From assembly GCF_000010305.1 (NCBI RefSeq), contig NC_012489.1, positions 3,169,646 through 3,233,645 on the forward strand: a stretch of DNA of 64,000 nucleotides, read 5' to 3'. The position numbers and the translations under genes were made by a program. Below the pieces are notes generated by a model. It did not search any database, was not told where the DNA came from, and worked only from the letters and a program-made list of their open reading frames with translations. The stretch comes from Gemmatimonas aurantiaca T-27. Lineage in GTDB: Bacteria > Gemmatimonadota > Gemmatimonadetes > Gemmatimonadales > Gemmatimonadaceae. Shown here piece after piece: positions 1 through 64,000 of this stretch (positions are counted from its first letter, which is position 1; each line of letters starts with the position of its first letter).

Positions 1-2
1 TT

Positions 3-635
3 GGTGGCGAGCGTACCACGTTTCCTGTCGAGATCTGTGAGCTAGAAGCGGGCTCGAGCGTTAAACGGGGTGAGGACTATCGCATCGACACGTTTGCCGT
101 TGATCACCGCGGCACGGCGTCGTTGGGCTACGCGATCGTGGAAGAAGAACGACGTGGCCGTTTCAATCCGGATCTCGCGCGGGAGTTGGGTATTCCCGAG
201 GGCCCGTTGTGGGGCCGCATTCACCGGGGCGAGCCGATTATGCTCGACGACGGGCGTGTGATCGAATCATCGGTGCTGGTGGGGGAACGCCGACGCGGCC
301 GACGCATTGTCATCACGGGCGACACACGCCCCTGCGATGGCACACTGGCCGCGGCCCAGGATGCGGACCTGTTGATTCACGAGTCCACGTTCGCCGACGA
401 AGAAGGTGCGCGGGCGCAGGAGACCGGGCATTCCACCGCGCGGGAAGCGGCCGAGATTGCTCTCAAGGCTGGTGTCCGACGCCTCGTGCTCACGCACATC
501 TCCGCGCGGTATTCGCGCGACACCCGCGACCTCGAGCAGGAAGCGCGTTCCGTGTTTCCGAATACGCTCATTGCCCGCGATGGCACGGAAATCGAGCTCG
601 CGCTGACCGAAGAATTGGCGGACACACCGTCGTAG
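3..635 (+). CDS. rnz: Ribonuclease Z, C-terminal part (5' end outside window)
   Basis: The reading frame is open from the window edge to TAG at 633-635, giving 210 visible residues, so the start codon lies upstream. RNase Z is a metallo-beta-lactamase-fold endonuclease that trims tRNA 3' ends. The visible part carries family landmarks: FAVDHRGTASLGYAI (the distal histidine region), GDTRPC, an ADLLIHE block, GHSTAREAAEIA, and the C-terminal metal-ligand motif LTHISARYS. The N-terminal HxHxDH zinc motif would be outside the window. An internal ATG-like start at 123 is only a truncation of this frame. A GC-rich hairpin follows the stop. Identification rests on motif order and is strong; activity on tRNA is inferred from the family. 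Confidence 0.9.
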   Translation, partial: GGERTTFPVEICELEAGSSVKRGEDYRIDTFAVDHRGTASLGYAIVEEERRGRFNPDLARELGIPEGPLWGRIHRGEPIMLDDGRVIESSVLVGERRRGRRIVITGDTRPCDGTLAAAQDADLLIHESTFADEEGARAQETGHSTAREAAEIALKAGVRRLVLTHISARYSRDTRDLEQEARSVFPNTLIARDGTEIELALTEELADTPS

Positions 636-642
636 GGAGACG

Positions 643-665
643 GCCGCGGGGAACTTCCCCGCGGC
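643..665. terminator. Hairpin after rnz
   Basis: A perfect 9-bp stem (GCCGCGGGG / CCCCGCGGC) with a 5-nt loop begins 8 nt after the rnz stop codon. There is no U-tract, so it is terminator-like rather than a classic intrinsic terminator. Confidence 0.5.
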
Positions 666-737
666 GCCGTAGGGCTGCGTGTTGATCGCGTGTTGCGCTG
701 ACAGAACGTCTTCATCAGCACCACACGAGGAGCACGC

Positions 738-2597
738 ATGACACAGCCATCTCCCCTCGCGTCGACGCCGGTTCGGCGTCCGCATTGTCCCACCATTCTT
801 CGCGCCACACGTCGCTCTTCGATGTGGACACTGCTGGCCGGCCTCTTCGTCGGAGCCTGTGGCACGGATGGCAGTGAACTGACATCACCCACCGACGGCG
901 ATGGCTCCACCAGTGGCACGGGCACCACGTTCGCCGTGGCCAGTCCAAGCTGCAGTGAAGAGGCGAAGCTCACGAATGCCTACACGGTGGCGTCGGCGAT
1001 GGCGAAGAACACCGTCGATCATGAAGTCACGAGCGACTACACCATCGATGGTGTGACCGCGACGACGATCGCGTTGAGCGGTACGACGGCCACCATCACC
1101 GGCAATGGCGCCTCGATCAGCGGCAACACGGTCACCATCGGTGCAGCGGGCACCTATCGTCTGAGTGGCACCATGACCGATGGTCAGGTGTTTGTGAGTA
1201 CGGCGGACACGGGCCTCGTGCGTCTGGTGCTCGACGGAGCATCCATCACACGCAGCACCGACACACCGTTGTATGTGTCGAGGGCGAAACGTGCAGCCAT
1301 CGTGCTGGTGAACGGCACCACCAATACGCTGCAGGACGGCACATCGTATCCGACAGGCGCCGAGCAGAACGCGCCGCTTTACAGCAAGGTGAATCTGTCC
1401 ATCGGCGGTGAAGGCGCGCTCACGGTGACCGGCAAGATCGCGCATGGCATTCATTCGAAGGACGGCCTCGTGATCCGCTCGGGGCGCGTCACGGTCACGG
1501 CCGCCGAAGACGGCATCCGCGGCAAAGACTATCTCGTGGTCCGCGGCGGCACGATCGGTGTGACCGCCGGTGGGGATGCGCTCAAGTCCAACGAGGATGG
1601 TGATGCGGCCCTGGGGTATGTGCTCATCGCGGGTGGCACACTCACGCTGACGGCAGGCAACGATGCCGTGCAGGCCGAGACAGATCTGCTCATGACCGGT
1701 GGCACCATCACCGCCGTAACACGCGGTGGCAGCTCCACGGTCATTCCCGACACGCTGTCGGCCAAGGGACTCAAGGCCGGCGTGATGTTCGTGGCGGATG
1801 GTGGCACGGCCACGCTCAACACGGCCGATGATGGACTGCACTCCAATGCCAACCTCGTGGTGAATGGTGGCACCTTCACCATCAGCACCGGCGACGATGG
1901 GGTGCACGCCGACTCCGCCGTGACAATCAATGGCGGCAGTATCGACGTCACGAAGAGTTATGAAGGCATCGAAGCCGGCACGGCCGACATGACCTTCAAC
2001 GGAGGTCGCGTGCGAGTGGTCGCCAGTGACGACGGGATCAATCTCTCAGGTGATGGCGACGGCGCGCGCGGCACGGGCAACTATACCATTCGCATCAATG
2101 GCGGCCGCATCACCAGTCTGTCAGGTGGCGATGGCATCGACTCCAATTCGGCCATCGCCATGACCGGTGGTTGCCTGCTGGTGGCCGGCCCTCAAAGTGG
2201 CGCCAATCCCGCCATCGACTACGATCGCACGTTTGTCATGACTGGTGGGTTCCTCGTGGGCACCGGCAGCACCAACATGGCGCAGGCACCGGGCACAGCA
2301 TCCACCCAACCGTCCATCCAGTTCACCTTCGGTTCGACGCGCACGGCCGGTGGCATCCTGCACATCCAGACAAGCGCCGGCGTGTCGGTGCTCGATCTCG
2401 CGCCGGTGAAAGGCTATCAGTCGCTGGTGGTCTCTTCACCGCTGCTCACCGTGGGTGGCAGCTACAAGCTGTACTCGGGAGGCACCGAGTCGGGCACGGC
2501 GGTGGACGGCCTCTACACCGGTGGTCAGTATACGCTGGGCACCCTGGTGCAGACCTTTACGCTGGCGGGCGTCACCAACCGCATCACCGTGCCCTGA
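738..2597 (+). CDS. DUF4353 beta-helix carbohydrate-binding lipoprotein
   Basis: This 619-residue protein has a lipoprotein signal with lipobox VGAC (Cys41). A GAGGAG ribosome site at 726-731 supports the ATG at 738, although Met29 would give a more typical signal length. Most of the chain consists of repeated short turns such as NGGSIDV, GGTLTLTAGNDAV and ADDGLHSN, which are characteristic of right-handed parallel beta-helices of the Cthe_2159/DUF4353 family. A characterised member of that family binds acidic polysaccharides such as polygalacturonate. It is therefore probably a surface- or outer-membrane-anchored polysaccharide-binding protein. The last ~110 residues (after GGFLVGTG) form a separate beta-rich cap. 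It is monocistronic, bounded by a hairpin upstream and a long stem downstream. No catalytic motif was seen. Confidence 0.8.
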   Translation: MTQPSPLASTPVRRPHCPTILRATRRSSMWTLLAGLFVGACGTDGSELTSPTDGDGSTSGTGTTFAVASPSCSEEAKLTNAYTVASAMAKNTVDHEVTSDYTIDGVTATTIALSGTTATITGNGASISGNTVTIGAAGTYRLSGTMTDGQVFVSTADTGLVRLVLDGASITRSTDTPLYVSRAKRAAIVLVNGTTNTLQDGTSYPTGAEQNAPLYSKVNLSIGGEGALTVTGKIAHGIHSKDGLVIRSGRVTVTAAEDGIRGKDYLVVRGGTIGVTAGGDALKSNEDGDAALGYVLIAGGTLTLTAGNDAVQAETDLLMTGGTITAVTRGGSSTVIPDTLSAKGLKAGVMFVADGGTATLNTADDGLHSNANLVVNGGTFTISTGDDGVHADSAVTINGGSIDVTKSYEGIEAGTADMTFNGGRVRVVASDDGINLSGDGDGARGTGNYTIRINGGRITSLSGGDGIDSNSAIAMTGGCLLVAGPQSGANPAIDYDRTFVMTGGFLVGTGSTNMAQAPGTASTQPSIQFTFGSTRTAGGILHIQTSAGVSVLDLAPVKGYQSLVVSSPLLTVGGSYKLYSGGTESGTAVDGLYTGGQYTLGTLVQTFTLAGVTNRITVP

Positions 2598-2635
2598 GCA
2601 GCGCAGACCGTCGCAGGTGAAGGACCAATGTCCTT

Positions 2636-2685
2636 GAAAGGCCATCGGGCTTGCCGGAGAAATCCAGCAAGCCCGATGGCCTTTC
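2636..2685. terminator. Bidirectional hairpin between convergent genes
   Basis: A perfect 19-bp inverted repeat (2636-2654 and 2667-2685) with a 12-nt loop lies between the convergent genes ending at 2597 (plus) and 2709 (minus). It is suited to stop transcription in both directions; no long U-tract follows. Confidence 0.75.
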
Positions 2686-2708
2686 TGATCAGCGCCCCGA
2701 TCGCCAGA

Positions 2709-3478
2709 TCAGCGACGCACCACCAGACCGATACCGGCGAAGTAGTCGCGGGTACGCTGTGAGGCGGGACCAACACCGGCACGCACGTCGAGCTGCAGAT
2801 CCGGATTGAACAGGAACGTGACACCCGCGTTCACGTAACGGCTGATGGTGCCCGAGCCGTCCTGCGGCGCGAAGCCGAAGGTTTCGGCATACGCACCAAC
2901 CCGATCGGTGAGCGCCGCACCCAATGAGGCGCTGGCCGCGATTTCCGTGTAGCTGCGCACGCCGTCGAACGGACGACCGATGTTCAGTTGCTCGAGAAGC
3001 CGAGGCGATCGCTTAGGGTCCAGGCGCCGAGCAACTTCACTTCAGGCTGTGCACGGGACACGCGGAAGGCATCGCTGCCCGTGGGGACGGTCGTGTGCGC
3101 AATGACCGAGAACGTCGGGCGCCATGAGGGCTCATCCGGACCTTCGGTCACGTTGTACTTGATGCCGATCGCGCCGTCTTCCAGTCCGCTGTTCACCGTG
3201 CCGGCCACACGTTCCTGCACCCAGGAGTTGCCCGAAACGCGCAGTTCGAGGCGGGGCGTAAGGCCGGCGCGCACGAGCACTTCACCGACCGCGTTGACGC
3301 GCGCTTCGCCTTCACGCGAGGTGGTCTGTCCCGCCTCGACCTGCACATGGCGGGGCGCGATGGTGCTCGCGCGCTCCGTGAAATCGGGACGATCAGACAC
3401 GAGGGCGTCGCGGGTGCCCATCGAGGCGCAGGCGGAACTGCTCACAACTACCAATGCGAGGAATGCACGAAACAGCAT
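2709..3478 (-). pseudogene. Outer-membrane transporter-like lipoprotein gene, frameshifted
   Basis: Two minus-strand frames together make one protein. The first starts at ATG 3478 (GGAG 8 nt upstream) with a lipoprotein-like signal MLFRAFLALVVVSSSAC and continues through RPDFTE, the start of the MetA-pathway/transporter type outer-membrane beta-barrel family (PF13557-like), to ...TLSDRLGFSSN and then TGA at 2986-2984. The second frame resumes LNIGRPFDGVRSYTEIAASASLG and ends with the barrel C-terminus GIGLVVRR. The distance from start to final stop is 770 nt, one short of a multiple of three. Adding one C in the AAC-TG junction near 2986 restores a continuous 256-residue protein. It is either a recent frameshift pseudogene or a single-base sequencing error. 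The transporter name is a family label; the substrate is unknown. Confidence 0.7.
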
Positions 3479-3632
3479 GGAAACTCCGAAACGAATGGGG
3501 TGGCACGACTGCCACATCGCAGTTGTACGTCTTGCCCCCCTGTTTCGGCGCTTCGGCCCATTCACTTTAATGGAACGTCACACCACCGGCACACCTGTCA
3601 TACCCGACGCTGGAACTAAGAACAAGGTCGTA

Positions 3633-4148
3633 TCAGGTCTCGCCCTCCGCGCGGGCTTCCGCCTGCCGCTCTTCGAGCCGGCGGCGGCGGCGCGCCTGGG
3701 CGGCGTCGTACCGCCGGAGCTGCTCTTCGCCTTCCGGGCTGACCAGGGATACCGGAACCGGTCTCCCATTGCGATCGATGGCCACGAACGTGAGGTAGCA
3801 GGTGTTGGTATGGCGGCGTGCGCCGGAGATCAGATCCTCGGCCTCCACCCGCACCCCCACCTCCATGGACGTGTTGCCCACGAAGTTCACCGACGCCTTG
3901 CAGGTGACCAGATCGCCCACGTGAATGGGCTCCCGAAAATCGACGCGATCGATGGACGCCGTCACACACGCGGTGCGCGAATGCCGGAATGCCGCCACCG
4001 CGGCGGCCTTGTCCACCATGGCCATGATGGCACCGCCGAATGCATGGCCGAGGATGTTGGCGTCGTGCGGCATGATCAATTCACTGGTCTCATGCTGCGA
4101 CGCGGCCACCGGCCGCACGGCACGTTCGATTGCAGGACGTTCACTCAT
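3633..4148 (-). CDS. Acyl-CoA thioesterase (hotdog fold, YciA-like)
   Basis: This 171-residue hotdog protein probably hydrolyses acyl-CoA thioesters in the cytoplasm. The core motif NILGHAFGGAIMAMVDKAAA matches the YciA/acyl-CoA hydrolase signature, with the catalytic Asp in MVDKAA. Downstream strands DRVDFREPIHVGDLVTCKASV and NTCYLTFVAID complete the fold. The C-terminus is an unusual Arg/Glu/Ala-rich helix (RRRRRLEERQAEARAEGE). The ATG at 4148 is chosen because it overlaps the preceding stop codon as ATGA; the frame stays open 15 codons upstream inside the neighbour. It is the last gene of a four-gene operon. The acyl chain specificity cannot be read from sequence. Confidence 0.85.
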   Translation of the reverse strand: MSERPAIERAVRPVAASQHETSELIMPHDANILGHAFGGAIMAMVDKAAAVAAFRHSRTACVTASIDRVDFREPIHVGDLVTCKASVNFVGNTSMEVGVRVEAEDLISGARRHTNTCYLTFVAIDRNGRPVPVSLVSPEGEEQLRRYDAAQARRRRRLEERQAEARAEGET

Positions 4149-5416
4149 GGGGCAACGGGATTGGAGGTCACACGATGAGACGTGAGACGCCAACGTGACG
4201 GCGCCTCCGGTACGGAACGGGGAGCAGTCCCGCGATAGCGGGCCCGTTGCACCATGCCATCCAACGCGGTGGATACATCGAAGGCGCGGGCCAACGCGGC
4301 ACGCGAAGCACTATCGAGTGGCGGCGATTCCAGCGCGATGAGCTGATAGGCCGGTGCGCCCACCGTGGCCACGGGCCACTCGTGCTGTCCTCCCACACCG
4401 CTGCGTGAGGAGAGGACCAGAGCGAGTGCGTCGCCATCAGGTGACGGACGCGCCGCAATGCGATAGCTGGAGCGGTCCCAGCGCACGATGGACGAATCGG
4501 CGCTCCACTCCGGCAACGTGGTCTTGACCGGCTTCCACCATACCGGAGGACTCACGCCGATAGCCGGCAGATGCAACGCCAACGCCTCTCCATCCAGTCC
4601 ACGACCCGGCACCATGAACGCCACCGCCGGTTCGCGTGCGAGATCGGTGATGCCAAACGAGGTGGAGTCGAACGTGAACGTGTCGAGCGTTTCCATCGCG
4701 ATGGCCGCCCGATCATCGCCCCCGTTGCCCGCCGTGCGGATCGAATCGATCAACTGCGTGAGTGACGCGCGGGCGCGGGCCGCCACCCCAGCCGACTCCT
4801 TGGGGCCCAGGAGATCGCCAAGGCTCATGACGCGCCCCGATCGCACGTCGACCACGTAGCGCCGGCCGGTGTGAATGTGTTCGGGCCCCCCATCGATGTC
4901 GACGTTGAGTAGATGCTCGAACGTGAGATACGGACCGTGTACATCGAGAATCTCGATGTCGTCTTGCACCACAGTCTGTGGATCGTCGACGACATCTTCG
5001 TCAGTGGGGTCGATCTCGGTCTGCTGCGGATGCCGACGACGCCAGTCCGTGAGTTCACGAAGCACCGTGCTGTCGGCGAACAGCAGCGTGCTGTCTCGGG
5101 CCTGCAGTGAGCGAGCCCACAGCCGTGCGGTGGCAAACGACGCGTCCGGATACTCCGCACCGTCGTCGCCGATGAAGATCTCGAACAGACGGCCGTCGAC
5201 CTGCGTGAGCAGAATGGGAGCACTGCGTACGCGCATCCCTTCACCACCGCTGCGAACCCAATAGGTGGAATCGCCGGCGGCGAACAGAAACTCCGCCGCT
5301 GGCAACGCCTGGCGCAGTTCTCCAGGAGCGTCACAGGCCGTGCCCCAGACCGCCATCGCCAGCGCCGAAGCCTTGACCCGGAGGTGTCGTGTCATGCGTT
5401 GTGAAAGGCCAGGCAT
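4145..5416 (-). CDS. Conserved-looking lipoprotein of unknown function
   Basis: The ORF encodes 423 residues. The N-terminus has a basic start (MTRHLRVKAS) and a lipobox-like WGTAC at about residue 28, so it is probably exported and lipid-anchored. The body is soluble and acidic, with segments such as YVVDVRSGRVMSLGDLLGP that resemble periplasmic beta-propeller or DUF3298-like domains, but no family is recognised with confidence. The ATG at 5416 directly abuts the upstream TGA (5419-5417); an alternative start is ATG 5395. Its stop overlaps the thioesterase start by ATGA. Its role in the operon is unknown. Confidence 0.65.
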   Translation of the reverse strand: MPGLSQRMTRHLRVKASALAMAVWGTACDAPGELRQALPAAEFLFAAGDSTYWVRSGGEGMRVRSAPILLTQVDGRLFEIFIGDDGAEYPDASFATARLWARSLQARDSTLLFADSTVLRELTDWRRRHPQQTEIDPTDEDVVDDPQTVVQDDIEILDVHGPYLTFEHLLNVDIDGGPEHIHTGRRYVVDVRSGRVMSLGDLLGPKESAGVAARARASLTQLIDSIRTAGNGGDDRAAIAMETLDTFTFDSTSFGITDLAREPAVAFMVPGRGLDGEALALHLPAIGVSPPVWWKPVKTTLPEWSADSSIVRWDRSSYRIAARPSPDGDALALVLSSRSGVGGQHEWPVATVGAPAYQLIALESPPLDSASRAALARAFDVSTALDGMVQRARYRGTAPRSVPEAPSRWRLTSHRVTSNPVAP

Positions 5417-6688
5417 TCAGGCCGCTCCGCGGGCCACGGTCTTCACGCCGTCGAGGAGACGGGCAATCTCCTCTTCCGTTGTGTAGCAGGCGCACCCCAC
5501 ACGCACAAACCCCTCCTCGGCAAACCCCAGCTTACGCGCCACCGTCGTAGCATAGAAGTCACCATGCGACACATACGATCCCGTGGCCACCAACGCGCGG
5601 GCCACCTCTTCGCTGGCCAGTCCGTTCACCCGGAACGACAGGGTGGCCGTGCGGGGCGTTCCCGGCGGCGGTCCATAGAGTGTCACGCCGTCGACGCGCT
5701 GCAAGCCTTCCCAGAGCTGCACGAACAACGCGTCCCCGCGCGATTGCAGTTCCGTCATCACCCGTGCGAGACGGGCACGACGACTGAAGGCCATGGTGTC
5801 CCCCGGCACGAGCCCGGTGAGGAATTCCACCGCCGCGGCCGCGCCGGCGATGCCTTCGTGATTCTGCGTGCCCGTTTCGAGACGCTCCGGCACCCAATCC
5901 GGTGCCGGCTCGAGACGCGGCAGATCCAGCGCGGCCGTGGCCTCGGTGCGGCCGTACACCACACCCACATGCGGTCCGTAAAACTTGTAGGCACTGCACA
6001 GCACAAAGTCAGCGCCCATCGCCTGCACATCGACCAAGTGATGCGGCGCGAAATGCACAGCATCCACCACCGTGATGGCGCCGGCAGCGCGTGCCTTGGC
6101 CACAATGCCCGCCACATCGCTCACCGTACCGAGGATGTTCGAGGCAGCGCCCACGGCGACCACTTTGGTGCGCGGCGACAGCAGTCGCTCAAGCGCGCCC
6201 TCCTCGTGGCGGAACGTCTTCAGGTCGAGCGGCAACCAACGCAGCACCACCCCACGCTCCCGGGCGAGTGCCTGCCAGGGGGCGATGTTCGCGTGATGAT
6301 CGAGCTCGGTGACAATGATCTCATCGCCTTCACGCAACCCACGCCCGATGGCGCGGGCAATGTGGAAGAGCAACGTGGTCATGTTTGCCCCGAACGCGAT
6401 CTGATCGGTCGTGGCGCCCAGGAAATCCGCCAGAATGGCTCGCGAGCGCAGCAGGATCGCATCCGTCTCGACACTGGTCGGATAGGCCCAATGCGTATTC
6501 GCATTGTGGCGCAGCAGGTACTCGCTCATGGCATTGACGACCGACAGCGGCACCTGTGTGCCACCGGGCCCGTCAAAATACGCCACGGCCTGTGAGCCTT
6601 CCCAGCGCTGCAAGGCCGGGAATTGCGCACGGATGTCGCTCACGGATGCGACCGACACGGCCTCTCCGGATGATTCGGTGGTGCTCAT
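5417..6688 (-). CDS. Cysteine desulfurase-like PLP enzyme (class V aminotransferase)
   Basis: This 423-residue fold-type I PLP enzyme belongs to the SufS/CsdA-like group annotated as cysteine desulfurase-like. Visible features are TELDHHANIAPW (cofactor stacking His131/132), VVDAVHFAPH (Asp209, pyridine N contact) and CSAYKFYGPHVG with Lys235 as the Schiff-base lysine. The normal SufS active-site loop RAGHHCAQP is replaced by SYVSHGDFYA, so the catalytic Cys is absent at that site. Another Cys pair occurs near the end (VGCACY). A desulfurase role is therefore doubtful; lyase, epimerase or aminotransferase activity is equally possible. Its ATG overlaps the upstream dehydrogenase stop by ATGA, and its stop abuts the lipoprotein start. 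Confidence 0.8.
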   Translation of the reverse strand: MSTTESSGEAVSVASVSDIRAQFPALQRWEGSQAVAYFDGPGGTQVPLSVVNAMSEYLLRHNANTHWAYPTSVETDAILLRSRAILADFLGATTDQIAFGANMTTLLFHIARAIGRGLREGDEIIVTELDHHANIAPWQALARERGVVLRWLPLDLKTFRHEEGALERLLSPRTKVVAVGAASNILGTVSDVAGIVAKARAAGAITVVDAVHFAPHHLVDVQAMGADFVLCSAYKFYGPHVGVVYGRTEATAALDLPRLEPAPDWVPERLETGTQNHEGIAGAAAAVEFLTGLVPGDTMAFSRRARLARVMTELQSRGDALFVQLWEGLQRVDGVTLYGPPPGTPRTATLSFRVNGLASEEVARALVATGSYVSHGDFYATTVARKLGFAEEGFVRVGCACYTTEEEIARLLDGVKTVARGAA

Positions 6689-7617
6689 GACGGTTTTGTC
6701 GTGCGATCGCCGCGTCCACCGATGGTCGTATCCGCCAGGCGTTCGACCACCTGCACGGCTTCGACATGATCGGCTTCTTCGCCGAGTTCGCGATGGGCCT
6801 GACGGAACAGTTCCGCCGTGAGTTGGAGGAGCGGTGCAACGATCTTCTGCTCGCGTGCGATGTCCGCCGCGATGCCCACGTCCTTGTCGAGCAGCGCCAG
6901 ACGGAACGTGCGGGGGAAGGCGCGCGTGAGGACCCGCTCCGGAAACAGGTTCATGCTGGCATTGGAGCGACCGCTTGATGTGTTGATCACGTCGAGCGCG
7001 ATGTCACTGCGCACCCCGGCCTTTTCGAGAGCGGCCAGCCCTTCGGCCGTGCCCCAGATGTGCATGGCCAGCAGTGCGTTGTTCACGGCTTTCAAGGCAT
7101 CACCGGCGCCGATCGCCCCACAGTGCACGATGCGTTTGCCGAAACACTCGATGACTGGGCGCACCTGCGTCAGCACCCCTTCATCCCCCCCGACCATCAC
7201 GGTCAACGCTCCCTGCTCGGCGCCGCTCACCCCACCGGACACCGGAGCATCGAGAAAGCCGACGCCACGTTCGGCCAACCGCGCGGCCATGCGACGGGAC
7301 GTTGCCGGGTCGCCCGAGGTGCAATCGACGAGCACGGCGCCTGGAGCCAGGGTGGCCAGCAGGCCATCCGGGCCGTCGAGCAGACTCTCCACATCCGACG
7401 AGACCGGGAGGCAGGTCACAACCACGTCACGATCGCGTGCGGCATCGGCGGGGGTCGTGGCCACCCGCACATGCCCCTGCACGCTTGGTTGCGCGGCAAA
7501 CTCCGTGGCGCGGGTCGCCGTGCGATTCCAGATCACGAGATCGTGCTCAGGACGCGCGAGGTGCCGGGCCATGGGCGTTCCGATGGCTCCCAATCCGAGA
7601 AAGGCAACGCGAGGCAT
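6685..7617 (-). CDS. NAD(P)-dependent beta-hydroxyacid dehydrogenase (HIBADH family)
   Basis: This is a 310-residue dehydrogenase of the 3-hydroxyisobutyrate/tartronate-semialdehyde reductase family. The N-terminus has the Rossmann fingerprint VAFLGLGAIGTPMARHL. It is followed by the substrate-binding block FLDAPVSGGVSGAEQGALTVMVGG and the catalytic-lysine region GAGDALKAVNNALLA. ATG 7617 is preferred because the fingerprint starts two residues later; the frame extends upstream to 7692 without family similarity. It is the first gene of the operon running to 3633. The exact substrate is unknown; pairing with a thioesterase and a PLP enzyme hints at a small catabolic route, but that is inference. 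Confidence 0.85.
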   Translation of the reverse strand: MPRVAFLGLGAIGTPMARHLARPEHDLVIWNRTATRATEFAAQPSVQGHVRVATTPADAARDRDVVVTCLPVSSDVESLLDGPDGLLATLAPGAVLVDCTSGDPATSRRMAARLAERGVGFLDAPVSGGVSGAEQGALTVMVGGDEGVLTQVRPVIECFGKRIVHCGAIGAGDALKAVNNALLAMHIWGTAEGLAALEKAGVRSDIALDVINTSSGRSNASMNLFPERVLTRAFPRTFRLALLDKDVGIAADIAREQKIVAPLLQLTAELFRQAHRELGEEADHVEAVQVVERLADTTIGGRGDRTTKPS

Positions 7618-7711
7618 GCAGCGAGTCGAGGACAGTGTGCGAAGGAGTGCGCCGCCAGCAATGCGTATCTGGCAGTTGAGCGGCGTCTCCACTTCGTGGA
7701 GATTGTTTAAG

Positions 7712-7963
7712 ATGCCACGCTATCGCGCTCACGTGGAGATCAACGGCCTCCTCTCGGTACACGCCGTGCGGGCCGTTTGGACCGCCCTGACGGCCGTGCC
7801 GGGGATTCTCACCGCCGAGGTGTCCATGACCGGGGCGGTCCTGGACCTGGAGAGGCCGATCGATCGGGAGGCCTTGGCCACGGCATTGGCGGCCGCCGGG
7901 GTGGAGCTCCGAAGCGTGCGGCAGGAACGCGGTACGTTGCCGCTCATGCCGGATGGCTCCTAG
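7712..7963 (+). CDS. Small HMA-fold-like protein lacking the CxxC motif
   Basis: This 83-residue protein starts at ATG 7712 with GGAG 10 nt upstream. The sequence YRAHVEINGLLSVHAVRAVWTAL, then VPGILTAEVSMTGAVLDLE, then EALATALAAAGVEL follows the beta-alpha-beta-beta-alpha-beta order of heavy-metal-associated domains. The metal-binding MxCxxC loop is replaced by GLLSVHAV, so it is unlikely to bind copper in the usual way. Homologous small proteins are often seen near metal transporters, and mgtE follows 83 nt downstream. The fold assignment is a pattern match; the function is unknown. Confidence 0.6.
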   Translation: MPRYRAHVEINGLLSVHAVRAVWTALTAVPGILTAEVSMTGAVLDLERPIDREALATALAAAGVELRSVRQERGTLPLMPDGS

Positions 7964-8045
7964 CGGCACATATGCCGGGCGGGACTCGCTTTGCGCCCCG
8001 CATGGGCGGTACTAACTTGCCCGCCAGACCGCCGCCCCTTCGCCG

Positions 8046-9458
8046 ATGACGCCACGCGCCAACGAAGACCGGCCGCTTGCGGCGCTGATCGCTCCGGACC
8101 TGCTCGAACTTCTCGAAGAGCACCCGGAAAGCATCGGACCGCAAACGGAGGAAATGCATCCGGCCGACCTCGCCGACGTAGCCGAGGCACTGCCGGAGGA
8201 TCAGGTGCGCGCGTTCCTCGCGGCGCTCCCGAGAGAGCGTGCGGCCGAGGTCATGGAGTACCTCAACGAGGACCTGCGTACACAGGTCCTCGAGGCACTG
8301 TCAGCGCAGGAAGCGGCCGAGATCGTCGCCGAGATGACCCCCGACGAGCGCGCCGATGCGCTCGAGGAGCTCGACGAGGAGACGGCAGACGAGATCCTGC
8401 AGGAACTCGAGCCGGAAGACAAAGCCGCCACCGAGCGCCTGCTCCAGTACGACCCCTATACCGCCGGTGGTCTGATGACCACCGAATTTGTGTCGGTGGA
8501 GGAGACGCTGACGGTGGAGGAATCGCTGCGCGCCGTCCGGGCCATGGCCCGGGCAGGTCGCCGCGAAGCGATGTACACCATCTACACCACCGATCTGAAC
8601 GGCCGTTTGCGCGGTGTGCTCTCGTTGCGTGAACTGCTGGCGGCACCAGAAGGCTCACGCATCAGCGAACACGCGTGGACCGATGTGGTGAGTGTGGCCC
8701 CCGACACCGCGCAGGAAGCCGTGTCGCAGCTCACGTCGAACTACGACCTCGTGGCCGTGCCCGTGGTCGACCTGGACCATCGTCTGCTGGGCGTGGTCAC
8801 CGTCGACGACGTCATCGATGTCATTCAGGAAGAGCAGACCGAGGACGCACAGAAGTTTGGCGGCATGGAAGCGCTCGAAGAGCCCTACATGCAGATCAGC
8901 CTCTGGCAGAACGTGCGCAAGCGCGCCGGCTGGCTGTCCGTGCTTGCCATCAGCGAGATGTTCACAGCCTCGGCGATGGCGCACTACCAGACCGATATCG
9001 ACCGCGCCACGATGCTCGCGCAGTTCGTGCCGCTCATCATCAGCTCGGGTGGCAACTCCGGCTCGCAGGCCACGTCACTGATCATCCGCGCCATGGCGCT
9101 GGGTGAAGTGCATCTGCGCGACTGGTGGCGCATTGTGCTGCGTGAGTTGCCGGCCGGTCTGGCGCTGGGTGTCATTCTGGGACTGCTCGCGGTGGGACGC
9201 ATTCTCACGTGGCAGGAGCTGGGGTTGTACGACTACGGAGCACACCACCTGCTGATCGCGCTGACTGTGGGCGTGTCGCTGGTGGGCATCGTGGCGTTCG
9301 GATCACTCACCGGATCGATGCTGCCATTCATCCTGCGACGCCTCGGCTTTGACCCGGCCAGTGCCTCGGCCCCCTTCGTCGCCACGCTGGTGGATGTCGC
9401 AGGTATCAGCATCTACTTCAGCGTTGCCTACATGGTGCTGAGCGGCACGTTGCTGTGA
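8046..9458 (+). CDS. mgtE: Magnesium transporter MgtE
   Basis: The 470-residue product has the full MgtE architecture. There is a cytoplasmic N domain of alternating acidic helices (LPREERAAEVMEYL-like repeats, residues ~20-130), two CBS domains (~135-255, e.g. YDPYTAGGLMTTEFVSVEETLTV), and a C-terminal membrane domain of about five helices. That domain contains the conserved pore region SSGGNSGSQATSLIIRAMALGE. MgtE is a dimeric, Mg2+-gated Mg2+ channel of the inner membrane. No ribosome site is obvious upstream, and no M-box riboswitch was recognised in the 82-nt gap. The stop overlaps the next start as GTGA. Confidence 0.95.
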   Translation: MTPRANEDRPLAALIAPDLLELLEEHPESIGPQTEEMHPADLADVAEALPEDQVRAFLAALPRERAAEVMEYLNEDLRTQVLEALSAQEAAEIVAEMTPDERADALEELDEETADEILQELEPEDKAATERLLQYDPYTAGGLMTTEFVSVEETLTVEESLRAVRAMARAGRREAMYTIYTTDLNGRLRGVLSLRELLAAPEGSRISEHAWTDVVSVAPDTAQEAVSQLTSNYDLVAVPVVDLDHRLLGVVTVDDVIDVIQEEQTEDAQKFGGMEALEEPYMQISLWQNVRKRAGWLSVLAISEMFTASAMAHYQTDIDRATMLAQFVPLIISSGGNSGSQATSLIIRAMALGEVHLRDWWRIVLRELPAGLALGVILGLLAVGRILTWQELGLYDYGAHHLLIALTVGVSLVGIVAFGSLTGSMLPFILRRLGFDPASASAPFVATLVDVAGISIYFSVAYMVLSGTLL

Positions 9459-10459
9459 GTGGGGTGGCCGAGCGGGTCGACGTGCCGGAAGCGCGTGGGG
9501 GACACGACCGTGAGGCGCACCAACGTGAGGCACATGACCGTGCGTCGCGACTGAAGGGCACGCTCGCGGTGATCGTGAGCGCCTGCTGCTTCGGTTCGAT
9601 TTCTCCGCTCACGGTCATCGCCACCGGACAGGGCATGGCGTTGGAGAGCGTGCAAACGTGGCGCTATCTGACCACGGCGACGCTGCTGGTCCTGTGGGGC
9701 CTGATACGGCGTGATACGCCAGCACCCGCGTCGACCGACGTCTGGCAGTCCTCGTCGGCAATGGTGCCGTGGTATGCCCCACGCATCCTGTTTCAGGCGG
9801 GCGTCGGACAGGCCTCGGTGGCCACGTTGGCCTTGCTGGCGTTGCGGTGGCTGCCAGCGGCCACGGCCTCGTTCCTCTTCTACACGTATCCAGCGTGGGT
9901 GGCCGTTTTTGCGGCCGTGCGCGGTACCGATCATCTCGATCGCACGCGGGTGATCGCCCTGGTGCTCTCGTTGCTGGGCCTGGGCGCCATGGTCGGAGCA
10001 CCCAGCGCCGAGTCGCTGGCTCCGATGGGGGTGATGGTCATTCTGGCCGCAGCGATCGTTTACGCGCTGTACATCCCGCTGCTGGCGAGACTGCAAACCG
10101 GCCGTGATCCGCTCGACGTGGCACGGGCGATCGCCGTCGGTGGATCGGTGTGTTTTCTCACGTGGTCGCTATCGAGCGGCGCGTTCCTGTCGATGCCGAC
10201 GCCGGTGGGGCTCTTCGCCAGTGTGACCCAGGGCGTCATCTCAGCGGGAGCATTCCTGGGATTTTTGCTGGGGCTGCGTCTGCTCGGCTCGGTGCGCACG
10301 GCGATCACGTCGACGGTGGAGCCGTTTTGGACCACACTGCTGGGTATTACCCTGCTTGGTCAGGGGGTGGGCATCGGCACGGTCGTGGGCGGCATCGCGA
10401 TCATGGGGGCCGTGCTATTGTTGCAGCGTCCACCGGCCCTGCCCCGCGTTCCAGAGTAG
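9455..10459 (+). CDS. EamA-type (DMT superfamily) transporter
   Basis: The 334-residue protein begins with a short hydrophilic leader and then about ten hydrophobic helices arranged as two EamA repeats. The second repeat contains SVRTAITSTVEPFWTTLLGITLLGQG, the typical region before the last two helices. DMT transporters export metabolites or amino acids across the inner membrane; the substrate is not predictable here. The GTG at 9455 overlaps the mgtE stop (GTGA), suggesting translational coupling. Confidence 0.85.
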   Translation: MSGVAERVDVPEARGGHDREAHQREAHDRASRLKGTLAVIVSACCFGSISPLTVIATGQGMALESVQTWRYLTTATLLVLWGLIRRDTPAPASTDVWQSSSAMVPWYAPRILFQAGVGQASVATLALLALRWLPAATASFLFYTYPAWVAVFAAVRGTDHLDRTRVIALVLSLLGLGAMVGAPSAESLAPMGVMVILAAAIVYALYIPLLARLQTGRDPLDVARAIAVGGSVCFLTWSLSSGAFLSMPTPVGLFASVTQGVISAGAFLGFLLGLRLLGSVRTAITSTVEPFWTTLLGITLLGQGVGIGTVVGGIAIMGAVLLLQRPPALPRVPE

Positions 10460-10527
10460 CATCGTCAATCGTCCAGTAGGACAGCCTCATTACGAGGCAT
10501 CAGGTATTTCTCCGAGTCATCGATTCC

Positions 10528-11538
10528 ATGGCCAAGATCCTCGTGACCGGCGCGGCCGGCTTCATCGGCTACAACACCAGCGAGCGCCTGCTGGCGCGCG
10601 GCGATGCAGTCGTCGGCCTCGACAACGTCAACGACTACTACGATCCGACGCTGAAGGAGGCCCGCCTGGCCCGCCTGGCGCGTCACCCCGGCTTCCGTCT
10701 GGCGCGCCTGGAACTGGGTGATCGCGAGGGCGTGGAACGCCTCTTCCGTGAGGAGCGCTTCGACCGGGTGATTCACCTCGCGGCCCAGGCCGGCGTGCGG
10801 TACTCGATCACCAATCCGCACACCTACATCGACAGCAACCTCGTCGGGTTTCTGCACATTCTGGAAGGATGCCGCCATCACGGCGTGCAGCACCTCACGT
10901 ATGCCTCGTCGTCGAGTGTGTACGGCGCCAACACGGCCATGCCGTTTTCGGTGCACCAGAACATCGATCATCCGGTGTCGCTGTACGCCGCCACGAAGAA
11001 GGCCAATGAACTGATGGCGCACACGTACAGCCATTTGTACGGATTGCCCACCACCGGCCTGCGCTTTTTCACGGTGTACGGACCGTGGGGTCGCCCGGAC
11101 ATGGCCATGTTCCTGTTCACGAAGGCCATTCTGGAAGGCAAGCCCATCGACGTGTTCAACCACGGCAAGATGCAGCGGGACTTCACCTACATCGACGATA
11201 TCGTCGAAGGGGTGGTGCGCACGAGCGATCATGTCGCGGCCCCGAATCCGGACTGGAATTCCGACCGCCCCGATCCAGCCACCAGCAAGGCCCCGTACCG
11301 AATTTACAATATCGGTAACAACAACCCGGTCGAATTGATGCATCTGATCGCGACGTTGGAGCAGGCGCTGGGGCGGACGGCAGAGAAGAACATGCTGCCG
11401 ATTCAACCAGGTGACGTGCCCGCGACGTATGCCGATGTGGAAGCACTCGTGCAAGACGTGGGTTTCGCGCCCCGCACCTCCATCGAGACCGGTGTAGCGA
11501 ATTTCGTGGCCTGGTACCGCGACTACTACCGTGTCTGA
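10528..11538 (+). CDS. UDP-glucuronate 4-epimerase (SDR family)
   Basis: This 336-residue extended short-chain dehydrogenase converts UDP-glucuronate to UDP-galacturonate. It has the NAD motif [11 protein letters not shown], a family-typical [17 protein letters not shown] segment, the catalytic SSSSVYG block and YAATKKANE (Tyr/Lys pair). The substrate-loop signature [19 protein letters not shown] and [18 protein letters not shown] are characteristic of GlcA 4-epimerases. It lies 24 nt upstream of UDP-glucose dehydrogenase, which makes its substrate, so the pair feeds uronic acids into surface polysaccharide. Confidence 0.92.
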
Positions 11539-11562
11539 GGCGGATATGACACGCGGGGTGGC

Positions 11563-13062
11563 ATGCGGATCGCGATGGTGGGGAGTGGCTATGTAGGTCT
11601 CGTGTCCGGGGCCTGCTTTGCAGAGTTCGGCCCCAGTGTCACTTGTGTGGACGTGTCGGAGGCGCGCATCGAATGCCTCCGACGCGGCGAAATGCCGATT
11701 TACGAGCCCGGGCTCGATGAGCTGGTGGGCAAAGGCCTGCGCTCCGGTCGTTTGACCTTCACCACCGATCTGGCCACGGCGGTCGCGGCCGCCGATGCCG
11801 TGTTCATTGCGGTGGGCACACCATCACGTCGCGGCGACGGGCACGCCGATCTCCGCTATGTGGAAGCCGCCGCCGCGGACATCGCGCGGCACCTGACGGG
11901 CTACACGGTGGTGATCACCAAGAGCACCGTCCCGGTAGGCACCGGTCGACGCGTGGCGGAGATCATTCGCACCACCAATCCCGATGCCGATTTTGATGTG
12001 GTGTCGAATCCGGAGTTCCTGCGCGAAGGCTCAGCCATCGGCGACTTCATGCGCCCCGATCGTGTGGTGATCGGAGCCGAATCGCCGCGCGCGGCGGCGA
12101 TGATGCGGGACGTGTACCGCCCGCTCTACCTGCTCGACACCCCTATGGTGGTGACCACACTCGAGACGGCGGAACTCACGAAGTACGCCGCCAACGCGTT
12201 CCTCGCCACCAAGATCACCTTCATCAACGAGATGGCCGACCTGTGCGAGAAGGTGGGCGCCAATGTGCAGGATGTGGCACGTGCCATGGGCCTCGATGGA
12301 CGCATTGGTCGCACTTTCCTGCACGCCGGCCCGGGCTTCGGTGGATCGTGTTTCCCGAAGGATACGGTGGCCCTGGTGCGCACGGCACAAGAATACGGCA
12401 CACCGGCGCGCCTCGTGGAAACCGTCGTGCAAGTGAACGACACGCGCAAAGGTGCCATGGCTTCACGGGTGATTCACGCATGCGGCGGATCCGTGCGCGG
12501 CAAGACCATCGGCATCCTGGGCGTGTCCTTCAAGCCCAACACCGATGACATGCGGGCCGCGCCGAGCCTGTCGATCATTCCCGCGCTGCAGGATGCGGGC
12601 GCCACGATTCGCGCCTACGATCCGGCCGCGATGAACGAAGCCGCTCCGTTGCTGCCCGACGTGCTGTGGTGCCAGCACGCGTACGAGGTAGCCACCGACT
12701 GCGACGCCGTAGTGCTGATCACCGAGTGGAACGAGTTTCGCGCACTCGACCTCGACCAGCTCGGCAGCGTCATGCGCTCACGCGTGCTGGTGGACCTGCG
12801 CAATGTGTATCGTCCGCAGGAGGCCGTGGCGCACGGGTTCTCCTACACGGGCATCGGTCGCGGGCACCATGCGACACCGATTGCCACGGTGCAACCGATC
12901 GATCGGTCGCTGCCGTTACCAGTAGAGACCGAAACGACGAGTGCCGTAGGGACCGACCACCAGCGCCGGACCGGGCAGACGCACAGCATGCAACAAGGCC
13001 TTGGTACGCACCCAGGCCGGATGATTGCCCGGCAGTCGCGAAGCGTCCACATCGAGGCCTAG
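11563..13062 (+). CDS. ugd: UDP-glucose 6-dehydrogenase with overlong C-terminus
   Basis: The enzyme oxidises UDP-glucose to UDP-glucuronate with two NAD+. Family motifs are present: MVGSGYVGLVSGACFAEFG, SNPEFLREGSAI, the central LTKYAANAFLATKITFINE, and the active-site GPGFGGSCFPKDT (Cys near residue 263). The C-terminal NAD-like domain is intact (GVSFKPNTDDMRAAPSL and LITEWNEF). A GGGGTGG site precedes the ATG. Usual members end near residue 435-440 (here VAHGFSYTGIGR). This frame continues about 60 more residues of unconserved sequence to TAG at 13060, running 147 nt antisense into the convergent gene 12916-13422. Confidence 0.93.
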   Translation: MRIAMVGSGYVGLVSGACFAEFGPSVTCVDVSEARIECLRRGEMPIYEPGLDELVGKGLRSGRLTFTTDLATAVAAADAVFIAVGTPSRRGDGHADLRYVEAAAADIARHLTGYTVVITKSTVPVGTGRRVAEIIRTTNPDADFDVVSNPEFLREGSAIGDFMRPDRVVIGAESPRAAAMMRDVYRPLYLLDTPMVVTTLETAELTKYAANAFLATKITFINEMADLCEKVGANVQDVARAMGLDGRIGRTFLHAGPGFGGSCFPKDTVALVRTAQEYGTPARLVETVVQVNDTRKGAMASRVIHACGGSVRGKTIGILGVSFKPNTDDMRAAPSLSIIPALQDAGATIRAYDPAAMNEAAPLLPDVLWCQHAYEVATDCDAVVLITEWNEFRALDLDQLGSVMRSRVLVDLRNVYRPQEAVAHGFSYTGIGRGHHATPIATVQPIDRSLPLPVETETTSAVGTDHQRRTGQTHSMQQGLGTHPGRMIARQSRSVHIEA

Positions 13063-13422
13063 CACATACTCGGCCGCGTTGCTGCTGGCAAATTCCCGTC
13101 GCCCAACCGATAGCCGTACGGCGGCGGGCCATGCCGGTGCGACGCGGTCAGGCAACAGGTCATGCACGTTTGCCGACAACCACAGCATGGAACTGTTGGT
13201 GTTCATGCGCATGCCACGCGGTCCGCGGCGCATGAGCATCCCCCGCGGCGCCACGGAGAATGACGGTGTCACGGCTCGCTTGCTCCACGACGGAACACTG
13301 GCCCGCCCATCGGGCGCGGCCGTGGCCACCGTGGAGTCCTGAGCGCGCAGCCCGACGGGCAACGCCAGGCACAGCACGGCTCCGAGCACCAAATGGCGAG
13401 CGAGTGAAGACAAATAGGACAT
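12916..13422 (-). CDS. Small exported protein, C-terminal DUF2279/YfiM-like
   Basis: The 168-residue product has a signal peptide (MSYLSSLARHLVLGAVLCLALPVG, cleavage near LRAQ). The rest, especially NTNSSMLWLSANVHDLLP, AVRLSVGRREF, LGLDVDASRLPGNHP and the end PALVVGPYGTRRFGLYW, resembles the C-terminal half of DUF2279/YfiM-like envelope proteins. The N-terminal half of that family is not visible, so it may be a short or degraded form. This assignment is tentative. Its last 147 nt overlap the 3' end of ugd on the other strand. Confidence 0.55.
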   Translation of the reverse strand: MSYLSSLARHLVLGAVLCLALPVGLRAQDSTVATAAPDGRASVPSWSKRAVTPSFSVAPRGMLMRRGPRGMRMNTNSSMLWLSANVHDLLPDRVAPAWPAAVRLSVGRREFASSNAAEYVLGLDVDASRLPGNHPAWVRTKALLHAVRLPGPALVVGPYGTRRFGLYW

Positions 13423-13691
13423 GACAGCGCGGCTGGGGTTGACCTCTGCCAGTGCAATGGCCGTGCCCGCACCATTTCCACTCGCCACCACACCACGGGG
13501 GAAAAGGCTTCCGTGCGGGTGTGTGGTTCGTGACAGATCAGGCGCCTGCTACGGGGACGTTCCGCGCAACGTATGCACCGGACGTGACAGCACCGTGAAC
13601 GCCCCCGTGCACAGTGCCTCCAAGTGTCCTTCGCGCGTGTCCCCATTCAGAGACACTCGTTGCACCCGCGCGACACTCCGCAGCGCGCGCC

Positions 13692-14417
13692 CTACTGCGA
13701 CTTACCGCGCCGTCCCCGAGCGAAGGCCACAAAGCCTACGAGAAACACCGTCGCAAATCCGAACCACTGGAACGCGTACGACTGATGTGGTCCCTCGCCG
13801 AGAGACGGCGGAGGGATGCGGGCCGGACGCGTGACATCCCGCACGAGCGTGTCACCAAGTGCCAGCAAGAGGAACGGCGCCAAGGGTCGACCCACAATTC
13901 GTGTCAGGGAATCGTGGTCCAGCAATCGCACCGCGCGTTCGTTCGATGGCAGCGTCGCGCGTCCAGGACGCACGGGTGGATAGGACAACACCAGGGCGTC
14001 GAGTGTCAGTGTATCCGCTTCCCGTGCTTTGACGTGATCGATGGTGCGAGCATCCGGCGAGTACACGTAGCCTCGTACCAACAGAATGGCGGTATCACCC
14101 CAACTACCGTCGAGTGGTGTGAGGGGTGTGAGCAAGTGCACGCCCGGCGATCCTCCCTGCGATCGGGTGGCGTGCACGGCTTCATTCGCATAATCGGCGA
14201 CGGCATGGACATGCACCCGTCGCCAGTGTGTGACCACCGTGTCCTGCCCCTGCAGTGCGGCCAGGGAGAGTGGTGCCATCGCTCCCCGATCACCCACCAC
14301 ACGATTCTGCACACGTCGTTCCGTCAGACGATCGAGCTGCCAGATACCAAGCCGCACACACACGGCTGCCGCGGCCACGGCCACCACGCCGAACAACCAC
14401 ACCTTCCCACGTGTCAT
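13692..14417 (-). CDS. SURF1 family cytochrome oxidase assembly protein
   Basis: This 241-residue membrane protein has the SURF1 layout: one N-terminal helix ending in RLGIWQLDRLTERR, a periplasmic domain including PLTPLDGSWGDTAILLVRGYV, and a C-terminal helix preceded by PPSLGEGPHQSYAFQWFGFATVFLVGF. SURF1 helps insert heme a into cytochrome c oxidase subunit I. Its ATG overlaps the glgB stop as ATGA, so it is co-transcribed with glgB, which is an unusual partner. No cytochrome oxidase genes are in the window. Confidence 0.87.
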   Translation of the reverse strand: MTRGKVWLFGVVAVAAAAVCVRLGIWQLDRLTERRVQNRVVGDRGAMAPLSLAALQGQDTVVTHWRRVHVHAVADYANEAVHATRSQGGSPGVHLLTPLTPLDGSWGDTAILLVRGYVYSPDARTIDHVKAREADTLTLDALVLSYPPVRPGRATLPSNERAVRLLDHDSLTRIVGRPLAPFLLLALGDTLVRDVTRPARIPPPSLGEGPHQSYAFQWFGFATVFLVGFVAFARGRRGKSQ

Positions 14418-16987
14418 TCCGATGGATCCTTCTTCGGCGCCCGGGCAGTGCGGGGCTTGGCGACTTTCGGTTTGACAGTCTTCGGCGTGTTCACAGCGGG
14501 CTGGGTTTTCGGGGTCTCGACCTTCGGCGTCGCCGACTTCGGCGATTCAGTCTTCACGACCTTTGGTGTTGCCACCTTCGGCTTTTCAGGCGCCGACTTT
14601 GTGATGGTGGGCCTGGCCACCTTCGGCGTGGTGGCTTTGCGTTTCGTTGTCTTCGGCTTTTTGACTTCCAGCGTCGCCACGTCGGACTTCGTCGTCTTGG
14701 CCTTTTCGGTCTTGGGCTTGGCAGTCTTTACCTTGACCGGTTTCGACGTTGCCCCTTCCGACGACGGCGCCGTGAGCTGTGTTGCTCCGTCACCCTCAGG
14801 CAGCAGCACCAGCATGGCCAGCGGAGGCAGCGACAACACGATCGACGCATCGAAGCCGTGATATGGCATGGCGTCGGTGGTGACTTCTTCGAACACCGGA
14901 TAGCCGCTCCCACCGAACGCGCTCGCATCCGAATTGAGGAGCAAGCGATACCGACCAGCACGGGGCACTCCCAGCCGGTACTGATCGCGCGGCACGGGCG
15001 TCAGGTTGAGCACCACGAGTGCATGCGCGTCTCCGTCGAAACGCGCGTACGAGAGTACCGACTGCTCACGATCTGCCACGTCGATCCACCGGAACCCGGC
15101 GGGTTCGTGGTCCGAACGCCAGAAGCAGGCATGCGCACGGTAGGCCTGCTGCAACGCCTGCAGGAAGTCGGAGAGACCGCGACGCCGTGGATCCTCGAGC
15201 AGTTCCCACTCGAGACTCACGTCGTGATTCCACTCCCGATGCGGCGCGAGCTCCGTGCCCATGAAAAACAGCGACTTGCCGGGCCGAGTGATCGAATAGC
15301 CGAGCAGTGTGCGCAGGTTGGCAAATTTCTGCCACATGTCACCTGGCATCTTCTCCAGCAACGACCGCTTGAGATGCACCACCTCGTCGTGCGAGAGGGG
15401 GTTCATGAAGCGTTCGCTGTACTCGTACCAGATGGCGAACGTGAGCTTTTCGTGGGCGCCCTTCCGGAAGAAGGGGTCGACACGGAAGTAGTCCAGCGTG
15501 TCGTGCATCCAGCCCATGTTCCACTTGAACGTGAAACCGAGGCCGCCGTCGCGAATCGGTGCCGTGACCTTGGGCCACGACGTGCTCTCTTCGGCGATGG
15601 TGACCACGCCGGGATGCAGCGACTGCATCGCCAGGTTGAGCTGCTTGAGGAACGCAACGGCTTCGAGGTTCTCGCGTCCACCGAAACGATTGCGCAGCCA
15701 CTGCCCCGCTTCGCGCCCGTAGTCGAGATACAGCATCGAGGCCACAGCGTCGACACGCAGGCCATCAAGGTGAAACTCTTCGATCCAGTACAGCGCATTG
15801 GCCACGAGAAAATTGCGGACCTCGTGACGCGCGTAGTTGAAGATATGGGTGCCCCACTCGGGATGATCGCCGAGGCGCGGGTCTTCATGCTCGTAGCAGG
15901 CGGTGCCGTCGAATCGACGCAGTGCCCAGTCGTCCTTGGGGAAGTGTGCAGGCACCCAGTCGAGCAGTACACCGATCCCGGCCTCGTGGAGGGTATCCAC
16001 GAGGAATCGCAAATCGTCTGGTGATCCGTGACGGGAGTTCGGGGCGAAGTAGCCACCCACCTGATAGCCCCACGACCCACCGAACGGATGATCCTGCACC
16101 GGCAACAGTTCCACGTGTGTGAAACCGAGCGTGCTCACATGCGACGCCAGTCGCGGCGCAATCTCGCGATACGACAACAGGCGATTGTCATCGCCACGCA
16201 GCCACGAGCCGAGGTGCACTTCGTACACCAGCATCGGCTCCCTGCGCAGATCGGAGTCGGCACGTTCCGCCAACCATCGCCCATCACGCCAGGGATATCG
16301 ACTGCGGGCCTGCACAATCGATGCATGCCCAGGGCCCTGTTCGAGTTTCGCCGCAAACGGATCGGTCTTCACACGCAGCGCGCCCGTGCGCGTGCGGATC
16401 TCGAACTTGTACAGCGTCTCGGCACCGATGCCCGGAATGAACAACTCGAACACCCCGCTCGCACCCAGTCGCCGCATGGTGTGCGCTCGTCCGTCCCAGC
16501 GATTGAAATCCCCGGAGACCGAGACACGCGTGGCATTGGGTGCCCACACGGTGAACGCTGTACCATCCACCCCATCGATGGTGCGCACATGGGCACCCAT
16601 CTTTTCCCACAACCGCAGATGCCGCCCCTCGTTGAAGAGGTGCAGATCCACATCGCCAATCGTGGGCAGAAAACGATACGGGTCATCGAACGTGCGCACC
16701 TGCCCTTCATCGTCGGTCATCTCGAACCGATAGCGCAGCGGCAGTTTTCGGTCTGGTACGAATACGCTGTACAACCCGGATACTTCGCGCTGCATGGGCA
16801 GGTGCTGTTCGCCGATCACCACATCGATGCGACGAGCACGCGGCTGCCATGCCCGGATCACGACGCCCGAGACACCGTCGATCGTGGCGGAATGGGCACC
16901 AAGCAGATCATGTGGACTGACCGATTCGCCGCGAACCAGGCGAGTAGCCGCCTCGTCAGGGGCCGGCGGTAGAGAGAGCGCTGGCAT
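14414..16987 (-). CDS. glgB: 1,4-alpha-glucan branching enzyme with basic C-terminal tail
   Basis: GlgB makes alpha-1,6 branches in glycogen. The product has N-terminal CBM48-type modules (LLGAHSATIDGVSGVVIRAWQP, then AFTVWAPNATRVSVSGDFNRW) and a GH13 catalytic barrel. The barrel shows HLDGLRVDAVASMLYLDYGR (nucleophile Asp), TIAEESTSWP (acid/base Glu) and PLSHDEVVH. The enzyme normally ends about where SIVLSLPPLAMLVLLPEG occurs. Here a further ~100 residues rich in Lys, Thr, Pro and Ala (TPKV, KPK repeats; about 14417-14740) follow. ATG 16987 is preferred over an in-frame ATG at 17029 because TATACT lies 6 nt before it. The predicted length is 857 residues. Confidence 0.93.
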   Translation of the reverse strand: MPALSLPPAPDEAATRLVRGESVSPHDLLGAHSATIDGVSGVVIRAWQPRARRIDVVIGEQHLPMQREVSGLYSVFVPDRKLPLRYRFEMTDDEGQVRTFDDPYRFLPTIGDVDLHLFNEGRHLRLWEKMGAHVRTIDGVDGTAFTVWAPNATRVSVSGDFNRWDGRAHTMRRLGASGVFELFIPGIGAETLYKFEIRTRTGALRVKTDPFAAKLEQGPGHASIVQARSRYPWRDGRWLAERADSDLRREPMLVYEVHLGSWLRGDDNRLLSYREIAPRLASHVSTLGFTHVELLPVQDHPFGGSWGYQVGGYFAPNSRHGSPDDLRFLVDTLHEAGIGVLLDWVPAHFPKDDWALRRFDGTACYEHEDPRLGDHPEWGTHIFNYARHEVRNFLVANALYWIEEFHLDGLRVDAVASMLYLDYGREAGQWLRNRFGGRENLEAVAFLKQLNLAMQSLHPGVVTIAEESTSWPKVTAPIRDGGLGFTFKWNMGWMHDTLDYFRVDPFFRKGAHEKLTFAIWYEYSERFMNPLSHDEVVHLKRSLLEKMPGDMWQKFANLRTLLGYSITRPGKSLFFMGTELAPHREWNHDVSLEWELLEDPRRRGLSDFLQALQQAYRAHACFWRSDHEPAGFRWIDVADREQSVLSYARFDGDAHALVVLNLTPVPRDQYRLGVPRAGRYRLLLNSDASAFGGSGYPVFEEVTTDAMPYHGFDASIVLSLPPLAMLVLLPEGDGATQLTAPSSEGATSKPVKVKTAKPKTEKAKTTKSDVATLEVKKPKTTKRKATTPKVARPTITKSAPEKPKVATPKVVKTESPKSATPKVETPKTQPAVNTPKTVKPKVAKPRTARAPKKDPSE

Positions 16988-16999
16988 ACCTGAAGTATA
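16988..16999 (-). promoter_or_regulatory. glgB -10 element, leaderless arrangement
   Basis: On the minus strand TATACT (16999-16994) is followed by 6 nt and then ATG 16987. There is no Shine-Dalgarno sequence. The spacing places transcription start at or next to the start codon. No clear -35 hexamer was found. Confidence 0.5.
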
Positions 17000-17212
17000 G
17001 GGCCAGGACGGGAGCGCGGCGGGTTCCATCCGATGCCGAGGCCCCCATGCGTTGCCGCAAGGGACGCCACCCCAGCCTGCGACAGATGCCGTTGGTCACA
17101 TCCGGGCGCCGACTGCCCCAGCCGTGAATCCGCCTCCGGTATTGCTCCGTCTAAGAGGATACAGGCGGATCGACGGCCTGTTTTCCCCACCCGGATATTG
17201 AGGAGTCGTCCC

Positions 17213-17719
17213 ATGCTGGCACTCGTGCTCTCGACGTTCGCGACCCTTCAGGTCGTTACCCCAGCTCCTGCGCGTCTTGCTCCGACCCCCGTCGCGGTGG
17301 TCGCAGCAGTCGCAATGCCTGCCGCTGACACACCGTCCGACGAATACCTCGCGCGTGCTCGCAAGGCGTTCGATCAGGGCGATTTCCAGGCAGCCCGCCG
17401 CGACTACGTGATTGCCGCCGCGCTCGAGCGTGATGCCGGTCGCGTGCCGGTGGTCGCTTCGTTTGCCCTGTCTCGTGTGCTGTTCGCGCAGTCGAACAAC
17501 AAGGAGGCCGCTCAGGTGCTGACGGAGCTCGCGCGTGAGGCCTCAGCCAAGGGTGACGACAACACGGAAGCTCGTGCCCTTGCCGACGCCATCTGGCTCA
17601 ATCGCGAATCTCACCAGCTCGCGCAGGTGCGCGCCGATGCGGCACGCCTTCGTGACCTGTTGAAGGGCAAGACGCTCTCAGCCGAAACTCGCCGGATCAT
17701 CAGCGAAACGACGTCCTGA
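17213..17719 (+). CDS. Exported TPR-like protein
   Basis: The 168-residue protein starts at ATG 17213 with a strong GAGGAG site 7 nt upstream. A hydrophobic N-terminus (MLALVLSTFATLQVV) suggests export, though the segment is long and Ala/Pro-rich. Residues ~43-150 consist of helical pairs with TPR-like spacing (YLARARKAFDQGDFQAARRDYVIAAALE; LFAQSNNKEAAQVLTELAREA). It is probably a small scaffold or assembly protein; no partner can be named. Confidence 0.65.
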   Translation: MLALVLSTFATLQVVTPAPARLAPTPVAVVAAVAMPAADTPSDEYLARARKAFDQGDFQAARRDYVIAAALERDAGRVPVVASFALSRVLFAQSNNKEAAQVLTELAREASAKGDDNTEARALADAIWLNRESHQLAQVRADAARLRDLLKGKTLSAETRRIISETTS

Positions 17720-17736
17720 CCTCGGACGCGCGTCGG

Positions 17737-18495
17737 TTATTTCTTTCGGGGGCGCGGCCGTTCAGGTGCCGCGCCCTCTGACGTTACAGCTTCACGCGTC
17801 TGGGCAGCCGTGACCGGTTCGACATGCACCTGGGCCGCAAGACTTGGCCCCACGGCCTGCTCCTGGTCACCAATGCGCAATGAGATCGGTCCGTCGAACG
17901 GCGCCTTCGAGACCAGCGTGACGAGCGCGCCGGGCTGCAATGCGATTTCCGCGAGATAGCGCAACAGCGACGGGTTTTTGTCGCTGACCCGCACCATGTA
18001 GGCCGATTCCCCGACATCGAGATCGGCGAGTGTGCGGTGCGTACGCTCATCCACCACGCCATCGGCCGTCGGGATCGGCGCACCGTGTGGATCGGCCTCC
18101 GGATGCCCGAGCGCTGCCGACATGCGCTCGATCAGATCGTCGGACGCCGCATGTTCGAGCCGCTCGGCCTCATCGTGCACCTTGTCCCACGGATAGCCGA
18201 GCACACGCGTGAGATACGTCTCGAGGATGCGGTGACGCCGAATTGTGCGAAGCGCCGCGCGGCGTCCGAGTGGCGTGAGCTGCACGCCACGATAGGGCTC
18301 ATGGTCCACAAAGCCCTGCGCCGCCAGCCGGCGGATCATTCCGGTCACCGACGCCGGTGCCACATTCAGCGCCAGCGCGACATCAGAAGTGGCTGCCGCG
18401 CCCGTGCGGGTTTCCAGTTCGTAGATCGCCTTGAGGTAATCCTCGACAGGCTCGGTCAGTGGCGGCGGAGCGGCCGCGGCGGCGCGGGAAGGCAT
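17737..18495 (-). CDS. DtxR/MntR-family metal-dependent repressor
   Basis: This 252-residue regulator has an N-terminal winged helix (VEDYLKAIYELETR, then SDVALALNVAPASVTGMIRRLAAQGFVDHE), the DtxR metal-binding/dimer region (LYLTRVLGYPWDKVHDEAERLEHAASDDLIERM), and a C-terminal FeoA/SH3-like domain (DLDVGESAYMVRVSDKNPSLLRYLAE). Family members bind Mn2+ or Fe2+ and repress metal uptake. Its position behind mntH and usp indicates an MntR role. ATG 18495 is chosen over GTG 18501 because TAGATT lies 6 nt before it. The C-terminal tail is basic and Pro/Arg-rich. Confidence 0.88.
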   Translation of the reverse strand: MPSRAAAAAPPPLTEPVEDYLKAIYELETRTGAAATSDVALALNVAPASVTGMIRRLAAQGFVDHEPYRGVQLTPLGRRAALRTIRRHRILETYLTRVLGYPWDKVHDEAERLEHAASDDLIERMSAALGHPEADPHGAPIPTADGVVDERTHRTLADLDVGESAYMVRVSDKNPSLLRYLAEIALQPGALVTLVSKAPFDGPISLRIGDQEQAVGPSLAAQVHVEPVTAAQTREAVTSEGAAPERPRPRKK

Positions 18496-18507
18496 ACTCA
18501 CAATCTA
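18496..18507 (-). promoter_or_regulatory. Putative -10 of the DtxR-family gene, leaderless arrangement
   Basis: TAGATT (18507-18502, minus strand) is separated by 6 nt from ATG 18495. No Shine-Dalgarno or good -35 is visible, so the regulator may also be read through from mntH. Confidence 0.4.
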
Positions 18508-18555
18508 GTGCCGGTGGTGCCATCAGCAGGGGGCTCACAGGCCCCCCATGCGCCG

Positions 18556-19008
18556 TCAGCGAGGGCGCCCGGCAAGGCGCAGTCCGGCCGGTCCACGCAC
18601 CATGAGCACCGGGACCATGGTTCGGTGACGGACCGTGTTGGCGGTGGTTCCGTAGATCACATCCTGCAGACCACGGTGTCCGTGCACCGCCATCGCGATC
18701 AGGTCACAATGTTCACGATCGGCAGCCGCCGCGATCTCCGATGCCGGATCCCCACCGGCCAGAATGGAATCGGCCTCGAATCCCTCGCCACGCAACGTGG
18801 CGCACCAGCCCTCGAGGTATTCACGATCGACGCGCATCTCTTCCGATTCGCGCAACTGCAGTGACTTCTGGTGCCGCGCCGCCCAGCCATCGGCGACATG
18901 CATGAGCAACAGCGACGACTTGCACAGGGTCGCCAACTGGCGCACATGCGCAATGATCACGTCGTCGTACGGTGAATGCTCGAGCGGGACGAGAATGCGG
19001 CGATACAT
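18556..19008 (-). CDS. Universal stress protein (UspA family)
   Basis: The 150-residue protein is a single Usp domain: YRRILVPLEHSPYDDVIIAHV at the start, LLLMHVADG, and the C-terminal nucleotide motif MAVHGHRGLQDVIYGTTANTVRH (G-2x-G-7x-G-T type) ending VPVLMV. This motif suggests ATP binding. ATG 19008 overlaps the mntH stop by one base (TGATG); a GTG at 19020 is less likely. Being between mntH and the metal regulator suggests a role in manganese or oxidative stress, but that is inferred from position. Confidence 0.88.
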   Translation of the reverse strand: MYRRILVPLEHSPYDDVIIAHVRQLATLCKSSLLLMHVADGWAARHQKSLQLRESEEMRVDREYLEGWCATLRGEGFEADSILAGGDPASEIAAAADREHCDLIAMAVHGHRGLQDVIYGTTANTVRHRTMVPVLMVRGPAGLRLAGRPR

Positions 19009-20453
19009 CAGGTGATCCACTCCCGGACGGTCTGGAAGAGCAGCCAGACGTTGAGCACCGCGATGACTGCGGCGACGGTGTACGCACCGACACGCAGCGC
19101 CGTGGAATTCACGAAGCTGCCCATCTTGGTCCGATCGGACGTGAAGCGCACCAAGGGGAACACGGCAAACGACAACTGGAAGGACAGAATGACCTGGCTG
19201 AACACCAGCAGTTTCGCCGTGCCACTCTCCCCGTAAAATATCGCCACGATGGCCGCCGGCACGATGGCGATCGCGCGGGTGATCAGGCGACGCAGCCAGG
19301 GGCGGATACGGAGGTTCAGGAAACCTTCCATGACGATCTGCCCCGCCAGTGTACCAGTCAGCGTCGAATTCTGACCGGATGCCAGCAGCGCCAGGGCAAA
19401 CACGGCACTCGCGCCACTCACGCCCAGCAACGGCGTGAGCAACTGATGTGCATCCTGGATTTCCGCCACCTGCGTGTTGCCCGTGCGATGAAACGTGGCC
19501 GCTGCAACAATCAGAATGGCCGCATTGATGAACAAGGCGAACGTCAACGCGATGGTGGAGTCGGCAAATGCAAAGCGCACCGCTTCACGCTTGCCTTCGG
19601 CGTTCTCGGCGTACTTCCGCGTCTGCACGATGGACGAGTGCAGATAGAGATTGTGTGGCATCACCGTGGCACCAAGGATGCCGATGGCGATGTACAGCAT
19701 CTCGGGGTTGCTGATGATCTCGGTGGTCGGCACAAAACCACGCGCCACCTCGCCCATATCCGGACGCGAGATGATCAGCTCGAACAGGAAACAGCCACCC
19801 ACGACAGCCACGAGCGCGATCACCAGCGCTTCGAGCATGCGGAAACCCTTGTTCTGCAGGTACAGCACCAGCAACACATCGAGGGCGGTGAGCGCGATGC
19901 CCCACGGCAGGGGAATGCCGAACAGCAGTTTGAGTGCGATGGCCGAGCCAATCACTTCGGCCAGATCGCAGGCGGCAATCGCGATTTCACACAGCACCCA
20001 CAGCATGAACGCTACGCGCGGGCTGTAGTGATCGCGGCAGGCCTGTGCGAGATCGCGTCCTGTGACGATGCCCAACTTGGACGAAAGCCCCTGCAGCAGC
20101 ACCGCCATCAGGTTGGACAGGAGAATCACCGACAGCAGGGCGTACCCAAACCGCGACCCGCCGGCCAGATCCGTGGCCCAGTTGCCGGGGTCCATGTACC
20201 CCACCGCCACCAGATATCCGGGGCCGGCAAAGGCCAGCAGCTTCCGGAACCACGTGGCACCGTGCACCTCTACCGAGCGATGCACCTCGGACAACGACGG
20301 CGCCAACCGCGCCCGACGCCACCCGCCTTCGCCCGGCATCTCCCATGCCGAATCGACCGGGGAGGCGCCTATAGCCGAAGCACCCGCCGGCGAAGCACCC
20401 GCAGGCGCGCCGTCTTCGGGTTCAGCGGGGACATCTCCATTTTGCGTAGCCAT
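19008..20453 (-). CDS. mntH: Nramp-family manganese transporter
   Basis: The 481-residue protein is a proton-coupled divalent-metal importer of the inner membrane. The metal-site motif DPGN is at residues 88-91 and the helix-6 motif MPHN at 265-268; about 11 hydrophobic helices follow the Nramp pattern, with the [19 protein letters not shown] consensus. The first ~40 residues are a soluble Gly/Ala/Pro/Ser-rich extension ([14 protein letters not shown]) not typical of the family. A promoter and operator-like palindrome lie immediately upstream. It is the first gene of an mntH-usp-dtxR cluster. Confidence 0.93.
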
Positions 20454-20459
20454 GCCACA

Positions 20460-20487
20460 ATTTTAGGCTACGCTAAAAATATTTCAA
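20460..20487 (-). promoter_or_regulatory. mntH promoter overlapping a DtxR/MntR-like operator
   Basis: On the minus strand TTGAAA (20487-20482) and TAAAAT (20465-20460) are 16 nt apart, and TAAAAT ends 6 nt before ATG 20453. The imperfect palindrome TTTTAGGCTACGCTAAAA (plus strand 20461-20478) spans the spacer and -10. It resembles TTAGGCTAGCCTAA-type boxes bound by DtxR/MntR regulators, with its two inner bases transposed. Confidence 0.6.
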
Positions 20488-20545
20488 GCCGCACCAAGAC
20501 GGGGAAACCGGCGGCTGGTGCGCCGCCGGCCAATCCATGGGTCGG

Positions 20546-22309
20546 TCAGTGACCCGCAGCCACCCCGTCGCGCCGCGGGTCCGCCACACCGATCCGGCGG
20601 CCATCGGGCGCCACATACACAGCATGCACCCCGCCGAAGGTGATGTCGGCCACGCGGCTCACCGGGCGATAGCCGCGCAGTACCAGCGCCTGATACACGG
20701 GAGCGGCAAAGCCCGCCTCCACTTCCACTTCTTTCTGGACCGCCGAGGCATAGATGCGAGGCGCCGCGATCGCGATCCAGGGATCTTCACCGAACGCCAG
20801 CATGCGCAGCGTGACCTGGGTGATGGCGGGCTGGATGTACTGTGAACCGGCAGCGCCGATCACCAGCCGCACCTTGTCGCCCTGCAGCAGCATGGTGGGC
20901 GACATCGTGGAGTTGGCATACCGGTGTGTGCCGCGGGTGCGCGCGTCGAAGTTGCTGCCCGACGAATTGAGGAAAAACCCATCGGTGTACACACCCGAGC
21001 CGAACAGCACGCCCACGGTGGTCGTCGCTGACACCGCGCTCCCATCACTGTCCACCACGGACAGATGCGAGGTGAAACTCTGCATGTGCTGCTCATCGTA
21101 GACCACCGCGTCCTGCGAAGCGGCATCGTCGCCCGGCGCCGACTGTGTGGCCGGCACCGCCGGATACGGATCGAAGCGCGTGCAGGCGCCCTGCACGGAC
21201 GTCGAATCAAACGCCCACGCGTCACCAGCCACTGCGGTATCGGGCAGCACGCCGCCAACGAGCCCCGCCCGCTGCCTGGCGAATCCGCTCGTGGCCACAC
21301 CGCGCGCCGGCACGCGCATCACCTGCGGATCACCACGCCAGCGGTTGGCGTCTGCTCCCGCGATGCGCAGGATATCCGCCATCTTCACCACCGACTCCGG
21401 CGTATTGGTGAAGCTGCCATTCACGCCCGACTGCTCGGCGATCTGCAGCATCTCCAGCACCGCCGATCCACCCATTGGCGGTGGCGCGCCCAGCACGGTG
21501 TAGCCGTGCCACGTCGCACACAGCGGGCGCATGGTCATCACCGGATAGCTGTTCATATCCGCCACACTGATCAATCCGCCCAGCGACTTCACCTTGGCCG
21601 ACAACCGTTCCGCCACGCTACCGCGATAGAAGCCGTCGCGTCCATCACTCTGGATGCGCTCGAGCGTCGAGGCCAACTCCGGTTGTACGAGGCGATCACC
21701 GGGCCGCAGCGCTTCTCCACGCGGCATGAAACGCGCCATGGCCAGCGAATCCGCGGTGAGCTTGGTGCGCGAGGAAACAATGGTGCGGGCCAAGAGCGGC
21801 GAGACGATGAACCCATCACGCGCCAGACGGATAGCCGGCGCCATCACCTGCGCGCGCGTGAGCTTGCCCCACTTGCCGTGTGCTTCGAGCAGGCCCGCCA
21901 CCATGCCGGGTGTCGCGGCGGCGCGCCCCATGCTGCGCCCACGTGTCGTATCAGCCTGCCCCCAGGCCGGATCGCCACCCGTGCGCGGATAAAACGACAG
22001 ATGCTCCACCCGTTTCTGCTTCGCGTCGTAAAACGTCATCGCGCCGCCACCGCCGAGTCCCGTCTGCGACACGTCGGTCACGGAAAGCGCAAATGCCGTG
22101 GCCACGAAGGCGTCGATGGCATTGCCACCCTGCCGCAACACTTCATCGCCTGCGGCAGCGGCATCGGGGTGCGACGCCGCGACCATGCCGCTCCGGCCTT
22201 CCACGCGTTTGCCAGCCATGGGTGCCACGGCACCTTCGCCGGCAGGTTTGGCACACGCGGACGTGAGCGCGCCGGCACACAGCGCGAGGGAAAGAACGCG
22301 ACGGGACAT
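20546..22309 (-). CDS. ggt: Gamma-glutamyltransferase, lipoprotein form
   Basis: This 587-residue enzyme cleaves gamma-glutamyl bonds such as in glutathione and self-processes into two subunits. ATG 22309 begins a lipoprotein signal ending LTSAC; the frame is open further upstream but overlaps the Nudix gene. Motifs include MVAASHPDAAAAGDEVLRQGGNAIDAFVATAFAL, GLGGGGAMTFYD and the processing site SFTSHLSVVDSDGSAV, where Thr413 would be the nucleophile. The substrate loop carries NSSGSNF rather than the NDEMDDF common in enterobacterial GGT. It lies 11 nt after the Nudix gene in a five-gene operon. Confidence 0.92.
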   Translation of the reverse strand: MSRRVLSLALCAGALTSACAKPAGEGAVAPMAGKRVEGRSGMVAASHPDAAAAGDEVLRQGGNAIDAFVATAFALSVTDVSQTGLGGGGAMTFYDAKQKRVEHLSFYPRTGGDPAWGQADTTRGRSMGRAAATPGMVAGLLEAHGKWGKLTRAQVMAPAIRLARDGFIVSPLLARTIVSSRTKLTADSLAMARFMPRGEALRPGDRLVQPELASTLERIQSDGRDGFYRGSVAERLSAKVKSLGGLISVADMNSYPVMTMRPLCATWHGYTVLGAPPPMGGSAVLEMLQIAEQSGVNGSFTNTPESVVKMADILRIAGADANRWRGDPQVMRVPARGVATSGFARQRAGLVGGVLPDTAVAGDAWAFDSTSVQGACTRFDPYPAVPATQSAPGDDAASQDAVVYDEQHMQSFTSHLSVVDSDGSAVSATTTVGVLFGSGVYTDGFFLNSSGSNFDARTRGTHRYANSTMSPTMLLQGDKVRLVIGAAGSQYIQPAITQVTLRMLAFGEDPWIAIAAPRIYASAVQKEVEVEAGFAAPVYQALVLRGYRPVSRVADITFGGVHAVYVAPDGRRIGVADPRRDGVAAGH

Positions 22310-22320
22310 GGCCGAATGCC

Positions 22321-23010
22321 TCAGGGGTCGAACAGGGGAAGCAACTGGCTGACGATGCGCTCGGTCAGCCCCCATACGATATAGCGATCCACACGGAATC
22401 CCGGAAATCGGGCCCGTGCGCCATTGATGGTCATGACGTGCTCGGCCTGCGTATCCGGATGGCGCAACATGGCCAACGGCACCCAGTAAGTGGCCGCCAC
22501 TTCGACATTGGGCACAAACGTGACGTCGGCCGGCACGAGGGCGATGAATGGCCGGATCACGATTGGTGGCAGTGACGGGCTGCGCGGCGCCAGATCGTCC
22601 AGTCGCCCCAGCATCACCCCCTGCGTCAGATCGAGCGACAGTTCCTCGGCCGTCTCGCGCACCGCCGTCATCTCGAGTGAGGCGTCCCCAGGCTCGAGGC
22701 GACCACCGGGGAAGGCCATGTGCCCGCTCCACGGATCACCATCACGATCCGCGCGTTTGATGAACAGCAGCTCTGGCCCCGTATCCACCACCCGCAAGAC
22801 GGCCGCTACCGCAGCGAGCCGCATATTCGGCAAGCGATCCGCATCCTGTGACACGCGGGCGGCAAGCCGATTCGCCAGGCGTGCCACGTCTTCCTGCTGC
22901 AACGCCGCCAACAATCCACCTGGCGCCGCCGACGACATTCCGGATGGTTCACTGGACGGCACGGTGGCACCCGTTGCAGGCGCCACCGGATTCCCTTCTC
23001 GACGATCCAT
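22321..23010 (-). CDS. Nudix hydrolase, CoA pyrophosphatase-like
   Basis: The 229-residue protein carries a canonical Nudix box, GGRLEPGDASLEMTAVRETAEEL, in a frame typical of the NudL/CoA pyrophosphatase group (RLAAVAAVLRVV...LLFIKRADRDGDPWSGHMAFPGG). These enzymes hydrolyse nucleoside-diphosphate-linked substrates, often CoA, with Mg2+. The ~45-residue N-terminus before the domain is Pro/Ser/Ala-rich and low in conservation, so a later start is possible. It starts 5 nt after the rhodanese gene. Confidence 0.88.
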   Translation of the reverse strand: MDRREGNPVAPATGATVPSSEPSGMSSAAPGGLLAALQQEDVARLANRLAARVSQDADRLPNMRLAAVAAVLRVVDTGPELLFIKRADRDGDPWSGHMAFPGGRLEPGDASLEMTAVRETAEELSLDLTQGVMLGRLDDLAPRSPSLPPIVIRPFIALVPADVTFVPNVEVAATYWVPLAMLRHPDTQAEHVMTINGARARFPGFRVDRYIVWGLTERIVSQLLPLFDP

Positions 23011-23015
23011 CGCGA

Positions 23016-23372
23016 TCAGCCGGCGACCTCTCCGCCCGATGCCACCCAGTCACGGAAGCCACCCGCCAGCGACGCGACATTGGCGTATCCCATCTCTCTG
23101 AGCGTCACCGCCGCCAGCGCCGAACGATTGCCGCTCGCGCACATCAGCACCACGCGCGCGTCACGCGGTACCTTCGCTTCGATCTGATTTTCGAGCACCC
23201 CGCGTCCGATGTACTGCGCGGGCTTGGCATGGCCGAGGCTCCATTCGTTCTGCTCACGGATATCGATCAACTCCACCGCCTCACCCCGGGCGAGCGCGTC
23301 CTGTACTTCACGCGCCGTGACTTCGGTGATCTGGGCCTTGGCTTCGGCAATCAGCTGCTGAGCGGTCTTCAT
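23016..23372 (-). CDS. Rhodanese-domain protein
   Basis: The 118-residue single-domain rhodanese begins at ATG 23372, supported by an upstream GGAG. The domain runs through ELIDIREQNEWSLGHAKPAQYIGRGVLE and has the active-site loop VVLMCASGNRSA, with the persulfide-forming Cys, ending in LAGGFRDWVASGG. The family transfers sulfane sulfur to acceptors. It sits 29 nt after the LD-carboxypeptidase gene and 5 nt before the Nudix gene, clearly in the operon. Confidence 0.9.
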   Translation of the reverse strand: MKTAQQLIAEAKAQITEVTAREVQDALARGEAVELIDIREQNEWSLGHAKPAQYIGRGVLENQIEAKVPRDARVVLMCASGNRSALAAVTLREMGYANVASLAGGFRDWVASGGEVAG

Positions 23373-23401
23373 CGTGATATGCTCCGGTTCCTGGTGACGG
23401 G

Positions 23402-24358
23402 TCAGGGTGATGTTGGACCGACGCGGTGGACGGCCAGTGTGCCTGCGTCCGCATCGAGCGTCGCACGTGCACCGAAGGGCAGCGTCCACTGATCCTCAAT
23501 ATGTCCCACGGGGATGCCACGAAGCGCCGGCACATGCAACGCCTCCGCAACGTCCTGCAGGACGAGGGCCAGCGATCGTGATCCATCGCTGGTGGTGTCG
23601 AGGCAGTTGGTGAACTGCCCGAAGGCCAGCCCTGCGCATCCATCGAACGCTCCGGCCAGTCGCAACTGCGTGAGCATGCGATCGATGCGGTAGGTGGCTT
23701 CATCGATATCCTCGAGGATGACAATCGCACCACGAAAGTCCATCGCCCAAGGTGTACCACAGAGTGCGGCGACAAGTGCCAGATTGCCACCGGCCAATTT
23801 GCCCGTCGCCAATCCAGACACCATGCAGGTGGTGTGTGGTGCCACGAGCGGGGTGACTCCCGGTGTCGCCTCCTGCACGGCCGATACAAACGCCGCACGC
23901 GTGAACGCGGTCAGTGACGCTCGTGCGGTAGGCCCGTGATAGCTCACCAGCCCGGCCCGTTGCCAGGCGGCGTGCAGGGCGGTGATGTCGGAGTATCCAA
24001 TCAGCGCCTGCGGGCGCACACGCCCCCGCGTGCGATCCAATGCGTCCTGCACCTGTGGCAGCAGCCGCATCGCGCCGTACCCGCCTCGCAGACACCAGAT
24101 CGCGTCGATGTCGTCGTCGAGCATGGCGGCCACGAGATCCTGCGCACGATCGGCATCGGAGCCCGCGAAGTATCCATCGCGGGCAAGCGCGTGCTGACCA
24201 ACCGAGACCCGCCAGCCCAGACTGGTCGCCGACTCGATCGCATGCTCGAGTTCATGGGGACCGCCCAAGGGACCGGAGGGGGACACGAGGGCGATGTGTG
24301 CCCCCTCCCCCAACAGCGCAGGTTCCCGCAACGCAGACACGGCCCCCAACATCATCAC
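23402..24358 (-). CDS. LD-carboxypeptidase (peptidase S66, LdcA-like)
   Basis: The 318-residue enzyme probably trims the terminal D-residue from murein tetrapeptides during peptidoglycan recycling. S66 landmarks are ALVSPSGPL, CLRGGYGAMRLLP, IGYSDITALHAAW (nucleophile Ser), IVILEDIDEATYRIDRML (catalytic Glu) and IPVGHIEDQWTLPFGARATLD (catalytic His). The start reads GTG-ATG-ATG (24358, 24355, 24352) and overlaps the aminotransferase stop. No signal peptide is seen, so it acts in the cytoplasm. Confidence 0.9.
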   Translation of the reverse strand: MMMLGAVSALREPALLGEGAHIALVSPSGPLGGPHELEHAIESATSLGWRVSVGQHALARDGYFAGSDADRAQDLVAAMLDDDIDAIWCLRGGYGAMRLLPQVQDALDRTRGRVRPQALIGYSDITALHAAWQRAGLVSYHGPTARASLTAFTRAAFVSAVQEATPGVTPLVAPHTTCMVSGLATGKLAGGNLALVAALCGTPWAMDFRGAIVILEDIDEATYRIDRMLTQLRLAGAFDGCAGLAFGQFTNCLDTTSDGSRSLALVLQDVAEALHVPALRGIPVGHIEDQWTLPFGARATLDADAGTLAVHRVGPTSP

Positions 24359-25203
24359 ACCGTCGTCAGGCGACGCGCCCGATCGAGGTACGCCTCACGC
24401 AGACGCTGCGTCACCGGCCCCGGCGTTCCATTGCCAACGACCGTGTCATCGATGCGCGTGATCGGCAGGACGAAGCTCGTGGCGCTCGTGAGGAAACACT
24501 CGTCGGCCGCTACCGCCTGGTCCACCGTGAATGCCCGCTGCACCAGCGGCATGCTCACGTCGATGGCCAGGGCAATTGCCACATCCCGCGTGATGCCGGC
24601 GAGAATATCGCTGGACAAAGGACGCGTGTACGTCACACCGTCTTTCACGATCCAGAGCGTGCTCGACCCGCCTTCGGTAACGAGCCCGTCTTCCTGCATC
24701 ATGGCCTCGAAGGTGCCCGCTGCGCGCGCGGCCTGCTTGGCCAGCACCTGTGCCAACATGGACGTCGACTTGATATCGCAGCGCGCCCAGCGCAGATCGG
24801 GCACGACATGTACCGCGACCCCCGCAGCATTCGGGTCGTCGCTGAGCTTCTTGGGGCGGGCATAGGCAAACACCGACGGCTTCACCGTGGTCGGGAACGG
24901 GAAATCGCGCTCCGCCTCGCCGCGTGTCACCTGCAGGTACACCAACCCTTCGTCGATCCCGTTCGTGGTGGCCAGCGATTGCATCACCTCGAGCAACGTG
25001 TCATTGCTCGCCGGCGCGGGCATGCCAATCTCACCCAACGATCGCGTCAGGCGCGCCAGATGGAGATCGGCATCGAGCAATCGCCCCTGAAACACGGCCG
25101 CCACTTCGTACACCCCATCTCCGAAGAGGACGCCACGATCGAAGATGGAAAGCTTCGCTTCCGACTCGGGGACGAATTGGCCGTTGATCCAGCAGGTGCG
25201 CAT
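24355..25203 (-). CDS. D-amino acid aminotransferase-like class IV PLP enzyme
   Basis: This 282-residue fold-type IV enzyme has the PLP lysine in RCDIKSTSMLAQVLAKQAA, plus FDRGVLFGDGVYEVAAVFQG near the start and EGGSSTLWIVKDGVTYT with ITRDVAIALA at the C-terminal cofactor site. These fit D-alanine aminotransferase better than BCAT. It would interconvert D-Ala/D-Glu with keto acids, supplying D-amino acids for peptidoglycan. ATG 25203 starts directly at MRTCWINGQF. It is the first gene of the operon that continues with LD-carboxypeptidase. Confidence 0.87.
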   Translation of the reverse strand: MRTCWINGQFVPESEAKLSIFDRGVLFGDGVYEVAAVFQGRLLDADLHLARLTRSLGEIGMPAPASNDTLLEVMQSLATTNGIDEGLVYLQVTRGEAERDFPFPTTVKPSVFAYARPKKLSDDPNAAGVAVHVVPDLRWARCDIKSTSMLAQVLAKQAARAAGTFEAMMQEDGLVTEGGSSTLWIVKDGVTYTRPLSSDILAGITRDVAIALAIDVSMPLVQRAFTVDQAVAADECFLTSATSFVLPITRIDDTVVGNGTPGPVTQRLREAYLDRARRLTTV

Positions 25204-25398
25204 GACGGAAACCGGAGAGATGACATGGCATGGGCCGCGCCGGAATGACGCGCCCGGATGCATCACGGGAAACGCCGCCCATCGCTATCGACGGCATCCT
25301 GAAAAGATAATGGATCGCACACGCCCCCTGCGTTCCCATGGGCATGGGCGCGCATTTCGGATGACACACCGGCGGATGCGCCATGCCATCGTGGCGCC

Positions 25399-28300
25399 GT
25401 GCTCACCCTCCGCGCCGCCGCCCAGCTCCTCTCCCGCGCCGACTCCCACTCGGCCCTGCGGGCCCTCGCCCCCGTCCTGGGATTTGCGCCTGACCCATTG
25501 ACGGTTCCGACCGCCATCCGACGGGATCTGGGGCTGCAAGACCTGGTGCAACGCGCCGACCTCTTTGAAGGCCCGGGAGCGCTGCGACTGCTCACCGCGC
25601 ACCTCACCCCTGCCGACACACTCGACGGGGCTCACGACCTGCGGGAACGGACCAAACGGGTCGCGGAGGCACTCGTTCGGCATGCGCCCACCCGCCAATG
25701 GCTGCTCTGCACCATCGACGATCAGGAGTGCATGTTGTGCCTGGCAGCGGTCAGCGACACCAACGGCGGGCCGCGCGTGGCAGCACTCCGCGTGGACCGA
25801 CGCCGAGTCCTCGATTCCGACGCCGACACCTTCCGGGCACTGGCCGCTGCGGCGCACGATCCCTCTCCGATTCGGCATGCCCGCTTCACCGATATCCTGC
25901 GGCGGGATGCGCTGTCGCTGCGATTCTATCGCGCGCTCGAACAGGCCGTCGACACGCTGGCTCGCTCGCTGGCCCCGTCAGGCCGCACCCGCAGTCGCGC
26001 CGCCACCGCGCTGACCCCCGCCCAGCGACGGGAGCTGGCCCTGCTGTGCCTCTCACGCTGTCTGTTCCTGGGTTTCCTCGAAGCCAAAGGCTGGCTCGAC
26101 GATCGTCGCGACTTTCTCCTCCACCATACCCTCCGTGTGCTCGAAAGCGGGGGCGCGTTGCACGAGCGCCTTCTCCGTCCGCTGTTCTTCGGCACGCTCA
26201 ACACACCGCGCCGCGCACGCGCCGTCACAGCACGTCTGTTCGGTCGTGTCCCGTTTCTCAATGGCGGACTCTTCTCACCCACGGCACTCGAGCGGCGCGC
26301 GCGCACACTGCACTTCAGCGACGATGCGCTCACGGCCCTCATCACCGGCGTGCTCGATCGCTACCGCTTCACCGCACACGAAGATTCGACGTCATGGTCC
26401 GAAGCCGCGGTCGATCCCGAAATGCTCGGTCGCGCCTTCGAAAGTCTCATGGCAGCCGAAGACCGGCGTCGATCCGGGGCCTTTTATACGCCGCCGCATC
26501 TGGTCGACGCCGCCATCTCCGAGGCACTCACGGCGCTGCTCCCCTCCATCCCGGCGGCTGTGCTCGAAGAGTCCTCCAACGCCCCCCTCTCCGCAGAAGC
26601 GGCGTTCACCATCACCCATCGATTGGCCTGCCTGCGCGTCCTCGATCCGGCCTGCGGCTCCGGTGCGTTCCTGGTGCGTGCCCTCGAACGATTCGACACA
26701 CTACTCAAACGCGCCGGCGACCAGCGTCCAGCCCATGAACGGCGTCGCGCCCTGCTCACACTTGGTATCTTCGGCGTCGATCGCGATCCGATGGCGGTCT
26801 GGCTATGCGAATTGCGACTGTGGCTGGCAGTGGTCATCGAATGCCACGATCCGGATATCGACCGCATCGCGCCGCTCCCCAACCTCGACCACCACATCAG
26901 AATCGGAGACTCGCTGGCTGGAGGCACCTTCCGGTTTGCACCTCCCAGCGGTCGCACGCTCTCCACCCTGCGTGCTCGCTACAGCCGGGCCAGCGGCGCC
27001 CGCAAAATCACCATCGCATCAGCACTCGACCAGGAAGAACGCCGACGCAGTGTCGCGGAACTCTCCTCCCGCCTCGACGCCATCGGCCGTGAACGACGGC
27101 AACTGCTGACCAGCCTGCGCGGACGCGACCTCTTCGGTCAACGCACACGCGCCACACGTGCCGATCGGGCCAGACTCACCACCCTGCGCACCTCCACCCG
27201 CGAACTGTCCACGCACCGCAAACGTCTCCAACTCGGAGGCGCGCTCCCCTTCCGCTTCGGCGCCATGTTCGCTGATGTCGGAGCAGCACATGGGTTTGAT
27301 CTCGTTGTCGGCAACCCACCGTGGGTGCGCCCACACGCCATGCCCGAACACGAACGACAGTGGCTGCGCCAGGAGTTCCGCGCCATGCGACACGCGGGAT
27401 GGCGCGCCGGGGCTACCCGCGCTGGCGCCGGTGCCGGTTTTGCCGCCCAAGCCGATCTCGCGGTCGCCTTCGTGGAACGCAGTATGCAGTTGCTGGCCCC
27501 GCGCGGTACCCTGGCGCTGCTCGTACCGGCCAAACTGTGGCGCACACTCGCCGGAGGCGGCATTCGTCGAGCGCTGCAACAGGAGATGCATCTGCACGCA
27601 CTGCACGACTGGAGCGACGCCCCGGCACAGTTCGATGCGGCCACCTACCCATCACTCGTCGTGGCGACTCGGCGTGCGAGCCCCGCCGCTGCCGATACCT
27701 CCCGGTTCGCCGAATCGTCGCCCCTCCTTCTCAAAGATTCACCGGTGCGCGTCACCATCGTGCGGGAAACCCCGCTCCACTTCCAGGTGGAGCCGCACGC
27801 CCTCTCGCTCGATGGTGATCCTGACGCACCGTGGCTGCTGCTCCCCCACGCCCCACGCCTGGCTTTCCAACGGCTGCGCGATGCGGGTCCGCCGCTCGCG
27901 CACTCCCCACTCGGCCGCCCCCTCCTCGGCGTCAAGTGTGGATGCAATGCCGCCTTCCTCGTGCACGCGCACGAACACGATGATCACTCGGCCACCGTCA
28001 CCGCACTGACCACATCGGCCCCACGGCAAGGTGTCATCGAACGCCACCTGCTCCGCCCCGCGCTCCGCGGTGAAGCCGTCCGCGATCCCTTCGCACCCAA
28101 GGTCGATGATCGCGAGGAGCCGCCGCACGCGAATGACTTGCGCATCATCTGGACCCATGGACTCGATGGCGCCGCGCTACCCACACTCCCCACCGCGACC
28201 CAACGCTGGCTCGCACACTGGCGTCCCCGACTCCACGCCCGGCGCGACGCGCGACACCACACGCCATGGTGGTCACTCTTCCGCACCGACTCTGCACGCA

Positions 28301-28716
28301 ATGATGCACCACGCGTTGTGTGGGCAGATATCGGCAGGTCGCTCCGCACGCAGGTGCTGCCGGCTGGCGATCCCACCGTACCACTCAACAGCTGCTATGT
28401 CGTGCGTGTGCCCACCGATTCCGATGCCTTCGCCCTGCACGCCCTGCTGCAGTCCACCGTTTCGGCCGCCTGGCTCGATCCGCTCGCCGAACCCGCACGC
28501 GGCGGCTTCCGACGTTTCCTCGGCTGGACCATCGCATCACTGCCGTTGCCCGCCGACTGGCCCGCCGCCCGCCGCATACTGGCCCCCATCGGGGAGCGAC
28601 TACATCGCGGCATATCACCTCCAACACGCGACACGCTCGATGCGGCAGTAACAGACACCTACGGGCTCACCTTCGATCAGATCCAGCCGCTGATCGATTG
28701 GTACCGCCGTGGCTGA
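25399..28716 (+). CDS. Eco57I-type N6-adenine DNA methyltransferase (candidate defence)
   Basis: The 1105-residue protein starts at GTG 25399; no ribosome site is obvious. Residues ~1-200 are unassigned, and 210-235 hold the LALLCLSRCLFLGFLEAKGWL motif common to large Eco57I-like methylases. Around 359 is GAFYTPPHLVDAAI. SAM motif I is VLDPACGSGAFLVRALE (~415), followed by FGVDRDPMAVWLCELRLWLA. Catalytic motif IV is DLVVGNPPWVR (~639), NPPW replacing NPPY, and LLVPAKLWRTLAGGGIRRAL follows. The last ~330 residues look like a target-recognition region. No PD-(D/E)XK, HNH or PLD nuclease motif was found. It overlaps the helicase gene by 8 nt. It is probably the modification component of a defence module. 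Confidence 0.85.
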   Translation: MLTLRAAAQLLSRADSHSALRALAPVLGFAPDPLTVPTAIRRDLGLQDLVQRADLFEGPGALRLLTAHLTPADTLDGAHDLRERTKRVAEALVRHAPTRQWLLCTIDDQECMLCLAAVSDTNGGPRVAALRVDRRRVLDSDADTFRALAAAAHDPSPIRHARFTDILRRDALSLRFYRALEQAVDTLARSLAPSGRTRSRAATALTPAQRRELALLCLSRCLFLGFLEAKGWLDDRRDFLLHHTLRVLESGGALHERLLRPLFFGTLNTPRRARAVTARLFGRVPFLNGGLFSPTALERRARTLHFSDDALTALITGVLDRYRFTAHEDSTSWSEAAVDPEMLGRAFESLMAAEDRRRSGAFYTPPHLVDAAISEALTALLPSIPAAVLEESSNAPLSAEAAFTITHRLACLRVLDPACGSGAFLVRALERFDTLLKRAGDQRPAHERRRALLTLGIFGVDRDPMAVWLCELRLWLAVVIECHDPDIDRIAPLPNLDHHIRIGDSLAGGTFRFAPPSGRTLSTLRARYSRASGARKITIASALDQEERRRSVAELSSRLDAIGRERRQLLTSLRGRDLFGQRTRATRADRARLTTLRTSTRELSTHRKRLQLGGALPFRFGAMFADVGAAHGFDLVVGNPPWVRPHAMPEHERQWLRQEFRAMRHAGWRAGATRAGAGAGFAAQADLAVAFVERSMQLLAPRGTLALLVPAKLWRTLAGGGIRRALQQEMHLHALHDWSDAPAQFDAATYPSLVVATRRASPAAADTSRFAESSPLLLKDSPVRVTIVRETPLHFQVEPHALSLDGDPDAPWLLLPHAPRLAFQRLRDAGPPLAHSPLGRPLLGVKCGCNAAFLVHAHEHDDHSATVTALTTSAPRQGVIERHLLRPALRGEAVRDPFAPKVDDREEPPHANDLRIIWTHGLDGAALPTLPTATQRWLAHWRPRLHARRDARHHTPWWSLFRTDSARNDAPRVVWADIGRSLRTQVLPAGDPTVPLNSCYVVRVPTDSDAFALHALLQSTVSAAWLDPLAEPARGGFRRFLGWTIASLPLPADWPAARRILAPIGERLHRGISPPTRDTLDAAVTDTYGLTFDQIQPLIDWYRRG

Positions 28717-31111
28717 GCCACACGGCAGAACGCCCGTGCTGCCGAGCAGCATGCCACTTACCGAAGTGCAACACCGCATCGCGCAGGCGCTGCGCACGAC
28801 ACCCCCACACCACCACGAGTCACTCACCCTCGGACTCGTGCAATTGTTGCCCACGCAGCTCGAAACGGCAGTCCATGTGCGCAGCATCATCGCCCGATAC
28901 GGCGGTGCCCTGCTGGCCGACAACGTAGGATCGGGAAAGACCTTTGTCGCCCTCGCCGTCGCGCGCCACTACCAGTTGGTTCACATCGTGGCGCCCGCCA
29001 CCTTGCTCTCCATGTGGTGGGATGCGGTCCAACGCACATCGACCACGACACCAGCGCCGGAACAGACCCGGCCACCGAAGCGACCACAGGTTCAGGTGCA
29101 TTCACTGCACCAGTTCTCACGTCGACGCCACGCAAGACTCGCGTCCAACACCAGCACACTCGTTGTGATCGACGAGGCGCACCAACTCAGACACGCCAAC
29201 ACCGCCCGCTACCGCGCCCTCGCTCATGCCGTGACCGGCGCACACACACTCCTGCTTTCGGCCACACCGCTTCACAACACCGCGTCGGAACTGCAGACAC
29301 TGTGCGCCCTGTTCACACGCCAGGTGCAACCGGAGATGATCGTCAGGCAATCCACACCGTCCGTGCCGGAATCAGGGTCCACGCAAGGCCGAGTCCACCG
29401 TCCCACCATCGTCGAACATCGCATTCGTCCGATTCCGCAGAACGAAGAGACCCTTACTAAGATCCTGACACTGCCCGCGCCACTGCCCACGCGAGATGGC
29501 GCCGCCGCAGGCGCGTTCATTCGACTCGGACTCTTACGCGCCTGGTGCTCCAGTGATGCGGCCCTGGCCGGCGCACTGCGTCGTCGCCAACTCCGTGGCC
29601 AAGCTCTACGCGATGCCTTGCATGCCGGGAGACACCCGACCGCAGAGGAACTGCGGTCGTGGGTCATCGGTGAATCCGATGGGCAACTGGCCTTCCCGGA
29701 ACTCCTTGTGACTCATGCGGTGGAGGCGATGCCACTCCTGCTCACACTGGAGCACCACCTCCAGGCGATCACCGCACTCACACACCACCATGGGCTGACC
29801 AGCACAGGTGACACAGTTCGCGCACAACGGCTGCGCGAAATCATGCATCGTCACGCCGACGTACCGATCATCGCGTTCTCCCAATTCGAACGCACCGTGA
29901 TTGCGATGTATCGAGCGCTCGCGGACATCGCGGGCGTGGGCATGCTCACCAGCAGCAATGGTCGCATCGCGAGCGGACCCATTCAACGGGAGGAACTGCT
30001 GGGGTTCTTTGCGCCCACCGCACAAGGGCGACCGCCCCCACCGCCGCACCAGGCGGTGCGATTGCTGATCACGACGGACTTGTTGGCAGAAGGTGTGAAT
30101 CTCCAGGATGCCGGCGTCGTCGTGCATCTCGATTTGCCGTGGACACACGCGTTGCTCACCCAACGCGTCGGCCGTTGTGCACGCCTCGGATCGCCCCACC
30201 AAGCCGTGCACGTCTACCGACTCCGGAGCTCCGCACATGCGACATCCGCCCTGCGTGCCGAAGCGCGCATCGCACAAAAGGCGAGCCTGGCCAGACGACA
30301 CGTAGCGGGAACACGCGCCCAACCCAGCCCGCCGGAGATCTCAGCACGTTTGCGGGAGGCGATCGAGACGTGGGATCGTGCGACCACAGCTTCCTCGCAG
30401 GAATGTCCATCCGTCGCCTTTTCGGTGTGCTGGCGTCGTGATGCGCGTCGTACCACGCAGGCGCTCGCCTTGCTGCACCCTCCCGATGCATCACACCCCC
30501 GCCTTCTCGTAGTCCGACCGGGCGGTAGCCCGCCAGTGTTGTCCGGTTCGCACACGTTGCTTGCAACGATCCGCGCCATATCCGGGTCCGAGGAGGGCGC
30601 AGTGTCCCGCGCCGCCGTCGCGCCCGAGTATGAGCGTGTCCATCGCTGCCTCACCCGATGGGTCGACCGCCAAACCGCGGCAGCCTCGTTGGGCGTCACG
30701 CCGCATCGCTTGTGGGATATCGACAGGAACCAGGCCACGCCGACCCAGACACGGGCGCTCCGGCTGCTGCACCGCGCCCTCGCGCAACTCACCGTCACCG
30801 AACGCACGAGGGAAGCGCCACACATTGTCAGGATCCAATCAACCATCGAGACACTCCGAGGAGCTGGCATGGAGGCCGCCCTCGCTGCGTGGTGCGCACG
30901 AGCGCCCACGCTTTCGCCCAGCACAACGGCCGAAGTGCGCCAATGGCTGGCAGGCTGGGAAAGGGACCCGCTCCTCCGGCAGGCGGCACCCACGACATCG
31001 CGGCGGGATAACGACTCGGATCACCACCCGGATCACACCGGGTCCGTGGCATCCGACCGGTATCGTCTCGTGGCCATGATCCTGATACTCCCGATTAATC
31101 TTCGGACATGA
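28709..31111 (+). CDS. SF2 (SNF2-like) helicase partner of the methylase
   Basis: The 800-residue ATPase starts at GTG 28709 inside the methylase gene; ATG 28751 is an alternative. Motif I is GALLADNVGSGKTFVAL (71-78), motif Ia HIVAPATLLSMWWDAV, motif II VVIDEAHQL (DEAH 155-158) and motif III LLLSATPLHN (181-190). The second RecA lobe has LLITTDLLAEGVNLQDAGVVVHLDLPW and motif VI LLTQRVGRCARLGSPHQAVHVYRL. This is the arrangement of SNF2-like translocases such as those in DISARM-type loci. The ~250 C-terminal residues are helical and unassigned. No nuclease domain was seen. Its stop overlaps the HAD gene start by ATGA. Confidence 0.85.
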   Translation: MAEPHGRTPVLPSSMPLTEVQHRIAQALRTTPPHHHESLTLGLVQLLPTQLETAVHVRSIIARYGGALLADNVGSGKTFVALAVARHYQLVHIVAPATLLSMWWDAVQRTSTTTPAPEQTRPPKRPQVQVHSLHQFSRRRHARLASNTSTLVVIDEAHQLRHANTARYRALAHAVTGAHTLLLSATPLHNTASELQTLCALFTRQVQPEMIVRQSTPSVPESGSTQGRVHRPTIVEHRIRPIPQNEETLTKILTLPAPLPTRDGAAAGAFIRLGLLRAWCSSDAALAGALRRRQLRGQALRDALHAGRHPTAEELRSWVIGESDGQLAFPELLVTHAVEAMPLLLTLEHHLQAITALTHHHGLTSTGDTVRAQRLREIMHRHADVPIIAFSQFERTVIAMYRALADIAGVGMLTSSNGRIASGPIQREELLGFFAPTAQGRPPPPPHQAVRLLITTDLLAEGVNLQDAGVVVHLDLPWTHALLTQRVGRCARLGSPHQAVHVYRLRSSAHATSALRAEARIAQKASLARRHVAGTRAQPSPPEISARLREAIETWDRATTASSQECPSVAFSVCWRRDARRTTQALALLHPPDASHPRLLVVRPGGSPPVLSGSHTLLATIRAISGSEEGAVSRAAVAPEYERVHRCLTRWVDRQTAAASLGVTPHRLWDIDRNQATPTQTRALRLLHRALAQLTVTERTREAPHIVRIQSTIETLRGAGMEAALAAWCARAPTLSPSTTAEVRQWLAGWERDPLLRQAAPTTSRRDNDSDHHPDHTGSVASDRYRLVAMILILPINLRT

Positions 31112-31767
31112 CCCAAGGCCGGACACCGCACGCCCTGCTCTTCGATCTTGATGGCACGCTGATCGACTCCATCCAGTTGCTGCTCGAAAGCATGCAACAC
31201 GCATTCGTCGGACACCGGCGATGCCCGACCACCGCCGAATGGGTGGCTGGCATCGGTACCCCGCTGCGCGCCCAGCTCGCGGAGTGGTGCGACACTGCTG
31301 ACGAAGCCGAGCAGTTGGTCACGCGGTATCGGGAGTATCAGGACCGGCACCTCGAGAGCCTCACCACGCCCTACCCGGCCGTGCTGGAGATGCTGGCCTG
31401 GGCCCGGGAACGCGGGCACCCCACCGCCATCGTCACCAGCAAGGGGCGGATCATGACCAGCCGGTCGCTGCAGCATGTCGGGTTGGCAGACGCCTTCGAC
31501 ACCGTGGTGACCTTCGAAGAGACCGAGCGCCACAAGCCACTGGCCGACCCCGTGCTGCTGGCCCTCGACCGGCTGGGCGCCACACCCGACCGCGCTCTGT
31601 TTGTCGGCGATTCGCCACACGACATGTTTTCCGGCCTGGCCGCCGGCGTGAAGACCGCCGCCGCGCTCTGGGGACCGTTTTCGCGGGAGGAGCTGGCCAA
31701 GGCGTCCCCGACCTTCTGGATGACCGGCTTCCACGAGCTCCCGGACATCGTGGCCCGCCTCGACTGA
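31108..31767 (+). CDS. HAD-family phosphatase (phosphoglycolate phosphatase-like)
   Basis: The 219-residue protein is a subfamily IA HAD hydrolase. It has motif I LLFDLDGTLIDS (nucleophile Asp), a helical cap, motif II AIVTSKG (Thr/Ser), motif III lysine in RHKPLADPVLLALDRLG, and motif IV ALFVGDSPHDMFSGLAAG. This layout is shared by phosphoglycolate phosphatase and PpaX-type pyrophosphatases; the substrate is uncertain. Its ATG sits within the helicase stop (ATGA), so translation is probably coupled, but a housekeeping role is equally likely. Confidence 0.85.
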   Translation: MTQGRTPHALLFDLDGTLIDSIQLLLESMQHAFVGHRRCPTTAEWVAGIGTPLRAQLAEWCDTADEAEQLVTRYREYQDRHLESLTTPYPAVLEMLAWARERGHPTAIVTSKGRIMTSRSLQHVGLADAFDTVVTFEETERHKPLADPVLLALDRLGATPDRALFVGDSPHDMFSGLAAGVKTAAALWGPFSREELAKASPTFWMTGFHELPDIVARLD

Positions 31768-31861
31768 GCCGGCTCCGAGCCACGGCGGTCTATTTCGACC
31801 TGCGTTCAAACCCTGCGGGGCGCCGGATCATCCAATCGGGTGCAACGTTCCCGGAGCCCCT

Positions 31862-32440
31862 TTGCTCGCACTCGTCGTGACAGATCCCTTTCTCGAATCC
31901 CGGCCGTTTCCGGCCCCGGTGACATCACCGGGGGTGGACGACGTGTCGGCGGCCGCGAATGGCGATCGTCAGGCGTTCGAGCGGGTATACCGCGCCCATG
32001 CGGATCGTGTGTTCGGTCTGTGTGTCCGCATGCTGGGCGATCGGGTGCTGGCCGAGGAGGTGACGCAGGACGTGTTCGTGCGCGTCTGGCAGAAACTTCC
32101 CGGATTTCGTGCCGAGGCGGCGTTCTCCACCTGGCTGCATCGGGTGGCCGTCAACGTCATCCTCTCGCGCCGGAAGAATCTCGGGGTCCAGCACGGGCGA
32201 CACGCGGAGGAGGAGGTGCTGGATGTCACCCCTGCGCGTGCCGACCGGGTCACCGAGCGTCTCGACCTGGAGGACGCGATCGGTGGGCTCCCCAACGGCG
32301 CGCGCCGGGTGTTCGTCCTGCACGATGTGGAAGGCTTCACGCATGAAGAGATCGGCGAGCAGCTCGGCATCACCCCCGGTGGCAGCAAGGCCCAGTTGCA
32401 CCGGGCCCGCATGCTGCTCCGGAATGCCCTGACCCGCTGA
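31862..32440 (+). CDS. ECF-type RNA polymerase sigma factor
   Basis: The 192-residue sigma factor has region 2 (AFERVYRAHADRVFGLCVRMLG, then EEVTQDVFVRVWQKLPGFRAEAAFSTWLHRVAVN) and region 4 (AIGGLPNGARRVFVLHDVEGFTHEEIGEQLGITPGGSKAQLHRARMLLRNAL), but no regions 1 or 3, which defines the ECF group. The start is probably TTG 31862, since GGAG lies 5 nt upstream; GTG 31877 is an alternative. The next gene is its likely anti-sigma factor. Confidence 0.9.
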   Translation: MLALVVTDPFLESRPFPAPVTSPGVDDVSAAANGDRQAFERVYRAHADRVFGLCVRMLGDRVLAEEVTQDVFVRVWQKLPGFRAEAAFSTWLHRVAVNVILSRRKNLGVQHGRHAEEEVLDVTPARADRVTERLDLEDAIGGLPNGARRVFVLHDVEGFTHEEIGEQLGITPGGSKAQLHRARMLLRNALTR

Positions 32441-32505
32441 GACCTGTTTTCCCGACCGTTCTGTCTTTCGTACCGCGCCCGAACGCACTGATTCCCGAGT
32501 TCACC

Positions 32506-33345
32506 ATGACGACCACCGGATCTCCTGTTTCCCACGCCAACGACTGTGCGCGCTTCGAAGCGCAACTGGGCGCGTGGCTGGAACACGATCTCGAGACCAG
32601 CGAGCAGGGTTGGATGACGGCACATCGTCATCGGTGCGTGGCCTGCGCGAGTCTTGTCGATGATCTCGAAGCCGTGATTGCCGGCGCGGCGGCGCTGCCG
32701 GCGTTGTCCCCGCCGCGTGATCTCTGGAGTGGCATCGAAGCCCGGCTCGAAGCACCGGTCATCCCGATCCCTACCGCCACCCGCCTCGAGGTCCCACGCC
32801 GGCGCACGGTCACCGTGCGTTGGTTCGCCGCCGCCGCCACGCTGTTGGTGGCGGTGAGCTCCGTGGTGACCTGGCAAATCGCGCGACGTGGCGTCACGGG
32901 CGTGGCAGGCCCCGATCGCACGTTGACCGTCGCAGGGGTCGATGCACCGACCTCGATCGGTATACGCTCGGCCGATTCCTCCGCTCAGACCGACGCAGCG
33001 CCCCCGACGGCCACGACGCATGTGGCAACCGGCTCACCCATCCCCACCAGCGCACGTCGCCCGGCGGTGAGCCGGGTGGCCAACGACGATGTCGACATGC
33101 TCGACATCGATGTCACCTACGAGCGCGAGATCTCCGCCCTGCGGCACATCGTCGACGAGCGGTTCATGGAGCTCGACAGCAGCACCGTCACGGTCCTGCG
33201 CCGCAATCTCGACATCATCGACATGGCCATCACGGATAGCCGAGCCGCGCTCCAGCGTGATCCGCGCAGCGCGGTGGTGTCTTCGCAACTCGATCGCGCC
33301 CTGCAGGCCAAGCTGGCCCTGATGCGCCGGGTAGCCCTGCTGTGA
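32506..33345 (+). CDS. Membrane anti-sigma factor
   Basis: The 279-residue protein has an N-terminal cytoplasmic domain with a zinc-finger-like HRHRCVACASLV (HxxxCxxC) preceded by CARFEAQLGAWLEHDL, as in ZAS/zf-HC2 anti-sigma factors. One membrane helix (VRWFAAAATLLVAVSSVVTW, ~105-125) follows, then a periplasmic Thr/Ala/Pro-rich linker and a C-terminal helical segment (YEREISALRHIVDERFMELDSS). It should hold the upstream sigma factor until a cell-envelope signal arrives. Its stop overlaps the next gene start as GTGA. Confidence 0.82.
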   Translation: MTTTGSPVSHANDCARFEAQLGAWLEHDLETSEQGWMTAHRHRCVACASLVDDLEAVIAGAAALPALSPPRDLWSGIEARLEAPVIPIPTATRLEVPRRRTVTVRWFAAAATLLVAVSSVVTWQIARRGVTGVAGPDRTLTVAGVDAPTSIGIRSADSSAQTDAAPPTATTHVATGSPIPTSARRPAVSRVANDDVDMLDIDVTYEREISALRHIVDERFMELDSSTVTVLRRNLDIIDMAITDSRAALQRDPRSAVVSSQLDRALQAKLALMRRVALL

Positions 33346-34280
33346 AGCCTTCGCCGTCTCGGTCCATGAAAACCATCGGTCTCGCCGTGGGCCTCGCCCT
33401 CGGCATCACCATGGCCACGCCACTCCACGCCCAGCGGGGAGGACGTGACACCACCCTGCAACTCACTGGTACATCGGTGGTGGACGTGACGCTGTCGTCC
33501 GGCCATCTGGTGGTGCGCAGTGTGGAAGGCACGACAGGCGCCGTGCGTGGACTCCGTAACGACCAGCGCCTGCGCAGCACCGGCGTGGCCCTCACGGTGG
33601 TGGGGCGCGACGAACAGCGGCGCAGCTTCAGCAGCTCGTCGCGCAATCGCAGTGACGATGTACTCGAGGTCGACGTGCCGCGTGGTGTCCGACTCGTCGT
33701 GAACACCCGTTCGGCCGATGTCGATGTCCAGGAATTTGCGGGTGATGTGGAAGTGACCACACAGAGTGGCACCCTGCAGCTCGCCGGCGTGCGCGGACGC
33801 GTCATCGTGGAATCCGTGTCGGGCGATATCACCATCACGGGCGCACCGTCGTCCGTGCGCATCACCACCGTCAGTGGGGACATCGGCATCCGCGGCGCAC
33901 GCGGTGATGTCGAGGTGCACACCACCAGCGGCGATGTGCGAATCGACGGTGAACGGATTCCGCGACTGCTCGTGGAATCGATGAATGCCGACGTGGATTT
34001 CGACGGCAGCTTCACCGACGGGGCTCGTGTGCAACTCAGCACCCACTCGGGTGATGTCACCTTGCGCCTGCCGGAATCCCAACGCGGCCGTATCGAACTG
34101 TCCACCGTATCCGGTGATTTCACCGCCGGTTTTCCACTGACCATGGCCCCCAACAACATCCCATCGTCCGGTCGGGGACGTGCCACGCGCCGCTATGAAC
34201 TCGGCAGCGGCGGTACGTCGCAAATCGATATCTCGACCTTCAGTGGTGACGTGCGTATCCTGCGAGGTAATCGTTCATGA
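33342..34280 (+). CDS. Exported DUF4097 beta-repeat protein 1
   Basis: The frame begins at GTG 33342 in the anti-sigma stop, but ATG 33366 gives a clean signal peptide (MKTIGLAVGLALGITMATPLHAQ) and may be the true start. The mature part is built from repeated beta strands with short SGD turns (TVSGDIGIRG, TSGDVRIDG, HSGDVTLRLP, TVSGDFTAG, FSGDVRIL), the DUF4097/LiaG-type solenoid fold. It is probably a periplasmic or surface structural protein regulated with the adjacent sigma/anti-sigma pair. Confidence 0.8.
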   Translation: MKPSPSRSMKTIGLAVGLALGITMATPLHAQRGGRDTTLQLTGTSVVDVTLSSGHLVVRSVEGTTGAVRGLRNDQRLRSTGVALTVVGRDEQRRSFSSSSRNRSDDVLEVDVPRGVRLVVNTRSADVDVQEFAGDVEVTTQSGTLQLAGVRGRVIVESVSGDITITGAPSSVRITTVSGDIGIRGARGDVEVHTTSGDVRIDGERIPRLLVESMNADVDFDGSFTDGARVQLSTHSGDVTLRLPESQRGRIELSTVSGDFTAGFPLTMAPNNIPSSGRGRATRRYELGSGGTSQIDISTFSGDVRILRGNRS

Positions 34281-35152
34281 GCTTTCTCTCCCTGATGGGT
34301 CGCCGGTCCGGCCGTGTGATGTGGCCCCGTGCATCCCGGCGCGTCGTCACCACATTCGCATCGGCCACCGTCGCCCTTGGCGCACTGTCCGCCACGGCGG
34401 AGGCCCAGGACTCCCGTCGTGAGGATTCGCGACGCGAGGACGCCTTCACCTGGTCGGGCAACATGGCCAGCGGCCGTCAGCTATTCATCAAGAACATCAA
34501 TGGCGGCATCGAGGTGGAGCGCAGCAACAGTGGGCGCGTGGAGGTCTCGGCCGAAAAGCGCTGGCGCCGCGGCAATCCCGAGATGGTACGCATCGAACAG
34601 AAGCGATCGGGCGACAACATCGTCATCTGCGCGCTGTGGGAAGAAGGCTCGACCTGCGACGAAGAAGGAATCCGCTCGCGGCGCGGCAATCGCTGGAACG
34701 ACCGCAACGACGTGTCGGTGCACTTCACCGTGCGCGTCCCTGAGGGCGTCCGCCTCAACCTCTCGACAGTCAATGGTGGTATCGAGATTGACGGAGTGAC
34801 CAGCGAAGTCGTGGGCTCGACGGTGAATGGCAGCCTGCGCGCACGTGGCGCCGGCGGGCCGGTGCGCGCCAGCACGGTCAATGGCAGCATTCACGTGGCC
34901 GTCAGTTCACGCGACAACGCCGGCGATCTCGAATACAGCACCGTGAACGGCTCCATCACGGTCGAAGTCCCCAGCAACTTCGGCGCCCAGTTCGATCTCT
35001 CCACGGTCAACGGCCGCGTGAGTACCGATTTCCCCATCACGGTCTCGGGCGCGCTGTCATCGCGCAGCCTGCGTGGCACGGTGGGCGACGGTCGTTCGCG
35101 GCTGCGCGCCAGTACGGTGAACGGCGCGATCACGCTTCGTCGGCTCAACTGA
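34277..35152 (+). CDS. Exported DUF4097 beta-repeat protein 2
   Basis: This 291-residue protein overlaps its paralogue by ATGA. It has a signal region (VVTTFASATVALGALSATAEAQ), a short tandem repeat DSRREDSRRED, then a beta solenoid in which the motif STVNG recurs six times (STVNGGIEI, STVNGSLRA, STVNGSIHV, STVNGSITV, STVNGRVST, STVNGAITL). It differs from the first copy in using TVNG rather than SGD turns. A Cys pair (ICALWEEGSTCDEEG) may form a disulfide. Function unknown. Confidence 0.8.
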   Translation: MSFLSLMGRRSGRVMWPRASRRVVTTFASATVALGALSATAEAQDSRREDSRREDAFTWSGNMASGRQLFIKNINGGIEVERSNSGRVEVSAEKRWRRGNPEMVRIEQKRSGDNIVICALWEEGSTCDEEGIRSRRGNRWNDRNDVSVHFTVRVPEGVRLNLSTVNGGIEIDGVTSEVVGSTVNGSLRARGAGGPVRASTVNGSIHVAVSSRDNAGDLEYSTVNGSITVEVPSNFGAQFDLSTVNGRVSTDFPITVSGALSSRSLRGTVGDGRSRLRASTVNGAITLRRLN

Positions 35153-35179
35153 ACATTCCGTTGGTGCAACATGTACATA

Positions 35180-35221
35180 CGGGGCCGGCGGCGATGCATG
35201 AACGCATTGCCACCGGCCCCG
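35180..35221. terminator. Long hairpin after the sigma factor operon
   Basis: An imperfect inverted repeat starting CGGGGCCGG and ending CCGGCCCCG, with an inner GGC/GCC and ATGC/GCAT pairing, folds into a ~17-bp stem and 6-nt loop. It separates the plus operon from the minus-strand PiuC gene. No U-tract. Confidence 0.6.
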
Positions 35222-35282
35222 CATGCATGACGGCCATGTGCTGACGCCGGATCTGCGGCGCCCGCACATGATCATCAGGGCA

Positions 35283-35963
35283 TTATGCGTCGGCCCAACG
35301 ACGCAGGAGATTGTGGTAAATGCCAGTCAATTGCACTGCCGACGGATGATCCGGTGCGTCCTGATTGAGACGCTGGATGGCCATGTCGAGATCGAACAGC
35401 AACGTGCGTTCCGCATCGTCCCGGATCATGCTCTGAAGCCAGAAGAACGAGGACACGCGCGCGCCACGGGTCACCGGCTCCACCAGATGCAGGCTGGTGG
35501 AGGGATACAACACGAGATGTCCCGCCGGCAGCTTCACACGATGCTGCCCGTAGGTATCCTCGATGACCAGCTCCCCGCCGTCGTAGTCTTCCGGATCAGT
35601 GAGAAAGAGCGTGGCCGACAGGTCGGTGCGAATGCGATGCGGCGTGCCGCGCACCTGCCGAATGGCATTGTCGACGTGCATGCCGAATGACTGACCGCCT
35701 GCGTAGCTGTTGAACAACGGCGGAAAGACCTTGAGCGGCAAAGCGGCGCCGACGAACAACGGATGACGCTGCAGCGCCGCGAGAATCTGGTCACCGACCT
35801 GACGCGCGATCGGATTGTCCTCGGGGATCTGCATGTTGTTCTTGGTGCGCGACGACTGATGTCCCGCCGTCACGCGACCATCCACCCACTCGGCCCGATC
35901 AAGCATCTCGCGCATCGCGCGGACTTCATCGGGGGTGAGCACTTCCGGAACTTGCAAAAGCAT
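35283..35963 (-). CDS. piuC: PKHD-type Fe(II)/2-oxoglutarate hydroxylase (PiuC-like)
   Basis: The 226-residue protein is a 2-oxoglutarate-dependent dioxygenase. The iron ligands are visible as GMHVDNA (His96, Asp98) and [12 protein letters not shown] (His159, with Arg166 or Arg169 for 2-oxoglutarate). [23 protein letters not shown] is the family signature. PiuC proteins are typically encoded beside TonB-dependent siderophore receptors, as here, 18 nt after the receptor stop. The natural substrate is unknown. Confidence 0.9.
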
Positions 35964-35981
35964 CGTGAGGTCCGGTGTGGG

Positions 35982-38351
35982 TCAGAACTTGACGGATGTC
36001 GTCACCGACACCGCACGACCTGCCGCCGGCACCCACATCCGACCGCTGTCGTAGTACAGCTCATCGGTCAGGTTCATCAGGTTCACCTGCAATCCGAGTG
36101 TAGAGCTGAGCTGATACTTCGCCATCGCATCGTACGTGCGATAGGCCGGCACATACACCGTGGACGTGGCCGTGGCCCGCAGCAGACGACGATCCACATA
36201 CCGTCCACCACCACCCACTTCGAGACGCTTGGTCACGGCATAACTCGTCCAGGCGTTGAGACTATGCGCCGGCACATTGGTGAACGGGGCATCCGTCTGC
36301 GCCGGATTCGGGGACTCCACGTACTTCCCACTCATGCGCGAGTAACCGGCCAGCACGGCCCAGTGGTCCGTGATACGACCCGTGACCGACACTTCACCGC
36401 CCTCGACCTTCTGCTTGCCGGCGAGAATGGTGCCCAATCCAGGATTGGCCGGATCGGTGGTGCGCGCGTTGGTCTTTTCCGTACGGAACAAGGCAAACGA
36501 GGTGAGCAGACGTTGCTTGAACAGTTCCCACTTCGCACCCACTTCGAGCGAGCGGCTCTTCTCGGGTGGCAGCTTGCTGTTCGCACTCACCGCATCGTTC
36601 GACAGGTTTTCCGTCGCCGGATTGAACGACGTGCCGTAGGAGAAATACAGACTGCTCCCCACGGTCGGCTTGAAGTTCACCGCCGCATTGCCACTGACGT
36701 TGGTGGTGCGCACCGGCGCATTGCCCGTGCTCGCGATGGTCGCCTTCGACGCCGAGTCGGTGTATTCAGGCTTGTACGAATCCCAGCGCAGACCGCCGTT
36801 GAGTTCGAGCTTCGAACCGATCTTCATCGTCTCGAAGGCGTACAGCGCCGCCGACTGCGCACGCACAGTGCGCGTCACCGTACGTGTGATCGCCGACTGA
36901 TAGTCGGCATCGGCCGTGGGGGCGTTGAGGTTCGCGATCGTCGGGAAAGGCCGTGTGGCGATCGTGTACGCTCCGCGCAGACTGTTCTCTCGCGTGAACT
37001 CGGCGCCCGCCACAAAATCATGCCCAACAGCACCCGTTTCGAACGACGACGTCAGATTCGTCTGATTCGTGAGGATGTCGTTTTCGACGGCATGTGTCTT
37101 CGGGCTACGTGCACCGGTGGTGGGATTGACCGGGGTGACGATACGACCCACGTCGGAATGCGCGGAGCTGAACTGGTTGCGCAGCGTCAGATGTTCGTTG
37201 AAGACATGCGCGGCCTTCAGGGCCAGGTTGTTGGAATTGACCTTCTCGAAGTCGAGACTGCGCAACCCGAAGAAGTGGCGCGTGTCCACCGTCGGCACGC
37301 CATTGAAGGTCTCCACACCGTATGACGGAATGTTGTCCTGCTCGGAGCGTGTGTAGGCGAGCGTCACCTGCGTGGACGTGCCCAGACCCACGGAGAGCGA
37401 CGGCGCAACGCCCCAACTGTTGTATTCGATCACATCGTTGCCGGCCACGCCGCTGTTGCTCGAAACGGCAGCGACGCGCACGGCGGCGCCTGGAATGCCC
37501 GGCACGTGCAGCGGCTGGTTCACATCGGCCGTGGCGCGACGCTGATCGGCCGAACCCAGCACGATGGCACCACTGCGATCGGCCCGCAGACTGGGCACCT
37601 TGGTGACCATGTTGATGGTGCCGCCAGTGGACCCGCGTCCGGTGATGCCGGAGTTCGGCCCCTTGAGCACTTCGACCTGTTCGAGGTTGAACGACTCACG
37701 GGCAAAACCACTGAGATCGCGCACACCATCGACGAACAAATCGTTGGCCGCACTGAAGCCGCGGATGTTGAAGTTGTCGCCCGGCATGCCGCCGCCACCT
37801 TCGCCGGCATTGATGGTGATGCCAGGCACGTTGCGGATGGCATCGCGCAGGGAGGTCGCGCCCTGAGCCTGCAGGATGTCCTTGGGGATCACCGCGACCG
37901 AGCGGGTGATGTCCACCTGGGGAGCGGTGTACTTGGCTGAAGACACCCGGGGTGTGGCAGTGACGTTGACGGCATCAAGCACCGTGCTGCCGCGCGGGCG
38001 GAGCATGACGACCTTTTCGCCGGTGAAGACGAAGGTCAGCCCACTGCCATCGAGCAGACGGGCCAGCGCCTGCTGCGGCGTGAACTCTCCCTGCACGCCC
38101 TTGGTCTGCATGCCCACGATGGGAGCATCGATACGGAGAGTGAGGGCAGTAGCGGCTTCGAACTGCTTGAGGGCGGCGTCGAGGGGACCGGCCGGGACAT
38201 CGAAGCGTTCGGGGCGGGCAGCAGGCTGCTGAGCTCGGCTACGGGCTTCGACCCCTTGGGCAGGCAGCTTGGCTGGTGCGAGCCCAACGGCCGATGTGGC
38301 CATCAGGACGCCCGTCAGCGCCTTGTGCGAACTGTTCCTCTTCTTCTTCAT
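35982..38351 (-). CDS. TonB-dependent siderophore receptor with STN domain
   Basis: The 789-residue outer-membrane receptor begins with a signal peptide, then a secretin/TonB N-terminal (STN) domain (FDVPAGPLDAALKQFEAATALTL...LLDGSGLTFVF). A plug follows (VAVIPKDILQAQGATSLRDAIRNVPGI, DNFNIRGFSAANDLFVDGVRD), and then a 22-strand-type barrel ending YYDSGRMWVPAAGRAVSVTTSVKF. It imports ferric siderophores, probably catecholate type given similarity to Fiu/PiuA and the PiuC partner. The STN domain normally signals to a FecI/FecR pair; none is adjacent. An AGG site precedes ATG 38351. Confidence 0.92.
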   Translation of the reverse strand: MKKKRNSSHKALTGVLMATSAVGLAPAKLPAQGVEARSRAQQPAARPERFDVPAGPLDAALKQFEAATALTLRIDAPIVGMQTKGVQGEFTPQQALARLLDGSGLTFVFTGEKVVMLRPRGSTVLDAVNVTATPRVSSAKYTAPQVDITRSVAVIPKDILQAQGATSLRDAIRNVPGITINAGEGGGGMPGDNFNIRGFSAANDLFVDGVRDLSGFARESFNLEQVEVLKGPNSGITGRGSTGGTINMVTKVPSLRADRSGAIVLGSADQRRATADVNQPLHVPGIPGAAVRVAAVSSNSGVAGNDVIEYNSWGVAPSLSVGLGTSTQVTLAYTRSEQDNIPSYGVETFNGVPTVDTRHFFGLRSLDFEKVNSNNLALKAAHVFNEHLTLRNQFSSAHSDVGRIVTPVNPTTGARSPKTHAVENDILTNQTNLTSSFETGAVGHDFVAGAEFTRENSLRGAYTIATRPFPTIANLNAPTADADYQSAITRTVTRTVRAQSAALYAFETMKIGSKLELNGGLRWDSYKPEYTDSASKATIASTGNAPVRTTNVSGNAAVNFKPTVGSSLYFSYGTSFNPATENLSNDAVSANSKLPPEKSRSLEVGAKWELFKQRLLTSFALFRTEKTNARTTDPANPGLGTILAGKQKVEGGEVSVTGRITDHWAVLAGYSRMSGKYVESPNPAQTDAPFTNVPAHSLNAWTSYAVTKRLEVGGGGRYVDRRLLRATATSTVYVPAYRTYDAMAKYQLSSTLGLQVNLMNLTDELYYDSGRMWVPAAGRAVSVTTSVKF

Positions 38352-38414
38352 CGCCTGACTGGTTGCGGATGGGACCCGGCTGATTGCTCAGCGCGCGCAG
38401 TCTGGCGAAGAAAT

Positions 38415-38431
38415 CCGATTGAATCAATCGG
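38415..38431. promoter_or_regulatory. 17-bp perfect palindrome upstream of the siderophore receptor
   Basis: CCGATTGAATCAATCGG is perfectly symmetric around 38423 and lies 64 bp upstream of the receptor start. It is a plausible repressor site. It does not match the Fur consensus well. Confidence 0.45.
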
Positions 38432-38468
38432 GATTACTACGTACTTTTGAACTGAGACAGTTTATGTC

Positions 38469-38768
38469 TCACGCAGAAGCCAGGGTTTCGATCTGGTGTG
38501 CCAGTTCGAAATCCTTCTGCGTAACGCCACCCGCATCGTGTGTGCTGAGCACGAACTGCACACGGGTGTATCGCACATCGATATCGGGATGGTGCTGGAG
38601 CCGCTCAGCCACGTCCGCGACCTTGGCGAGGAACGCGATCCCCGCAGGGAAGGTGGCGAAGTGGTAGCTCTTGCAGATGGCGTCGCCTTTGCGAGACCAG
38701 CCGGGCAAGGCCCCAAGGGCCCGCTGAATCTCGATGTCGGAGAGCGCCGAGGGGGCGGAAGCAGACAT
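38469..38768 (-). CDS. phhB: Pterin-4a-carbinolamine dehydratase
   Basis: The 99-residue enzyme dehydrates 4a-hydroxytetrahydropterin, recycling the cofactor of aromatic amino acid hydroxylases. The full family pattern is present: ALGALPGWSRKGDAICKSYHFATFPAGIAFL, RLQHHPDIDVRYTRVQFVLSTHDAGGVTQKDFELAHQIE, including the catalytic His-His and later His. TAGTCT lies 6 nt before the ATG and no Shine-Dalgarno is seen. No aromatic hydroxylase gene is in the window. Confidence 0.93.
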   Translation of the reverse strand: MSASAPSALSDIEIQRALGALPGWSRKGDAICKSYHFATFPAGIAFLAKVADVAERLQHHPDIDVRYTRVQFVLSTHDAGGVTQKDFELAHQIETLASA

Positions 38769-38780
38769 GGTTTGAGACTA
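38769..38780 (-). promoter_or_regulatory. phhB -10 element, leaderless arrangement
   Basis: TAGTCT (38780-38775, minus strand) ends 6 nt before ATG 38768. No clear -35 was found. It is divergent from the radical SAM promoter. Confidence 0.4.
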
Positions 38781-38797
38781 GGGTGTTTGGCGTCAGA

Positions 38798-38826
38798 TTG
38801 CATCTTCGGACTTTCTTCGGTAATGT
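38798..38826 (+). promoter_or_regulatory. Promoter of the radical SAM gene, leaderless arrangement
   Basis: TTGCAT (38798-38803), a 17-nt spacer and TAATGT (38821-38826) form a sigma-70-like promoter. TAATGT ends 6 nt before ATG 38833, with no Shine-Dalgarno between. Confidence 0.6.
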
Positions 38827-38832
38827 CCATTT

Positions 38833-39948
38833 ATGCCACACCCACTGCCGGTGGTGGAGCCTCTGGCTCCCGTGTTGCCGTCGCTCACCCCCGAGCCCCT
38901 GCGCCTGCTCACTCGGCACGCGGATCTGCAGTATCACGCCATTCCGGCGCGTGGGATTTTCAATGCCCCGTCGGCCACACATATGGGGTTCTGGTCCATC
39001 AATCCCTATGTGGGGTGCGCGTTCGGGTGCGCGTATTGCTACGCCCGCGATACGCACCGCTACACGCTCGAGCGGGCGGGGCGCGTAGGAGCAGACATCG
39101 CAGCACGCATGCCGCCATGGCTGGCGTTCGAGCGACGCATTCTGGTGAAGGAGCATGCGGATGCGCGGGTCCGGGAAGCGTTGCGTTCCTCACGCGCACC
39201 GCGGGCTGGTGAATCGCTGGTGATCGGATCGGCCACCGACCCATATCAGCCAGCGGAACGGCACTTTCGGGTGACAGCCAGCGTGTTGCAGGCACTGGTG
39301 GACGCGGATGTGCGAGGATGGTCGATCGTGATCATCACCAAGAGTCCTCTGGTGACGCGGGACATCGTGTTGCTGCAGCAATTGGCGCGGCACAACACGG
39401 TAGGGGTGCACATCTCGCTCATCACGGTCGATCGCGAGCTGGCCCGTCAGTTGGAGCCGCGGGCCCCGACGCCGGAAGCCCGACTACGTGGGGTCCGGCG
39501 GTTGGCGGAGGGTGGGATCGATGTGAGCGTGAACTGCATGCCGGTGCTGCCCGGCATCACCGACGAACCGGCGATGCTGCAGGCATTGGTGGCACGTATC
39601 GCTGAATCGGGAGCCCGGAGCTTTGGCGCCTGTGCACTGCGGTTACGGGCGGCCTCACGGCGGCGCTACCTGCCGATGATCCGGGCGCAGTTCCCCGCCC
39701 TGGCCGCCCGATACGAGTCCACCTATCGCGAAAGTGTTTACGCCACGGAGACTTACCGTGCAGGCCTGCACCAATACATGGGCGCACTGGCTCGCAAGAA
39801 CGGCTTGGTGCTCCGGGAATACCGGCGCGCATCGGGCTACGACGTCACAGGCGCGAGCGACGCGATTCGTGGCGGTGCATCTGAAGAAAGAAAGGAAGAC
39901 CAGAAGGATGAATTCGACAAACCAGATGAACAACTGACGTTCCTGTGA
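38833..39948 (+). CDS. Radical SAM protein (PA0069/SplB-like family)
   Basis: The 371-residue protein has the [4Fe-4S]/SAM motif NPYVGCAFGCAYCYARD with Cys62, Cys66 and Cys69. The RGIFNAPSATHMGFWSINPY lead-in, ESLVIGSATDPYQPAERHFR and VIITKSPLVTRDIVLLQQLA are typical of the Rv2578c/PA0069 group, distantly related to spore photoproduct lyase. Function in this group is not established; DNA-repair roles have been suggested from context. The C-terminus is a charged tail (EERKEDQKDEFDKPDEQ). It lies upstream of the imuA-imuB-dnaE2 genes but is cut off by a terminator. Confidence 0.85.
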   Translation: MPHPLPVVEPLAPVLPSLTPEPLRLLTRHADLQYHAIPARGIFNAPSATHMGFWSINPYVGCAFGCAYCYARDTHRYTLERAGRVGADIAARMPPWLAFERRILVKEHADARVREALRSSRAPRAGESLVIGSATDPYQPAERHFRVTASVLQALVDADVRGWSIVIITKSPLVTRDIVLLQQLARHNTVGVHISLITVDRELARQLEPRAPTPEARLRGVRRLAEGGIDVSVNCMPVLPGITDEPAMLQALVARIAESGARSFGACALRLRAASRRRYLPMIRAQFPALAARYESTYRESVYATETYRAGLHQYMGALARKNGLVLREYRRASGYDVTGASDAIRGGASEERKEDQKDEFDKPDEQLTFL

Positions 39949-39962
39949 GAACGCACTGAGAC

Positions 39963-39983
39963 CCGACCCCGGTCGGTTTTTTT
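39963..39983 (+). terminator. Intrinsic terminator between radical SAM gene and imuA
   Basis: CCGAC-CCCG-GTCGG stem-loop followed by seven T residues (39977-39983), 14 nt after the radical SAM stop. This is a textbook rho-independent terminator, so imuA needs its own promoter in the ~30 nt that follow. Confidence 0.85.
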
Positions 39984-40014
39984 CACTTCTTCATCTTCGG
40001 GTTTTGTTTGCATC

Positions 40015-41076
40015 GTGTCGTCCGCCATTCTCCCCCAACTCGTGGCCCAGGTCGAAGCCATCGTTGCCGGGACCCGCAGGGCCAGCTCCCCATGGCCCAC
40101 CGGTGTCCCCGCGCTCGATCGCGCGCTGGGGGGCGGCATTCCACGCGGACGGATCACGGAGCTCGTCGGTCCGCTGGCGGTCGGCAAGAGCGGCCTGCTG
40201 CGACAGGTCATCACGCAGGTTCTCGCCACCGGTAGCTGGGCGGCCTGGATCGATGCGACCCGCACGCTCGCGCCAGAGCCTTGGACCGGGATGGGGGCGC
40301 GACTGGTCGTGGTGCGCCTGCCCACACCACACCGCGCGGCATGGACGGCCGATCTGCTGTTACGCAGTGGCGTGTTTGGTCTCGTGGTGATCGACGGCGC
40401 CCCGTCGCTCTCGCGGGTGCAGGGTGTTCGCCTCGGTCAGCTCGCACGCGAACGCGACGCCGCCTGCGTGGTGCTCGAACACACGGGGGCGGGGCCTATG
40501 CATCGGCATCGCCTGACGGGCACCACCCGCCTGCACCTGACGGTGCGCACCCGTCAGCGCGATCGGCTCCAGGCTCCGCAACACGCTCCGCAACACGCTT
40601 CGCAACACACGGCCACGACACCAATGACGATGACGCCCGCAATGACAGTGCCCGGAATGCAGGTGACCGTGGAAAAAGGTGGACTCATCACCGGCAGTCG
40701 TGCTGCCATCGAGGTGGACCGTGTCATCGTCCTGGCGCATCGCTTGTGTGCGCATTCCGAGGTTCCCGATCGGCGCGGGGTGGCGCACAGCACGCGCCGT
40801 CCCTGGATCCCCCGACAAACCGACAGCACGGAACTCCAGCACGCCGACACCGTCTCCGGCGGCGGCATCGGCGTCGTCACCCGTGACCTGTACGGAATTG
40901 GCGTTTCCGGACCAGTTCACTTTGGCGCTGAACGACGTGCCGCAACACAACGCGCGGCGGAACAACGCACGGAATCACGAGCCCCGGAATCACAAGCCGG
41001 CGAGCACCTCACCGAATCTCCATCGAGACTCGGCGAAGCCGCACGCACCCTCGCGAACGCCCCTGCATTGGGATGA
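40015..41076 (+). CDS. imuA: ImuA, RecA-like mutasome accessory protein
   Basis: The 353-residue protein starts at GTG 40015. The RecA/SulA-like core has GGGIPRGRITELVGPLAVGKSGLLRQV with Walker A GPLAVGKS (52-59), the Walker-B-like strand GLVVIDGAPSLSRVQ, and RLGQLARERDAACVVLEHTG. ImuA works with ImuB and DnaE2 in damage-induced translesion synthesis. Odd features are a three-copy 12-bp repeat giving APQHAPQHASQH near residue 190, a Met/Thr-rich stretch, and a ~65-residue Ala/Arg/Glu-rich tail that overlaps imuB. The family is usually shorter. Confidence 0.85.
   Translation: MSSAILPQLVAQVEAIVAGTRRASSPWPTGVPALDRALGGGIPRGRITELVGPLAVGKSGLLRQVITQVLATGSWAAWIDATRTLAPEPWTGMGARLVVVRLPTPHRAAWTADLLLRSGVFGLVVIDGAPSLSRVQGVRLGQLARERDAACVVLEHTGAGPMHRHRLTGTTRLHLTVRTRQRDRLQAPQHAPQHASQHTATTPMTMTPAMTVPGMQVTVEKGGLITGSRAAIEVDRVIVLAHRLCAHSEVPDRRGVAHSTRRPWIPRQTDSTELQHADTVSGGGIGVVTRDLYGIGVSGPVHFGAERRAATQRAAEQRTESRAPESQAGEHLTESPSRLGEAARTLANAPALG
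40573..40608 (+). repeat. Three tandem copies of a 12-bp repeat inside imuA
   Basis: GCTCCGCAACAC occurs at 40573 and 40585, and as GCTTCGCAACAC at 40597. It encodes (APQH)-like units and may expand or contract by slippage without a frameshift. Confidence 0.85.
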
Positions 41077-42913
41077 TCTGCCGCGTGCACTCGCCGTCGA
41101 CACGACACTGCGCGTCGTTTCCATGGCGGCCGGACGACTCGGTATCCGTGCCGGCATGCGCATCAGCGAAGCACGTGCACACTGCGCCACACTCGACGTG
41201 CGTCTGTGGGACAATCAGGCCATCACGGATGCGGTGCTTGCAGGCACGGCCACGCTGCTTACGGCCAGCCCACAGGTGACGCCGGTCATCGGCACCCCAG
41301 GCATGTGGTGGATCGGTGCCACAGGGTTCGATGCCCTGGGTGGCGAAGACCTGTTTGCCCATCTCCTCCTGCAGATCGCGCAGCAGTGGCACCCGCAAGC
41401 GCGTGTGGCCATCGCCGATTCCTGTGTCGCCGCACGTGCCGCCACGTGGGCACCGATCGTACGCAGCACGACGCCCACATCGTCGGCACAACCATCACAC
41501 ACCCGTCAGCAGCGACGCACACCCGGCTGGGAAACCACACCCGCCACGCTGCGTTCGGCAACACAACTCATGATAGGCGCCACCTCGACCGACGACATGA
41601 CCCGCATGTCGATCACGTCGGATGCCTCACCATACATCACCTGCATTCCGTCTGGTCGCTGTGCACACTATCTCGCCCCGGCGCCACTCGGTCTGGTTCC
41701 GATGGCCAGCGAGCTACGTGAAGCGCTGCAGGCGCTCGGGTTGCGCACCGTTGGGGCATTGGCCGCGCTCGAGGCCAGTGATGTGGAGGAACGCTGGGGG
41801 CATGAGGGGCTCGGCGCCTGGCGTCTGGCCCAGGGAGACGACCCACGACGCCCCGGACTCACTCGCGTCGACATGTCGCGCAGTGCCACGGTGGAGTTGC
41901 CCAATGCCGTACACAGCGCCGAACCCGTGCTGTTTGTCGTACGCGCGCAACTGCAACGCCTGGTGCAGGATTGTGTGCGCGATGGTCGCGCGGCGGCCGC
42001 GGTATCCATCACGCTCGTGCTCGATGCCGGCCGGCAGTATCCCATCGAAGATATCGGCAGCGAGTGGGCCGATGACATGACGCCGACACGTTCGGTACGG
42101 GAACACCCGCCGGAAACACAAGAAAGTTGGCCCGAGCGCAGGGGGCCGGAGCCCTCGATGGTGGCGGAGGCGAGTGTATCCATCGACGCCGTGCATATGC
42201 CGGGGATCCTCAACATCCCGCAGCGGACCATCACACGCGAAGTGCGTCCCGCACGTCCACTCGCGCGTCTCGATCCACTGTTCGATCAATGTCGCATGCT
42301 GCTCGAGCGCTGGACCATTCCGGCACCGATCATCGGGGTCACGATCGGCATCCCAGCCACGGCACCACTGGCAGCGGATCAGGGCGATCTGCTGATCCCG
42401 TCGTGGCGTGATGCCGCCATGAACGCAGAAGCCGTGTTTGCACGCCTGCGTGCCGTACTCGATCCGGAACGTCGTGGTGATGTCGTGGTGCATCCCGAAG
42501 CGCGTGACACGCATCGCGTGGAAGGCACCGGCGTGTGGACACCGGCGGACGCTGTTGCGCTGGCGGCCGCACCATTGCCGACGGCTCGCACGTCGACAAC
42601 TGTGGCAATCGTTGCATCGGCAAACCCGACGCCTGCACCTGCATCCGCATCCGCATCCGCAGTGTTGCGTCTGTTGGAGACGCCCGAATCCGTGCGGGTC
42701 GCGGCACCACATGGCGCTCCGGGCATGCTGTGGTGGCGCGGGCGTCGCATCAGGTTCGTCACGGCCCATGGTCCCGAGCGCCTGAGCGGCGACTGGTGGC
42801 GTGGTGACAAGTACGCCCGCGACTACTGGCGATGCCACGCCGAGACCGACGGCACATTGCTGCTCTACTGCGAAGGAGGCCTGCACTGGCATGTGCATGG
42901 TTGGTATGACTGA
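40883..42913 (+). CDS. imuB: ImuB, inactive Y-family polymerase homologue
   Basis: GTG 40883 is preferred because the family N-terminus aligns with VTCTELAFPDQFTLAL; the frame is open back to 40679 but only as antiphase imuA sequence. ImuB is a catalytically dead Y-family homologue that tethers DnaE2 and the beta clamp. Family segments are RALAVDTTLRVVSMAAGRLGIRAGMRISEARAHC, LREALQALGLRTVGALAAL, and the C-terminus GPERLSGDWWRGDKYARDYWRC...LHWHVHGWYD. A ~45-residue Asn/His/Arg/Pro-rich insertion near the N-terminus overlaps the imuA tail. The predicted length is 676 residues. Its stop overlaps dnaE2 by 8 nt. Confidence 0.87.
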   Translation: MTCTELAFPDQFTLALNDVPQHNARRNNARNHEPRNHKPASTSPNLHRDSAKPHAPSRTPLHWDDLPRALAVDTTLRVVSMAAGRLGIRAGMRISEARAHCATLDVRLWDNQAITDAVLAGTATLLTASPQVTPVIGTPGMWWIGATGFDALGGEDLFAHLLLQIAQQWHPQARVAIADSCVAARAATWAPIVRSTTPTSSAQPSHTRQQRRTPGWETTPATLRSATQLMIGATSTDDMTRMSITSDASPYITCIPSGRCAHYLAPAPLGLVPMASELREALQALGLRTVGALAALEASDVEERWGHEGLGAWRLAQGDDPRRPGLTRVDMSRSATVELPNAVHSAEPVLFVVRAQLQRLVQDCVRDGRAAAAVSITLVLDAGRQYPIEDIGSEWADDMTPTRSVREHPPETQESWPERRGPEPSMVAEASVSIDAVHMPGILNIPQRTITREVRPARPLARLDPLFDQCRMLLERWTIPAPIIGVTIGIPATAPLAADQGDLLIPSWRDAAMNAEAVFARLRAVLDPERRGDVVVHPEARDTHRVEGTGVWTPADAVALAAAPLPTARTSTTVAIVASANPTPAPASASASAVLRLLETPESVRVAAPHGAPGMLWWRGRRIRFVTAHGPERLSGDWWRGDKYARDYWRCHAETDGTLLLYCEGGLHWHVHGWYD

Positions 42914-45900
42914 TCACACAGATCCCAGCACGGCCACGAATGTCGACACCGAGTCGACAGAGTCCATACCCAACCCGTATGCCGGTCAGTATGCGGAACT
43001 GCACTGCCATTCGGCGTTTTCACTGCTCGATGGTGCATCGCTCCCGGAGCAGCTCGTCACACGCGCGGCCAGCTTCGGCTACCAAGCACTCGCACTCACC
43101 GATCACGACGAGATGGGGGGCATCGTGCAGTTCGGTGTGGCAGCGCGTGAACGCCAACTCAACGCCATCCTTGGCGTGGAGCTCACAGTACGCATGCCGC
43201 ATCTCGACGGACAGCGCGGCGATCGTCGTACACAGCTCGTATTGCTGGCCGAGACGCGGGAAGGGTATCGCAATATTTCCACGCTGGTGACGCGGGCGCG
43301 CATGGACAGCGAACGGGGACGTCCGAGTGTACCCTTGGCCATGCTCCGCCAGCATGCCGCGGGTGTCACGGCACTCACCGGCGGCCCTCGTGGTTGGGTT
43401 CCGCAGTTGCTTGCCGAAGGACGACAGTACGAAGCCTTCGAAGCCGCACAGGAACTGCACGCCATATTCGGCCAGCATCTCGCCATCGAATGCTGGGATC
43501 ACCGGTTGCCGGAAGAACGGGTACTCGTCGAGCAACTGATTCCGCTCGCCAAGTGGCTTGGTGTGCCCTGGGTGGTCACCAACAATGTGTACTACGCAGA
43601 ACCGAAGGATCGCGCCGTGCACGACGCGTTGAGCGCCCTGCGCCACCAGCGCACACTCGATGAAATGGGGACGCGCCTGCGCCCGAATGCCGAATGGGCC
43701 CTGAAGGACCCGCGGCTCATCTACCAGCGCTGGCGGGGCCTGGAAGAAGGTGTGAGAGCCACACTCGACATTGCCAAACGCTGTGCGTTCCGTCTCGCGG
43801 GGCTCAAACCCGCCATGCCGCCGTTTCCCCTGCCGGACGGTTTCACCGCCGACACCTACCTCGAAGAGATCGTACTCACCGGCGCCCGCGAGCGCTGGGG
43901 TGATCGATTTTCTGATGTACACCGTCAGCAGATCGCGCACGAATTGGCAGCCATCCGCCGGCGCGACTGCGCCACCTTCTTCCTCACTGTCTGGCGGATC
44001 GTGCGACATGCCCGCAGTGAAGGGATCCTCTGCCAAGGGCGCGGCTCGGCGGCCAGTTCTGCCGTCTGCTACTGCCTCGGCGTCACGCCTGTCGACCCGA
44101 TCTATTTCGGCCTGTTGTTCGAACGATTTCTTGGCGATGACGCAACAGAAGAACCTGATATCGACATCGACTTCGCGCACCGAGATCGCGAGCGCATCCT
44201 GCAGCACGTGTACAAGCACTTTGGACGGGAGCACGCGGCCATGGTGTGCGAACAGATCACCTGGGGTGGTCGCAGTGCGGCCCGTGATGCGGCTCGCGTA
44301 CTGGGGTTTTCACCGCAGCAAGGTGATATACTCGCGGACTTCAGCGACCGGCATGGCGCTCATACAACGGCGGATCTCTTCGAAACGGCAGAAGGGCAAC
44401 AACGCCTGACTGCCGCCGGATTCGATCTCACCGATCCGCGTGTGCAACAATTGGCTCCGGTCATGAATGGCCTGCATGAGCTACCCCGACATCGCTCCAT
44501 CCATGTTGGTGGTTTTGTGTTGTCCGATGAACCACTCGGATCACTCGTGCCCATCGAGCCCGCGTCCATGGCCGACCGTACCGTCATTCAGTGGGAGAAG
44601 GACGATCTCGGTCCGGTGGGCATGTACAAAATCGACCTGCTGGGTCTTGGCATGCTCACAGTGGTGCAGGATTGCCTGCGATACCTCCGGCACACCAAGA
44701 ACACGCATATCGACATGGCACACTTCAACATGGACGACAAAGACGTCTATGACACGATGTGCCGCGCCGACACGGTGGGCGTGTTCCAGATCGAGAGTCG
44801 CGCGCAGATGAGCACTTTGCCGCGTCTCAAACCACGGTGTTTCTACGATCTCGTGGTGGAAGTGGCACTCATTCGTCCGGGGCCATTGCAAGGCCAAATG
44901 GTGCATCCCTACCTGCGACGCCGCGCGAAAGAAGAGGCGGTCGACTATCCGCATCCGGATGTGAAGCCGATCCTCGAAAGGACGTTCGGTGTTCCGATCT
45001 TTCAGGAACAGGCGATGCAGGTGGCTATCAAGATGGCCGATTTCACGCAGGCGCAGGCTGACGAACTGCGCAAGACCATGGGGCACAAACGCTCCAAGGT
45101 CCGCATGAAGAAGGTCGAACGACAACTGCGCGATGGCATGGAGAAAAAGAAGATCGATCCCAAGGTCATCGAGCGCATCTGCCATCAGATCAACGGCTTC
45201 GCGGCATTCGGTTTTCCCGAGAGCCACGCCGCCAGTTTTGCACTCATTGTCTACGCCACGGCATACCTGCGCTATCACTACGCCCCCGAATACCTGTGCG
45301 CCATTCTCAACGCACAGCCCATGGGCTTCTACGCCCCCGGCACGCTCATCGAGGATGCCAAGCGTCATGGTGTGGAGGTACGCCCGGTCGACCTGATGCG
45401 CAGTGGATGGGATCATTCCCTCGAACTACCAGACGGGCGCACGCTCATGCCCAACGACGGCACCATCCTCTGGGGGCCTCGTCACACCATCGACGCCACA
45501 CAAACATCCGCCGAACACGTCGCCGTGCGGCTTGGTGTGCGTCTCATCCGCAACCTCGGCTCCAAGGCACGCAAGGTGCTCGAAGCTGCGCTGGCCGACG
45601 GCCCGTTTCGCAGCATCGAAGACGCCGTGTCGCGTGTGACGCTCGATGCGCGTGGATGGCGTGCCCTCGCCGAAGCCGGAGCCTTGGACAGCATGTTCGC
45701 ACACGAACCCCCAGAGCGCCGTCGACGGGTGGCGTTGTGGGAAGTGCTCGCGCTGACCAAAGAACCGCCATTGCCACTCGCTCCCCCACGCCGTGCACCG
45801 CCGCCCACCTCATTGGCCGCGTGCACACCGGTGGAGCTCACCGCCGCCGACTATCGCATGACCGGCGTGTCGCTCGTGGGCCATCCCATGAAACATGCAC

Positions 45901-46247
45901 GCCCCGTGCTCGAACCGAATGGGGTGCGCACCATCCAGGACATCCAGCAGCACGGCAAGGATGGCGAAACCGTAGCCATCGCTGGTGTGGTTATCTGCCG
46001 GCAACGTCCGCCGACAGCCAAAGGGTTTGTCTTCCTCACACTCGAAGACGAAACCGGCATGCTCAACATCATCATCACGCCCAAACGATTTGCACCAAAC
46101 GCCGAGCTCATTGCCAGAGAATCCGTCCTGCTCATTCGCGGGATCCTGCAAGTACAGAGTGGGGCGGTGAATATTCGCGCCGACAAATTCAGGGCGCTCC
46201 AGCTTGGCAGTGGAGAGGATTATGTACCACGTCACGACTACCACTGA
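42906..46247 (+). CDS. dnaE2: Error-prone DNA polymerase III alpha subunit DnaE2
   Basis: ATG 42906, which overlaps the imuB stop, gives 1113 residues. The N-terminal PHP domain starts YAELHCHSAFSLLDGAS. The polymerase core contains CQGRGSAASSAVCYCLGVTPVDP, EPDIDIDFAHRDRERILQHVYKHFG (catalytic DIDID type aspartates), MYKIDLLGLGMLTVVQDCL, PGPLQGQMVHPYLRRR, FGVPIFQEQAMQVA and FGFPESHAASFALIVYA. A C-terminal OB domain follows. The absence of the extended tau-binding C-terminus and the link to imuAB identify DnaE2 rather than DnaE1. It performs SOS mutagenesis with ImuA/ImuB. Confidence 0.94.
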   Translation: MTDHTDPSTATNVDTESTESIPNPYAGQYAELHCHSAFSLLDGASLPEQLVTRAASFGYQALALTDHDEMGGIVQFGVAARERQLNAILGVELTVRMPHLDGQRGDRRTQLVLLAETREGYRNISTLVTRARMDSERGRPSVPLAMLRQHAAGVTALTGGPRGWVPQLLAEGRQYEAFEAAQELHAIFGQHLAIECWDHRLPEERVLVEQLIPLAKWLGVPWVVTNNVYYAEPKDRAVHDALSALRHQRTLDEMGTRLRPNAEWALKDPRLIYQRWRGLEEGVRATLDIAKRCAFRLAGLKPAMPPFPLPDGFTADTYLEEIVLTGARERWGDRFSDVHRQQIAHELAAIRRRDCATFFLTVWRIVRHARSEGILCQGRGSAASSAVCYCLGVTPVDPIYFGLLFERFLGDDATEEPDIDIDFAHRDRERILQHVYKHFGREHAAMVCEQITWGGRSAARDAARVLGFSPQQGDILADFSDRHGAHTTADLFETAEGQQRLTAAGFDLTDPRVQQLAPVMNGLHELPRHRSIHVGGFVLSDEPLGSLVPIEPASMADRTVIQWEKDDLGPVGMYKIDLLGLGMLTVVQDCLRYLRHTKNTHIDMAHFNMDDKDVYDTMCRADTVGVFQIESRAQMSTLPRLKPRCFYDLVVEVALIRPGPLQGQMVHPYLRRRAKEEAVDYPHPDVKPILERTFGVPIFQEQAMQVAIKMADFTQAQADELRKTMGHKRSKVRMKKVERQLRDGMEKKKIDPKVIERICHQINGFAAFGFPESHAASFALIVYATAYLRYHYAPEYLCAILNAQPMGFYAPGTLIEDAKRHGVEVRPVDLMRSGWDHSLELPDGRTLMPNDGTILWGPRHTIDATQTSAEHVAVRLGVRLIRNLGSKARKVLEAALADGPFRSIEDAVSRVTLDARGWRALAEAGALDSMFAHEPPERRRRVALWEVLALTKEPPLPLAPPRRAPPPTSLAACTPVELTAADYRMTGVSLVGHPMKHARPVLEPNGVRTIQDIQQHGKDGETVAIAGVVICRQRPPTAKGFVFLTLEDETGMLNIIITPKRFAPNAELIARESVLLIRGILQVQSGAVNIRADKFRALQLGSGEDYVPRHDYH

Positions 46248-46281
46248 AATGGAAACACGGGAGAACTACGTTGACGGGTCA

Positions 46282-46418
46282 TAGGGGGCTTGGTAGTACG
46301 TGAGAGGTGGTAGGTGATAGGACTCAGCAAGCAATGGTGCGAGCAGAGCGATGCCCCAAAACACCAAAGCCAGTCCACCCTACCACCTACGTCATATCAC
46401 CTATCACCAAGCCCCCTA
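46282..46418. repeat. 137-bp intergenic element with perfect 13-bp inverted ends
   Basis: TAGGGGGCTTGGT (46282-46294) is mirrored by ACCAAGCCCCCTA (46406-46418). Inside, GGTGGTAGGTGATAGG on one side and CCTACCACCTACGTCATATCACC on the other pair imperfectly, so most of the element can fold on itself. It occupies the 276-nt gap between dnaE2 and the next gene. It could be a MITE/REP-like repeat or a large terminator. Confidence 0.6.
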
Positions 46419-46523
46419 AAACCCCGCGCCCGCAAAGGAATGCGCCGAAGCATCGGTCCCCTCCCCGACACTCCGGCGCACACCACCTCCAACCCACGAC
46501 CAACAAGAAGACCAGCGTCGCAA

Positions 46524-47801
46524 CTACCCCTTCGCCAACGCCCGAATCGCCTCGACAAACAAATCGATCTCGTGTAACGCCGTGAACACATTCGGAGTCA
46601 CACGAATGCACTCGAATTCGTCGGCCACAAAACGGGGGCGCACATGAATCCCCCACCGCTGCTGTAGCTGGTCGGTGAGTGCCTGTGCCCCGAGCGATTT
46701 GAGACGCATGGCCCCGATCGCGCAGGACTGCGCCGGATCACGCGGTGTGAGCAATTCCACACCCGGCAATGCCGCCACACCGTCCATCCAGCGATCACGC
46801 AGATACCGCAGCCGGGCGGCCTTGCGTTCCCCACCGATCTCCTCGTGAAAAGTGACCGCGTCGCTCACCGCCACCCGCAGGGAAATGGGATACGTGCCGA
46901 TCGATTCGAACTTGCGAATATCCCCATCCTGCGACGGATCCGCGGCAAGCAGCGGCCAAAGGCGGGTGATCACCTCCTTGCGCACATACAACAACCCATT
47001 GCCCACCGGCGCGCAGAGCCATTTGTGCAACGACGACCCGTACACATCACATCCGAGGTCCGCGATGGTGAACGGGAAATGCGCAAACGAATGACCACCG
47101 TCCACGATGGTGAAAATTCCACGTCGACGCGCTTCGTCGCAGATGCGCCGCACCGGGAAGATCTGTCCCGTCGTATAGGTGATGTGACAGATATGAATCA
47201 CCTTGGTGCGCGGTGTGACCGCCGCCATCACGCGCTCATACAGATCGTCGTGTCCTGAAGGCGGCACCGGATAACGCACCAGTTTGAGCACCACCCCGTC
47301 GCGCCGCTCACGCTGCCGCCACGCCGTGATCATGCGGGGATAGTCCTGCGTGGTGCTCACAATCTCGTCGCCACGCTGCAACGGAAGGCCCATCTGCGCG
47401 ATCTGCAGCGACTCACTCGTATTGCGCGTGAGCGCCAGCGTTTCCGGATCACACTGCAGCACCGACGCCAGCCGCCGACGCACATGCTCCACCTCGGGAT
47501 ACAGCAACGTATCCACATACAGCGAAGGGCTCATGTTGGTGAGCGTCCAGTACCGCTGCATGGCCTCGGCGACCACGCGCGGCGCTGGGCTGACGCTCCC
47601 CGAATTCAAATTCACGTGGTTGGCGTCGATCGTGTACGCCTGACGCACGCGCATCCAGTACGCCTCGTCGTCAGCCACGACCTCCGGCGCATACCCCTCC
47701 ACGCGCCGATTCTCCTCACGGACCAGGGTCAACGCGTGTGTGACGGCGTCGTCCATCAACGGCAGGCCGCCCATTGCGGCGACAAAGGCTCGGCGATCCA
47801 T
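46524..47801 (-). CDS. Class V aminotransferase-fold PLP enzyme, paralogue A
   Basis: The 425-residue enzyme resembles isopenicillin-N epimerase-like members of the class V family. Features: NHVNLNSGSVSPAPRVVAEAM, ALTRNTSESLQIAQMGLPL, CHITYTTGQIFPVRRICDEA, the Asp motif TIVDGGHSFAH, and PLP Lys in YGSSLHKWLCAPVGNGLLYV. The N-terminus MDRRAFVAAMGGLPLM looks like a degraded twin-arginine/signal segment shared with paralogue B at 59287-60642. The substrate is unknown. It is monocistronic with no strong ribosome site. Confidence 0.85.
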   Translation of the reverse strand: MDRRAFVAAMGGLPLMDDAVTHALTLVREENRRVEGYAPEVVADDEAYWMRVRQAYTIDANHVNLNSGSVSPAPRVVAEAMQRYWTLTNMSPSLYVDTLLYPEVEHVRRRLASVLQCDPETLALTRNTSESLQIAQMGLPLQRGDEIVSTTQDYPRMITAWRQRERRDGVVLKLVRYPVPPSGHDDLYERVMAAVTPRTKVIHICHITYTTGQIFPVRRICDEARRRGIFTIVDGGHSFAHFPFTIADLGCDVYGSSLHKWLCAPVGNGLLYVRKEVITRLWPLLAADPSQDGDIRKFESIGTYPISLRVAVSDAVTFHEEIGGERKAARLRYLRDRWMDGVAALPGVELLTPRDPAQSCAIGAMRLKSLGAQALTDQLQQRWGIHVRPRFVADEFECIRVTPNVFTALHEIDLFVEAIRALAKG

Positions 47802-47925
47802 AAAGAGTCTGAGGCGGAAGGAAGGGCTTCAACGGCGACGGTAACGGTCGGTGGGAACACAGAGGACACGGATGCCACCCAATGAAAACACCGATACCAC
47901 TACAACGGAGAAAGCGGCAATGTGA

Positions 47926-47966
47926 ACAGCGGTAGCATGGGGAGCGCTCACCCATGCTACCGCTGT
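47926..47966. terminator. Hairpin downstream of the YidB-family gene
   Basis: A perfect 16-bp inverted repeat, ACAGCGGTAGCATGGG and CCCATGCTACCGCTGT, with a 9-nt loop, lies 60 nt past the stop of the minus-strand gene ending at 48026. Confidence 0.7.
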
Positions 47967-48025
47967 ATCTGCGCGCTGTCAGTCGGTCTTCTGTGGGATC
48001 TGTATTCCCACCGCTGTTCCCGAAG

Positions 48026-48499
48026 TTACCGGTTCAGCATTCCCATGACGGACTTGAGCAGGTCGCCGCTGTTCGCCGGCAATGAACCACCCGGCGTGAG
48101 CTGATTCACGAGCTCCGGCAACACCGACGCCAGCCCCGTGCCCGCCGCTTCGGGGGACACACCAGCCTGCGTTGCGACGCTCTGCAGCACATCGCCACCC
48201 AGTGCGTCCTGCAACTGCGCACCGGTCACCGGCGCGTTGGCTCCGGTACCCACCCACGACTGCACCACATCCCCAAGTCCACCGGACTGCAGCTTCTGCA
48301 CGATGGCCTCGAGTCCGCCCTGCTGCTGCACCAGAGTCATGGCGGCGGCGAGCAACCCCTGTGAGCTCCCACTGCCACCACCAAACTGCTGCAGCAAGCC
48401 GCCAAGCATGGCCTGCGCCGCGTCACCACCCTGCGCGCCACCCTGCCCGTTCAACAACGAACCGGCCACCTGTCCAAGCGCTCCGTCGAGTAAACCCAT
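48026..48499 (-). CDS. YidB family protein (DUF937)
   Basis: The 157-residue protein has the YidB pattern: GLLDGALGQVAGSLLNG, repeated Gly/Gln-rich segments (GGLLQQFGGGSGSSQGLLAAAMTLVQQQGGLEAIVQKLQSGGLGDVVQSWVGTGANAPVTG in outline), then LQDALGGDVLQSVATQAGVSPEAAGTGLASVLPELVNQLTPGG. The family has no established function. GGAGG lies 6 nt before ATG 48499; an ATG directly before it (48502) is less likely. It is divergent from the TerB/DUF697 gene. Confidence 0.85.
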   Translation of the reverse strand: MGLLDGALGQVAGSLLNGQGGAQGGDAAQAMLGGLLQQFGGGSGSSQGLLAAAMTLVQQQGGLEAIVQKLQSGGLGDVVQSWVGTGANAPVTGAQLQDALGGDVLQSVATQAGVSPEAAGTGLASVLPELVNQLTPGGSLPANSGDLLKSVMGMLNR

Positions 48500-48690
48500 C
48501 ATCGCCTCCGAATTGCGTCGTCATCGAGCCTCAGCCAACTCCCAACATCTCTCTGCAATCTGTAGCCACGACACGCGCCGTGACACTGCACCCAAAGCCC
48601 CACAACACGACGCGAACGCTTCCCGCGCCCCTGGGTATGCACCAGCTTGAATCTGCACACCGTCGGCAGCGCCCTCTCACCCCTGAAGTC

Positions 48691-49605
48691 ATGACGCAGA
48701 ACGACGCTACTACCATTCTCGCCATTGCCACGCTCGCCGCGCTTGCCGACGGACAGCAGGACGGTGAAGAGCAGGCACGTATCGCACAGGCCGCCAGCAG
48801 CCTCGGACTCTCCGATGCCGAGGCGATCGTGGGCCGCGCCGCATCGGGCGAGCGCTCGCTGGCCTCGCTCACCGCGTCGCTCTCCTCGCAGGAAGCCCGG
48901 CAGCTCGCCTACGACACCGCCGCCGCCGTCTGCCACGCCAATGGCTGGGTGAATCCCAGCGAAGCCGCATTCCTGCGCGAGCTGGCCTCGCTGACCGGTG
49001 CGGATATCAGTGCGGCCGAGGACGCCATCGCTGAAGTCAATCGCGCGGCCGAAGACCCTGGCTCGCAACGTCCGGAGCCGTCCGCCCTGGATCAGCTCAT
49101 CCTCGATCAGGCCATGCTCACCGCTGCCCTCGAGATCCTGCCCGACCGCCTCGCCAACCTCGGCATCCTGCCGCTGCAGTTGCGCCTGGTCCATCGCATT
49201 GGGCAATCGCATGGGCAGCAGCTCGACGCGGCGCAGGTGAAGGACCTCGCGGCCACCCTCGGTCTGGGCGCCGCCGCGCAGGTTCTCGAGAAGGTCGTTC
49301 GACGCACCTTCGGCGGACTGGCCGGTGGCCTGCTTGGCGCGCTCGGGGGCATGGTGGGTGGTACCGCCGGATCGGTGGCCGGTCTCGCCTCGGGGGCCGC
49401 CGTCACGTTTGCCGCCACCTATGCACTGGGCCACGTAGCCGATCAGTACTACGCGCAGGGGCGGCAGCTCTCCACGGCCGACCTCAAGGCGCTCTTCGCC
49501 CGCTTTCGGACCGACGCCGACACCATCTTCCCCCGTGTCGAGGCCCGCATCCGCGAACTCGCGCGGGGCAATTCCATCGGCAACGTCCTGCGTTCCGTCC
49601 GATAG
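48691..49605 (+). CDS. TerB-like and DUF697 (YcjF-like) membrane protein
   Basis: The 304-residue protein has an N-terminal helical TerB-like domain (TTILAIATLAALADGQQDGEEQARIAQAASSLGLSDAE..., EAAFLRELASLTGAD). The C-terminal DUF697 part (ILPDRLANLGILPLQLRLVHRIGQSHG) includes a Gly-rich membrane hairpin (GGLAGGLLGALGGMVGGTAGSVAGLASGAAVTFAATYALG). Such proteins are linked to envelope stress but have no defined activity. ATG 48691 is preferred; ATG 48637 in frame is possible. Confidence 0.75.
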   Translation: MTQNDATTILAIATLAALADGQQDGEEQARIAQAASSLGLSDAEAIVGRAASGERSLASLTASLSSQEARQLAYDTAAAVCHANGWVNPSEAAFLRELASLTGADISAAEDAIAEVNRAAEDPGSQRPEPSALDQLILDQAMLTAALEILPDRLANLGILPLQLRLVHRIGQSHGQQLDAAQVKDLAATLGLGAAAQVLEKVVRRTFGGLAGGLLGALGGMVGGTAGSVAGLASGAAVTFAATYALGHVADQYYAQGRQLSTADLKALFARFRTDADTIFPRVEARIRELARGNSIGNVLRSVR

Positions 49606-49615
49606 CCGGCCGGCC

Positions 49616-49647
49616 AGCGCCCCGGAGGCCACAGCCTGCGGGGCGCT
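49616..49647 (+). terminator. Hairpin after the DUF697 gene
   Basis: AGCGCCCCG and CGGGGCGCT form a 9-bp stem with an inner AGGC/GCCT pairing, 11 nt after the stop. It lacks a U-tract. Confidence 0.55.
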
Positions 49648-49763
49648 TCAGCAGGAAGCCTCTCCGGTGAGTAAATCTGTGCGTACAGCCATGCCGCTTG
49701 TGGCATGCGGCGAGTCGAAATCGACCGCCGAGCGCACGAACTGCCCATCGGAGGACGCAGGAC

Positions 49764-52370
49764 ATGACGTTTCATCGACGCCGCCTCGATCACGTGGCCG
49801 GCGCTCTCGCGCTGCTCGCGGGCAGCACAGGCATCGTGCATGCCCAGGCCATGACACAATCCGCCCCGCCGACCGCACGTGTGGTCGCGCAATCGGATGC
49901 TCGCGTCAACAGCGCCAATTGGACACTCGCCAATCGATTTGGCGCGGCCGCCCTGCGCTCCATCACCTACACGCAGGCGATCCAGCCCCGGTTCCTCGGC
50001 CAGTCGGACACGATGTTCTACAACTGGCGCGACCGGAACGGATCACGCTTCATGTTGTATGTGCCGTCGGCCACGGGTGGCAGCAAGCGCCTGTTGTTCG
50101 ATCCGAGCAAGATGGCGGAGCAGCTCACGTTGCTGAGTCGGAAGCCGTACGATGCGACGAACCTGCCGTTCCAGACCATCTACTTCCTGCGGAATCACAA
50201 GGGATTCCGGTTCACCGTGGACACGGTGCGCTACGAATGGACGCTGGCCACCGAGACCCTCAAGTCGCTGGGGCGTCCGGTGCGCGGCGCCCCACCACCG
50301 GCCGATGAAGAGCGTGAGACCCAGGGTGGTGGAGCTGGCGGTGGTGGTGCGGCCGCCACCAATCGTGACTATCGCAATTTTTCGCCTGACAGCTCGGCCT
50401 TCGTGTTTGCGCGGGACCACAACCTGTTTTTCGTGGACGTCGCCAAAGGTGACACCACCAAGATCAGCACCGATGGCGTGGAGCACTACACGTTCGGTTT
50501 CCGCGACACCACCGAGAATCGTCGGCAACTCAATGCCCTGAGCGGTGGTCAGCAGAATCAAGGTGAGGACAGCGAAGAGCAGGAAGAAGCCAACAGCCGC
50601 GACATGCGCATCCGCCCCACGGTGGTGTGGTCGCCTGATGCCAAGAGCGTGGCCTTCGTGCGTCGCGATCAGCGCAAGGTGAAGGACCTGTTTCTCGTGA
50701 ACGTGCTCGCCCAGCCGCGTCCGGCGCTGCTGCAGTACAAGTACACGATGCCGGGCGAAGAGAATGTCACGCAGACCGAACTCTGGGTGTATCGCCGCGG
50801 CGAAGCAGCCATCAAGCCGGTCAATGTGCGCAAGTGGAAGGACCAGACGCTGCTCGACGTGCACTTTCCGGTGAGCGGTGACAAGGTGCGTCTCGTCCGC
50901 CGGGATCGTCCGCAGCGTGCCATCGATTTCATCGAAGTGGATCTCGCCACGGGCGCCTCGAAGATGCTGCTCTCCGATGTGATCGAAGGGGCAGCGCTCG
51001 AACCCAAGCCCATTCGCTACCTCAAGAAGGGCGGCGACTTCCTGTGGTGGTCGCAGAAGACCGGCTGGGGCATGTTCTACGTGTACGGATTCGACGGCGG
51101 TGAAAAAATGCCGCTCACCACAGGACAGTGGAACGTCGATGGTATCGCAAAGATCGACTCCACCACGCAGCAGGTGTGGGTCACCGGTCAGGGCCGCGAA
51201 CCGGGTGAGCAGCTCTACCAGACGCACATCTATCGCGTGAACGGCAACGGCACCGGGCTGACCTTGCTCGATCCGGGCAATGCTCATCACACCAGCACGG
51301 TGTCACCCACCAAGCGCTACATCTACGACACGCACTCGCGCATGGACGTGCCGCCGGTGTCGGTGGTGCGTGATGGCCTCACAGGACGGGTCATCACGAA
51401 GCTCGAGGAGATGGATCTCTCCAAGCTGAATGAGCTTGGGTTCAAGGTGGCCACACCCTTCTCGGTGAAGGCAGCGGATGGCATCACGGAGCTGTTCGGC
51501 AATGTCTGGAAGCCGATCGACTTCGACAGCACGAAGCGTTACCCCGTCATCGCGTACGTGTATCCGGGACCGCAGACCGAAGCAGTGACCACCGGCTTCA
51601 GTGTACGCCAGCCGTTGTTGCAGCTCGCGCAGTTGGGGTTCATCGTAGTGGAAGTGGGCCACCGCGGCGGTTCGCCGCAGCGTTCGCTGGCCTACCATCG
51701 CTTCGGCTACGGCAACATGCGTGACTACGCACTCGCCGACAAAAAGTCTGCCATCGAACAACTGGCCGCACGGCACGCCTACATCGACCTCGATCGGGTC
51801 GGCATCTTCGGGCATTCCGGCGGTGGGTTCCTCACGGCAGCCGCCATGCTGCTCCCGCCCTACAACGATTTCTTCAAGGTGGGTTGGTCGGAATCGGGCA
51901 ACCACGACAACAACATCTACAACCAGAACTGGAGTGAGTGGAACCACGGCGTGCGCGTGGTGAGCAAGGAAGACTCGGCGCGCGCGGCACGTGGTGGCGC
52001 CACTGCCGGGTCCCGCGGTGGTCCGGCGGGCGCGGGCAGTGCGGCGCGGGAAGTGGCGCAAGACTCGACCAACTACGACGGCGTGCGTTTCGATATCCGG
52101 ATCCCCACCAACGATGAACTGGCCGGCAACCTGAAAGGCAATCTGGCCCTCATCACCGGAGACCTGGACAACAACGTGCATCCCGGCGGCACGATCAAGC
52201 TGGCCAATGCCCTGATGCGCGCGAACAAGCGTTTCGACTATTTCGTGTATCCCGGTGAACCGCATGGTTATCGCGGGATCTACAGCACGTACAACCAGCG
52301 CATGTTGATGGAGTACTTCGCCGAACATCTGCTGGGCGACTACTACCGCAGCAACGCCGAGATCCGGTAA
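49764..52370 (+). CDS. Secreted S9 family peptidase (DPP IV/prolyl oligopeptidase type)
   Basis: The 868-residue enzyme starts at ATG 49764 with GAGGACGCAGGA upstream and has a signal peptide ending near HAQ. The first ~580 residues form a beta-propeller (NFSPDSSAFVFARDHNLFFVDV, PTVVWSPDAKSVAFVRRDQRK). The C-terminal alpha/beta-hydrolase domain carries GIFGHSGGGFLTAAAML (Ser near 685), GDLDNNVHPGG (Asp near 801) and GEPHGYRG (His near 833). Two low-complexity loops occur (GGGAGGGGAAATN; ARGGATAGSRGGPAGAGSA). It probably degrades peptides in the periplasm. Confidence 0.9.
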   Translation: MTFHRRRLDHVAGALALLAGSTGIVHAQAMTQSAPPTARVVAQSDARVNSANWTLANRFGAAALRSITYTQAIQPRFLGQSDTMFYNWRDRNGSRFMLYVPSATGGSKRLLFDPSKMAEQLTLLSRKPYDATNLPFQTIYFLRNHKGFRFTVDTVRYEWTLATETLKSLGRPVRGAPPPADEERETQGGGAGGGGAAATNRDYRNFSPDSSAFVFARDHNLFFVDVAKGDTTKISTDGVEHYTFGFRDTTENRRQLNALSGGQQNQGEDSEEQEEANSRDMRIRPTVVWSPDAKSVAFVRRDQRKVKDLFLVNVLAQPRPALLQYKYTMPGEENVTQTELWVYRRGEAAIKPVNVRKWKDQTLLDVHFPVSGDKVRLVRRDRPQRAIDFIEVDLATGASKMLLSDVIEGAALEPKPIRYLKKGGDFLWWSQKTGWGMFYVYGFDGGEKMPLTTGQWNVDGIAKIDSTTQQVWVTGQGREPGEQLYQTHIYRVNGNGTGLTLLDPGNAHHTSTVSPTKRYIYDTHSRMDVPPVSVVRDGLTGRVITKLEEMDLSKLNELGFKVATPFSVKAADGITELFGNVWKPIDFDSTKRYPVIAYVYPGPQTEAVTTGFSVRQPLLQLAQLGFIVVEVGHRGGSPQRSLAYHRFGYGNMRDYALADKKSAIEQLAARHAYIDLDRVGIFGHSGGGFLTAAAMLLPPYNDFFKVGWSESGNHDNNIYNQNWSEWNHGVRVVSKEDSARAARGGATAGSRGGPAGAGSAAREVAQDSTNYDGVRFDIRIPTNDELAGNLKGNLALITGDLDNNVHPGGTIKLANALMRANKRFDYFVYPGEPHGYRGIYSTYNQRMLMEYFAEHLLGDYYRSNAEIR

Positions 52371-52375
52371 CCCGC

Positions 52376-52867
52376 TTGTTTCCTGTGCTCCAGTTGGCCG
52401 CCATACAGGCCGATGCCCGCGTCGAATCGATCGCCCATGTGATTCAGATGGCGATCGCTCCCGTGTTCCTGCTCACCGGTATCGCCTCGATGCTGGTGGT
52501 GCTCACGAACCGGTTGGCGCGGGTCATCGACCGCGCTCGTCTGCTCGAGGATCATCTCCCCGACCTGACGGGAGAACACAAGATCGTGGTCGGTGGCGAC
52601 CTGCACATGCTGTCGCGACGGGCCCGTCATATCAATCGTGCGATCGGGCTCTTCACCACGGCCGCGCTGCTCGTCTGCCTGATCATCATGACACTGTTCG
52701 TGAGCGCCACGATCTCACGGGACATTTCGCAATTTGTCGTGGCCTTTTTCGTGATCACGATGTTGTGCCTGATCACGGGGCTGCTGAGCTTTTTGCGTGA
52801 GGTGCAACTGGCGATCAACTCGCTGCGGATCGGACCGCATGGCGTGGTGCGCCCGCCACCGGGGTGA
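52376..52867 (+). CDS. DUF2721 membrane protein
   Basis: The 163-residue protein is a DUF2721 member with three hydrophobic helices (IQMAIAPVFLLTGIASMLVVL; AIGLFTTAALLVCLIIMTLFV; FVVAFFVITMLCLITGLLSFL). The family-typical NRLARVIDRARLLEDHL and RRARHINRAIGLFTTAALLV are present. It starts with TTG 52376, 5 nt after the peptidase stop; GTG 52385 is an alternative. Function unknown. Confidence 0.82.
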   Translation: MFPVLQLAAIQADARVESIAHVIQMAIAPVFLLTGIASMLVVLTNRLARVIDRARLLEDHLPDLTGEHKIVVGGDLHMLSRRARHINRAIGLFTTAALLVCLIIMTLFVSATISRDISQFVVAFFVITMLCLITGLLSFLREVQLAINSLRIGPHGVVRPPPG

Positions 52868-52893
52868 TCGCGGTGCGGCCGTTGCCGGACGCA

Positions 52894-52929
52894 AAACGGG
52901 CCACCGATCTTTCGATCGGTGGCCCGTTT
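52894..52929. terminator. Bidirectional terminator between DUF2721 and cold-shock genes
   Basis: A perfect 16-bp stem, AAACGGGCCACCGATC and its complement, with a TTTC loop. T-rich ends in both directions suit convergent genes. Confidence 0.8.
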
Positions 52930-52950
52930 GCAGCTACGAAGACTGCGGTA

Positions 52951-53163
52951 TTAACCGCGAACCTTCGTCACCTGCTCGGCCGCGGGGCCCTTCTGACCCT
53001 GCACGATGTCGAACTCGACACGCTCGCCTTCGGCCAGGGTGCGGAAGCCGCCGCCCTGAATGGCCGAGTGGTGGACGAAGCAATCCTTCGAGCCATCGTC
53101 AGGCGTGATGAAACCAAAGCCCTTGGCGTCGTTGAACCACTTCACCTTGCCGGTCGTACGCAT
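52951..53163 (-). CDS. cspA: Cold-shock domain protein
   Basis: The 70-residue protein is a single cold-shock domain: [20 protein letters not shown] (RNP1 KGFGFI), [17 protein letters not shown] (RNP2, His in place of the usual Phe) and [21 protein letters not shown]. It binds single-stranded RNA or DNA. AGGAG lies 7 nt before ATG 53163. Upstream is a long leader region that contains its own intrinsic terminator. Confidence 0.95.
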
Positions 53164-53305
53164 GGCACTGCTCCTGTTGCTGTGTGTTCGGAGTCCGGCC
53201 CTGCCGTACGCACCGAGCACTCGTGTTGGTTCGCGGACCAGACCCCCGCGCGGGCTTGCTGTGATCACACGAACACAGCGACACATCGTTCAACGATCAC
53301 ACACG

Positions 53306-53332
53306 AAAAAGGGACCCGCCGAAGCAGGTCCC
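53306..53332 (-). terminator. UUCG-loop intrinsic terminator in the cspA leader
   Basis: On the minus strand GGGACCTGC-TTCG-GCGGGTCCC forms a 9-bp stem with one G-U pair and a UUCG tetraloop, followed by five U residues (53310-53306). It lies 143 nt upstream of the cspA start. Confidence 0.8.
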
Positions 53333-53388
53333 CGAAGTCGCCTGCGTCGTGCATCCCGCGCCGTGACGCGGCCAACTGAACTGAGTGC
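53306..53388 (-). ncRNA. Candidate ~83-nt leader sRNA or attenuator upstream of cspA
   Basis: A promoter (53423-53395) would start transcription near 53388, and the UUCG terminator stops it at 53306. The product would be about 83 nt with a second hairpin (CGCG...CGCG). It could be an independent small RNA or a terminated cspA leader. No known RNA family is recognised. Confidence 0.4.
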
Positions 53389-53394
53389 TGCTAG

Positions 53395-53423
53395 ACGGTA
53401 GCGCTGACTTCGCATAGTGTCAA
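53395..53423 (-). promoter_or_regulatory. Sigma-70-like promoter of the cspA leader
   Basis: TTGACA (53423-53418), a 17-nt spacer, and TACCGT (53400-53395) on the minus strand. Confidence 0.6.
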
Positions 53424-53667
53424 CAGGAATCTACTGCCGGGCCAGCACCCGTACTGTCACGAACAAACGACCCCCGCGCGCGCCGCCACGGCCGCCCTTC
53501 CCCACCCTCCGGGGTCCTCGGCCCCTTCCCCCCGAACTCGGTGCGCGGTCTGTGACGCACCCGGCGATTCATGGGCTTTACAGTCGCGGGAGCGGGCACC
53601 AACGTCATGGGGATGGTCTGCGGATCGTCTCAAGGGTTGTCCCCTCTCCCACGCCGGAGCACTCCCG

Positions 53668-53847
53668 ATGAAGGACGCGCAACTGAAGGCCCTCCTCAAG
53701 AAGACGCAGGCCAAGGCAGCTCAGACCAAGAAGCCGGCCAGCAAGGCTTTCGATTCGACGCTCGAGGCCACACGCGGCAAGACGGAACCGCTGCAGGGTA
53801 CGGAAGCCGAAGAGATCTTCAAGGAAATGAAGCGCCGGGAATTCTGA
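53668..53847 (+). CDS. Small lysine-rich protein, 59 residues
   Basis: ATG 53668 follows GGAG at 9 nt and the frame runs to TGA 53845-53847. The product starts MKDAQLKALLKKTQAKAAQTKK and ends EEIFKEMKRREF. It is about one quarter Lys/Arg with an amphipathic N-terminal helix, and has no signal or membrane segment. Three longer overlapping ORFs exist in other frames, but this one has the best ribosome site and codon pattern and ends 23 nt before the next gene. No family is recognised; nucleic-acid or ribosome binding is only a guess from charge. Confidence 0.6.
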   Translation: MKDAQLKALLKKTQAKAAQTKKPASKAFDSTLEATRGKTEPLQGTEAEEIFKEMKRREF

Positions 53848-53870
53848 CCCGCGCCAGGCGGGGTGGTGGT

Positions 53871-54419
53871 ATGTCGTATCGTATGCGTTTCCGCGTCCCT
53901 GCTGGTGCCCTGGTAGTCGTTCTGTCCATCGCGCTGTCCGCATGCGGTGAGCAACCTCGCATGCCTGCGATTGGCGCGACCCATGGCGCCGGCGCCACTG
54001 ACAGCACCGGCAGCGGAGCACGAGACGTGACTTCGTCGACTCCGGCCGGGACGTTCTCGGGGCAATGGCAGGATGGCGACGAGCAGATCGCCTGGCGCGC
54101 GGATCGCACCGATGGTGCGGTTACGCAAATCACGGAAGCCGTCACCTTCGGCGCGGATGCCCGTGTGACCCGCCAACTGCAATTCACGCGCGAGGGCACA
54201 CTGCTCGTGTTCCACGAGATCCGCACCCAGACCATGCAGTCTCCCGACCGCACTCCAGGCCCCATGGAGGTCCAGGTGACGCTGGCATTTGCGGGAGACT
54301 CGGTATCGCGCAGCGAGAAGCTCGTGGACGGTAAACCCACCACGCTGCGCAGCTTTGAAATCGATTACGCGCGACGGCATGCCGAGCAGGCACTCGCCGT
54401 GGCGCGCCGCTCGCCCTGA
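53871..54419 (+). CDS. Lipoprotein of unknown function
   Basis: The 182-residue protein begins at ATG 53871 (or 53883) with a lipoprotein signal, RFRVPAGALVVVLSIALSAC. After a Gly/Ser/Thr-rich linker there is a compact domain with alternating strands (SGQWQDGDEQIAWRAD, GADARVTRQLQFTREGTLLVFHEIRTQT, MEVQVTLAFAGDSVSRSEKLVDG) that looks like a small beta barrel or sandwich. No family recognised. It is followed 18 nt later by the HerA-like gene. Confidence 0.65.
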   Translation: MSYRMRFRVPAGALVVVLSIALSACGEQPRMPAIGATHGAGATDSTGSGARDVTSSTPAGTFSGQWQDGDEQIAWRADRTDGAVTQITEAVTFGADARVTRQLQFTREGTLLVFHEIRTQTMQSPDRTPGPMEVQVTLAFAGDSVSRSEKLVDGKPTTLRSFEIDYARRHAEQALAVARRSP

Positions 54420-54437
54420 TTCCCACGCACCGCTCTC

Positions 54438-56870
54438 GTGACTGACTTCGAAACACTCGGCGCCTTCTACCTCGGCAAACAATACGATCTCGCTTCGCGC
54501 ACCCGCACGGACGACCTCGTGCTGTACGATGCCAAGGACCTCACCACCCATGCGGTCATCATCGGCATGACCGGCAGTGGCAAGACCGGCCTGGGCGTAG
54601 GGCTGATCGAGGAGGCGCTCATCGATCACATCCCGGTCATCGCCATCGACCCGAAGGGAGACCTGGGCAATCTCGCGCTGCGCTTTCCGCGTCTGTCCGC
54701 CGACGACTTTCGTCCGTGGATCGATCCGCAAGCGGCGGCAACCGCCGGCCAAACGCCGGACGCGTTTGCCGAACAACAAGCGACCCTCTGGAAGAACGGC
54801 ATCGCGGGCTGGGGACAGACCCCCGACCGTATCCAGAACCTCGCCAATGCGGCCGAGGTGACCATTTACACGCCCGGCAGCAGCGCCGGCAAGCCGATCT
54901 CGCTGCTGCGCGCTTTCGACGCCCCGCCGGCCGCCATTCTGGACGATGTCGAGCTGCTGCAGGAACGCGTGAATGCCACCGCCACGAGCCTGCTCGCCCT
55001 GCTCGGCATCGACGCCGATCCGATCACCAGCCGCGAACACATTCTGCTGGCCAACCTGCTGCATCATGCGTGGCGTGAAGGACGCAGTCTCGATCTCGCG
55101 GCGCTGATCGGCGGCATCCAGAACCCGCCGTTCACCACAGTGGGCGTGATGCCGCTCGATACGGTGTTCCCGCCCAAGGATCGCATGGGGCTCGCACTGC
55201 AGCTCAACAACCTGCTGGCCGCTCCCGGCTTCCAGGCCTGGTTGCAGGGCGAACCGCTGGATACCGCGTCGCTCTTGTACGATCCCAACGGCAAGCCACG
55301 CGGATCGGTGGTTTCCATTGCGCACCTCAGTGATGCGGAGCGCATGTTCTTCGTCACGCTGCTGTTGGCCGATATCCTGGCGTGGGTTCGCACCCAGCCA
55401 GGCACGGGTTCGCTGCGGGCGATTCTCTACATCGACGAGTTGTTCGGCTATATGCCGCCGGTGGCCAACCCGCCATCGAAGATGTTGTTGCTCACGCTGC
55501 TCAAGCAGGCGCGCGCGTATGGCCTCGGAGTGGTGCTGTCCACGCAAAACCCGGTCGATCTGGACTATCGTGGCCTGTCCAATACCGGTACGTGGTTCAT
55601 TGGCCGATTGCAGACCGAACGTGACAAGATGCGCGTGATGGAGGGCCTCGAAGGCGCATCCGGCAGCCAGCCCTTTGACCGCGCCGCGATGGAGCAAACC
55701 ATCGCCGGACTGGGCAAGCGGGTGTTCCTGCTGCACAGCGTGCACGAACCTGCGCCCATCACGTTCGAAACACGGTGGACGCTGTCGTATCTCGCGGGTC
55801 CGATGACACGCGAGCAGATCCGCGCCGTATCGGCGCGCGCGAACGCGGAAGCCACAACAGGTGCCCCCGCAGCGCCCCCCCGCGCGGTGGCCACCCCCTC
55901 GGCGGGTTCCGGCGCCGGTACGGCCGCGCCGGTGCTGCCGGCCGATATCACGCAGTATTGGCTGCCGCCCACGGCGGCGGCCAACGCCAATGCCCTCGAG
56001 TATCAGCCCGCCGTCCTGGGTCTGTCTGACATCAGCTTCGCCAACGCCAAGCTGGGAGTGACCGAGCAACGTCGTGTGGCGTTGCTGGCCACGATCGACG
56101 ATGGCCCGATCGCACTCGACTGGGACCAGGCCGAGCGCATCACCGTGGAACCATCCGCACTCGAGCGTGGCGCACGTGATGGAGCACGATTCGCCGCAGT
56201 ACCACCGGCGGCCAGCAACACGCGCAGTTATGCCGCCTGGAGCAAGGCTCTGCAGAAGTGGGTGGTGACGAACGAGCAGATCACGCTCTTCAAGAGCGCC
56301 GCGTTCAAGACCACATCGCAGACTGGAGAGACCGAACGGGATTTCCGCATCCGACTGCAGCAGGTCGCCCGGGAAGCGCGTGATGAAAAGATCGAAGCAC
56401 TGCGGCGAAAGTACGAAAGCAAGTTCGCCACCGTGCAGGAACGCGTTCGCCGGGCAGAACAGGCCGTACAGCGGGAACAGCAGCAGGCCTCACAAGCGAA
56501 GATGGACACCGCCATCTCGGTGGGCGGCGCGATCCTGGGTGCCATTTTTGGACGAGGCAAGATCGGCGCAGGCTCGATCGGCAAGCTTGGCACAGCCGCC
56601 AAGGGCATGGGGCGTGCGTCGCAGCAAGCGGGCGATGTCGATCGCGCCAATGAGAGCCTGCAGGCGCTCACCGAACAGAAGCTCGCACTGGAGGCGACGC
56701 TGCAGGGTGAGATCGACGCGTTGGGCGCGAGCTACGACGCCCAGGCCGAAACGCTGGAGCCGGTCGTGGTCACGGCAAAGAGTGGTGACGTGCGCGTGCA
56801 GTTTGTGGCGCTGGTCTGGCTGCCGTACCGGCGGGACGACAGTGGCTTGCAAACCGCCGCCTGGCGTTAG
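54438..56870 (+). CDS. HerA/FtsK-like ATPase with coiled-coil C-terminus
   Basis: The 810-residue protein starts at GTG 54438. Walker A is IIGMTGSGKTGLGVGL (43-50), followed by PVIAIDPKGDLGNLALRFPRL. Walker B is ILYIDELFGYMPP, and the sensor region VVLSTQNPVDLDYRGLSNTGTWFIGRLQTERDK is typical of HerA-type translocases (DUF87/DUF853-like). From ~600 on there is a long charged coiled coil (VAREARDEKIEALRRKYESK...VRRAEQAVQREQQQ), then a Gly-rich hydrophobic hairpin (AISVGGAILGAIFG). No nuclease gene (NurA) or known HerA defence partner is adjacent. Confidence 0.8.
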   Translation: MTDFETLGAFYLGKQYDLASRTRTDDLVLYDAKDLTTHAVIIGMTGSGKTGLGVGLIEEALIDHIPVIAIDPKGDLGNLALRFPRLSADDFRPWIDPQAAATAGQTPDAFAEQQATLWKNGIAGWGQTPDRIQNLANAAEVTIYTPGSSAGKPISLLRAFDAPPAAILDDVELLQERVNATATSLLALLGIDADPITSREHILLANLLHHAWREGRSLDLAALIGGIQNPPFTTVGVMPLDTVFPPKDRMGLALQLNNLLAAPGFQAWLQGEPLDTASLLYDPNGKPRGSVVSIAHLSDAERMFFVTLLLADILAWVRTQPGTGSLRAILYIDELFGYMPPVANPPSKMLLLTLLKQARAYGLGVVLSTQNPVDLDYRGLSNTGTWFIGRLQTERDKMRVMEGLEGASGSQPFDRAAMEQTIAGLGKRVFLLHSVHEPAPITFETRWTLSYLAGPMTREQIRAVSARANAEATTGAPAAPPRAVATPSAGSGAGTAAPVLPADITQYWLPPTAAANANALEYQPAVLGLSDISFANAKLGVTEQRRVALLATIDDGPIALDWDQAERITVEPSALERGARDGARFAAVPPAASNTRSYAAWSKALQKWVVTNEQITLFKSAAFKTTSQTGETERDFRIRLQQVAREARDEKIEALRRKYESKFATVQERVRRAEQAVQREQQQASQAKMDTAISVGGAILGAIFGRGKIGAGSIGKLGTAAKGMGRASQQAGDVDRANESLQALTEQKLALEATLQGEIDALGASYDAQAETLEPVVVTAKSGDVRVQFVALVWLPYRRDDSGLQTAAWR

Positions 56871-56890
56871 CCGGGCGGCGGTTCAACCGT

Positions 56891-57025
56891 TCAACGCAGG
56901 TTGAACAGCCAGGCCACCAGAAAGGCCAGCACGAGCGCGATACCGCCCTGCACGATCGAAGCTCGATCGAGTCGCAGGGCGTGAGCGCTGAGGGTGCGGG
57001 CCGGCTGGCGTTTCGGGTGGGACAC
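56891..57025 (-). CDS. Small single-helix membrane protein, 44 residues
   Basis: GTG 57025 has GGAG 5 nt upstream and the frame ends in TGA at 56893-56891. It encodes a basic N-terminus (MSHPKRQPARTL) and one membrane helix (IVQGGIALVLAFLVAWLF). It sits alone between two plus-strand genes. The good ribosome site and helix make it plausible, but conservation cannot be judged here. Confidence 0.45.
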   Translation of the reverse strand: MSHPKRQPARTLSAHALRLDRASIVQGGIALVLAFLVAWLFNLR

Positions 57026-57114
57026 AGGAACTCCGGGTTAGGGCTTCCCAGATGACGGAACGGAGGTGGGATTGGTCACACAATGCCCCGACCGCCCGAC
57101 GGCTATCTTCTCGC

Positions 57115-57447
57115 ATGCACAACGACTGGCTACTGGGCACGTGGGTCCTGCTGCGTGCCGACCCACACCTCGACTTCGCACCAGGCGTGCGCATGGAGTT
57201 CCTGGCGGGAGGCGAACTCCGGTACCACGTCGACGTCGGCGGCCGGGATCAGGTGATCCATCTGATCTACCGCATCGACGGCGATATGTTGCACACGGAC
57301 AACCCATCGGCGCCACATTCGCTTTCGGTGCGCATCGAACATGGAGCCGGTGATGCCATGCTGCTCGATTTCTCCGGCGCGCGGGCGGTGTTCATCCGGG
57401 AACTGGGCTCAGCCCCCGAACCACCCGCAGATCCTCACATCCAGTAG
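57115..57447 (+). CDS. Small uncharacterised protein, 110 residues
   Basis: ATG 57115 has no Shine-Dalgarno, but TATCTT lies 5 nt before it, so it may be leaderless. The protein begins LLGTWVLLRADPHLDFAPGVRMEFLAGGELRYHVDVGG, a pattern like small lipocalin-type or beta-barrel domains (the GTW start motif), and ends with a Pro-rich tail. No signal peptide. Its 3' end overlaps the convergent CPBP gene by 13 nt. Function unknown. Confidence 0.6.
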   Translation: MHNDWLLGTWVLLRADPHLDFAPGVRMEFLAGGELRYHVDVGGRDQVIHLIYRIDGDMLHTDNPSAPHSLSVRIEHGAGDAMLLDFSGARAVFIRELGSAPEPPADPHIQ

Positions 57448-58121
57448 GCGTACTGGCCTGTCACCAATACGAACCCCGACAACGAGGCGTTCGTCACCGC
57501 GTGCACCAGCACCAGATCGCCGAGTGAGCGGGTTTTCCACATCCACCAGTTGTAGATCAATCCGCAGGCGAGGCCGACTTCCCAGAAGGGCCCGTGCTCG
57601 CTGGCGAAGAGCAGTGCGGTGGCGATGAACGTGAACGTCGTGAACGTGCCCAACGGCACCTGCTGCCAGTTGTTGTTCACGAGCCAGCGAGGCAACCACC
57701 CTCGCCAAAACAGCTCTTCGATGATGGGCACCAGCAGGGCGGCCCGCATCACCCGCAGCGTCACGACGAGCAGATTCGACAGCTCGTCCGCGGGAATGGA
57801 CGTGGTGACCTTACCGGTGATCTGGTTCTGGAAGAGCCAGTGCTCGCGCCATCCGGGCACGAGCTGGTCGGGCAACACCCACAGCGCGCAGACCGCCACC
57901 CCCAGCAGGACGCTGGGAATCAGGTGCCTGACGCGCAGTGAGAACACCACGTCCCGCGAAAGCGTCAGCAGGACAATGGTCAGCACTCCGACCCGCAGAA
58001 CGGATTCCCACGGCTGCGGAATGCCAAGGCTGGGCCCGAGCGCCAGCCAGATCATGAACAGCAGGAACGGACCAATCCACGGCAGCGCCGGGAATCTCTC
58101 TGAGAGGGGCGGGGTCAGCAT
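57435..58121 (-). CDS. CPBP-family intramembrane metalloprotease
   Basis: The 228-residue protein has about seven hydrophobic helices and the CPBP (CAAX protease/abortive infection) motifs: VPIIEELFWRGWLPRWL (Glu-Glu-x3-Arg), FASEHGPFWEVGLACGLIYNWWMWKTRSLGDLVLVHAVTNASL (second and third His/Asn motifs). The group cleaves membrane substrates; targets in bacteria are mostly unknown. It starts at ATG 58121. Confidence 0.88.
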   Translation of the reverse strand: MLTPPLSERFPALPWIGPFLLFMIWLALGPSLGIPQPWESVLRVGVLTIVLLTLSRDVVFSLRVRHLIPSVLLGVAVCALWVLPDQLVPGWREHWLFQNQITGKVTTSIPADELSNLLVVTLRVMRAALLVPIIEELFWRGWLPRWLVNNNWQQVPLGTFTTFTFIATALLFASEHGPFWEVGLACGLIYNWWMWKTRSLGDLVLVHAVTNASLSGFVLVTGQYAYWM

Positions 58122-58176
58122 GCCCTATTGTACAGCAGGGAACGTGCCTTGTGAGATCCCCCTCCCGCGCCCCTCT

Positions 58177-58467
58177 TCAGGGTCCGTACACCACCGGCGA
58201 CGTGCCCTGGCGAATATCCCGCGCCCCAGCCGCCACGCCCGTCCCCACCGCCAGTCCGGCCGTCAACGCCGTGCCGAGTCCAATGAAGGGGAGGCCGGCC
58301 AACACGGCACCCACGGCAAACACAGCGCCACCAGCCAGCCACGGCGCGAGGGCCTTCTGAACCGCGTCGACATACCGAAGACGGTTGCGCACAAACCGGC
58401 GCGCCGACCCGTGCAGCACAATGGCCACAACCGATGCGATGGCGAACGACAACAAAAAGGAGATCAT
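58177..58467 (-). CDS. Small membrane protein, 96 residues
   Basis: GGAGGAACC directly upstream strongly supports ATG 58467. One helix at the N-terminus (ISFLLSFAIASVVAIVLHG) and a Gly-rich hydrophobic region (WLAGGAVFAVGAVLAGLPFIGLGTALTAGLAVGTGVAAG) flank a basic loop. No family recognised. It lies 56 nt upstream of the CPBP gene on the same strand, so they may be co-transcribed. Confidence 0.7.
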   Translation of the reverse strand: MISFLLSFAIASVVAIVLHGSARRFVRNRLRYVDAVQKALAPWLAGGAVFAVGAVLAGLPFIGLGTALTAGLAVGTGVAAGARDIRQGTSPVVYGP

Positions 58468-58596
58468 GGTTCCTCCGAAGACTCAGATGCTCCGAACGCC
58501 CTGGCGAGATGCCACGTCCGGTTCCTGTAGATCCTAACGAGGGGTGAAGAAAGAGGTTTCAGCACCCCCCGGTCGTGTCGATGTGCGACGCTGCCG

Positions 58597-59262
58597 TCAG
58601 CGACGACGGGGCAGCTCGGTGCGCGAATAGTCGAGCGGCACCACAAAGTGATCCTTCGCAACCGACCGTCGCTCGACCTTGATCACCTCGAATGGCACGG
58701 AACCGTCGGCCGCCGTGACCTTCAAGGGAAAGCCCTCGGCCGCCAGGGCTTTTTGCCATGCGGGAAGGTTGCCCTCACTCATCGCATCGAGCGGATTCAC
58801 ATACCGCCCGAGCTCACGCGTGAGGCACACATCGGTGGATGACGCTCCGCGAGCGACGAGCACGTGCTGGCAGGTCAGGCCGGCGATCGTCTCGGATTTG
58901 CCCGTGCGGGTGACCGTGACATCCGATGGTGGCGCGGCGGCGGGATCGAGCAAGGCGCTGGCCGATGCCGGCAGCTCCGCGTAGCGCCGCTGGGAAGGCA
59001 TCAACAGATACAGCTTGCGTTCCGCTGGCACCGTGAGCACCGACATCCCACGCGCGCCACCCAGGTTCACGCGCACACTGCCATCACGCGTGAGATACTC
59101 CGCCATTTCGGTACGCACACCCTGCGGTGTGACAGCGGATAGACGGAACGTGATCGCGCCGTCGAAGGACTGCGCGTATGCCGGCGCAGCGGCGAACCAG
59201 ACCACGACCGCGCCGACGGCAAGACGGACAGCGCGGATCGTGTGGCGAGCGTAGTGGGTCAA
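58597..59262 (-). CDS. Exported DUF4412-type protein
   Basis: The 221-residue protein has a signal peptide (AVRLAVGAVVVWFAAAPAYAQ). The mature part starts SFDGAITFRLSA, with DGSVRVNLGG and MLSVLTVPAERKLYLLMPSQRRY-like strands, and the TRTGKSETIAGLTCQHVLV region with a Cys pair (GLTCQH and TDVCLTRE). These fit the DUF4412 periplasmic family, related to LolA-like folds. The gene ends with positively charged PRRR. It follows the paralogue B gene by 24 nt in the same orientation. Confidence 0.78.
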   Translation of the reverse strand: MTHYARHTIRAVRLAVGAVVVWFAAAPAYAQSFDGAITFRLSAVTPQGVRTEMAEYLTRDGSVRVNLGGARGMSVLTVPAERKLYLLMPSQRRYAELPASASALLDPAAAPPSDVTVTRTGKSETIAGLTCQHVLVARGASSTDVCLTRELGRYVNPLDAMSEGNLPAWQKALAAEGFPLKVTAADGSVPFEVIKVERRSVAKDHFVVPLDYSRTELPRRR

Positions 59263-59286
59263 CGGGCGTCGAGCGAAGGTCTCCGC

Positions 59287-60642
59287 TCAGGCGATGCCCT
59301 TGCGGATGGCAGTGAGGACGAGCTCCGAAAACCGATCGACTTCGTCCAACGTGGTATACACGTTCGGCGTCACGCGGATCCCGCTGAACTCGGGGTGCAC
59401 GATCGGAGTCTGCACCACACGATGCTGACCCACGAGCCATCCGCCAAGCTTCACCGGGTCGAGTCCATCCACGTTGAAGAAGCCGATGCCACCGCCCCAC
59501 TTCGAGTCGAGGGGCGTGAGCACCTTCACACGGCCATTCCCTTCGGCGAGCAACCGCTTGGCCCAGCGATCACGCAGATACACCAGACGCGCCGCCTTGC
59601 GTGCGGCACCGAGCCCGCGGTGGAAGGCAATCGAGACCGAGACCGCATTGTGATTGGCGGCCGGATGGGTGCCGATCTCTTCATACTTGCGGATATCGGC
59701 TTCCTGACCCGGATTGCCCGCCATGAGCGGCCAGATGGACGGGATCTGATCTTTGCGCACGTAGAGAAACCCTGTGCCGATCGGCGCCAGCATCCACTTG
59801 TGCAAGCTGGTGCCGTAGAAATCGCATCCCAGCTCGTCACGGGTGAACGGGAACTGTGCAAAGGCATGTGCACCGTCCACGAACGTCTTCACGCCTTTGG
59901 CGCGCGCCATTGCCACCAGCTCTTTCACCGGCAGGATCTGTCCGGTGAGGTTGGTGATGTGGGTGATCTCCATGACCTTCGTACGCGGAGTGATCGCGGC
60001 CGCAAACCGATCGACGACCTCCTGCGGCGATGCACTCGGCACGGGGAACGAGATTTCCTTGAGCACAATGCCATCACGCTGCGCCCGCTGCTTCCACGCA
60101 TTGAGCATGCGGGGATAGTTCTGGTTGCTCACCACCACTTCGTCACCGCGCTTGAGGTCGATGCCGAAGATCAAGGTCTCCAGCGCCTCTGAGGCGTTGC
60201 GGGTGATGGCCATCTCCTCGGTGTCACAGCCGAATTCACGGGCCAGTTCACGCCGCACGATTTCGATGCGTGGCTCGAGTGTCTGCCACATGTGAATGAC
60301 CGGCAGCTCGTTGGAAAAGCGCAGGTCACGTTCCAGTTGCGCCATCACGTGTGACGGAGCGGGTGAGCAGCCACCGTTGTTCAGGTTGATCCATGTGCGA
60401 TCGAGATCGAAGGCACGTTGGACCGGCTCCCAGAAATCTTCATCGCCGGCAAATCGCGCCGCCTCTTCCGGTGAACCCTGCCACCCTGGGACATCGGGGG
60501 CGAACAGGTCCACGCCCCGGTCACGGGCCACGTCGGCGGCATCGAGCAGGCGTCGGATGGCCCCGGAGGAGAACTGGGGCATCGAGAGCGCCGGCAACGC
60601 ACTGGTGCCGGCGATAGCGGAGAGAAAGAGGCGTCGGTCCAT
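59287..60642 (-). CDS. Class V aminotransferase-fold PLP enzyme, paralogue B
   Basis: The 451-residue protein begins at ATG 60642 with MDRRLFLSAIAGTSALPAL, a signal-like or twin-arginine-like N-terminus; the longer frame to 60837 overlaps the divergent gene. Features match paralogue A: TWINLNNGGCSPAPSHVM, AITRNASEALETLIFGIDL, THITNLTGQILPVKELV, TFVDGAHAFAQ and the PLP Lys in YGTSLHKWMLAPIGTGFLYV. It is followed by DUF4412. Export and substrate are unproven; isopenicillin-N epimerase-like is the nearest family label. Confidence 0.85.
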   Translation of the reverse strand: MDRRLFLSAIAGTSALPALSMPQFSSGAIRRLLDAADVARDRGVDLFAPDVPGWQGSPEEAARFAGDEDFWEPVQRAFDLDRTWINLNNGGCSPAPSHVMAQLERDLRFSNELPVIHMWQTLEPRIEIVRRELAREFGCDTEEMAITRNASEALETLIFGIDLKRGDEVVVSNQNYPRMLNAWKQRAQRDGIVLKEISFPVPSASPQEVVDRFAAAITPRTKVMEITHITNLTGQILPVKELVAMARAKGVKTFVDGAHAFAQFPFTRDELGCDFYGTSLHKWMLAPIGTGFLYVRKDQIPSIWPLMAGNPGQEADIRKYEEIGTHPAANHNAVSVSIAFHRGLGAARKAARLVYLRDRWAKRLLAEGNGRVKVLTPLDSKWGGGIGFFNVDGLDPVKLGGWLVGQHRVVQTPIVHPEFSGIRVTPNVYTTLDEVDRFSELVLTAIRKGIA

Positions 60643-60733
60643 AGGCAGAACATGCGTCCTGCTCGCGGCCTCCGCGAGGGGACCTTGGCCCGGCCATGGT
60701 GGCGGGGGGACGGCCGGCCGGATAACGTCCGGC

Positions 60734-62659
60734 ATGACCTTCCGTCTGCCTTCGGCCATCGCCCCTGCGGTCGCGGTTGCCCTTCTGCTCCAGGGCTGCG
60801 CGCAGCCGCTGACCATTGCCCCGAGCGACGCCGCCACGGTGCTCGCTCATCGCACCATCACCGCGACCAACCCGGGCCTGCCCGGTGCCATGACGGTGAA
60901 GACGTTGTACTACGGCAGCGGAAAGGACATCCGGCGCCCCGAGTTTCGCGACTCGATCACGTATCGCACCGGTACCGTGGATGCGTCGCCGTACGCCCGC
61001 ATGGAACCGCCCGCTGCCAAAAGCCGCAAGAAGTACTGGGGCTACGACAACACCAAATTCCCGCTGAACGCGCGGGTGTGGTATCCGGAAGGCACCGGCC
61101 CCTTCCCGCTCGTGCTGGTGGTGCACGGCAACCACAACATGAAGGAGTTTTCCGACCCGGGCTACGCCTGGCTCGGCGAGCTGCTCGCGTCGAAGGGGTA
61201 TATCCTCGCGTCGATCGACGAGAACTTCCTCAATGGTGGCATTCGCGGCGAAAACGATGCGCGTGGCTGGGTGTTGCTGAAGCACCTCGAAGTGTTTCGT
61301 GCCCTGAACGACTCCACGGGCAAGCCGCTGCAGGGCAAGATCGACATGACACGCATCGCGCTGATGGGACACTCCCGTGGCGGTGAAGCGGTGGCCATTG
61401 CGGGCGCGTTCAATCGTCTGCCCGCCTATCCCGACGATGCCACGCAAAAGTTCAACTTCAACTTCGACATCAAGTCGCTGGTGGCCATTGCGCCGGTGGA
61501 CGGCCAGTATCGTCCTGCCGAGCAGCCCACGCCGGTGAGTGACTACAACTATCTGGTCATTCACGGCTCGCATGACGGCGACGTGTCGAATTTCTCCGGA
61601 CTCACACAGTACAACCGGTTCCGTTTCACGCGGAGCGGCCCCGAGTTCAAGAGCGCCATCTGGATGCACCGCGCCAATCATGGGCAGTGGAACACCGTTT
61701 GGAACAACAAGGACAACGGCAGCTACTCGGTACGGGCCTTGCAGCTCAAGGCACTCATCGACGGCGAGGAGCAGCGCCGGTTCGGACGAGTGGTGATTGG
61801 TGGTTTCCTCGACGCTACGCTCAAGGGCATGGAAGACTATCGCGCCATCTTCCGCGACTATCGCAGCGCGGGTGATTGGCTGCCTCCCACGATGTACCTG
61901 ACCCGCTACGCCGACGCGCGCACGCAGTGGCTGGCCACATTCGATGAAGACGTCGATGTCTCGTCGGGCACCGCGCCCGGCGTGCGCATTGCAGCCGATT
62001 CAGTGAGCACGTGGAAAGAGAGCGATGTGACCACTCGCTCCCGCACCAACACGTTTCGCAGCAATGCCGCCACGATCGGCTGGAACAACACGCCGGCGGC
62101 CGGCGCGGATTCCACTGTGGCGCGCTGGCCGGCTCGTGTGAGCATCAGCGTGCCCGATTCGCTCCGCCGTGCCTGGAACGTGGATGCACGCAGTGCGTTG
62201 TTGTTCACGATCGGAACGACCGACCAGAAACCGGGCGCGCGCAAGGTACCCCGCGCCCCGCGCGCCGACTCCGCCGCCAGCGACACGGCAAAAAAGAAGC
62301 CCGCCGCCAAGACGCCCAAGCCCCCTGCCAAGAAGCCGGAGAAAGACACCATCGCACCGGATTTCTCGGTGGAAGTGGAAGACGGGGCCGGCCGTGTGGC
62401 GCGTGTGCCACTCAGCGCACTCGGCGCCGTGCGTATGCCCATCGAAAGTTACGTCTATCGTCGCAGGGGCCGCGACAAGGCACAGTTCTCCACGCTGAGC
62501 GAACAGGTGATGCAAACGTACTCGGCGCCGTTGAGTGCGTTCACAACGGCCAACCCGGCGTTTGATCCGAGCGCATTGCGCACGATCCGGCTGGTGTTCG
62601 ATCGCAAGCGTGTCGGTGCCATTCTGCTGGACGATGTCGGGCTGACCCGCCTGCCCTGA
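60734..62659 (+). CDS. Large alpha/beta-hydrolase lipoprotein
   Basis: The 641-residue protein starts at ATG 60734 with a lipoprotein signal ending LLQGC. The hydrolase domain includes LNARVWYPEGTGPFPLVLVVHGNHN, the nucleophile elbow ALMGHSRGGEAVAIAG (Ser214) and YNYLVIHGSHDGDVSNF (acid region); the catalytic His may be in HRANHGQWN. Residues ~410-500 and ~550-640 look like separate beta domains joined by a Lys/Pro/Ala-rich linker (KKKPAAKTPKPPAKKPEKD). It is probably a periplasmic or surface esterase of unknown substrate. GATAAC lies 7 nt before the ATG. Confidence 0.8.
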   Translation: MTFRLPSAIAPAVAVALLLQGCAQPLTIAPSDAATVLAHRTITATNPGLPGAMTVKTLYYGSGKDIRRPEFRDSITYRTGTVDASPYARMEPPAAKSRKKYWGYDNTKFPLNARVWYPEGTGPFPLVLVVHGNHNMKEFSDPGYAWLGELLASKGYILASIDENFLNGGIRGENDARGWVLLKHLEVFRALNDSTGKPLQGKIDMTRIALMGHSRGGEAVAIAGAFNRLPAYPDDATQKFNFNFDIKSLVAIAPVDGQYRPAEQPTPVSDYNYLVIHGSHDGDVSNFSGLTQYNRFRFTRSGPEFKSAIWMHRANHGQWNTVWNNKDNGSYSVRALQLKALIDGEEQRRFGRVVIGGFLDATLKGMEDYRAIFRDYRSAGDWLPPTMYLTRYADARTQWLATFDEDVDVSSGTAPGVRIAADSVSTWKESDVTTRSRTNTFRSNAATIGWNNTPAAGADSTVARWPARVSISVPDSLRRAWNVDARSALLFTIGTTDQKPGARKVPRAPRADSAASDTAKKKPAAKTPKPPAKKPEKDTIAPDFSVEVEDGAGRVARVPLSALGAVRMPIESYVYRRRGRDKAQFSTLSEQVMQTYSAPLSAFTTANPAFDPSALRTIRLVFDRKRVGAILLDDVGLTRLP

Positions 62660-62689
62660 CGCCTGTCGCAACCGAGTCGGACAGACACA

Positions 62690-62731
62690 AGAAACCTCAC
62701 AGAGACAGCCCATCGTCTCTGTGAGGTTTCT
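62690..62731. terminator. Intrinsic terminator between convergent genes
   Basis: A perfect 17-bp inverted repeat, AGAAACCTCACAGAGAC and its complement, with an 8-nt loop, followed on the plus strand by G and five T residues (62733-62737). It serves the hydrolase and the convergent receptor. Confidence 0.85.
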
Positions 62732-62774
62732 GTTTTTGGGGCGCTACCCGTCTTCCCTCTTTTGCAGCGCCGGC

Positions 62775-64000
62775 CTAGAAGATCGTGCGCAGTCCGAAGG
62801 TCAGCGTGCGTCCTGCCGTGACGGTCGCATTGTCCGGCGCGCCACGCTGCACATTCAGCAGGTTGTCGCCACCGGTCACGATGGACAGATCACCGCGCAG
62901 GCGATAGGTGACGTTGGCCCGCCAACGTGTGAGGGGCTCGTACTGCGTCCAGTAGTTGCGCAGCATACCCCCTTCGAAGCTCTGACCACCGGCTCCCGTG
63001 CCATTGAGTTCGGAGCCAATGCGCGCGCGATCGTAGCCCACCCAGTCAGCGGCGCGTGTGGCGCTGGTGGCCAACGTGAAACGGCCAACGAGATACGACG
63101 CCGAGAGGCTGATGGTGTTGGCCGGCACATCGAACATGCGATCTCCTTCGCGCAGTTCGCCGCGGTATCCACGCGCCAGACGCGCCACGCGGCTATCGAC
63201 CAGCGACAGCGTACCGGCGAGCGACAAGCGCTGCAGGCGCGCCGAGCCCTCAACTTCCCAGCCACGATTGGTGATGGCCCCGACGTTCTGCAACGAATAC
63301 ACCATGGTGCGCTGCATACGGCCATTGGCCCCCACCGTGGTCTGCACCTGCGCCACGGGCTGGATGAGCCCGGACGCTCGCTGATCGAAGCGGGTGACAT
63401 GCACGCCGTAGCGCGAGCCGAACAACAGATCACCGCCAAACTCCGTACCCTGCTGCGATTCCGGCTGCAGGCTGGTCATCGCCTGCAATTGTCCGGTTCC
63501 CATCCAGGAGCTGGTGCGCATCAATGACCGCGCGGGCCGAATGCCGCGTCCGAACGCACCGCGGAACTTGAGCACCGTACCACCGAGGTCTTCGACGTAG
63601 GCGAGTCCCAGCATCGGCAACAGCGCATTCTGCGTGTTGCGCGTCGCGCCGGTGGTGCGCTCCGCGCGAACACCCGCTGAGGCAAACAGGCGATCACGCC
63701 ACCCCACCATGCCCTGCGCCGACAATCCCGTGCTGCCATACCAACTCAGATCGGAGATCATGCCCGACGGCGTACGGGCAATGCCCAGCAGCGACGCGTT
63801 CGATTCGAGGGGCTGGGCAAGCGGCGCCTCCGTCGACGTGGTCAGCTCGCGTGTGACGGACTGTTCTCCGGCAAACGTCATGGTGAGCAGCGTCTGCGGC
63901 GCAACATCGAAACGCCCCACGGAGCGCCACCGCAAAGTGCCACGGTCGCCCGTGCTTTCACCACCGCCGATCGCGGACGATTGCGGGCCATTCATCGTGG
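62775..64000 (-). CDS. TonB-dependent outer-membrane receptor, C-terminal part
   Basis: About 408 residues are visible and the frame runs off the window, so the plug and signal peptide are missing. The sequence is a series of barrel strands (LGLAYVEDLGGTVLKFRGAFGRGIRPAR, NRGWEVEGSARLQRLSLAGTLSLVDSRVA) ending in GRTLTFGLRTIF, with a C-terminal Phe as expected for BAM-inserted barrels. It resembles the SusC/cobalamin or siderophore receptor superfamily; the ligand is unknown. Confidence 0.85.
   Translation of the reverse strand, partial: TMNGPQSSAIGGGESTGDRGTLRWRSVGRFDVAPQTLLTMTFAGEQSVTRELTTSTEAPLAQPLESNASLLGIARTPSGMISDLSWYGSTGLSAQGMVGWRDRLFASAGVRAERTTGATRNTQNALLPMLGLAYVEDLGGTVLKFRGAFGRGIRPARSLMRTSSWMGTGQLQAMTSLQPESQQGTEFGGDLLFGSRYGVHVTRFDQRASGLIQPVAQVQTTVGANGRMQRTMVYSLQNVGAITNRGWEVEGSARLQRLSLAGTLSLVDSRVARLARGYRGELREGDRMFDVPANTISLSASYLVGRFTLATSATRAADWVGYDRARIGSELNGTGAGGQSFEGGMLRNYWTQYEPLTRWRANVTYRLRGDLSIVTGGDNLLNVQRGAPDNATVTAGRTLTFGLRTIF

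What the first reader, a model, noticed from the sequence alone, without database searches (positions are those of the whole stretch)
25399..31767. Overlapping adenine methylase-helicase-HAD cassette: candidate minimal defence system
Seen: an Eco57I-type N6-adenine methylase (motif I DPACGSGAF, motif IV NPPW) overlaps an SF2/SNF2-like helicase by 8 nt, and the helicase overlaps a HAD phosphatase by 4 nt. Known: DISARM class 1 pairs a SNF2-like helicase (DrmD) with such a methylase (DrmMI) but also needs DrmA, DrmB and DrmC; type ISP enzymes fuse nuclease, helicase and methylase; BREX uses PglX with other genes. Here no nuclease, DrmABC, PglZ, BrxC, integrase or tRNA is present. Inference: a two- or three-gene modification-plus-translocase system, or the remnant of a larger one, sits among housekeeping genes.
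Basis: partly seen in the sequence, partly recalled or inferred. Interest (0 to 1): 0.75.

Follow-up and report, generated by a model that had tools for sequence, protein, structure and literature searches.

The report
Nuclease-less restriction system turned core
A DNA-methylating enzyme and its partner DNA motor, which look like a restriction system that lost its DNA-cutting part, sit side by side in the same chromosomal spot across almost a whole order of bacteria, suggesting they became part of the everyday chromosome machinery rather than remaining an optional phage defence.

Summary
Coordinates, frames, motifs and overlaps are confirmed. The pair is not an island gene pair but a near-core one: methylase in 104/111 and helicase in 103/111 good genomes of the order (HsdR control 32/111), syntenic in three families, each family monophyletic. 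The methylase model is closest to CamA, then PglX and MmeI. Its residues 1-168 lie where MmeI carries its nuclease but have no conserved catalytic residues, and its specificity domain evolves in step with the catalytic core. Homologous methylases in other phyla mostly pair with a helicase carrying an N-terminal HKD (PLD) nuclease. In one Gemmatimonadota family that domain is a separate dead ORF; in this order it is gone. Gemmatirosa kalamazonensis keeps the methylase without the helicase; elimination among its adenine methylases points to ATGCAC as target. The HAD gene is a neighbour, not a part: it persists where the pair is lost. Best reading: a PLD-SNF2/methylase restriction-like system that lost its nuclease and was fixed as a vertically inherited m6A methylase-translocase pair, analogous to B. 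subtilis DnmA-YeeB. Function (epigenetic versus non-nucleolytic defence) is inferred, not shown.

The parts
25399..28716 (+). CamA/MmeI/PglX-like N6-adenine DNA methyltransferase (1105 aa)
   Evidence: AF2 model pLDDT 90; CamA Z 24.8, PglX 22.7, MmeI 22.1
25399..25902 (+). N-terminal alpha/beta domain, residues 1-168: position of the MmeI nuclease domain, no conserved catalytic residues, fastest-evolving part
26644..26670 (+). MTase motif I DPACGSGAF (residues 416-424)
   Evidence: near-invariant in 61 sequences except position 419
27313..27324 (+). MTase motif IV NPPW (residues 639-642)
   Evidence: 60 of 60 relatives
27709..28578 (+). target-recognition region (residues about 771-1060)
   Evidence: diverges in step with the catalytic core; covered by the CamA/MmeI alignment
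28709..28716 (+). 8-nt overlap of MTase and helicase genes
28709..31111 (+). SNF2-family ATPase/translocase (800 aa) without the N-terminal PLD nuclease of its relatives
   Evidence: INO80/ISWI-type motor Z 23.5
28928..28942 (+). Walker A GSGKT (residues 74-78)
   Evidence: 58 of 58 relatives
29171..29182 (+). DEAH box (residues 155-158)
   Evidence: 58 of 58 relatives
30161..30184 (+). motif VI QRVGRCAR (residues 485-492)
   Evidence: 58 of 58 relatives
31108..31767 (+). HAD phosphatase (PpaX/Gph-like): overlapping neighbour, judged not part of the system

Best explanation
The pair descends from a restriction-like system made of an Eco57I-type adenine methylase and a PLD(HKD)-SNF2 helicase. 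In Gemmatimonadota the HKD nuclease decayed (a dead separate ORF in one family) and was lost in the order to which the window belongs, while the methylase and the SNF2 motor were fixed on the chromosome and inherited vertically. The methylase most likely places m6A on one strand of a fixed asymmetric motif (ATGCAC is the best candidate), as CamA, MmeI and DnmA do; the SNF2 motor most likely translocates on duplex DNA and works with the methylase (clearing proteins, scanning for or responding to unmethylated sites). Shown: gene content, motif integrity, synteny, vertical descent, absence of the nuclease domain, conserved specificity domain, purifying selection. Inferred: methylation activity and motif in this species, interaction of the two proteins, and an epigenetic or chromosome-maintenance role as in the DnmA precedent.
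For: Core distribution: MTase in 138/149, helicase in 137/149 related genomes, 64 of 67 genera; in good genomes 104/111 and 103/111 against HsdR 32/111. Adjacent and same order in 59 of 60 fetched loci over five families; neighbours (NUDIX, LD-carboxypeptidase, sigma factor cluster) shared across families. Families f1, f2, f3, f4, f9 each monophyletic in the MTase tree; PLD-bearing versus nuclease-less split has full support in both MTase and helicase trees. In other phyla most full-length partners carry an HKD motif, with PLDc_2 over Pfam's cut-off in the three scanned; no HKD in any Gemmatimonadota locus; the intervening ORF of family f4 matches the PLD domain by profile (98.2%, E 3e-14, decoys negative) but lacks HKD. 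TRD identity tracks core identity (51% at core 50-60%, 32% at 30-40%), unlike in the other-phyla set (38%, 21%). CamA is the closest fold. Gemmatirosa lost the helicase but keeps the MTase and has three m6A motifs over 99% methylated (PMC3974934); its other adenine MTases found are a type I HsdM with HsdS and HsdR and an MT-A70, fitting CCAGN7TCA and RGATCY and leaving ATGCAC. The motif is not avoided. Plasmids and phages hold no homologue covering 80% of the query.
Against: The helicase evolves faster than most housekeeping neighbours (41-51% identity inside the genus against 65-89% for many of them) and its dN/dS is higher than that of the MTase, which could mean relaxed constraint or an arms race. 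Gemmatirosa lost the helicase altogether. A nuclease acting in trans cannot be excluded. The motif assignment is by elimination and from another genus. The f9 intervening ORF did not match the PLD profile. The 60 loci were chosen where both genes were mostly seen on one contig; exceptions to adjacency exist (G042, G045, G061, G062, G116).
Confidence: 0.6

Rival explanations
1. Still an anti-phage system: the MTase marks self DNA and the SNF2 motor recognises unmarked invading DNA and blocks it by translocation or by recruiting a nuclease encoded elsewhere, as in BREX- or DISARM-like exclusion.
For: Homology to restriction-like PLD-SNF2/MTase systems; fast-evolving helicase; no genome seen with a clear helicase orthologue but without MTase, as expected if the motor is harmful without the mark; a V. 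crassostreae DnmA-YeeB homologue is antiphage (cited in PMC9973331).
Against: Near-universal, syntenic, vertical distribution instead of patchiness; no defence system genes in the flanks; specificity domain not diversified; no nuclease found.
Confidence: 0.25
2. The MTase alone is the functional core gene (a CamA/DnmA-like orphan) and the helicase is a passenger in slow decay.
For: Gemmatirosa keeps the MTase without the helicase; the helicase has higher dN/dS and lower identity.
Against: ATPase motifs intact in 58 of 58 helicases, dN/dS 0.18-0.20 in the better resolved pairs, kept in 103/111 good genomes: too conserved for a passenger.
Confidence: 0.15

Closest known systems
PLD(HKD)-SNF2 helicase plus Eco57I-type MTase pairs (PADLOC C3a139 'HKD+Snf2')
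   Same: Homologous MTase and SNF2 helicase, usually adjacent
   Different: PLD nuclease absent here; order-wide core distribution and conserved specificity domain
B. subtilis DnmA-YeeB-YeeC
   Same: MmeI-like MTase without nuclease motif next to a helicase; MTase acts as an orphan regulator from an RM relic (PMC7261158, PMC9973331)
   Different: DnmA sits in a GC-poor, apparently horizontally acquired region with a third gene (YeeC); here a two-gene vertically inherited core pair
CamA of C. difficile
   Same: Closest solved fold (Z 24.8); a DNA adenine MTase acting as an orphan regulator
   Different: CamA (577 residues) lacks the N-terminal region 1-325; no SNF2 partner known to me
BREX-related (DUF499/Hma) systems
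   Same: N6-MTase plus SNF2 helicase; type 2 has an HKD-helicase fusion (PMC12839542)
   Different: No DUF499 ATPase in this genome
DISARM class 1
   Same: SNF2 helicase plus adenine MTase
   Different: DrmD score far below cut-off; no DrmA/B/C next to it
MmeI (type IIL) and type ISP enzymes
   Same: Spacer, MTase and TRD fold over residues 169-1103 (MmeI Z 22.1)
   Different: No nuclease active site found; motor on a separate chain

Membership tests
DISARM class 1 | DrmD helicase at curated cut-off | tested here: not met
   69.4 bits (cut-off 950) and 59.4 bits (cut-off 610)
DISARM class 1 | DrmA, DrmB, DrmC at the locus | tested here: not met
   ten flanking proteins scanned with PADLOC, no Drm hit; not searched genome-wide
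BREX | PglX at curated cut-off | tested here: not met
   49.8 of 400 (BREX-2), 40.7 of 900 (BREX-6), 26.8 of 500 (BREX-1)
BREX | PglZ and BrxC at the locus | tested here: not met
   no PADLOC hit in ten flanking proteins; not searched genome-wide
BREX-related / Hma | DUF499 ATPase | tested here: not met
   PF04465 absent from the window's genome
PLD-SNF2 + MTase system | homologous MTase next to SNF2 helicase | tested here: met
PLD-SNF2 + MTase system | N-terminal HKD (PLD) nuclease on the helicase | tested here: not met
   absent in the window and in L061-L120
MmeI-type IIL enzyme | MTase with spacer and TRD of the MmeI fold | tested here: met
   Z 22.1, rmsd 4.0 over 652 residues; PF20473 28.1 bits against cut-off 27
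MmeI-type IIL enzyme | N-terminal PD-(D/E)XK nuclease | tested here: not met
   no conserved acidic/lysine set; pattern in 0 of 60 relatives; fold of residues 1-168 not searched alone
Core orphan methylase (CamA/DnmA-like) | active m6A methylation without cognate restriction | not testable with these tools
   only indirect: Gemmatirosa methylome and intact motifs
Core orphan methylase (CamA/DnmA-like) | core, vertically inherited gene | tested here: met

The most novel reading that the evidence does not exclude
An order-wide core epigenetic system in which a CamA-like adenine methylase works with a dedicated SNF2-family DNA translocase, a bacterial methylase-remodeller pair born from a restriction system whose nuclease decayed stepwise in living sister families.
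Probability: 0.35. Interest if true: 0.8.

Novelty: new variant of a known kind. Interest (0 to 1): 0.56.

Why it matters
It offers a clear case of domestication: a restriction-like module whose nuclease is intact in other phyla, dead in one sister family and absent in a whole order, where the methylase and motor became near-universal core genes. It makes a concrete prediction (ATGCAC methylated on one strand across the order) that archived long-read data could test, and it raises the question of what an SNF2 motor does for DNA methylation in bacteria without a nuclease.

Tried and rejected
HAD as third component: rejected, since the HAD orthologue stays in genomes without the pair (G066, G085, G099, G115, G119, G126) and is missing in genomes with it (G035, G088, G130, G136, G143, G145). 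Hidden nuclease: no conserved active-site residues in MTase 1-168 or helicase 540-800; the structure searches barely tested these two parts, so no statement about their fold. PDB and Pfam/NCBIfam searches of the intervening ORF of families f4/f9 gave nothing credible; profile comparison resolved f4 only. Motif avoidance: ATGCAC is low against dinucleotide shuffles (39 against 55.8) but not against a maximal-order Markov model, so no sign of restriction. Literature on Gemmatimonas methylomes or defence: only the Gemmatirosa paper was relevant.

Full report
Observation. Pfam calls Eco57I/N6_Mtase, SNF2-rel_dom/Helicase_C and HAD_2. PADLOC and NCBIfam find only distant similarity: type IIG enzymes 124 bits and DrmMI 96 bits for the MTase; DpdE 89 bits of 500 and DrmD 69 of 950 for the helicase. 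Flanks are housekeeping genes without PADLOC defence models except a general 2OG domain. Base composition is not foreign: GC 0.65-0.67 like the surroundings, with a strong C bias on the + strand over the two genes.

Distribution. The window lies in a single 4,636,964-base contig, the size I remember for Gemmatimonas aurantiaca T-27. Of 149 related genomes in one order, 138 have the MTase and 137 the helicase; in good genomes 104 and 103 of 111. The control HsdR is in 32 of 111. Many genomes without the pair are fragmentary or small. In 60 fetched loci from five families the helicase follows the MTase in 59, with overlaps or short gaps in families f1-f3 (one of 1 kb) and 360-850 bases in f4 and f9. 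These loci were picked where both genes were mostly visible, so the fraction is biased upwards; exceptions are Gemmatirosa (no helicase), G042 (about 11.6 kb inserted near the 3' end of the MTase), and G061, G062, G116 (different contigs). The surroundings are shared across families: NUDIX, LD-carboxypeptidase, and the sigma factor-DUF4097 cluster downstream in f1 and f3 but upstream in some f2 genomes. MTase trees make every family monophyletic, f2 with f3 and f4 with f9. The helicase tree agrees on f1, f2, f3, f9 and less on deep branches. No homologue covering 80% of the MTase is on plasmids or phages.

What was lost. A scan of 84,980 species genomes found related MTases in Chloroflexota, cyanobacteria, candidate phyla, archaea, Bacteroidota and others. 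There the neighbour is typically a helicase of 1,020-1,200 aa. In most of these an HKD motif such as LHGKAYL...GSSN lies about residue 95-145, and in the three scanned Pfam PLDc_2 is over its cut-off; PADLOC's best model is 'HKD+Snf2'. In Gemmatimonadota none of the loci has an HKD motif. Family f4 has a separate ORF of about 185-207 aa between the genes that matches the PLD profile at 98.2% probability (E 3e-14; decoys negative) with the active-site residues replaced. Family f9 has a shorter ORF, fused to the helicase in some members, that could not be matched. In f1-f3 nothing is left: the helicase is 660-880 aa. A few Myxococcota, Acidobacteriota and proteobacterial MAGs also carry nuclease-less pairs. 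In both trees PLD-type and nuclease-less sets are separated with full support.

The MTase. The model (pLDDT 90) is closest to CamA (Z 24.8, rmsd 2.8, 516 residues), PglX (22.7), MmeI (22.1, rmsd 4.0, 652 residues over 169-1103), M.BseCI and type ISP enzymes. Residues 1-168 occupy the position of the MmeI nuclease domain; they are the least conserved part (about 20% between most families) and have no conserved acidic/lysine set, and the pattern [DE]x6-22[DEQ]xK occurs in 0 of 60 relatives. The target-recognition region evolves in step with the catalytic core: 51% identity where the core is at 50-60%, against 38% in the other-phyla set (few pairs in the latter). This suggests one recognition sequence across the group.

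Target. In Gemmatirosa kalamazonensis (taken as G045: 5,311,527-base chromosome, four contigs) the MTase gene is intact and is followed directly by the sigma factor gene; the helicase is gone. Its published methylome has RGATCY, ATGCAC and CCAGN7TCA, each over 99% methylated (PMC3974934). Its other adenine MTases found by Pfam are HsdM (with HsdS and HsdR: type I, fits the bipartite motif) and an MT-A70 protein (may fit the palindrome). By elimination ATGCAC, asymmetric like the MmeI and DnmA motifs, belongs to this MTase. This is inference from another genus. The motif is not avoided in these genomes under a maximal-order Markov model.

The helicase. The motor core (residues 32-541) matches INO80, ISWI and other SNF2 remodellers (Z up to 23.5, rmsd 3.3, 378 residues); the C-terminal 250 residues are modelled poorly in part and have no conserved catalytic set. 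Motifs I, II and VI are intact in 58 of 58 relatives. Selection is purifying (dN/dS about 0.18-0.20 in the better resolved pairs, 0.42 in the very closest, against 0.07 and 0.14 for the MTase). It evolves faster than most neighbours.

The HAD gene. It is next to the pair in about 26 of 40 loci, downstream or sometimes upstream, but it stays where the pair is lost and is missing in some genomes with the pair. I treat it as a neighbour.

Comparison. B. subtilis DnmA-YeeB-YeeC is the closest studied case: an MmeI-like MTase without nuclease motif, a helicase and a third gene; it does not restrict phage or plasmid in the conditions tested, and the MTase regulates genes as a relic of an RM system (PMC7261158, PMC9973331). 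BREX-related systems need DUF499 (PMC12839542), absent here. DISARM and BREX fail their tests.

Verdict. The anatomy, descent and nuclease absence are well supported. What the pair does is not shown; I put epigenetic or chromosome-maintenance use ahead of non-nucleolytic defence because of the distribution and the locked specificity domain.

Noticed in passing
L204 (G042) about 5955-17599: About 11.6 kb of lower-GC DNA lies inside the 3' part of the MTase gene, near residue 1030; looks like an inserted element.
   Followed up: partly
L111 (G045): Gemmatirosa lacks the helicase: the sigma factor gene follows the MTase directly.
   Followed up: yes
L101-L109, L121, L122: Small ORF (or N-terminal extension) between MTase and helicase in families f4 and f9; dead PLD domain in f4, unassigned in f9.
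   Followed up: partly
L139, L147, L151, L153: Nuclease-less MTase-helicase pairs also occur in a few Myxococcota, Acidobacteriota and proteobacterial MAGs (or these are binning errors).
   Followed up: partly
L076, L077: The HAD gene lies just upstream of the MTase instead of downstream of the helicase.
   Followed up: no
L088, L094, L095, L100 versus the window: The sigma factor-DUF4097 cluster is upstream of the MTase in some f2 genomes, downstream of the helicase in f1.
   Followed up: no
26001-30000: Strong negative GC skew (-0.17 to -0.18) on the + strand over the two genes.
   Followed up: no

Follow-up and report, generated by a model that had tools for sequence, protein, structure and literature searches.

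A dispersed gene-less hairpin of Gemmatimonas aurantiaca T-27 and its probable relation to IVP genes bordered by inverted 7-mer arrays

The 137-bp element at positions 46282-46418 of the window, the 64,000-nucleotide stretch of Gemmatimonas aurantiaca T-27 DNA analysed here, is probably a gene-less hairpin satellite of a selfish unit designated the IVP element, in which a PF05635 gene is located between inverted arrays of 7-mers. PF05635 is the family of the 23S rRNA intervening-sequence protein (IVP), a four-helix bundle. Multiple dispersed copies of the hairpin were identified in the genome, and its arms are in common with those of a copy bearing an IVP gene. Across bacterial phyla, IVP genes were as a rule found to be bordered by arrays of 7-mers, and a second genome contains one full-size copy and many gene-less ones; elements were also seen to be present or absent between related species. 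That IVP genes pair with 7-mers, that the units match and point inward, and that gene-less satellites accompany them connects two open questions, the abundance of 7-mers and the function of IVP, and a single protein with a single DNA array would suffice to test both. The bracketing of IVP genes thus offers a first clue, open to experiment, as to why repeats of 7 bases are so common in bacterial genomes.

The hairpin and its copies in the G. aurantiaca genome

The element is intergenic and lies between two convergent protein genes, the plus-strand gene ending at 46247 and the minus-strand gene at 46524. The upstream neighbour (42801-46247, plus strand; ORF coordinates with a predicted start, Pfam-tested) is a DNA polymerase III alpha-type gene, presumably dnaE2, the name also used in the sequence-only reading. 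The convergent neighbour (46524-47801, minus strand; ORF and Pfam) is a class-V aminotransferase-type gene. Three consecutive plus-strand open reading frames at 40015-46247 resemble imuA, imuB and dnaE2 and presumably form a mutagenesis cassette, the Pfam test having covered the last frame only.

The perfect 13-bp inverted ends described in the sequence-only reading were recovered, with TAGGGGGCTTGGT at 46282-46294 on the plus strand and its exact reverse complement at 46406-46418 on the minus strand. Exact 13-mer inverted pairs less than 200 bp apart occur at five places in the window, the element among them (21 overlapping pairs in total), and 20 first-order Markov windows contained between 0 and 6 such pairs, with none in 12 of the 20. 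The arms proved longer than the ends first described, with 46 nt each at 78% complementarity. The left arm (46276-46321, plus strand) is a degenerate 7-mer array which begins with the outer GGGTCATAGGGGGC and continues with GGTAGTA, CGTGAGA, GGTGGTA, GGTGATA and GG; the right arm (46379-46424, minus strand) is the inverted array. The outer ends of the element are themselves 7-mer repeats. Self-matching peaked at lags 7 and 14, with 0.55 and 0.58 for the left arm and 0.61 and 0.54 for the right, and all other lags were at 0.40 or below. The unit GGTGGTAGGTGATAGG, with at most three mismatches, was matched five times in the window against 0.18 expected, and four of these matches are inside the element, in line with the repeated interior units that had been noticed before. 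These units are degenerate 7-mers of the AGGTNNT type, and AGGTGAT and AGGTGGT belong to the AGG/AGT-core type seen across bacteria. Between the arms is a loop of 57 nt without an IVP gene (46322-46378), the right part of which is GGACTGGCTTTGGTG on the minus strand and contains the conserved inner end of the arm.

RNA folding gave a single long hairpin for either strand, at -61.1 kcal/mol (z -7.2) for the plus strand and -74.4 kcal/mol (z -7.0) for the minus strand, and none of 200 shuffles was equally stable. The earlier suggestion of an unusually long terminator after dnaE2 was not confirmed: no intrinsic terminator, defined as a G+C stem followed by a T-run, was found, and this reading was rejected. 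Membership of an Rfam family was also rejected. For ten loci from this genome and from a second genome (G004, described below), only plant-type microRNA-precursor models were obtained at E<=0.1, all below gathering scores; they all fall on the long hairpin of one locus (L099) and were taken as chance because of its palindromy.

The genome, a single contig of 4,636,964 bp, was searched with a sequence model of the arm. This gave 26 matches at E<=10, of which 22 were at E<=0.0014, in agreement with the multi-copy element proposed earlier and contrary to a single-copy sequence. Eighteen of these 22 arms form nine inverted pairs and four are solitary. Five pairs have the (+ -) order of the window element and four are arranged back to back (- +), so the arm may be a unit by itself. 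In eight pairs the gap is 12-48 nt and folding is strong; in the ninth it is 437 nt. With at most two mismatches, the unit GGTGGTAGGTGATAGG was matched at 17 places in the genome, compared with two for a reversed control. Arms of the same copy are no more alike (similarity 0.68) than arms of different copies (0.69), and the same holds for the G004 family (0.82 and 0.83), so that compensating changes are not indicated. A single arm of the family at 3089440-3089800 (L097) has as its outer end the tight palindrome GAGCCCCCTACGACC-GGTCACT-GGTCGTAGGGGGCTC.

Among the congeners searched, the hairpin family is nearly confined to this species, with 21 arms here versus one weak match in one of 20 other congeners. 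This distribution bears on the view that the hairpin serves the host as RNA, either as a 3'-end stabiliser or as a factor-dependent bidirectional terminator between convergent genes. The convergent setting and the strong folding on both strands agree with such a role, but no T-run terminator was found and the restricted distribution of the family speaks against it; we consider a host function improbable.

The full-size relative and other IVP genes of the same genome

The ninth arm pair, at 995421-995969, brackets a PF05635 match (23S_rRNA_IVP, E 4.7e-24). Over 57 nt, its right arm (995913-995969) and that of the window element share 96% identity. The left outer flank and left arm of the IVP-bearing copy were aligned to window positions 46361-46495 on the opposite strand with 79% identity over 135 bp, and the outer right flank of the window element (46425-46495) is 83% identical to 995350-995425, where the IVP-bearing element has its outer left flank. 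Similarity to another genomic copy extends beyond 46418, to about 46495. The 82-bp flank, which contains a small hairpin, was found at E<=0.01 at only two places in the genome, namely at the window copy and at the IVP-bearing copy. Since right arm and outer flank are in common, the two elements are direct relatives, and the window element is a gene-less member of the IVP-element family; from the alignments, their arms have apparently been exchanged. Outside the window element, the small hairpin consists of 46441-46456 and 46465-46480 (TGCGCCGAAGCATCGG and CCGACACTCCGGCGCA) and is common only to the IVP-bearing copy.

The PF05635 gene at 995421-995969 contains one in-frame TGA and is probably dead for this reason. 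As it is the sole gene-bearing copy, the family is probably decaying in this genome, and the copy in the window is most likely left over from spread in the past. In Rhizobium leguminosarum, an IVP gene (L156, 2001-2324) also contains an in-frame stop, so that the decay of IVP genes is not confined to a single lineage.

The two remaining IVP genes (at 3026600 and 3663765) are likewise located between long inverted repeats, of different sequence (30 nt at 93% and 31 nt at 90%; 35 nt at 89%). A clear 7-period is absent at two of the three IVP loci of this genome.

The only gene found between the arms of the family in this genome is PF05635 and not a transposase. For REPINs mobilised by a RAYT, the accessible text of PMC3116915 describes extragenic inverted doublets, a long hairpin and singlets beside doublets. 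These features are recognised here, together with extragenic gene-less copies and a gene-bearing locus with the same repeats. In contrast to REPIN/RAYT systems, no RAYT was found in this genome, the associated gene codes for a four-helix bundle, and the arms are 7-mer arrays. The search with PF01797 (Y1_Tnp) gave no match at E<=0.01 in the complete genome, whereas the same search gave matches in six of 14 control genomes. The REP-like character proposed in the sequence-only reading was thus not borne out, and a REPIN is a very improbable explanation. Spread by means of a reverse transcriptase within this genome was rejected as well, since a search of the genome with PF00078 gave no match.

IVP genes and flanking 7-mer arrays in Gemmatimonadaceae and other bacteria

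For Gemmatimonadaceae, PF05635 was identified in 78 of 99 sampled genomes. Thirty loci with full flanks were analysed (27 from 27 other genomes and the three described above; three of 33 were dropped for short flanks) by aligning the left 400 bp to the reverse complement of the right 400 bp. A score of at least 15.5 was obtained for 28 of the 30 loci, compared with a maximum of 13.5 for windows farther out at the same loci and a 95th centile of 14 for mismatched flank pairs, a null that is inflated by homologous loci (maximum 196). Two of the 30 loci are without flanking inverted repeats. The repeats are mostly tandem 7-mers, with some 8-mers, and the unit varies by locus: the best lag was 7 at 17 of the 28 loci, 14 at two, 8 at five and another value at four, the last class including the two intact IVP loci of G. 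aurantiaca. No end sequence common to all loci was identified across the family.

These results also bear on the possibility of a conventional MITE that depends for its movement on a transposase, DDE or other, encoded at another place, and that carries the IVP gene as a passenger; the transposon ends would then resemble TAGGGGGCTTGGT or GGTCACAGG. The window element is short, multi-copy, intergenic and gene-less and has inverted ends, all of which are MITE-like features. However, PF05635 is the sole gene found between the arms, both here and at 28 of the 30 family loci with different arms, and a common end sequence, as needed by a single DDE transposase, is absent across the loci (the transposase survey in this genome covered Y1_Tnp only). 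A MITE is therefore regarded as a poor explanation, with a small chance of being correct, and the satellite of an IVP element is preferred.

For bacteria in general, 575 IVP relatives from named genomes were confirmed, and the 80 best by protein similarity were chosen. The flank score was determined for 75 of the 80 loci, and the period and orientation for 62, with loci cut by contig ends omitted. At 58 of the 75 loci the left/right match exceeded 13.5, the 95th centile of mismatched flanks, and at 29 it exceeded 19.5, the 99th centile, both values of this null being inflated by similar units. The best lag in the 300-bp flanks was 7 at 46 of the 62 loci, versus 8 of 62 control windows taken 1.1-1.4 kb away, and self-match of at least 66% at lag 7 was found at 35 loci versus three controls (n=62). 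Arrays of at least 60% on both sides were present at 42 of the 62 loci. The AGG/AGT core, where present, almost always points inward: this was the case in 31 of 47 left and 33 of 45 right arrays, while one left and one right array point outward and the remaining arrays contain no such core or have it in both directions. No rRNA match was identified at any of the 70 named loci scanned, and these loci are therefore not rRNA intervening sequences.

The units on the two sides of a locus are similar (0.70 within a locus versus 0.47 between loci, with none of 5000 permutations above 0.525), and unit similarity tracks the similarity of the IVP proteins (Mantel r 0.29, p 0.0005; 0.26 with GC held). 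Both comparisons were based on 55 loci that have arrays on either side, from a total of 76 comprising the 62 named loci and 14 from Gemmatimonadaceae which were selected for a clear 7-period, so that this set is biased to clear arrays. Shared ancestry can in part contribute to the correlation.

In a sample of plasmids, the best lag was 7 at 11 of 13 loci and the inverted-repeat score was at least 15 at 10, the other three being without inverted repeats at that score; a single strain contributed two of the 13, which are matching loci on two of its plasmids, and the locus from a Gemmatirosa plasmid may duplicate a locus of the family set.

Gene-less copies in other genomes and the order of events

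When the left arms of 24 IVP elements were used as a joint query, matches were found in all 24 source genomes, many of them on contigs other than that of the IVP gene; several of the units are mutually similar. In G004, the arms of the IVP-bearing element are 88% complementary with 452 nt between them. They recur at 13 further places examined, and 11 of these are two-armed hairpins with loops of 48-62 nt and unrelated flanks. The gene-less loops in this genome did not arise from the IVP copy by simple deletion.

Absence of such an element from related species was identified at two sites. In the congener G101, 10 bp separate the stop codons of the two flanking genes, versus 276 bp here, a distance taken from the printed junction of a contiguous locus in an assembly that is 59% complete. 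Rhizobium tropici has an IVP element, with arrays of the AGGCAAT type, between nuoC and nuoD (L113, about 1955-2460), on the same strand and within the nuo operon, whereas Shinella and two Sinorhizobium records contain a short nuoC-nuoD spacer without an IVP element. A pair of near-identical sites with and without the element was not found among the congeners, the G004 copies or in the comparison of Rhizobium with Shinella and Sinorhizobium, where the relatives are distant, and no target duplication was recognised, the outer ends being 7-mer repeats. Of the earlier proposal of a non-autonomous mobile element, a dispersed gene-less hairpin repeat with a full-size gene-bearing relative and a congener without the element has stood; the movement of the elements, like the binding of 7-mers by IVP, is what we infer.

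The main rival explanation concerns the order of events. Here, the 7-mer hairpins would be older and independent, IVP genes would settle in their loops, and the 137-bp element would be an empty target. Several findings fit: gene-less pairs outnumber gene-bearing ones in both genomes examined, the loops in G004 are not what is left of its IVP copy, and rRNA intervening sequences, according to the available part of PMC4990558, are found in helices 9, 25 and 45, each of which originally ended in a small tetraloop that was replaced. On the other hand, the arrays vary by locus and yet match between left and right, and point inward, over many phyla, and the sequence of the unit tracks that of IVP. 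Hairpins preceding the IVP genes are thus considered unlikely, although less so than the other alternatives, and the gene-less satellite remains the preferred reading.

Proposed mechanism and relation to known systems

IVP is not known to have a catalytic centre. An IVP oligomer could recognise its own type of 7-mer, in the simplest case as folded RNA or as single-stranded DNA, and this recognition together with host enzymes might lead to the intergenic spread of both gene-bearing units and gene-less hairpins. The solved IVP from Xanthomonas is a pentamer, as given in the accessible part of PMC4990558, where the function of S23p/IVP proteins is stated, in a paper on Coxiella, to be not known.

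The rRNA intervening sequences with S23p of Leptospira and Coxiella, as far as described in the available text of PMC4990558, are alike in having a PF05635 gene in a stem of complementary ends. In the Coxiella sequence, two or three tandem 7-mers (GACAGAT) are located upstream of the S23p frame, which fits the link between IVP and 7-mers. Unlike these sequences, the elements described here lie outside rRNA, form dispersed families with gene-less copies, and have inverted 7-mers on both sides. The window copy has complementary stem ends, contains no S23p/IVP frame, and is not located in 16S or 23S rRNA.

Intergenic 7-mers have been reported before, with the units GGGAATC in Xanthomonas and GGGGA(C/T)T in Nostoc, and with 70 and 75 convergent inverted pairs in two Xanthomonas genomes (PMC4692102, in the part available). 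TAACTGA repeats are described for Beggiatoaceae, cyanobacteria and Bacteroidetes in the accessible portion of PMC4679880. For 7006 prokaryote genomes, the SPADE survey reported 7-mers as the most abundant intergenic tandem repeats, with a wide species range, and its authors saw no clear clue to the function of this excess (PMC6344855, available sections). The repeats of these three papers are likewise tandem and between genes, and the sections available name no IVP-type partner protein, whereas the arrays described here bracket IVP genes. In the literature searched, to which most subscription journals did not belong and which was accessible in part, no report tying 7-mer arrays to IVP genes outside rRNA was found.

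A wider proposal can be put forward tentatively, and we hold it to be possible with somewhat less than even chances. The most abundant intergenic tandem repeats of prokaryotes, the 7-mers, would be cis-acting sites of IVP/S23 proteins, and IVP genes with their inverted arrays would represent a bacteria-wide class of selfish elements with hairpin satellites and with no known transposase, a few of which, the rRNA intervening sequences, would have inserted into rRNA.

Avd of the diversity-generating retroelements is a related four-helix bundle, and a relation between IVP and Avd is noted in the accessible part of PMC10053308. One IVP analysed here matches NF033474 with an E value of 1.3e-5, below the cut-off; in contrast to those retroelements, the G. 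aurantiaca genome is without the reverse transcriptase match mentioned above.

For a Rhizobium IVP, no match was found in phage records. On plasmids of Anabaena sp. 90 and Pseudanabaena galeata (L251, 1495-1863, and L254, 1501-1860), an IVP gene is located between cas6 and cas4. Both of these IVP genes have 7-mer arrays, with different units, and in Anabaena the type I-D cas1d follows.
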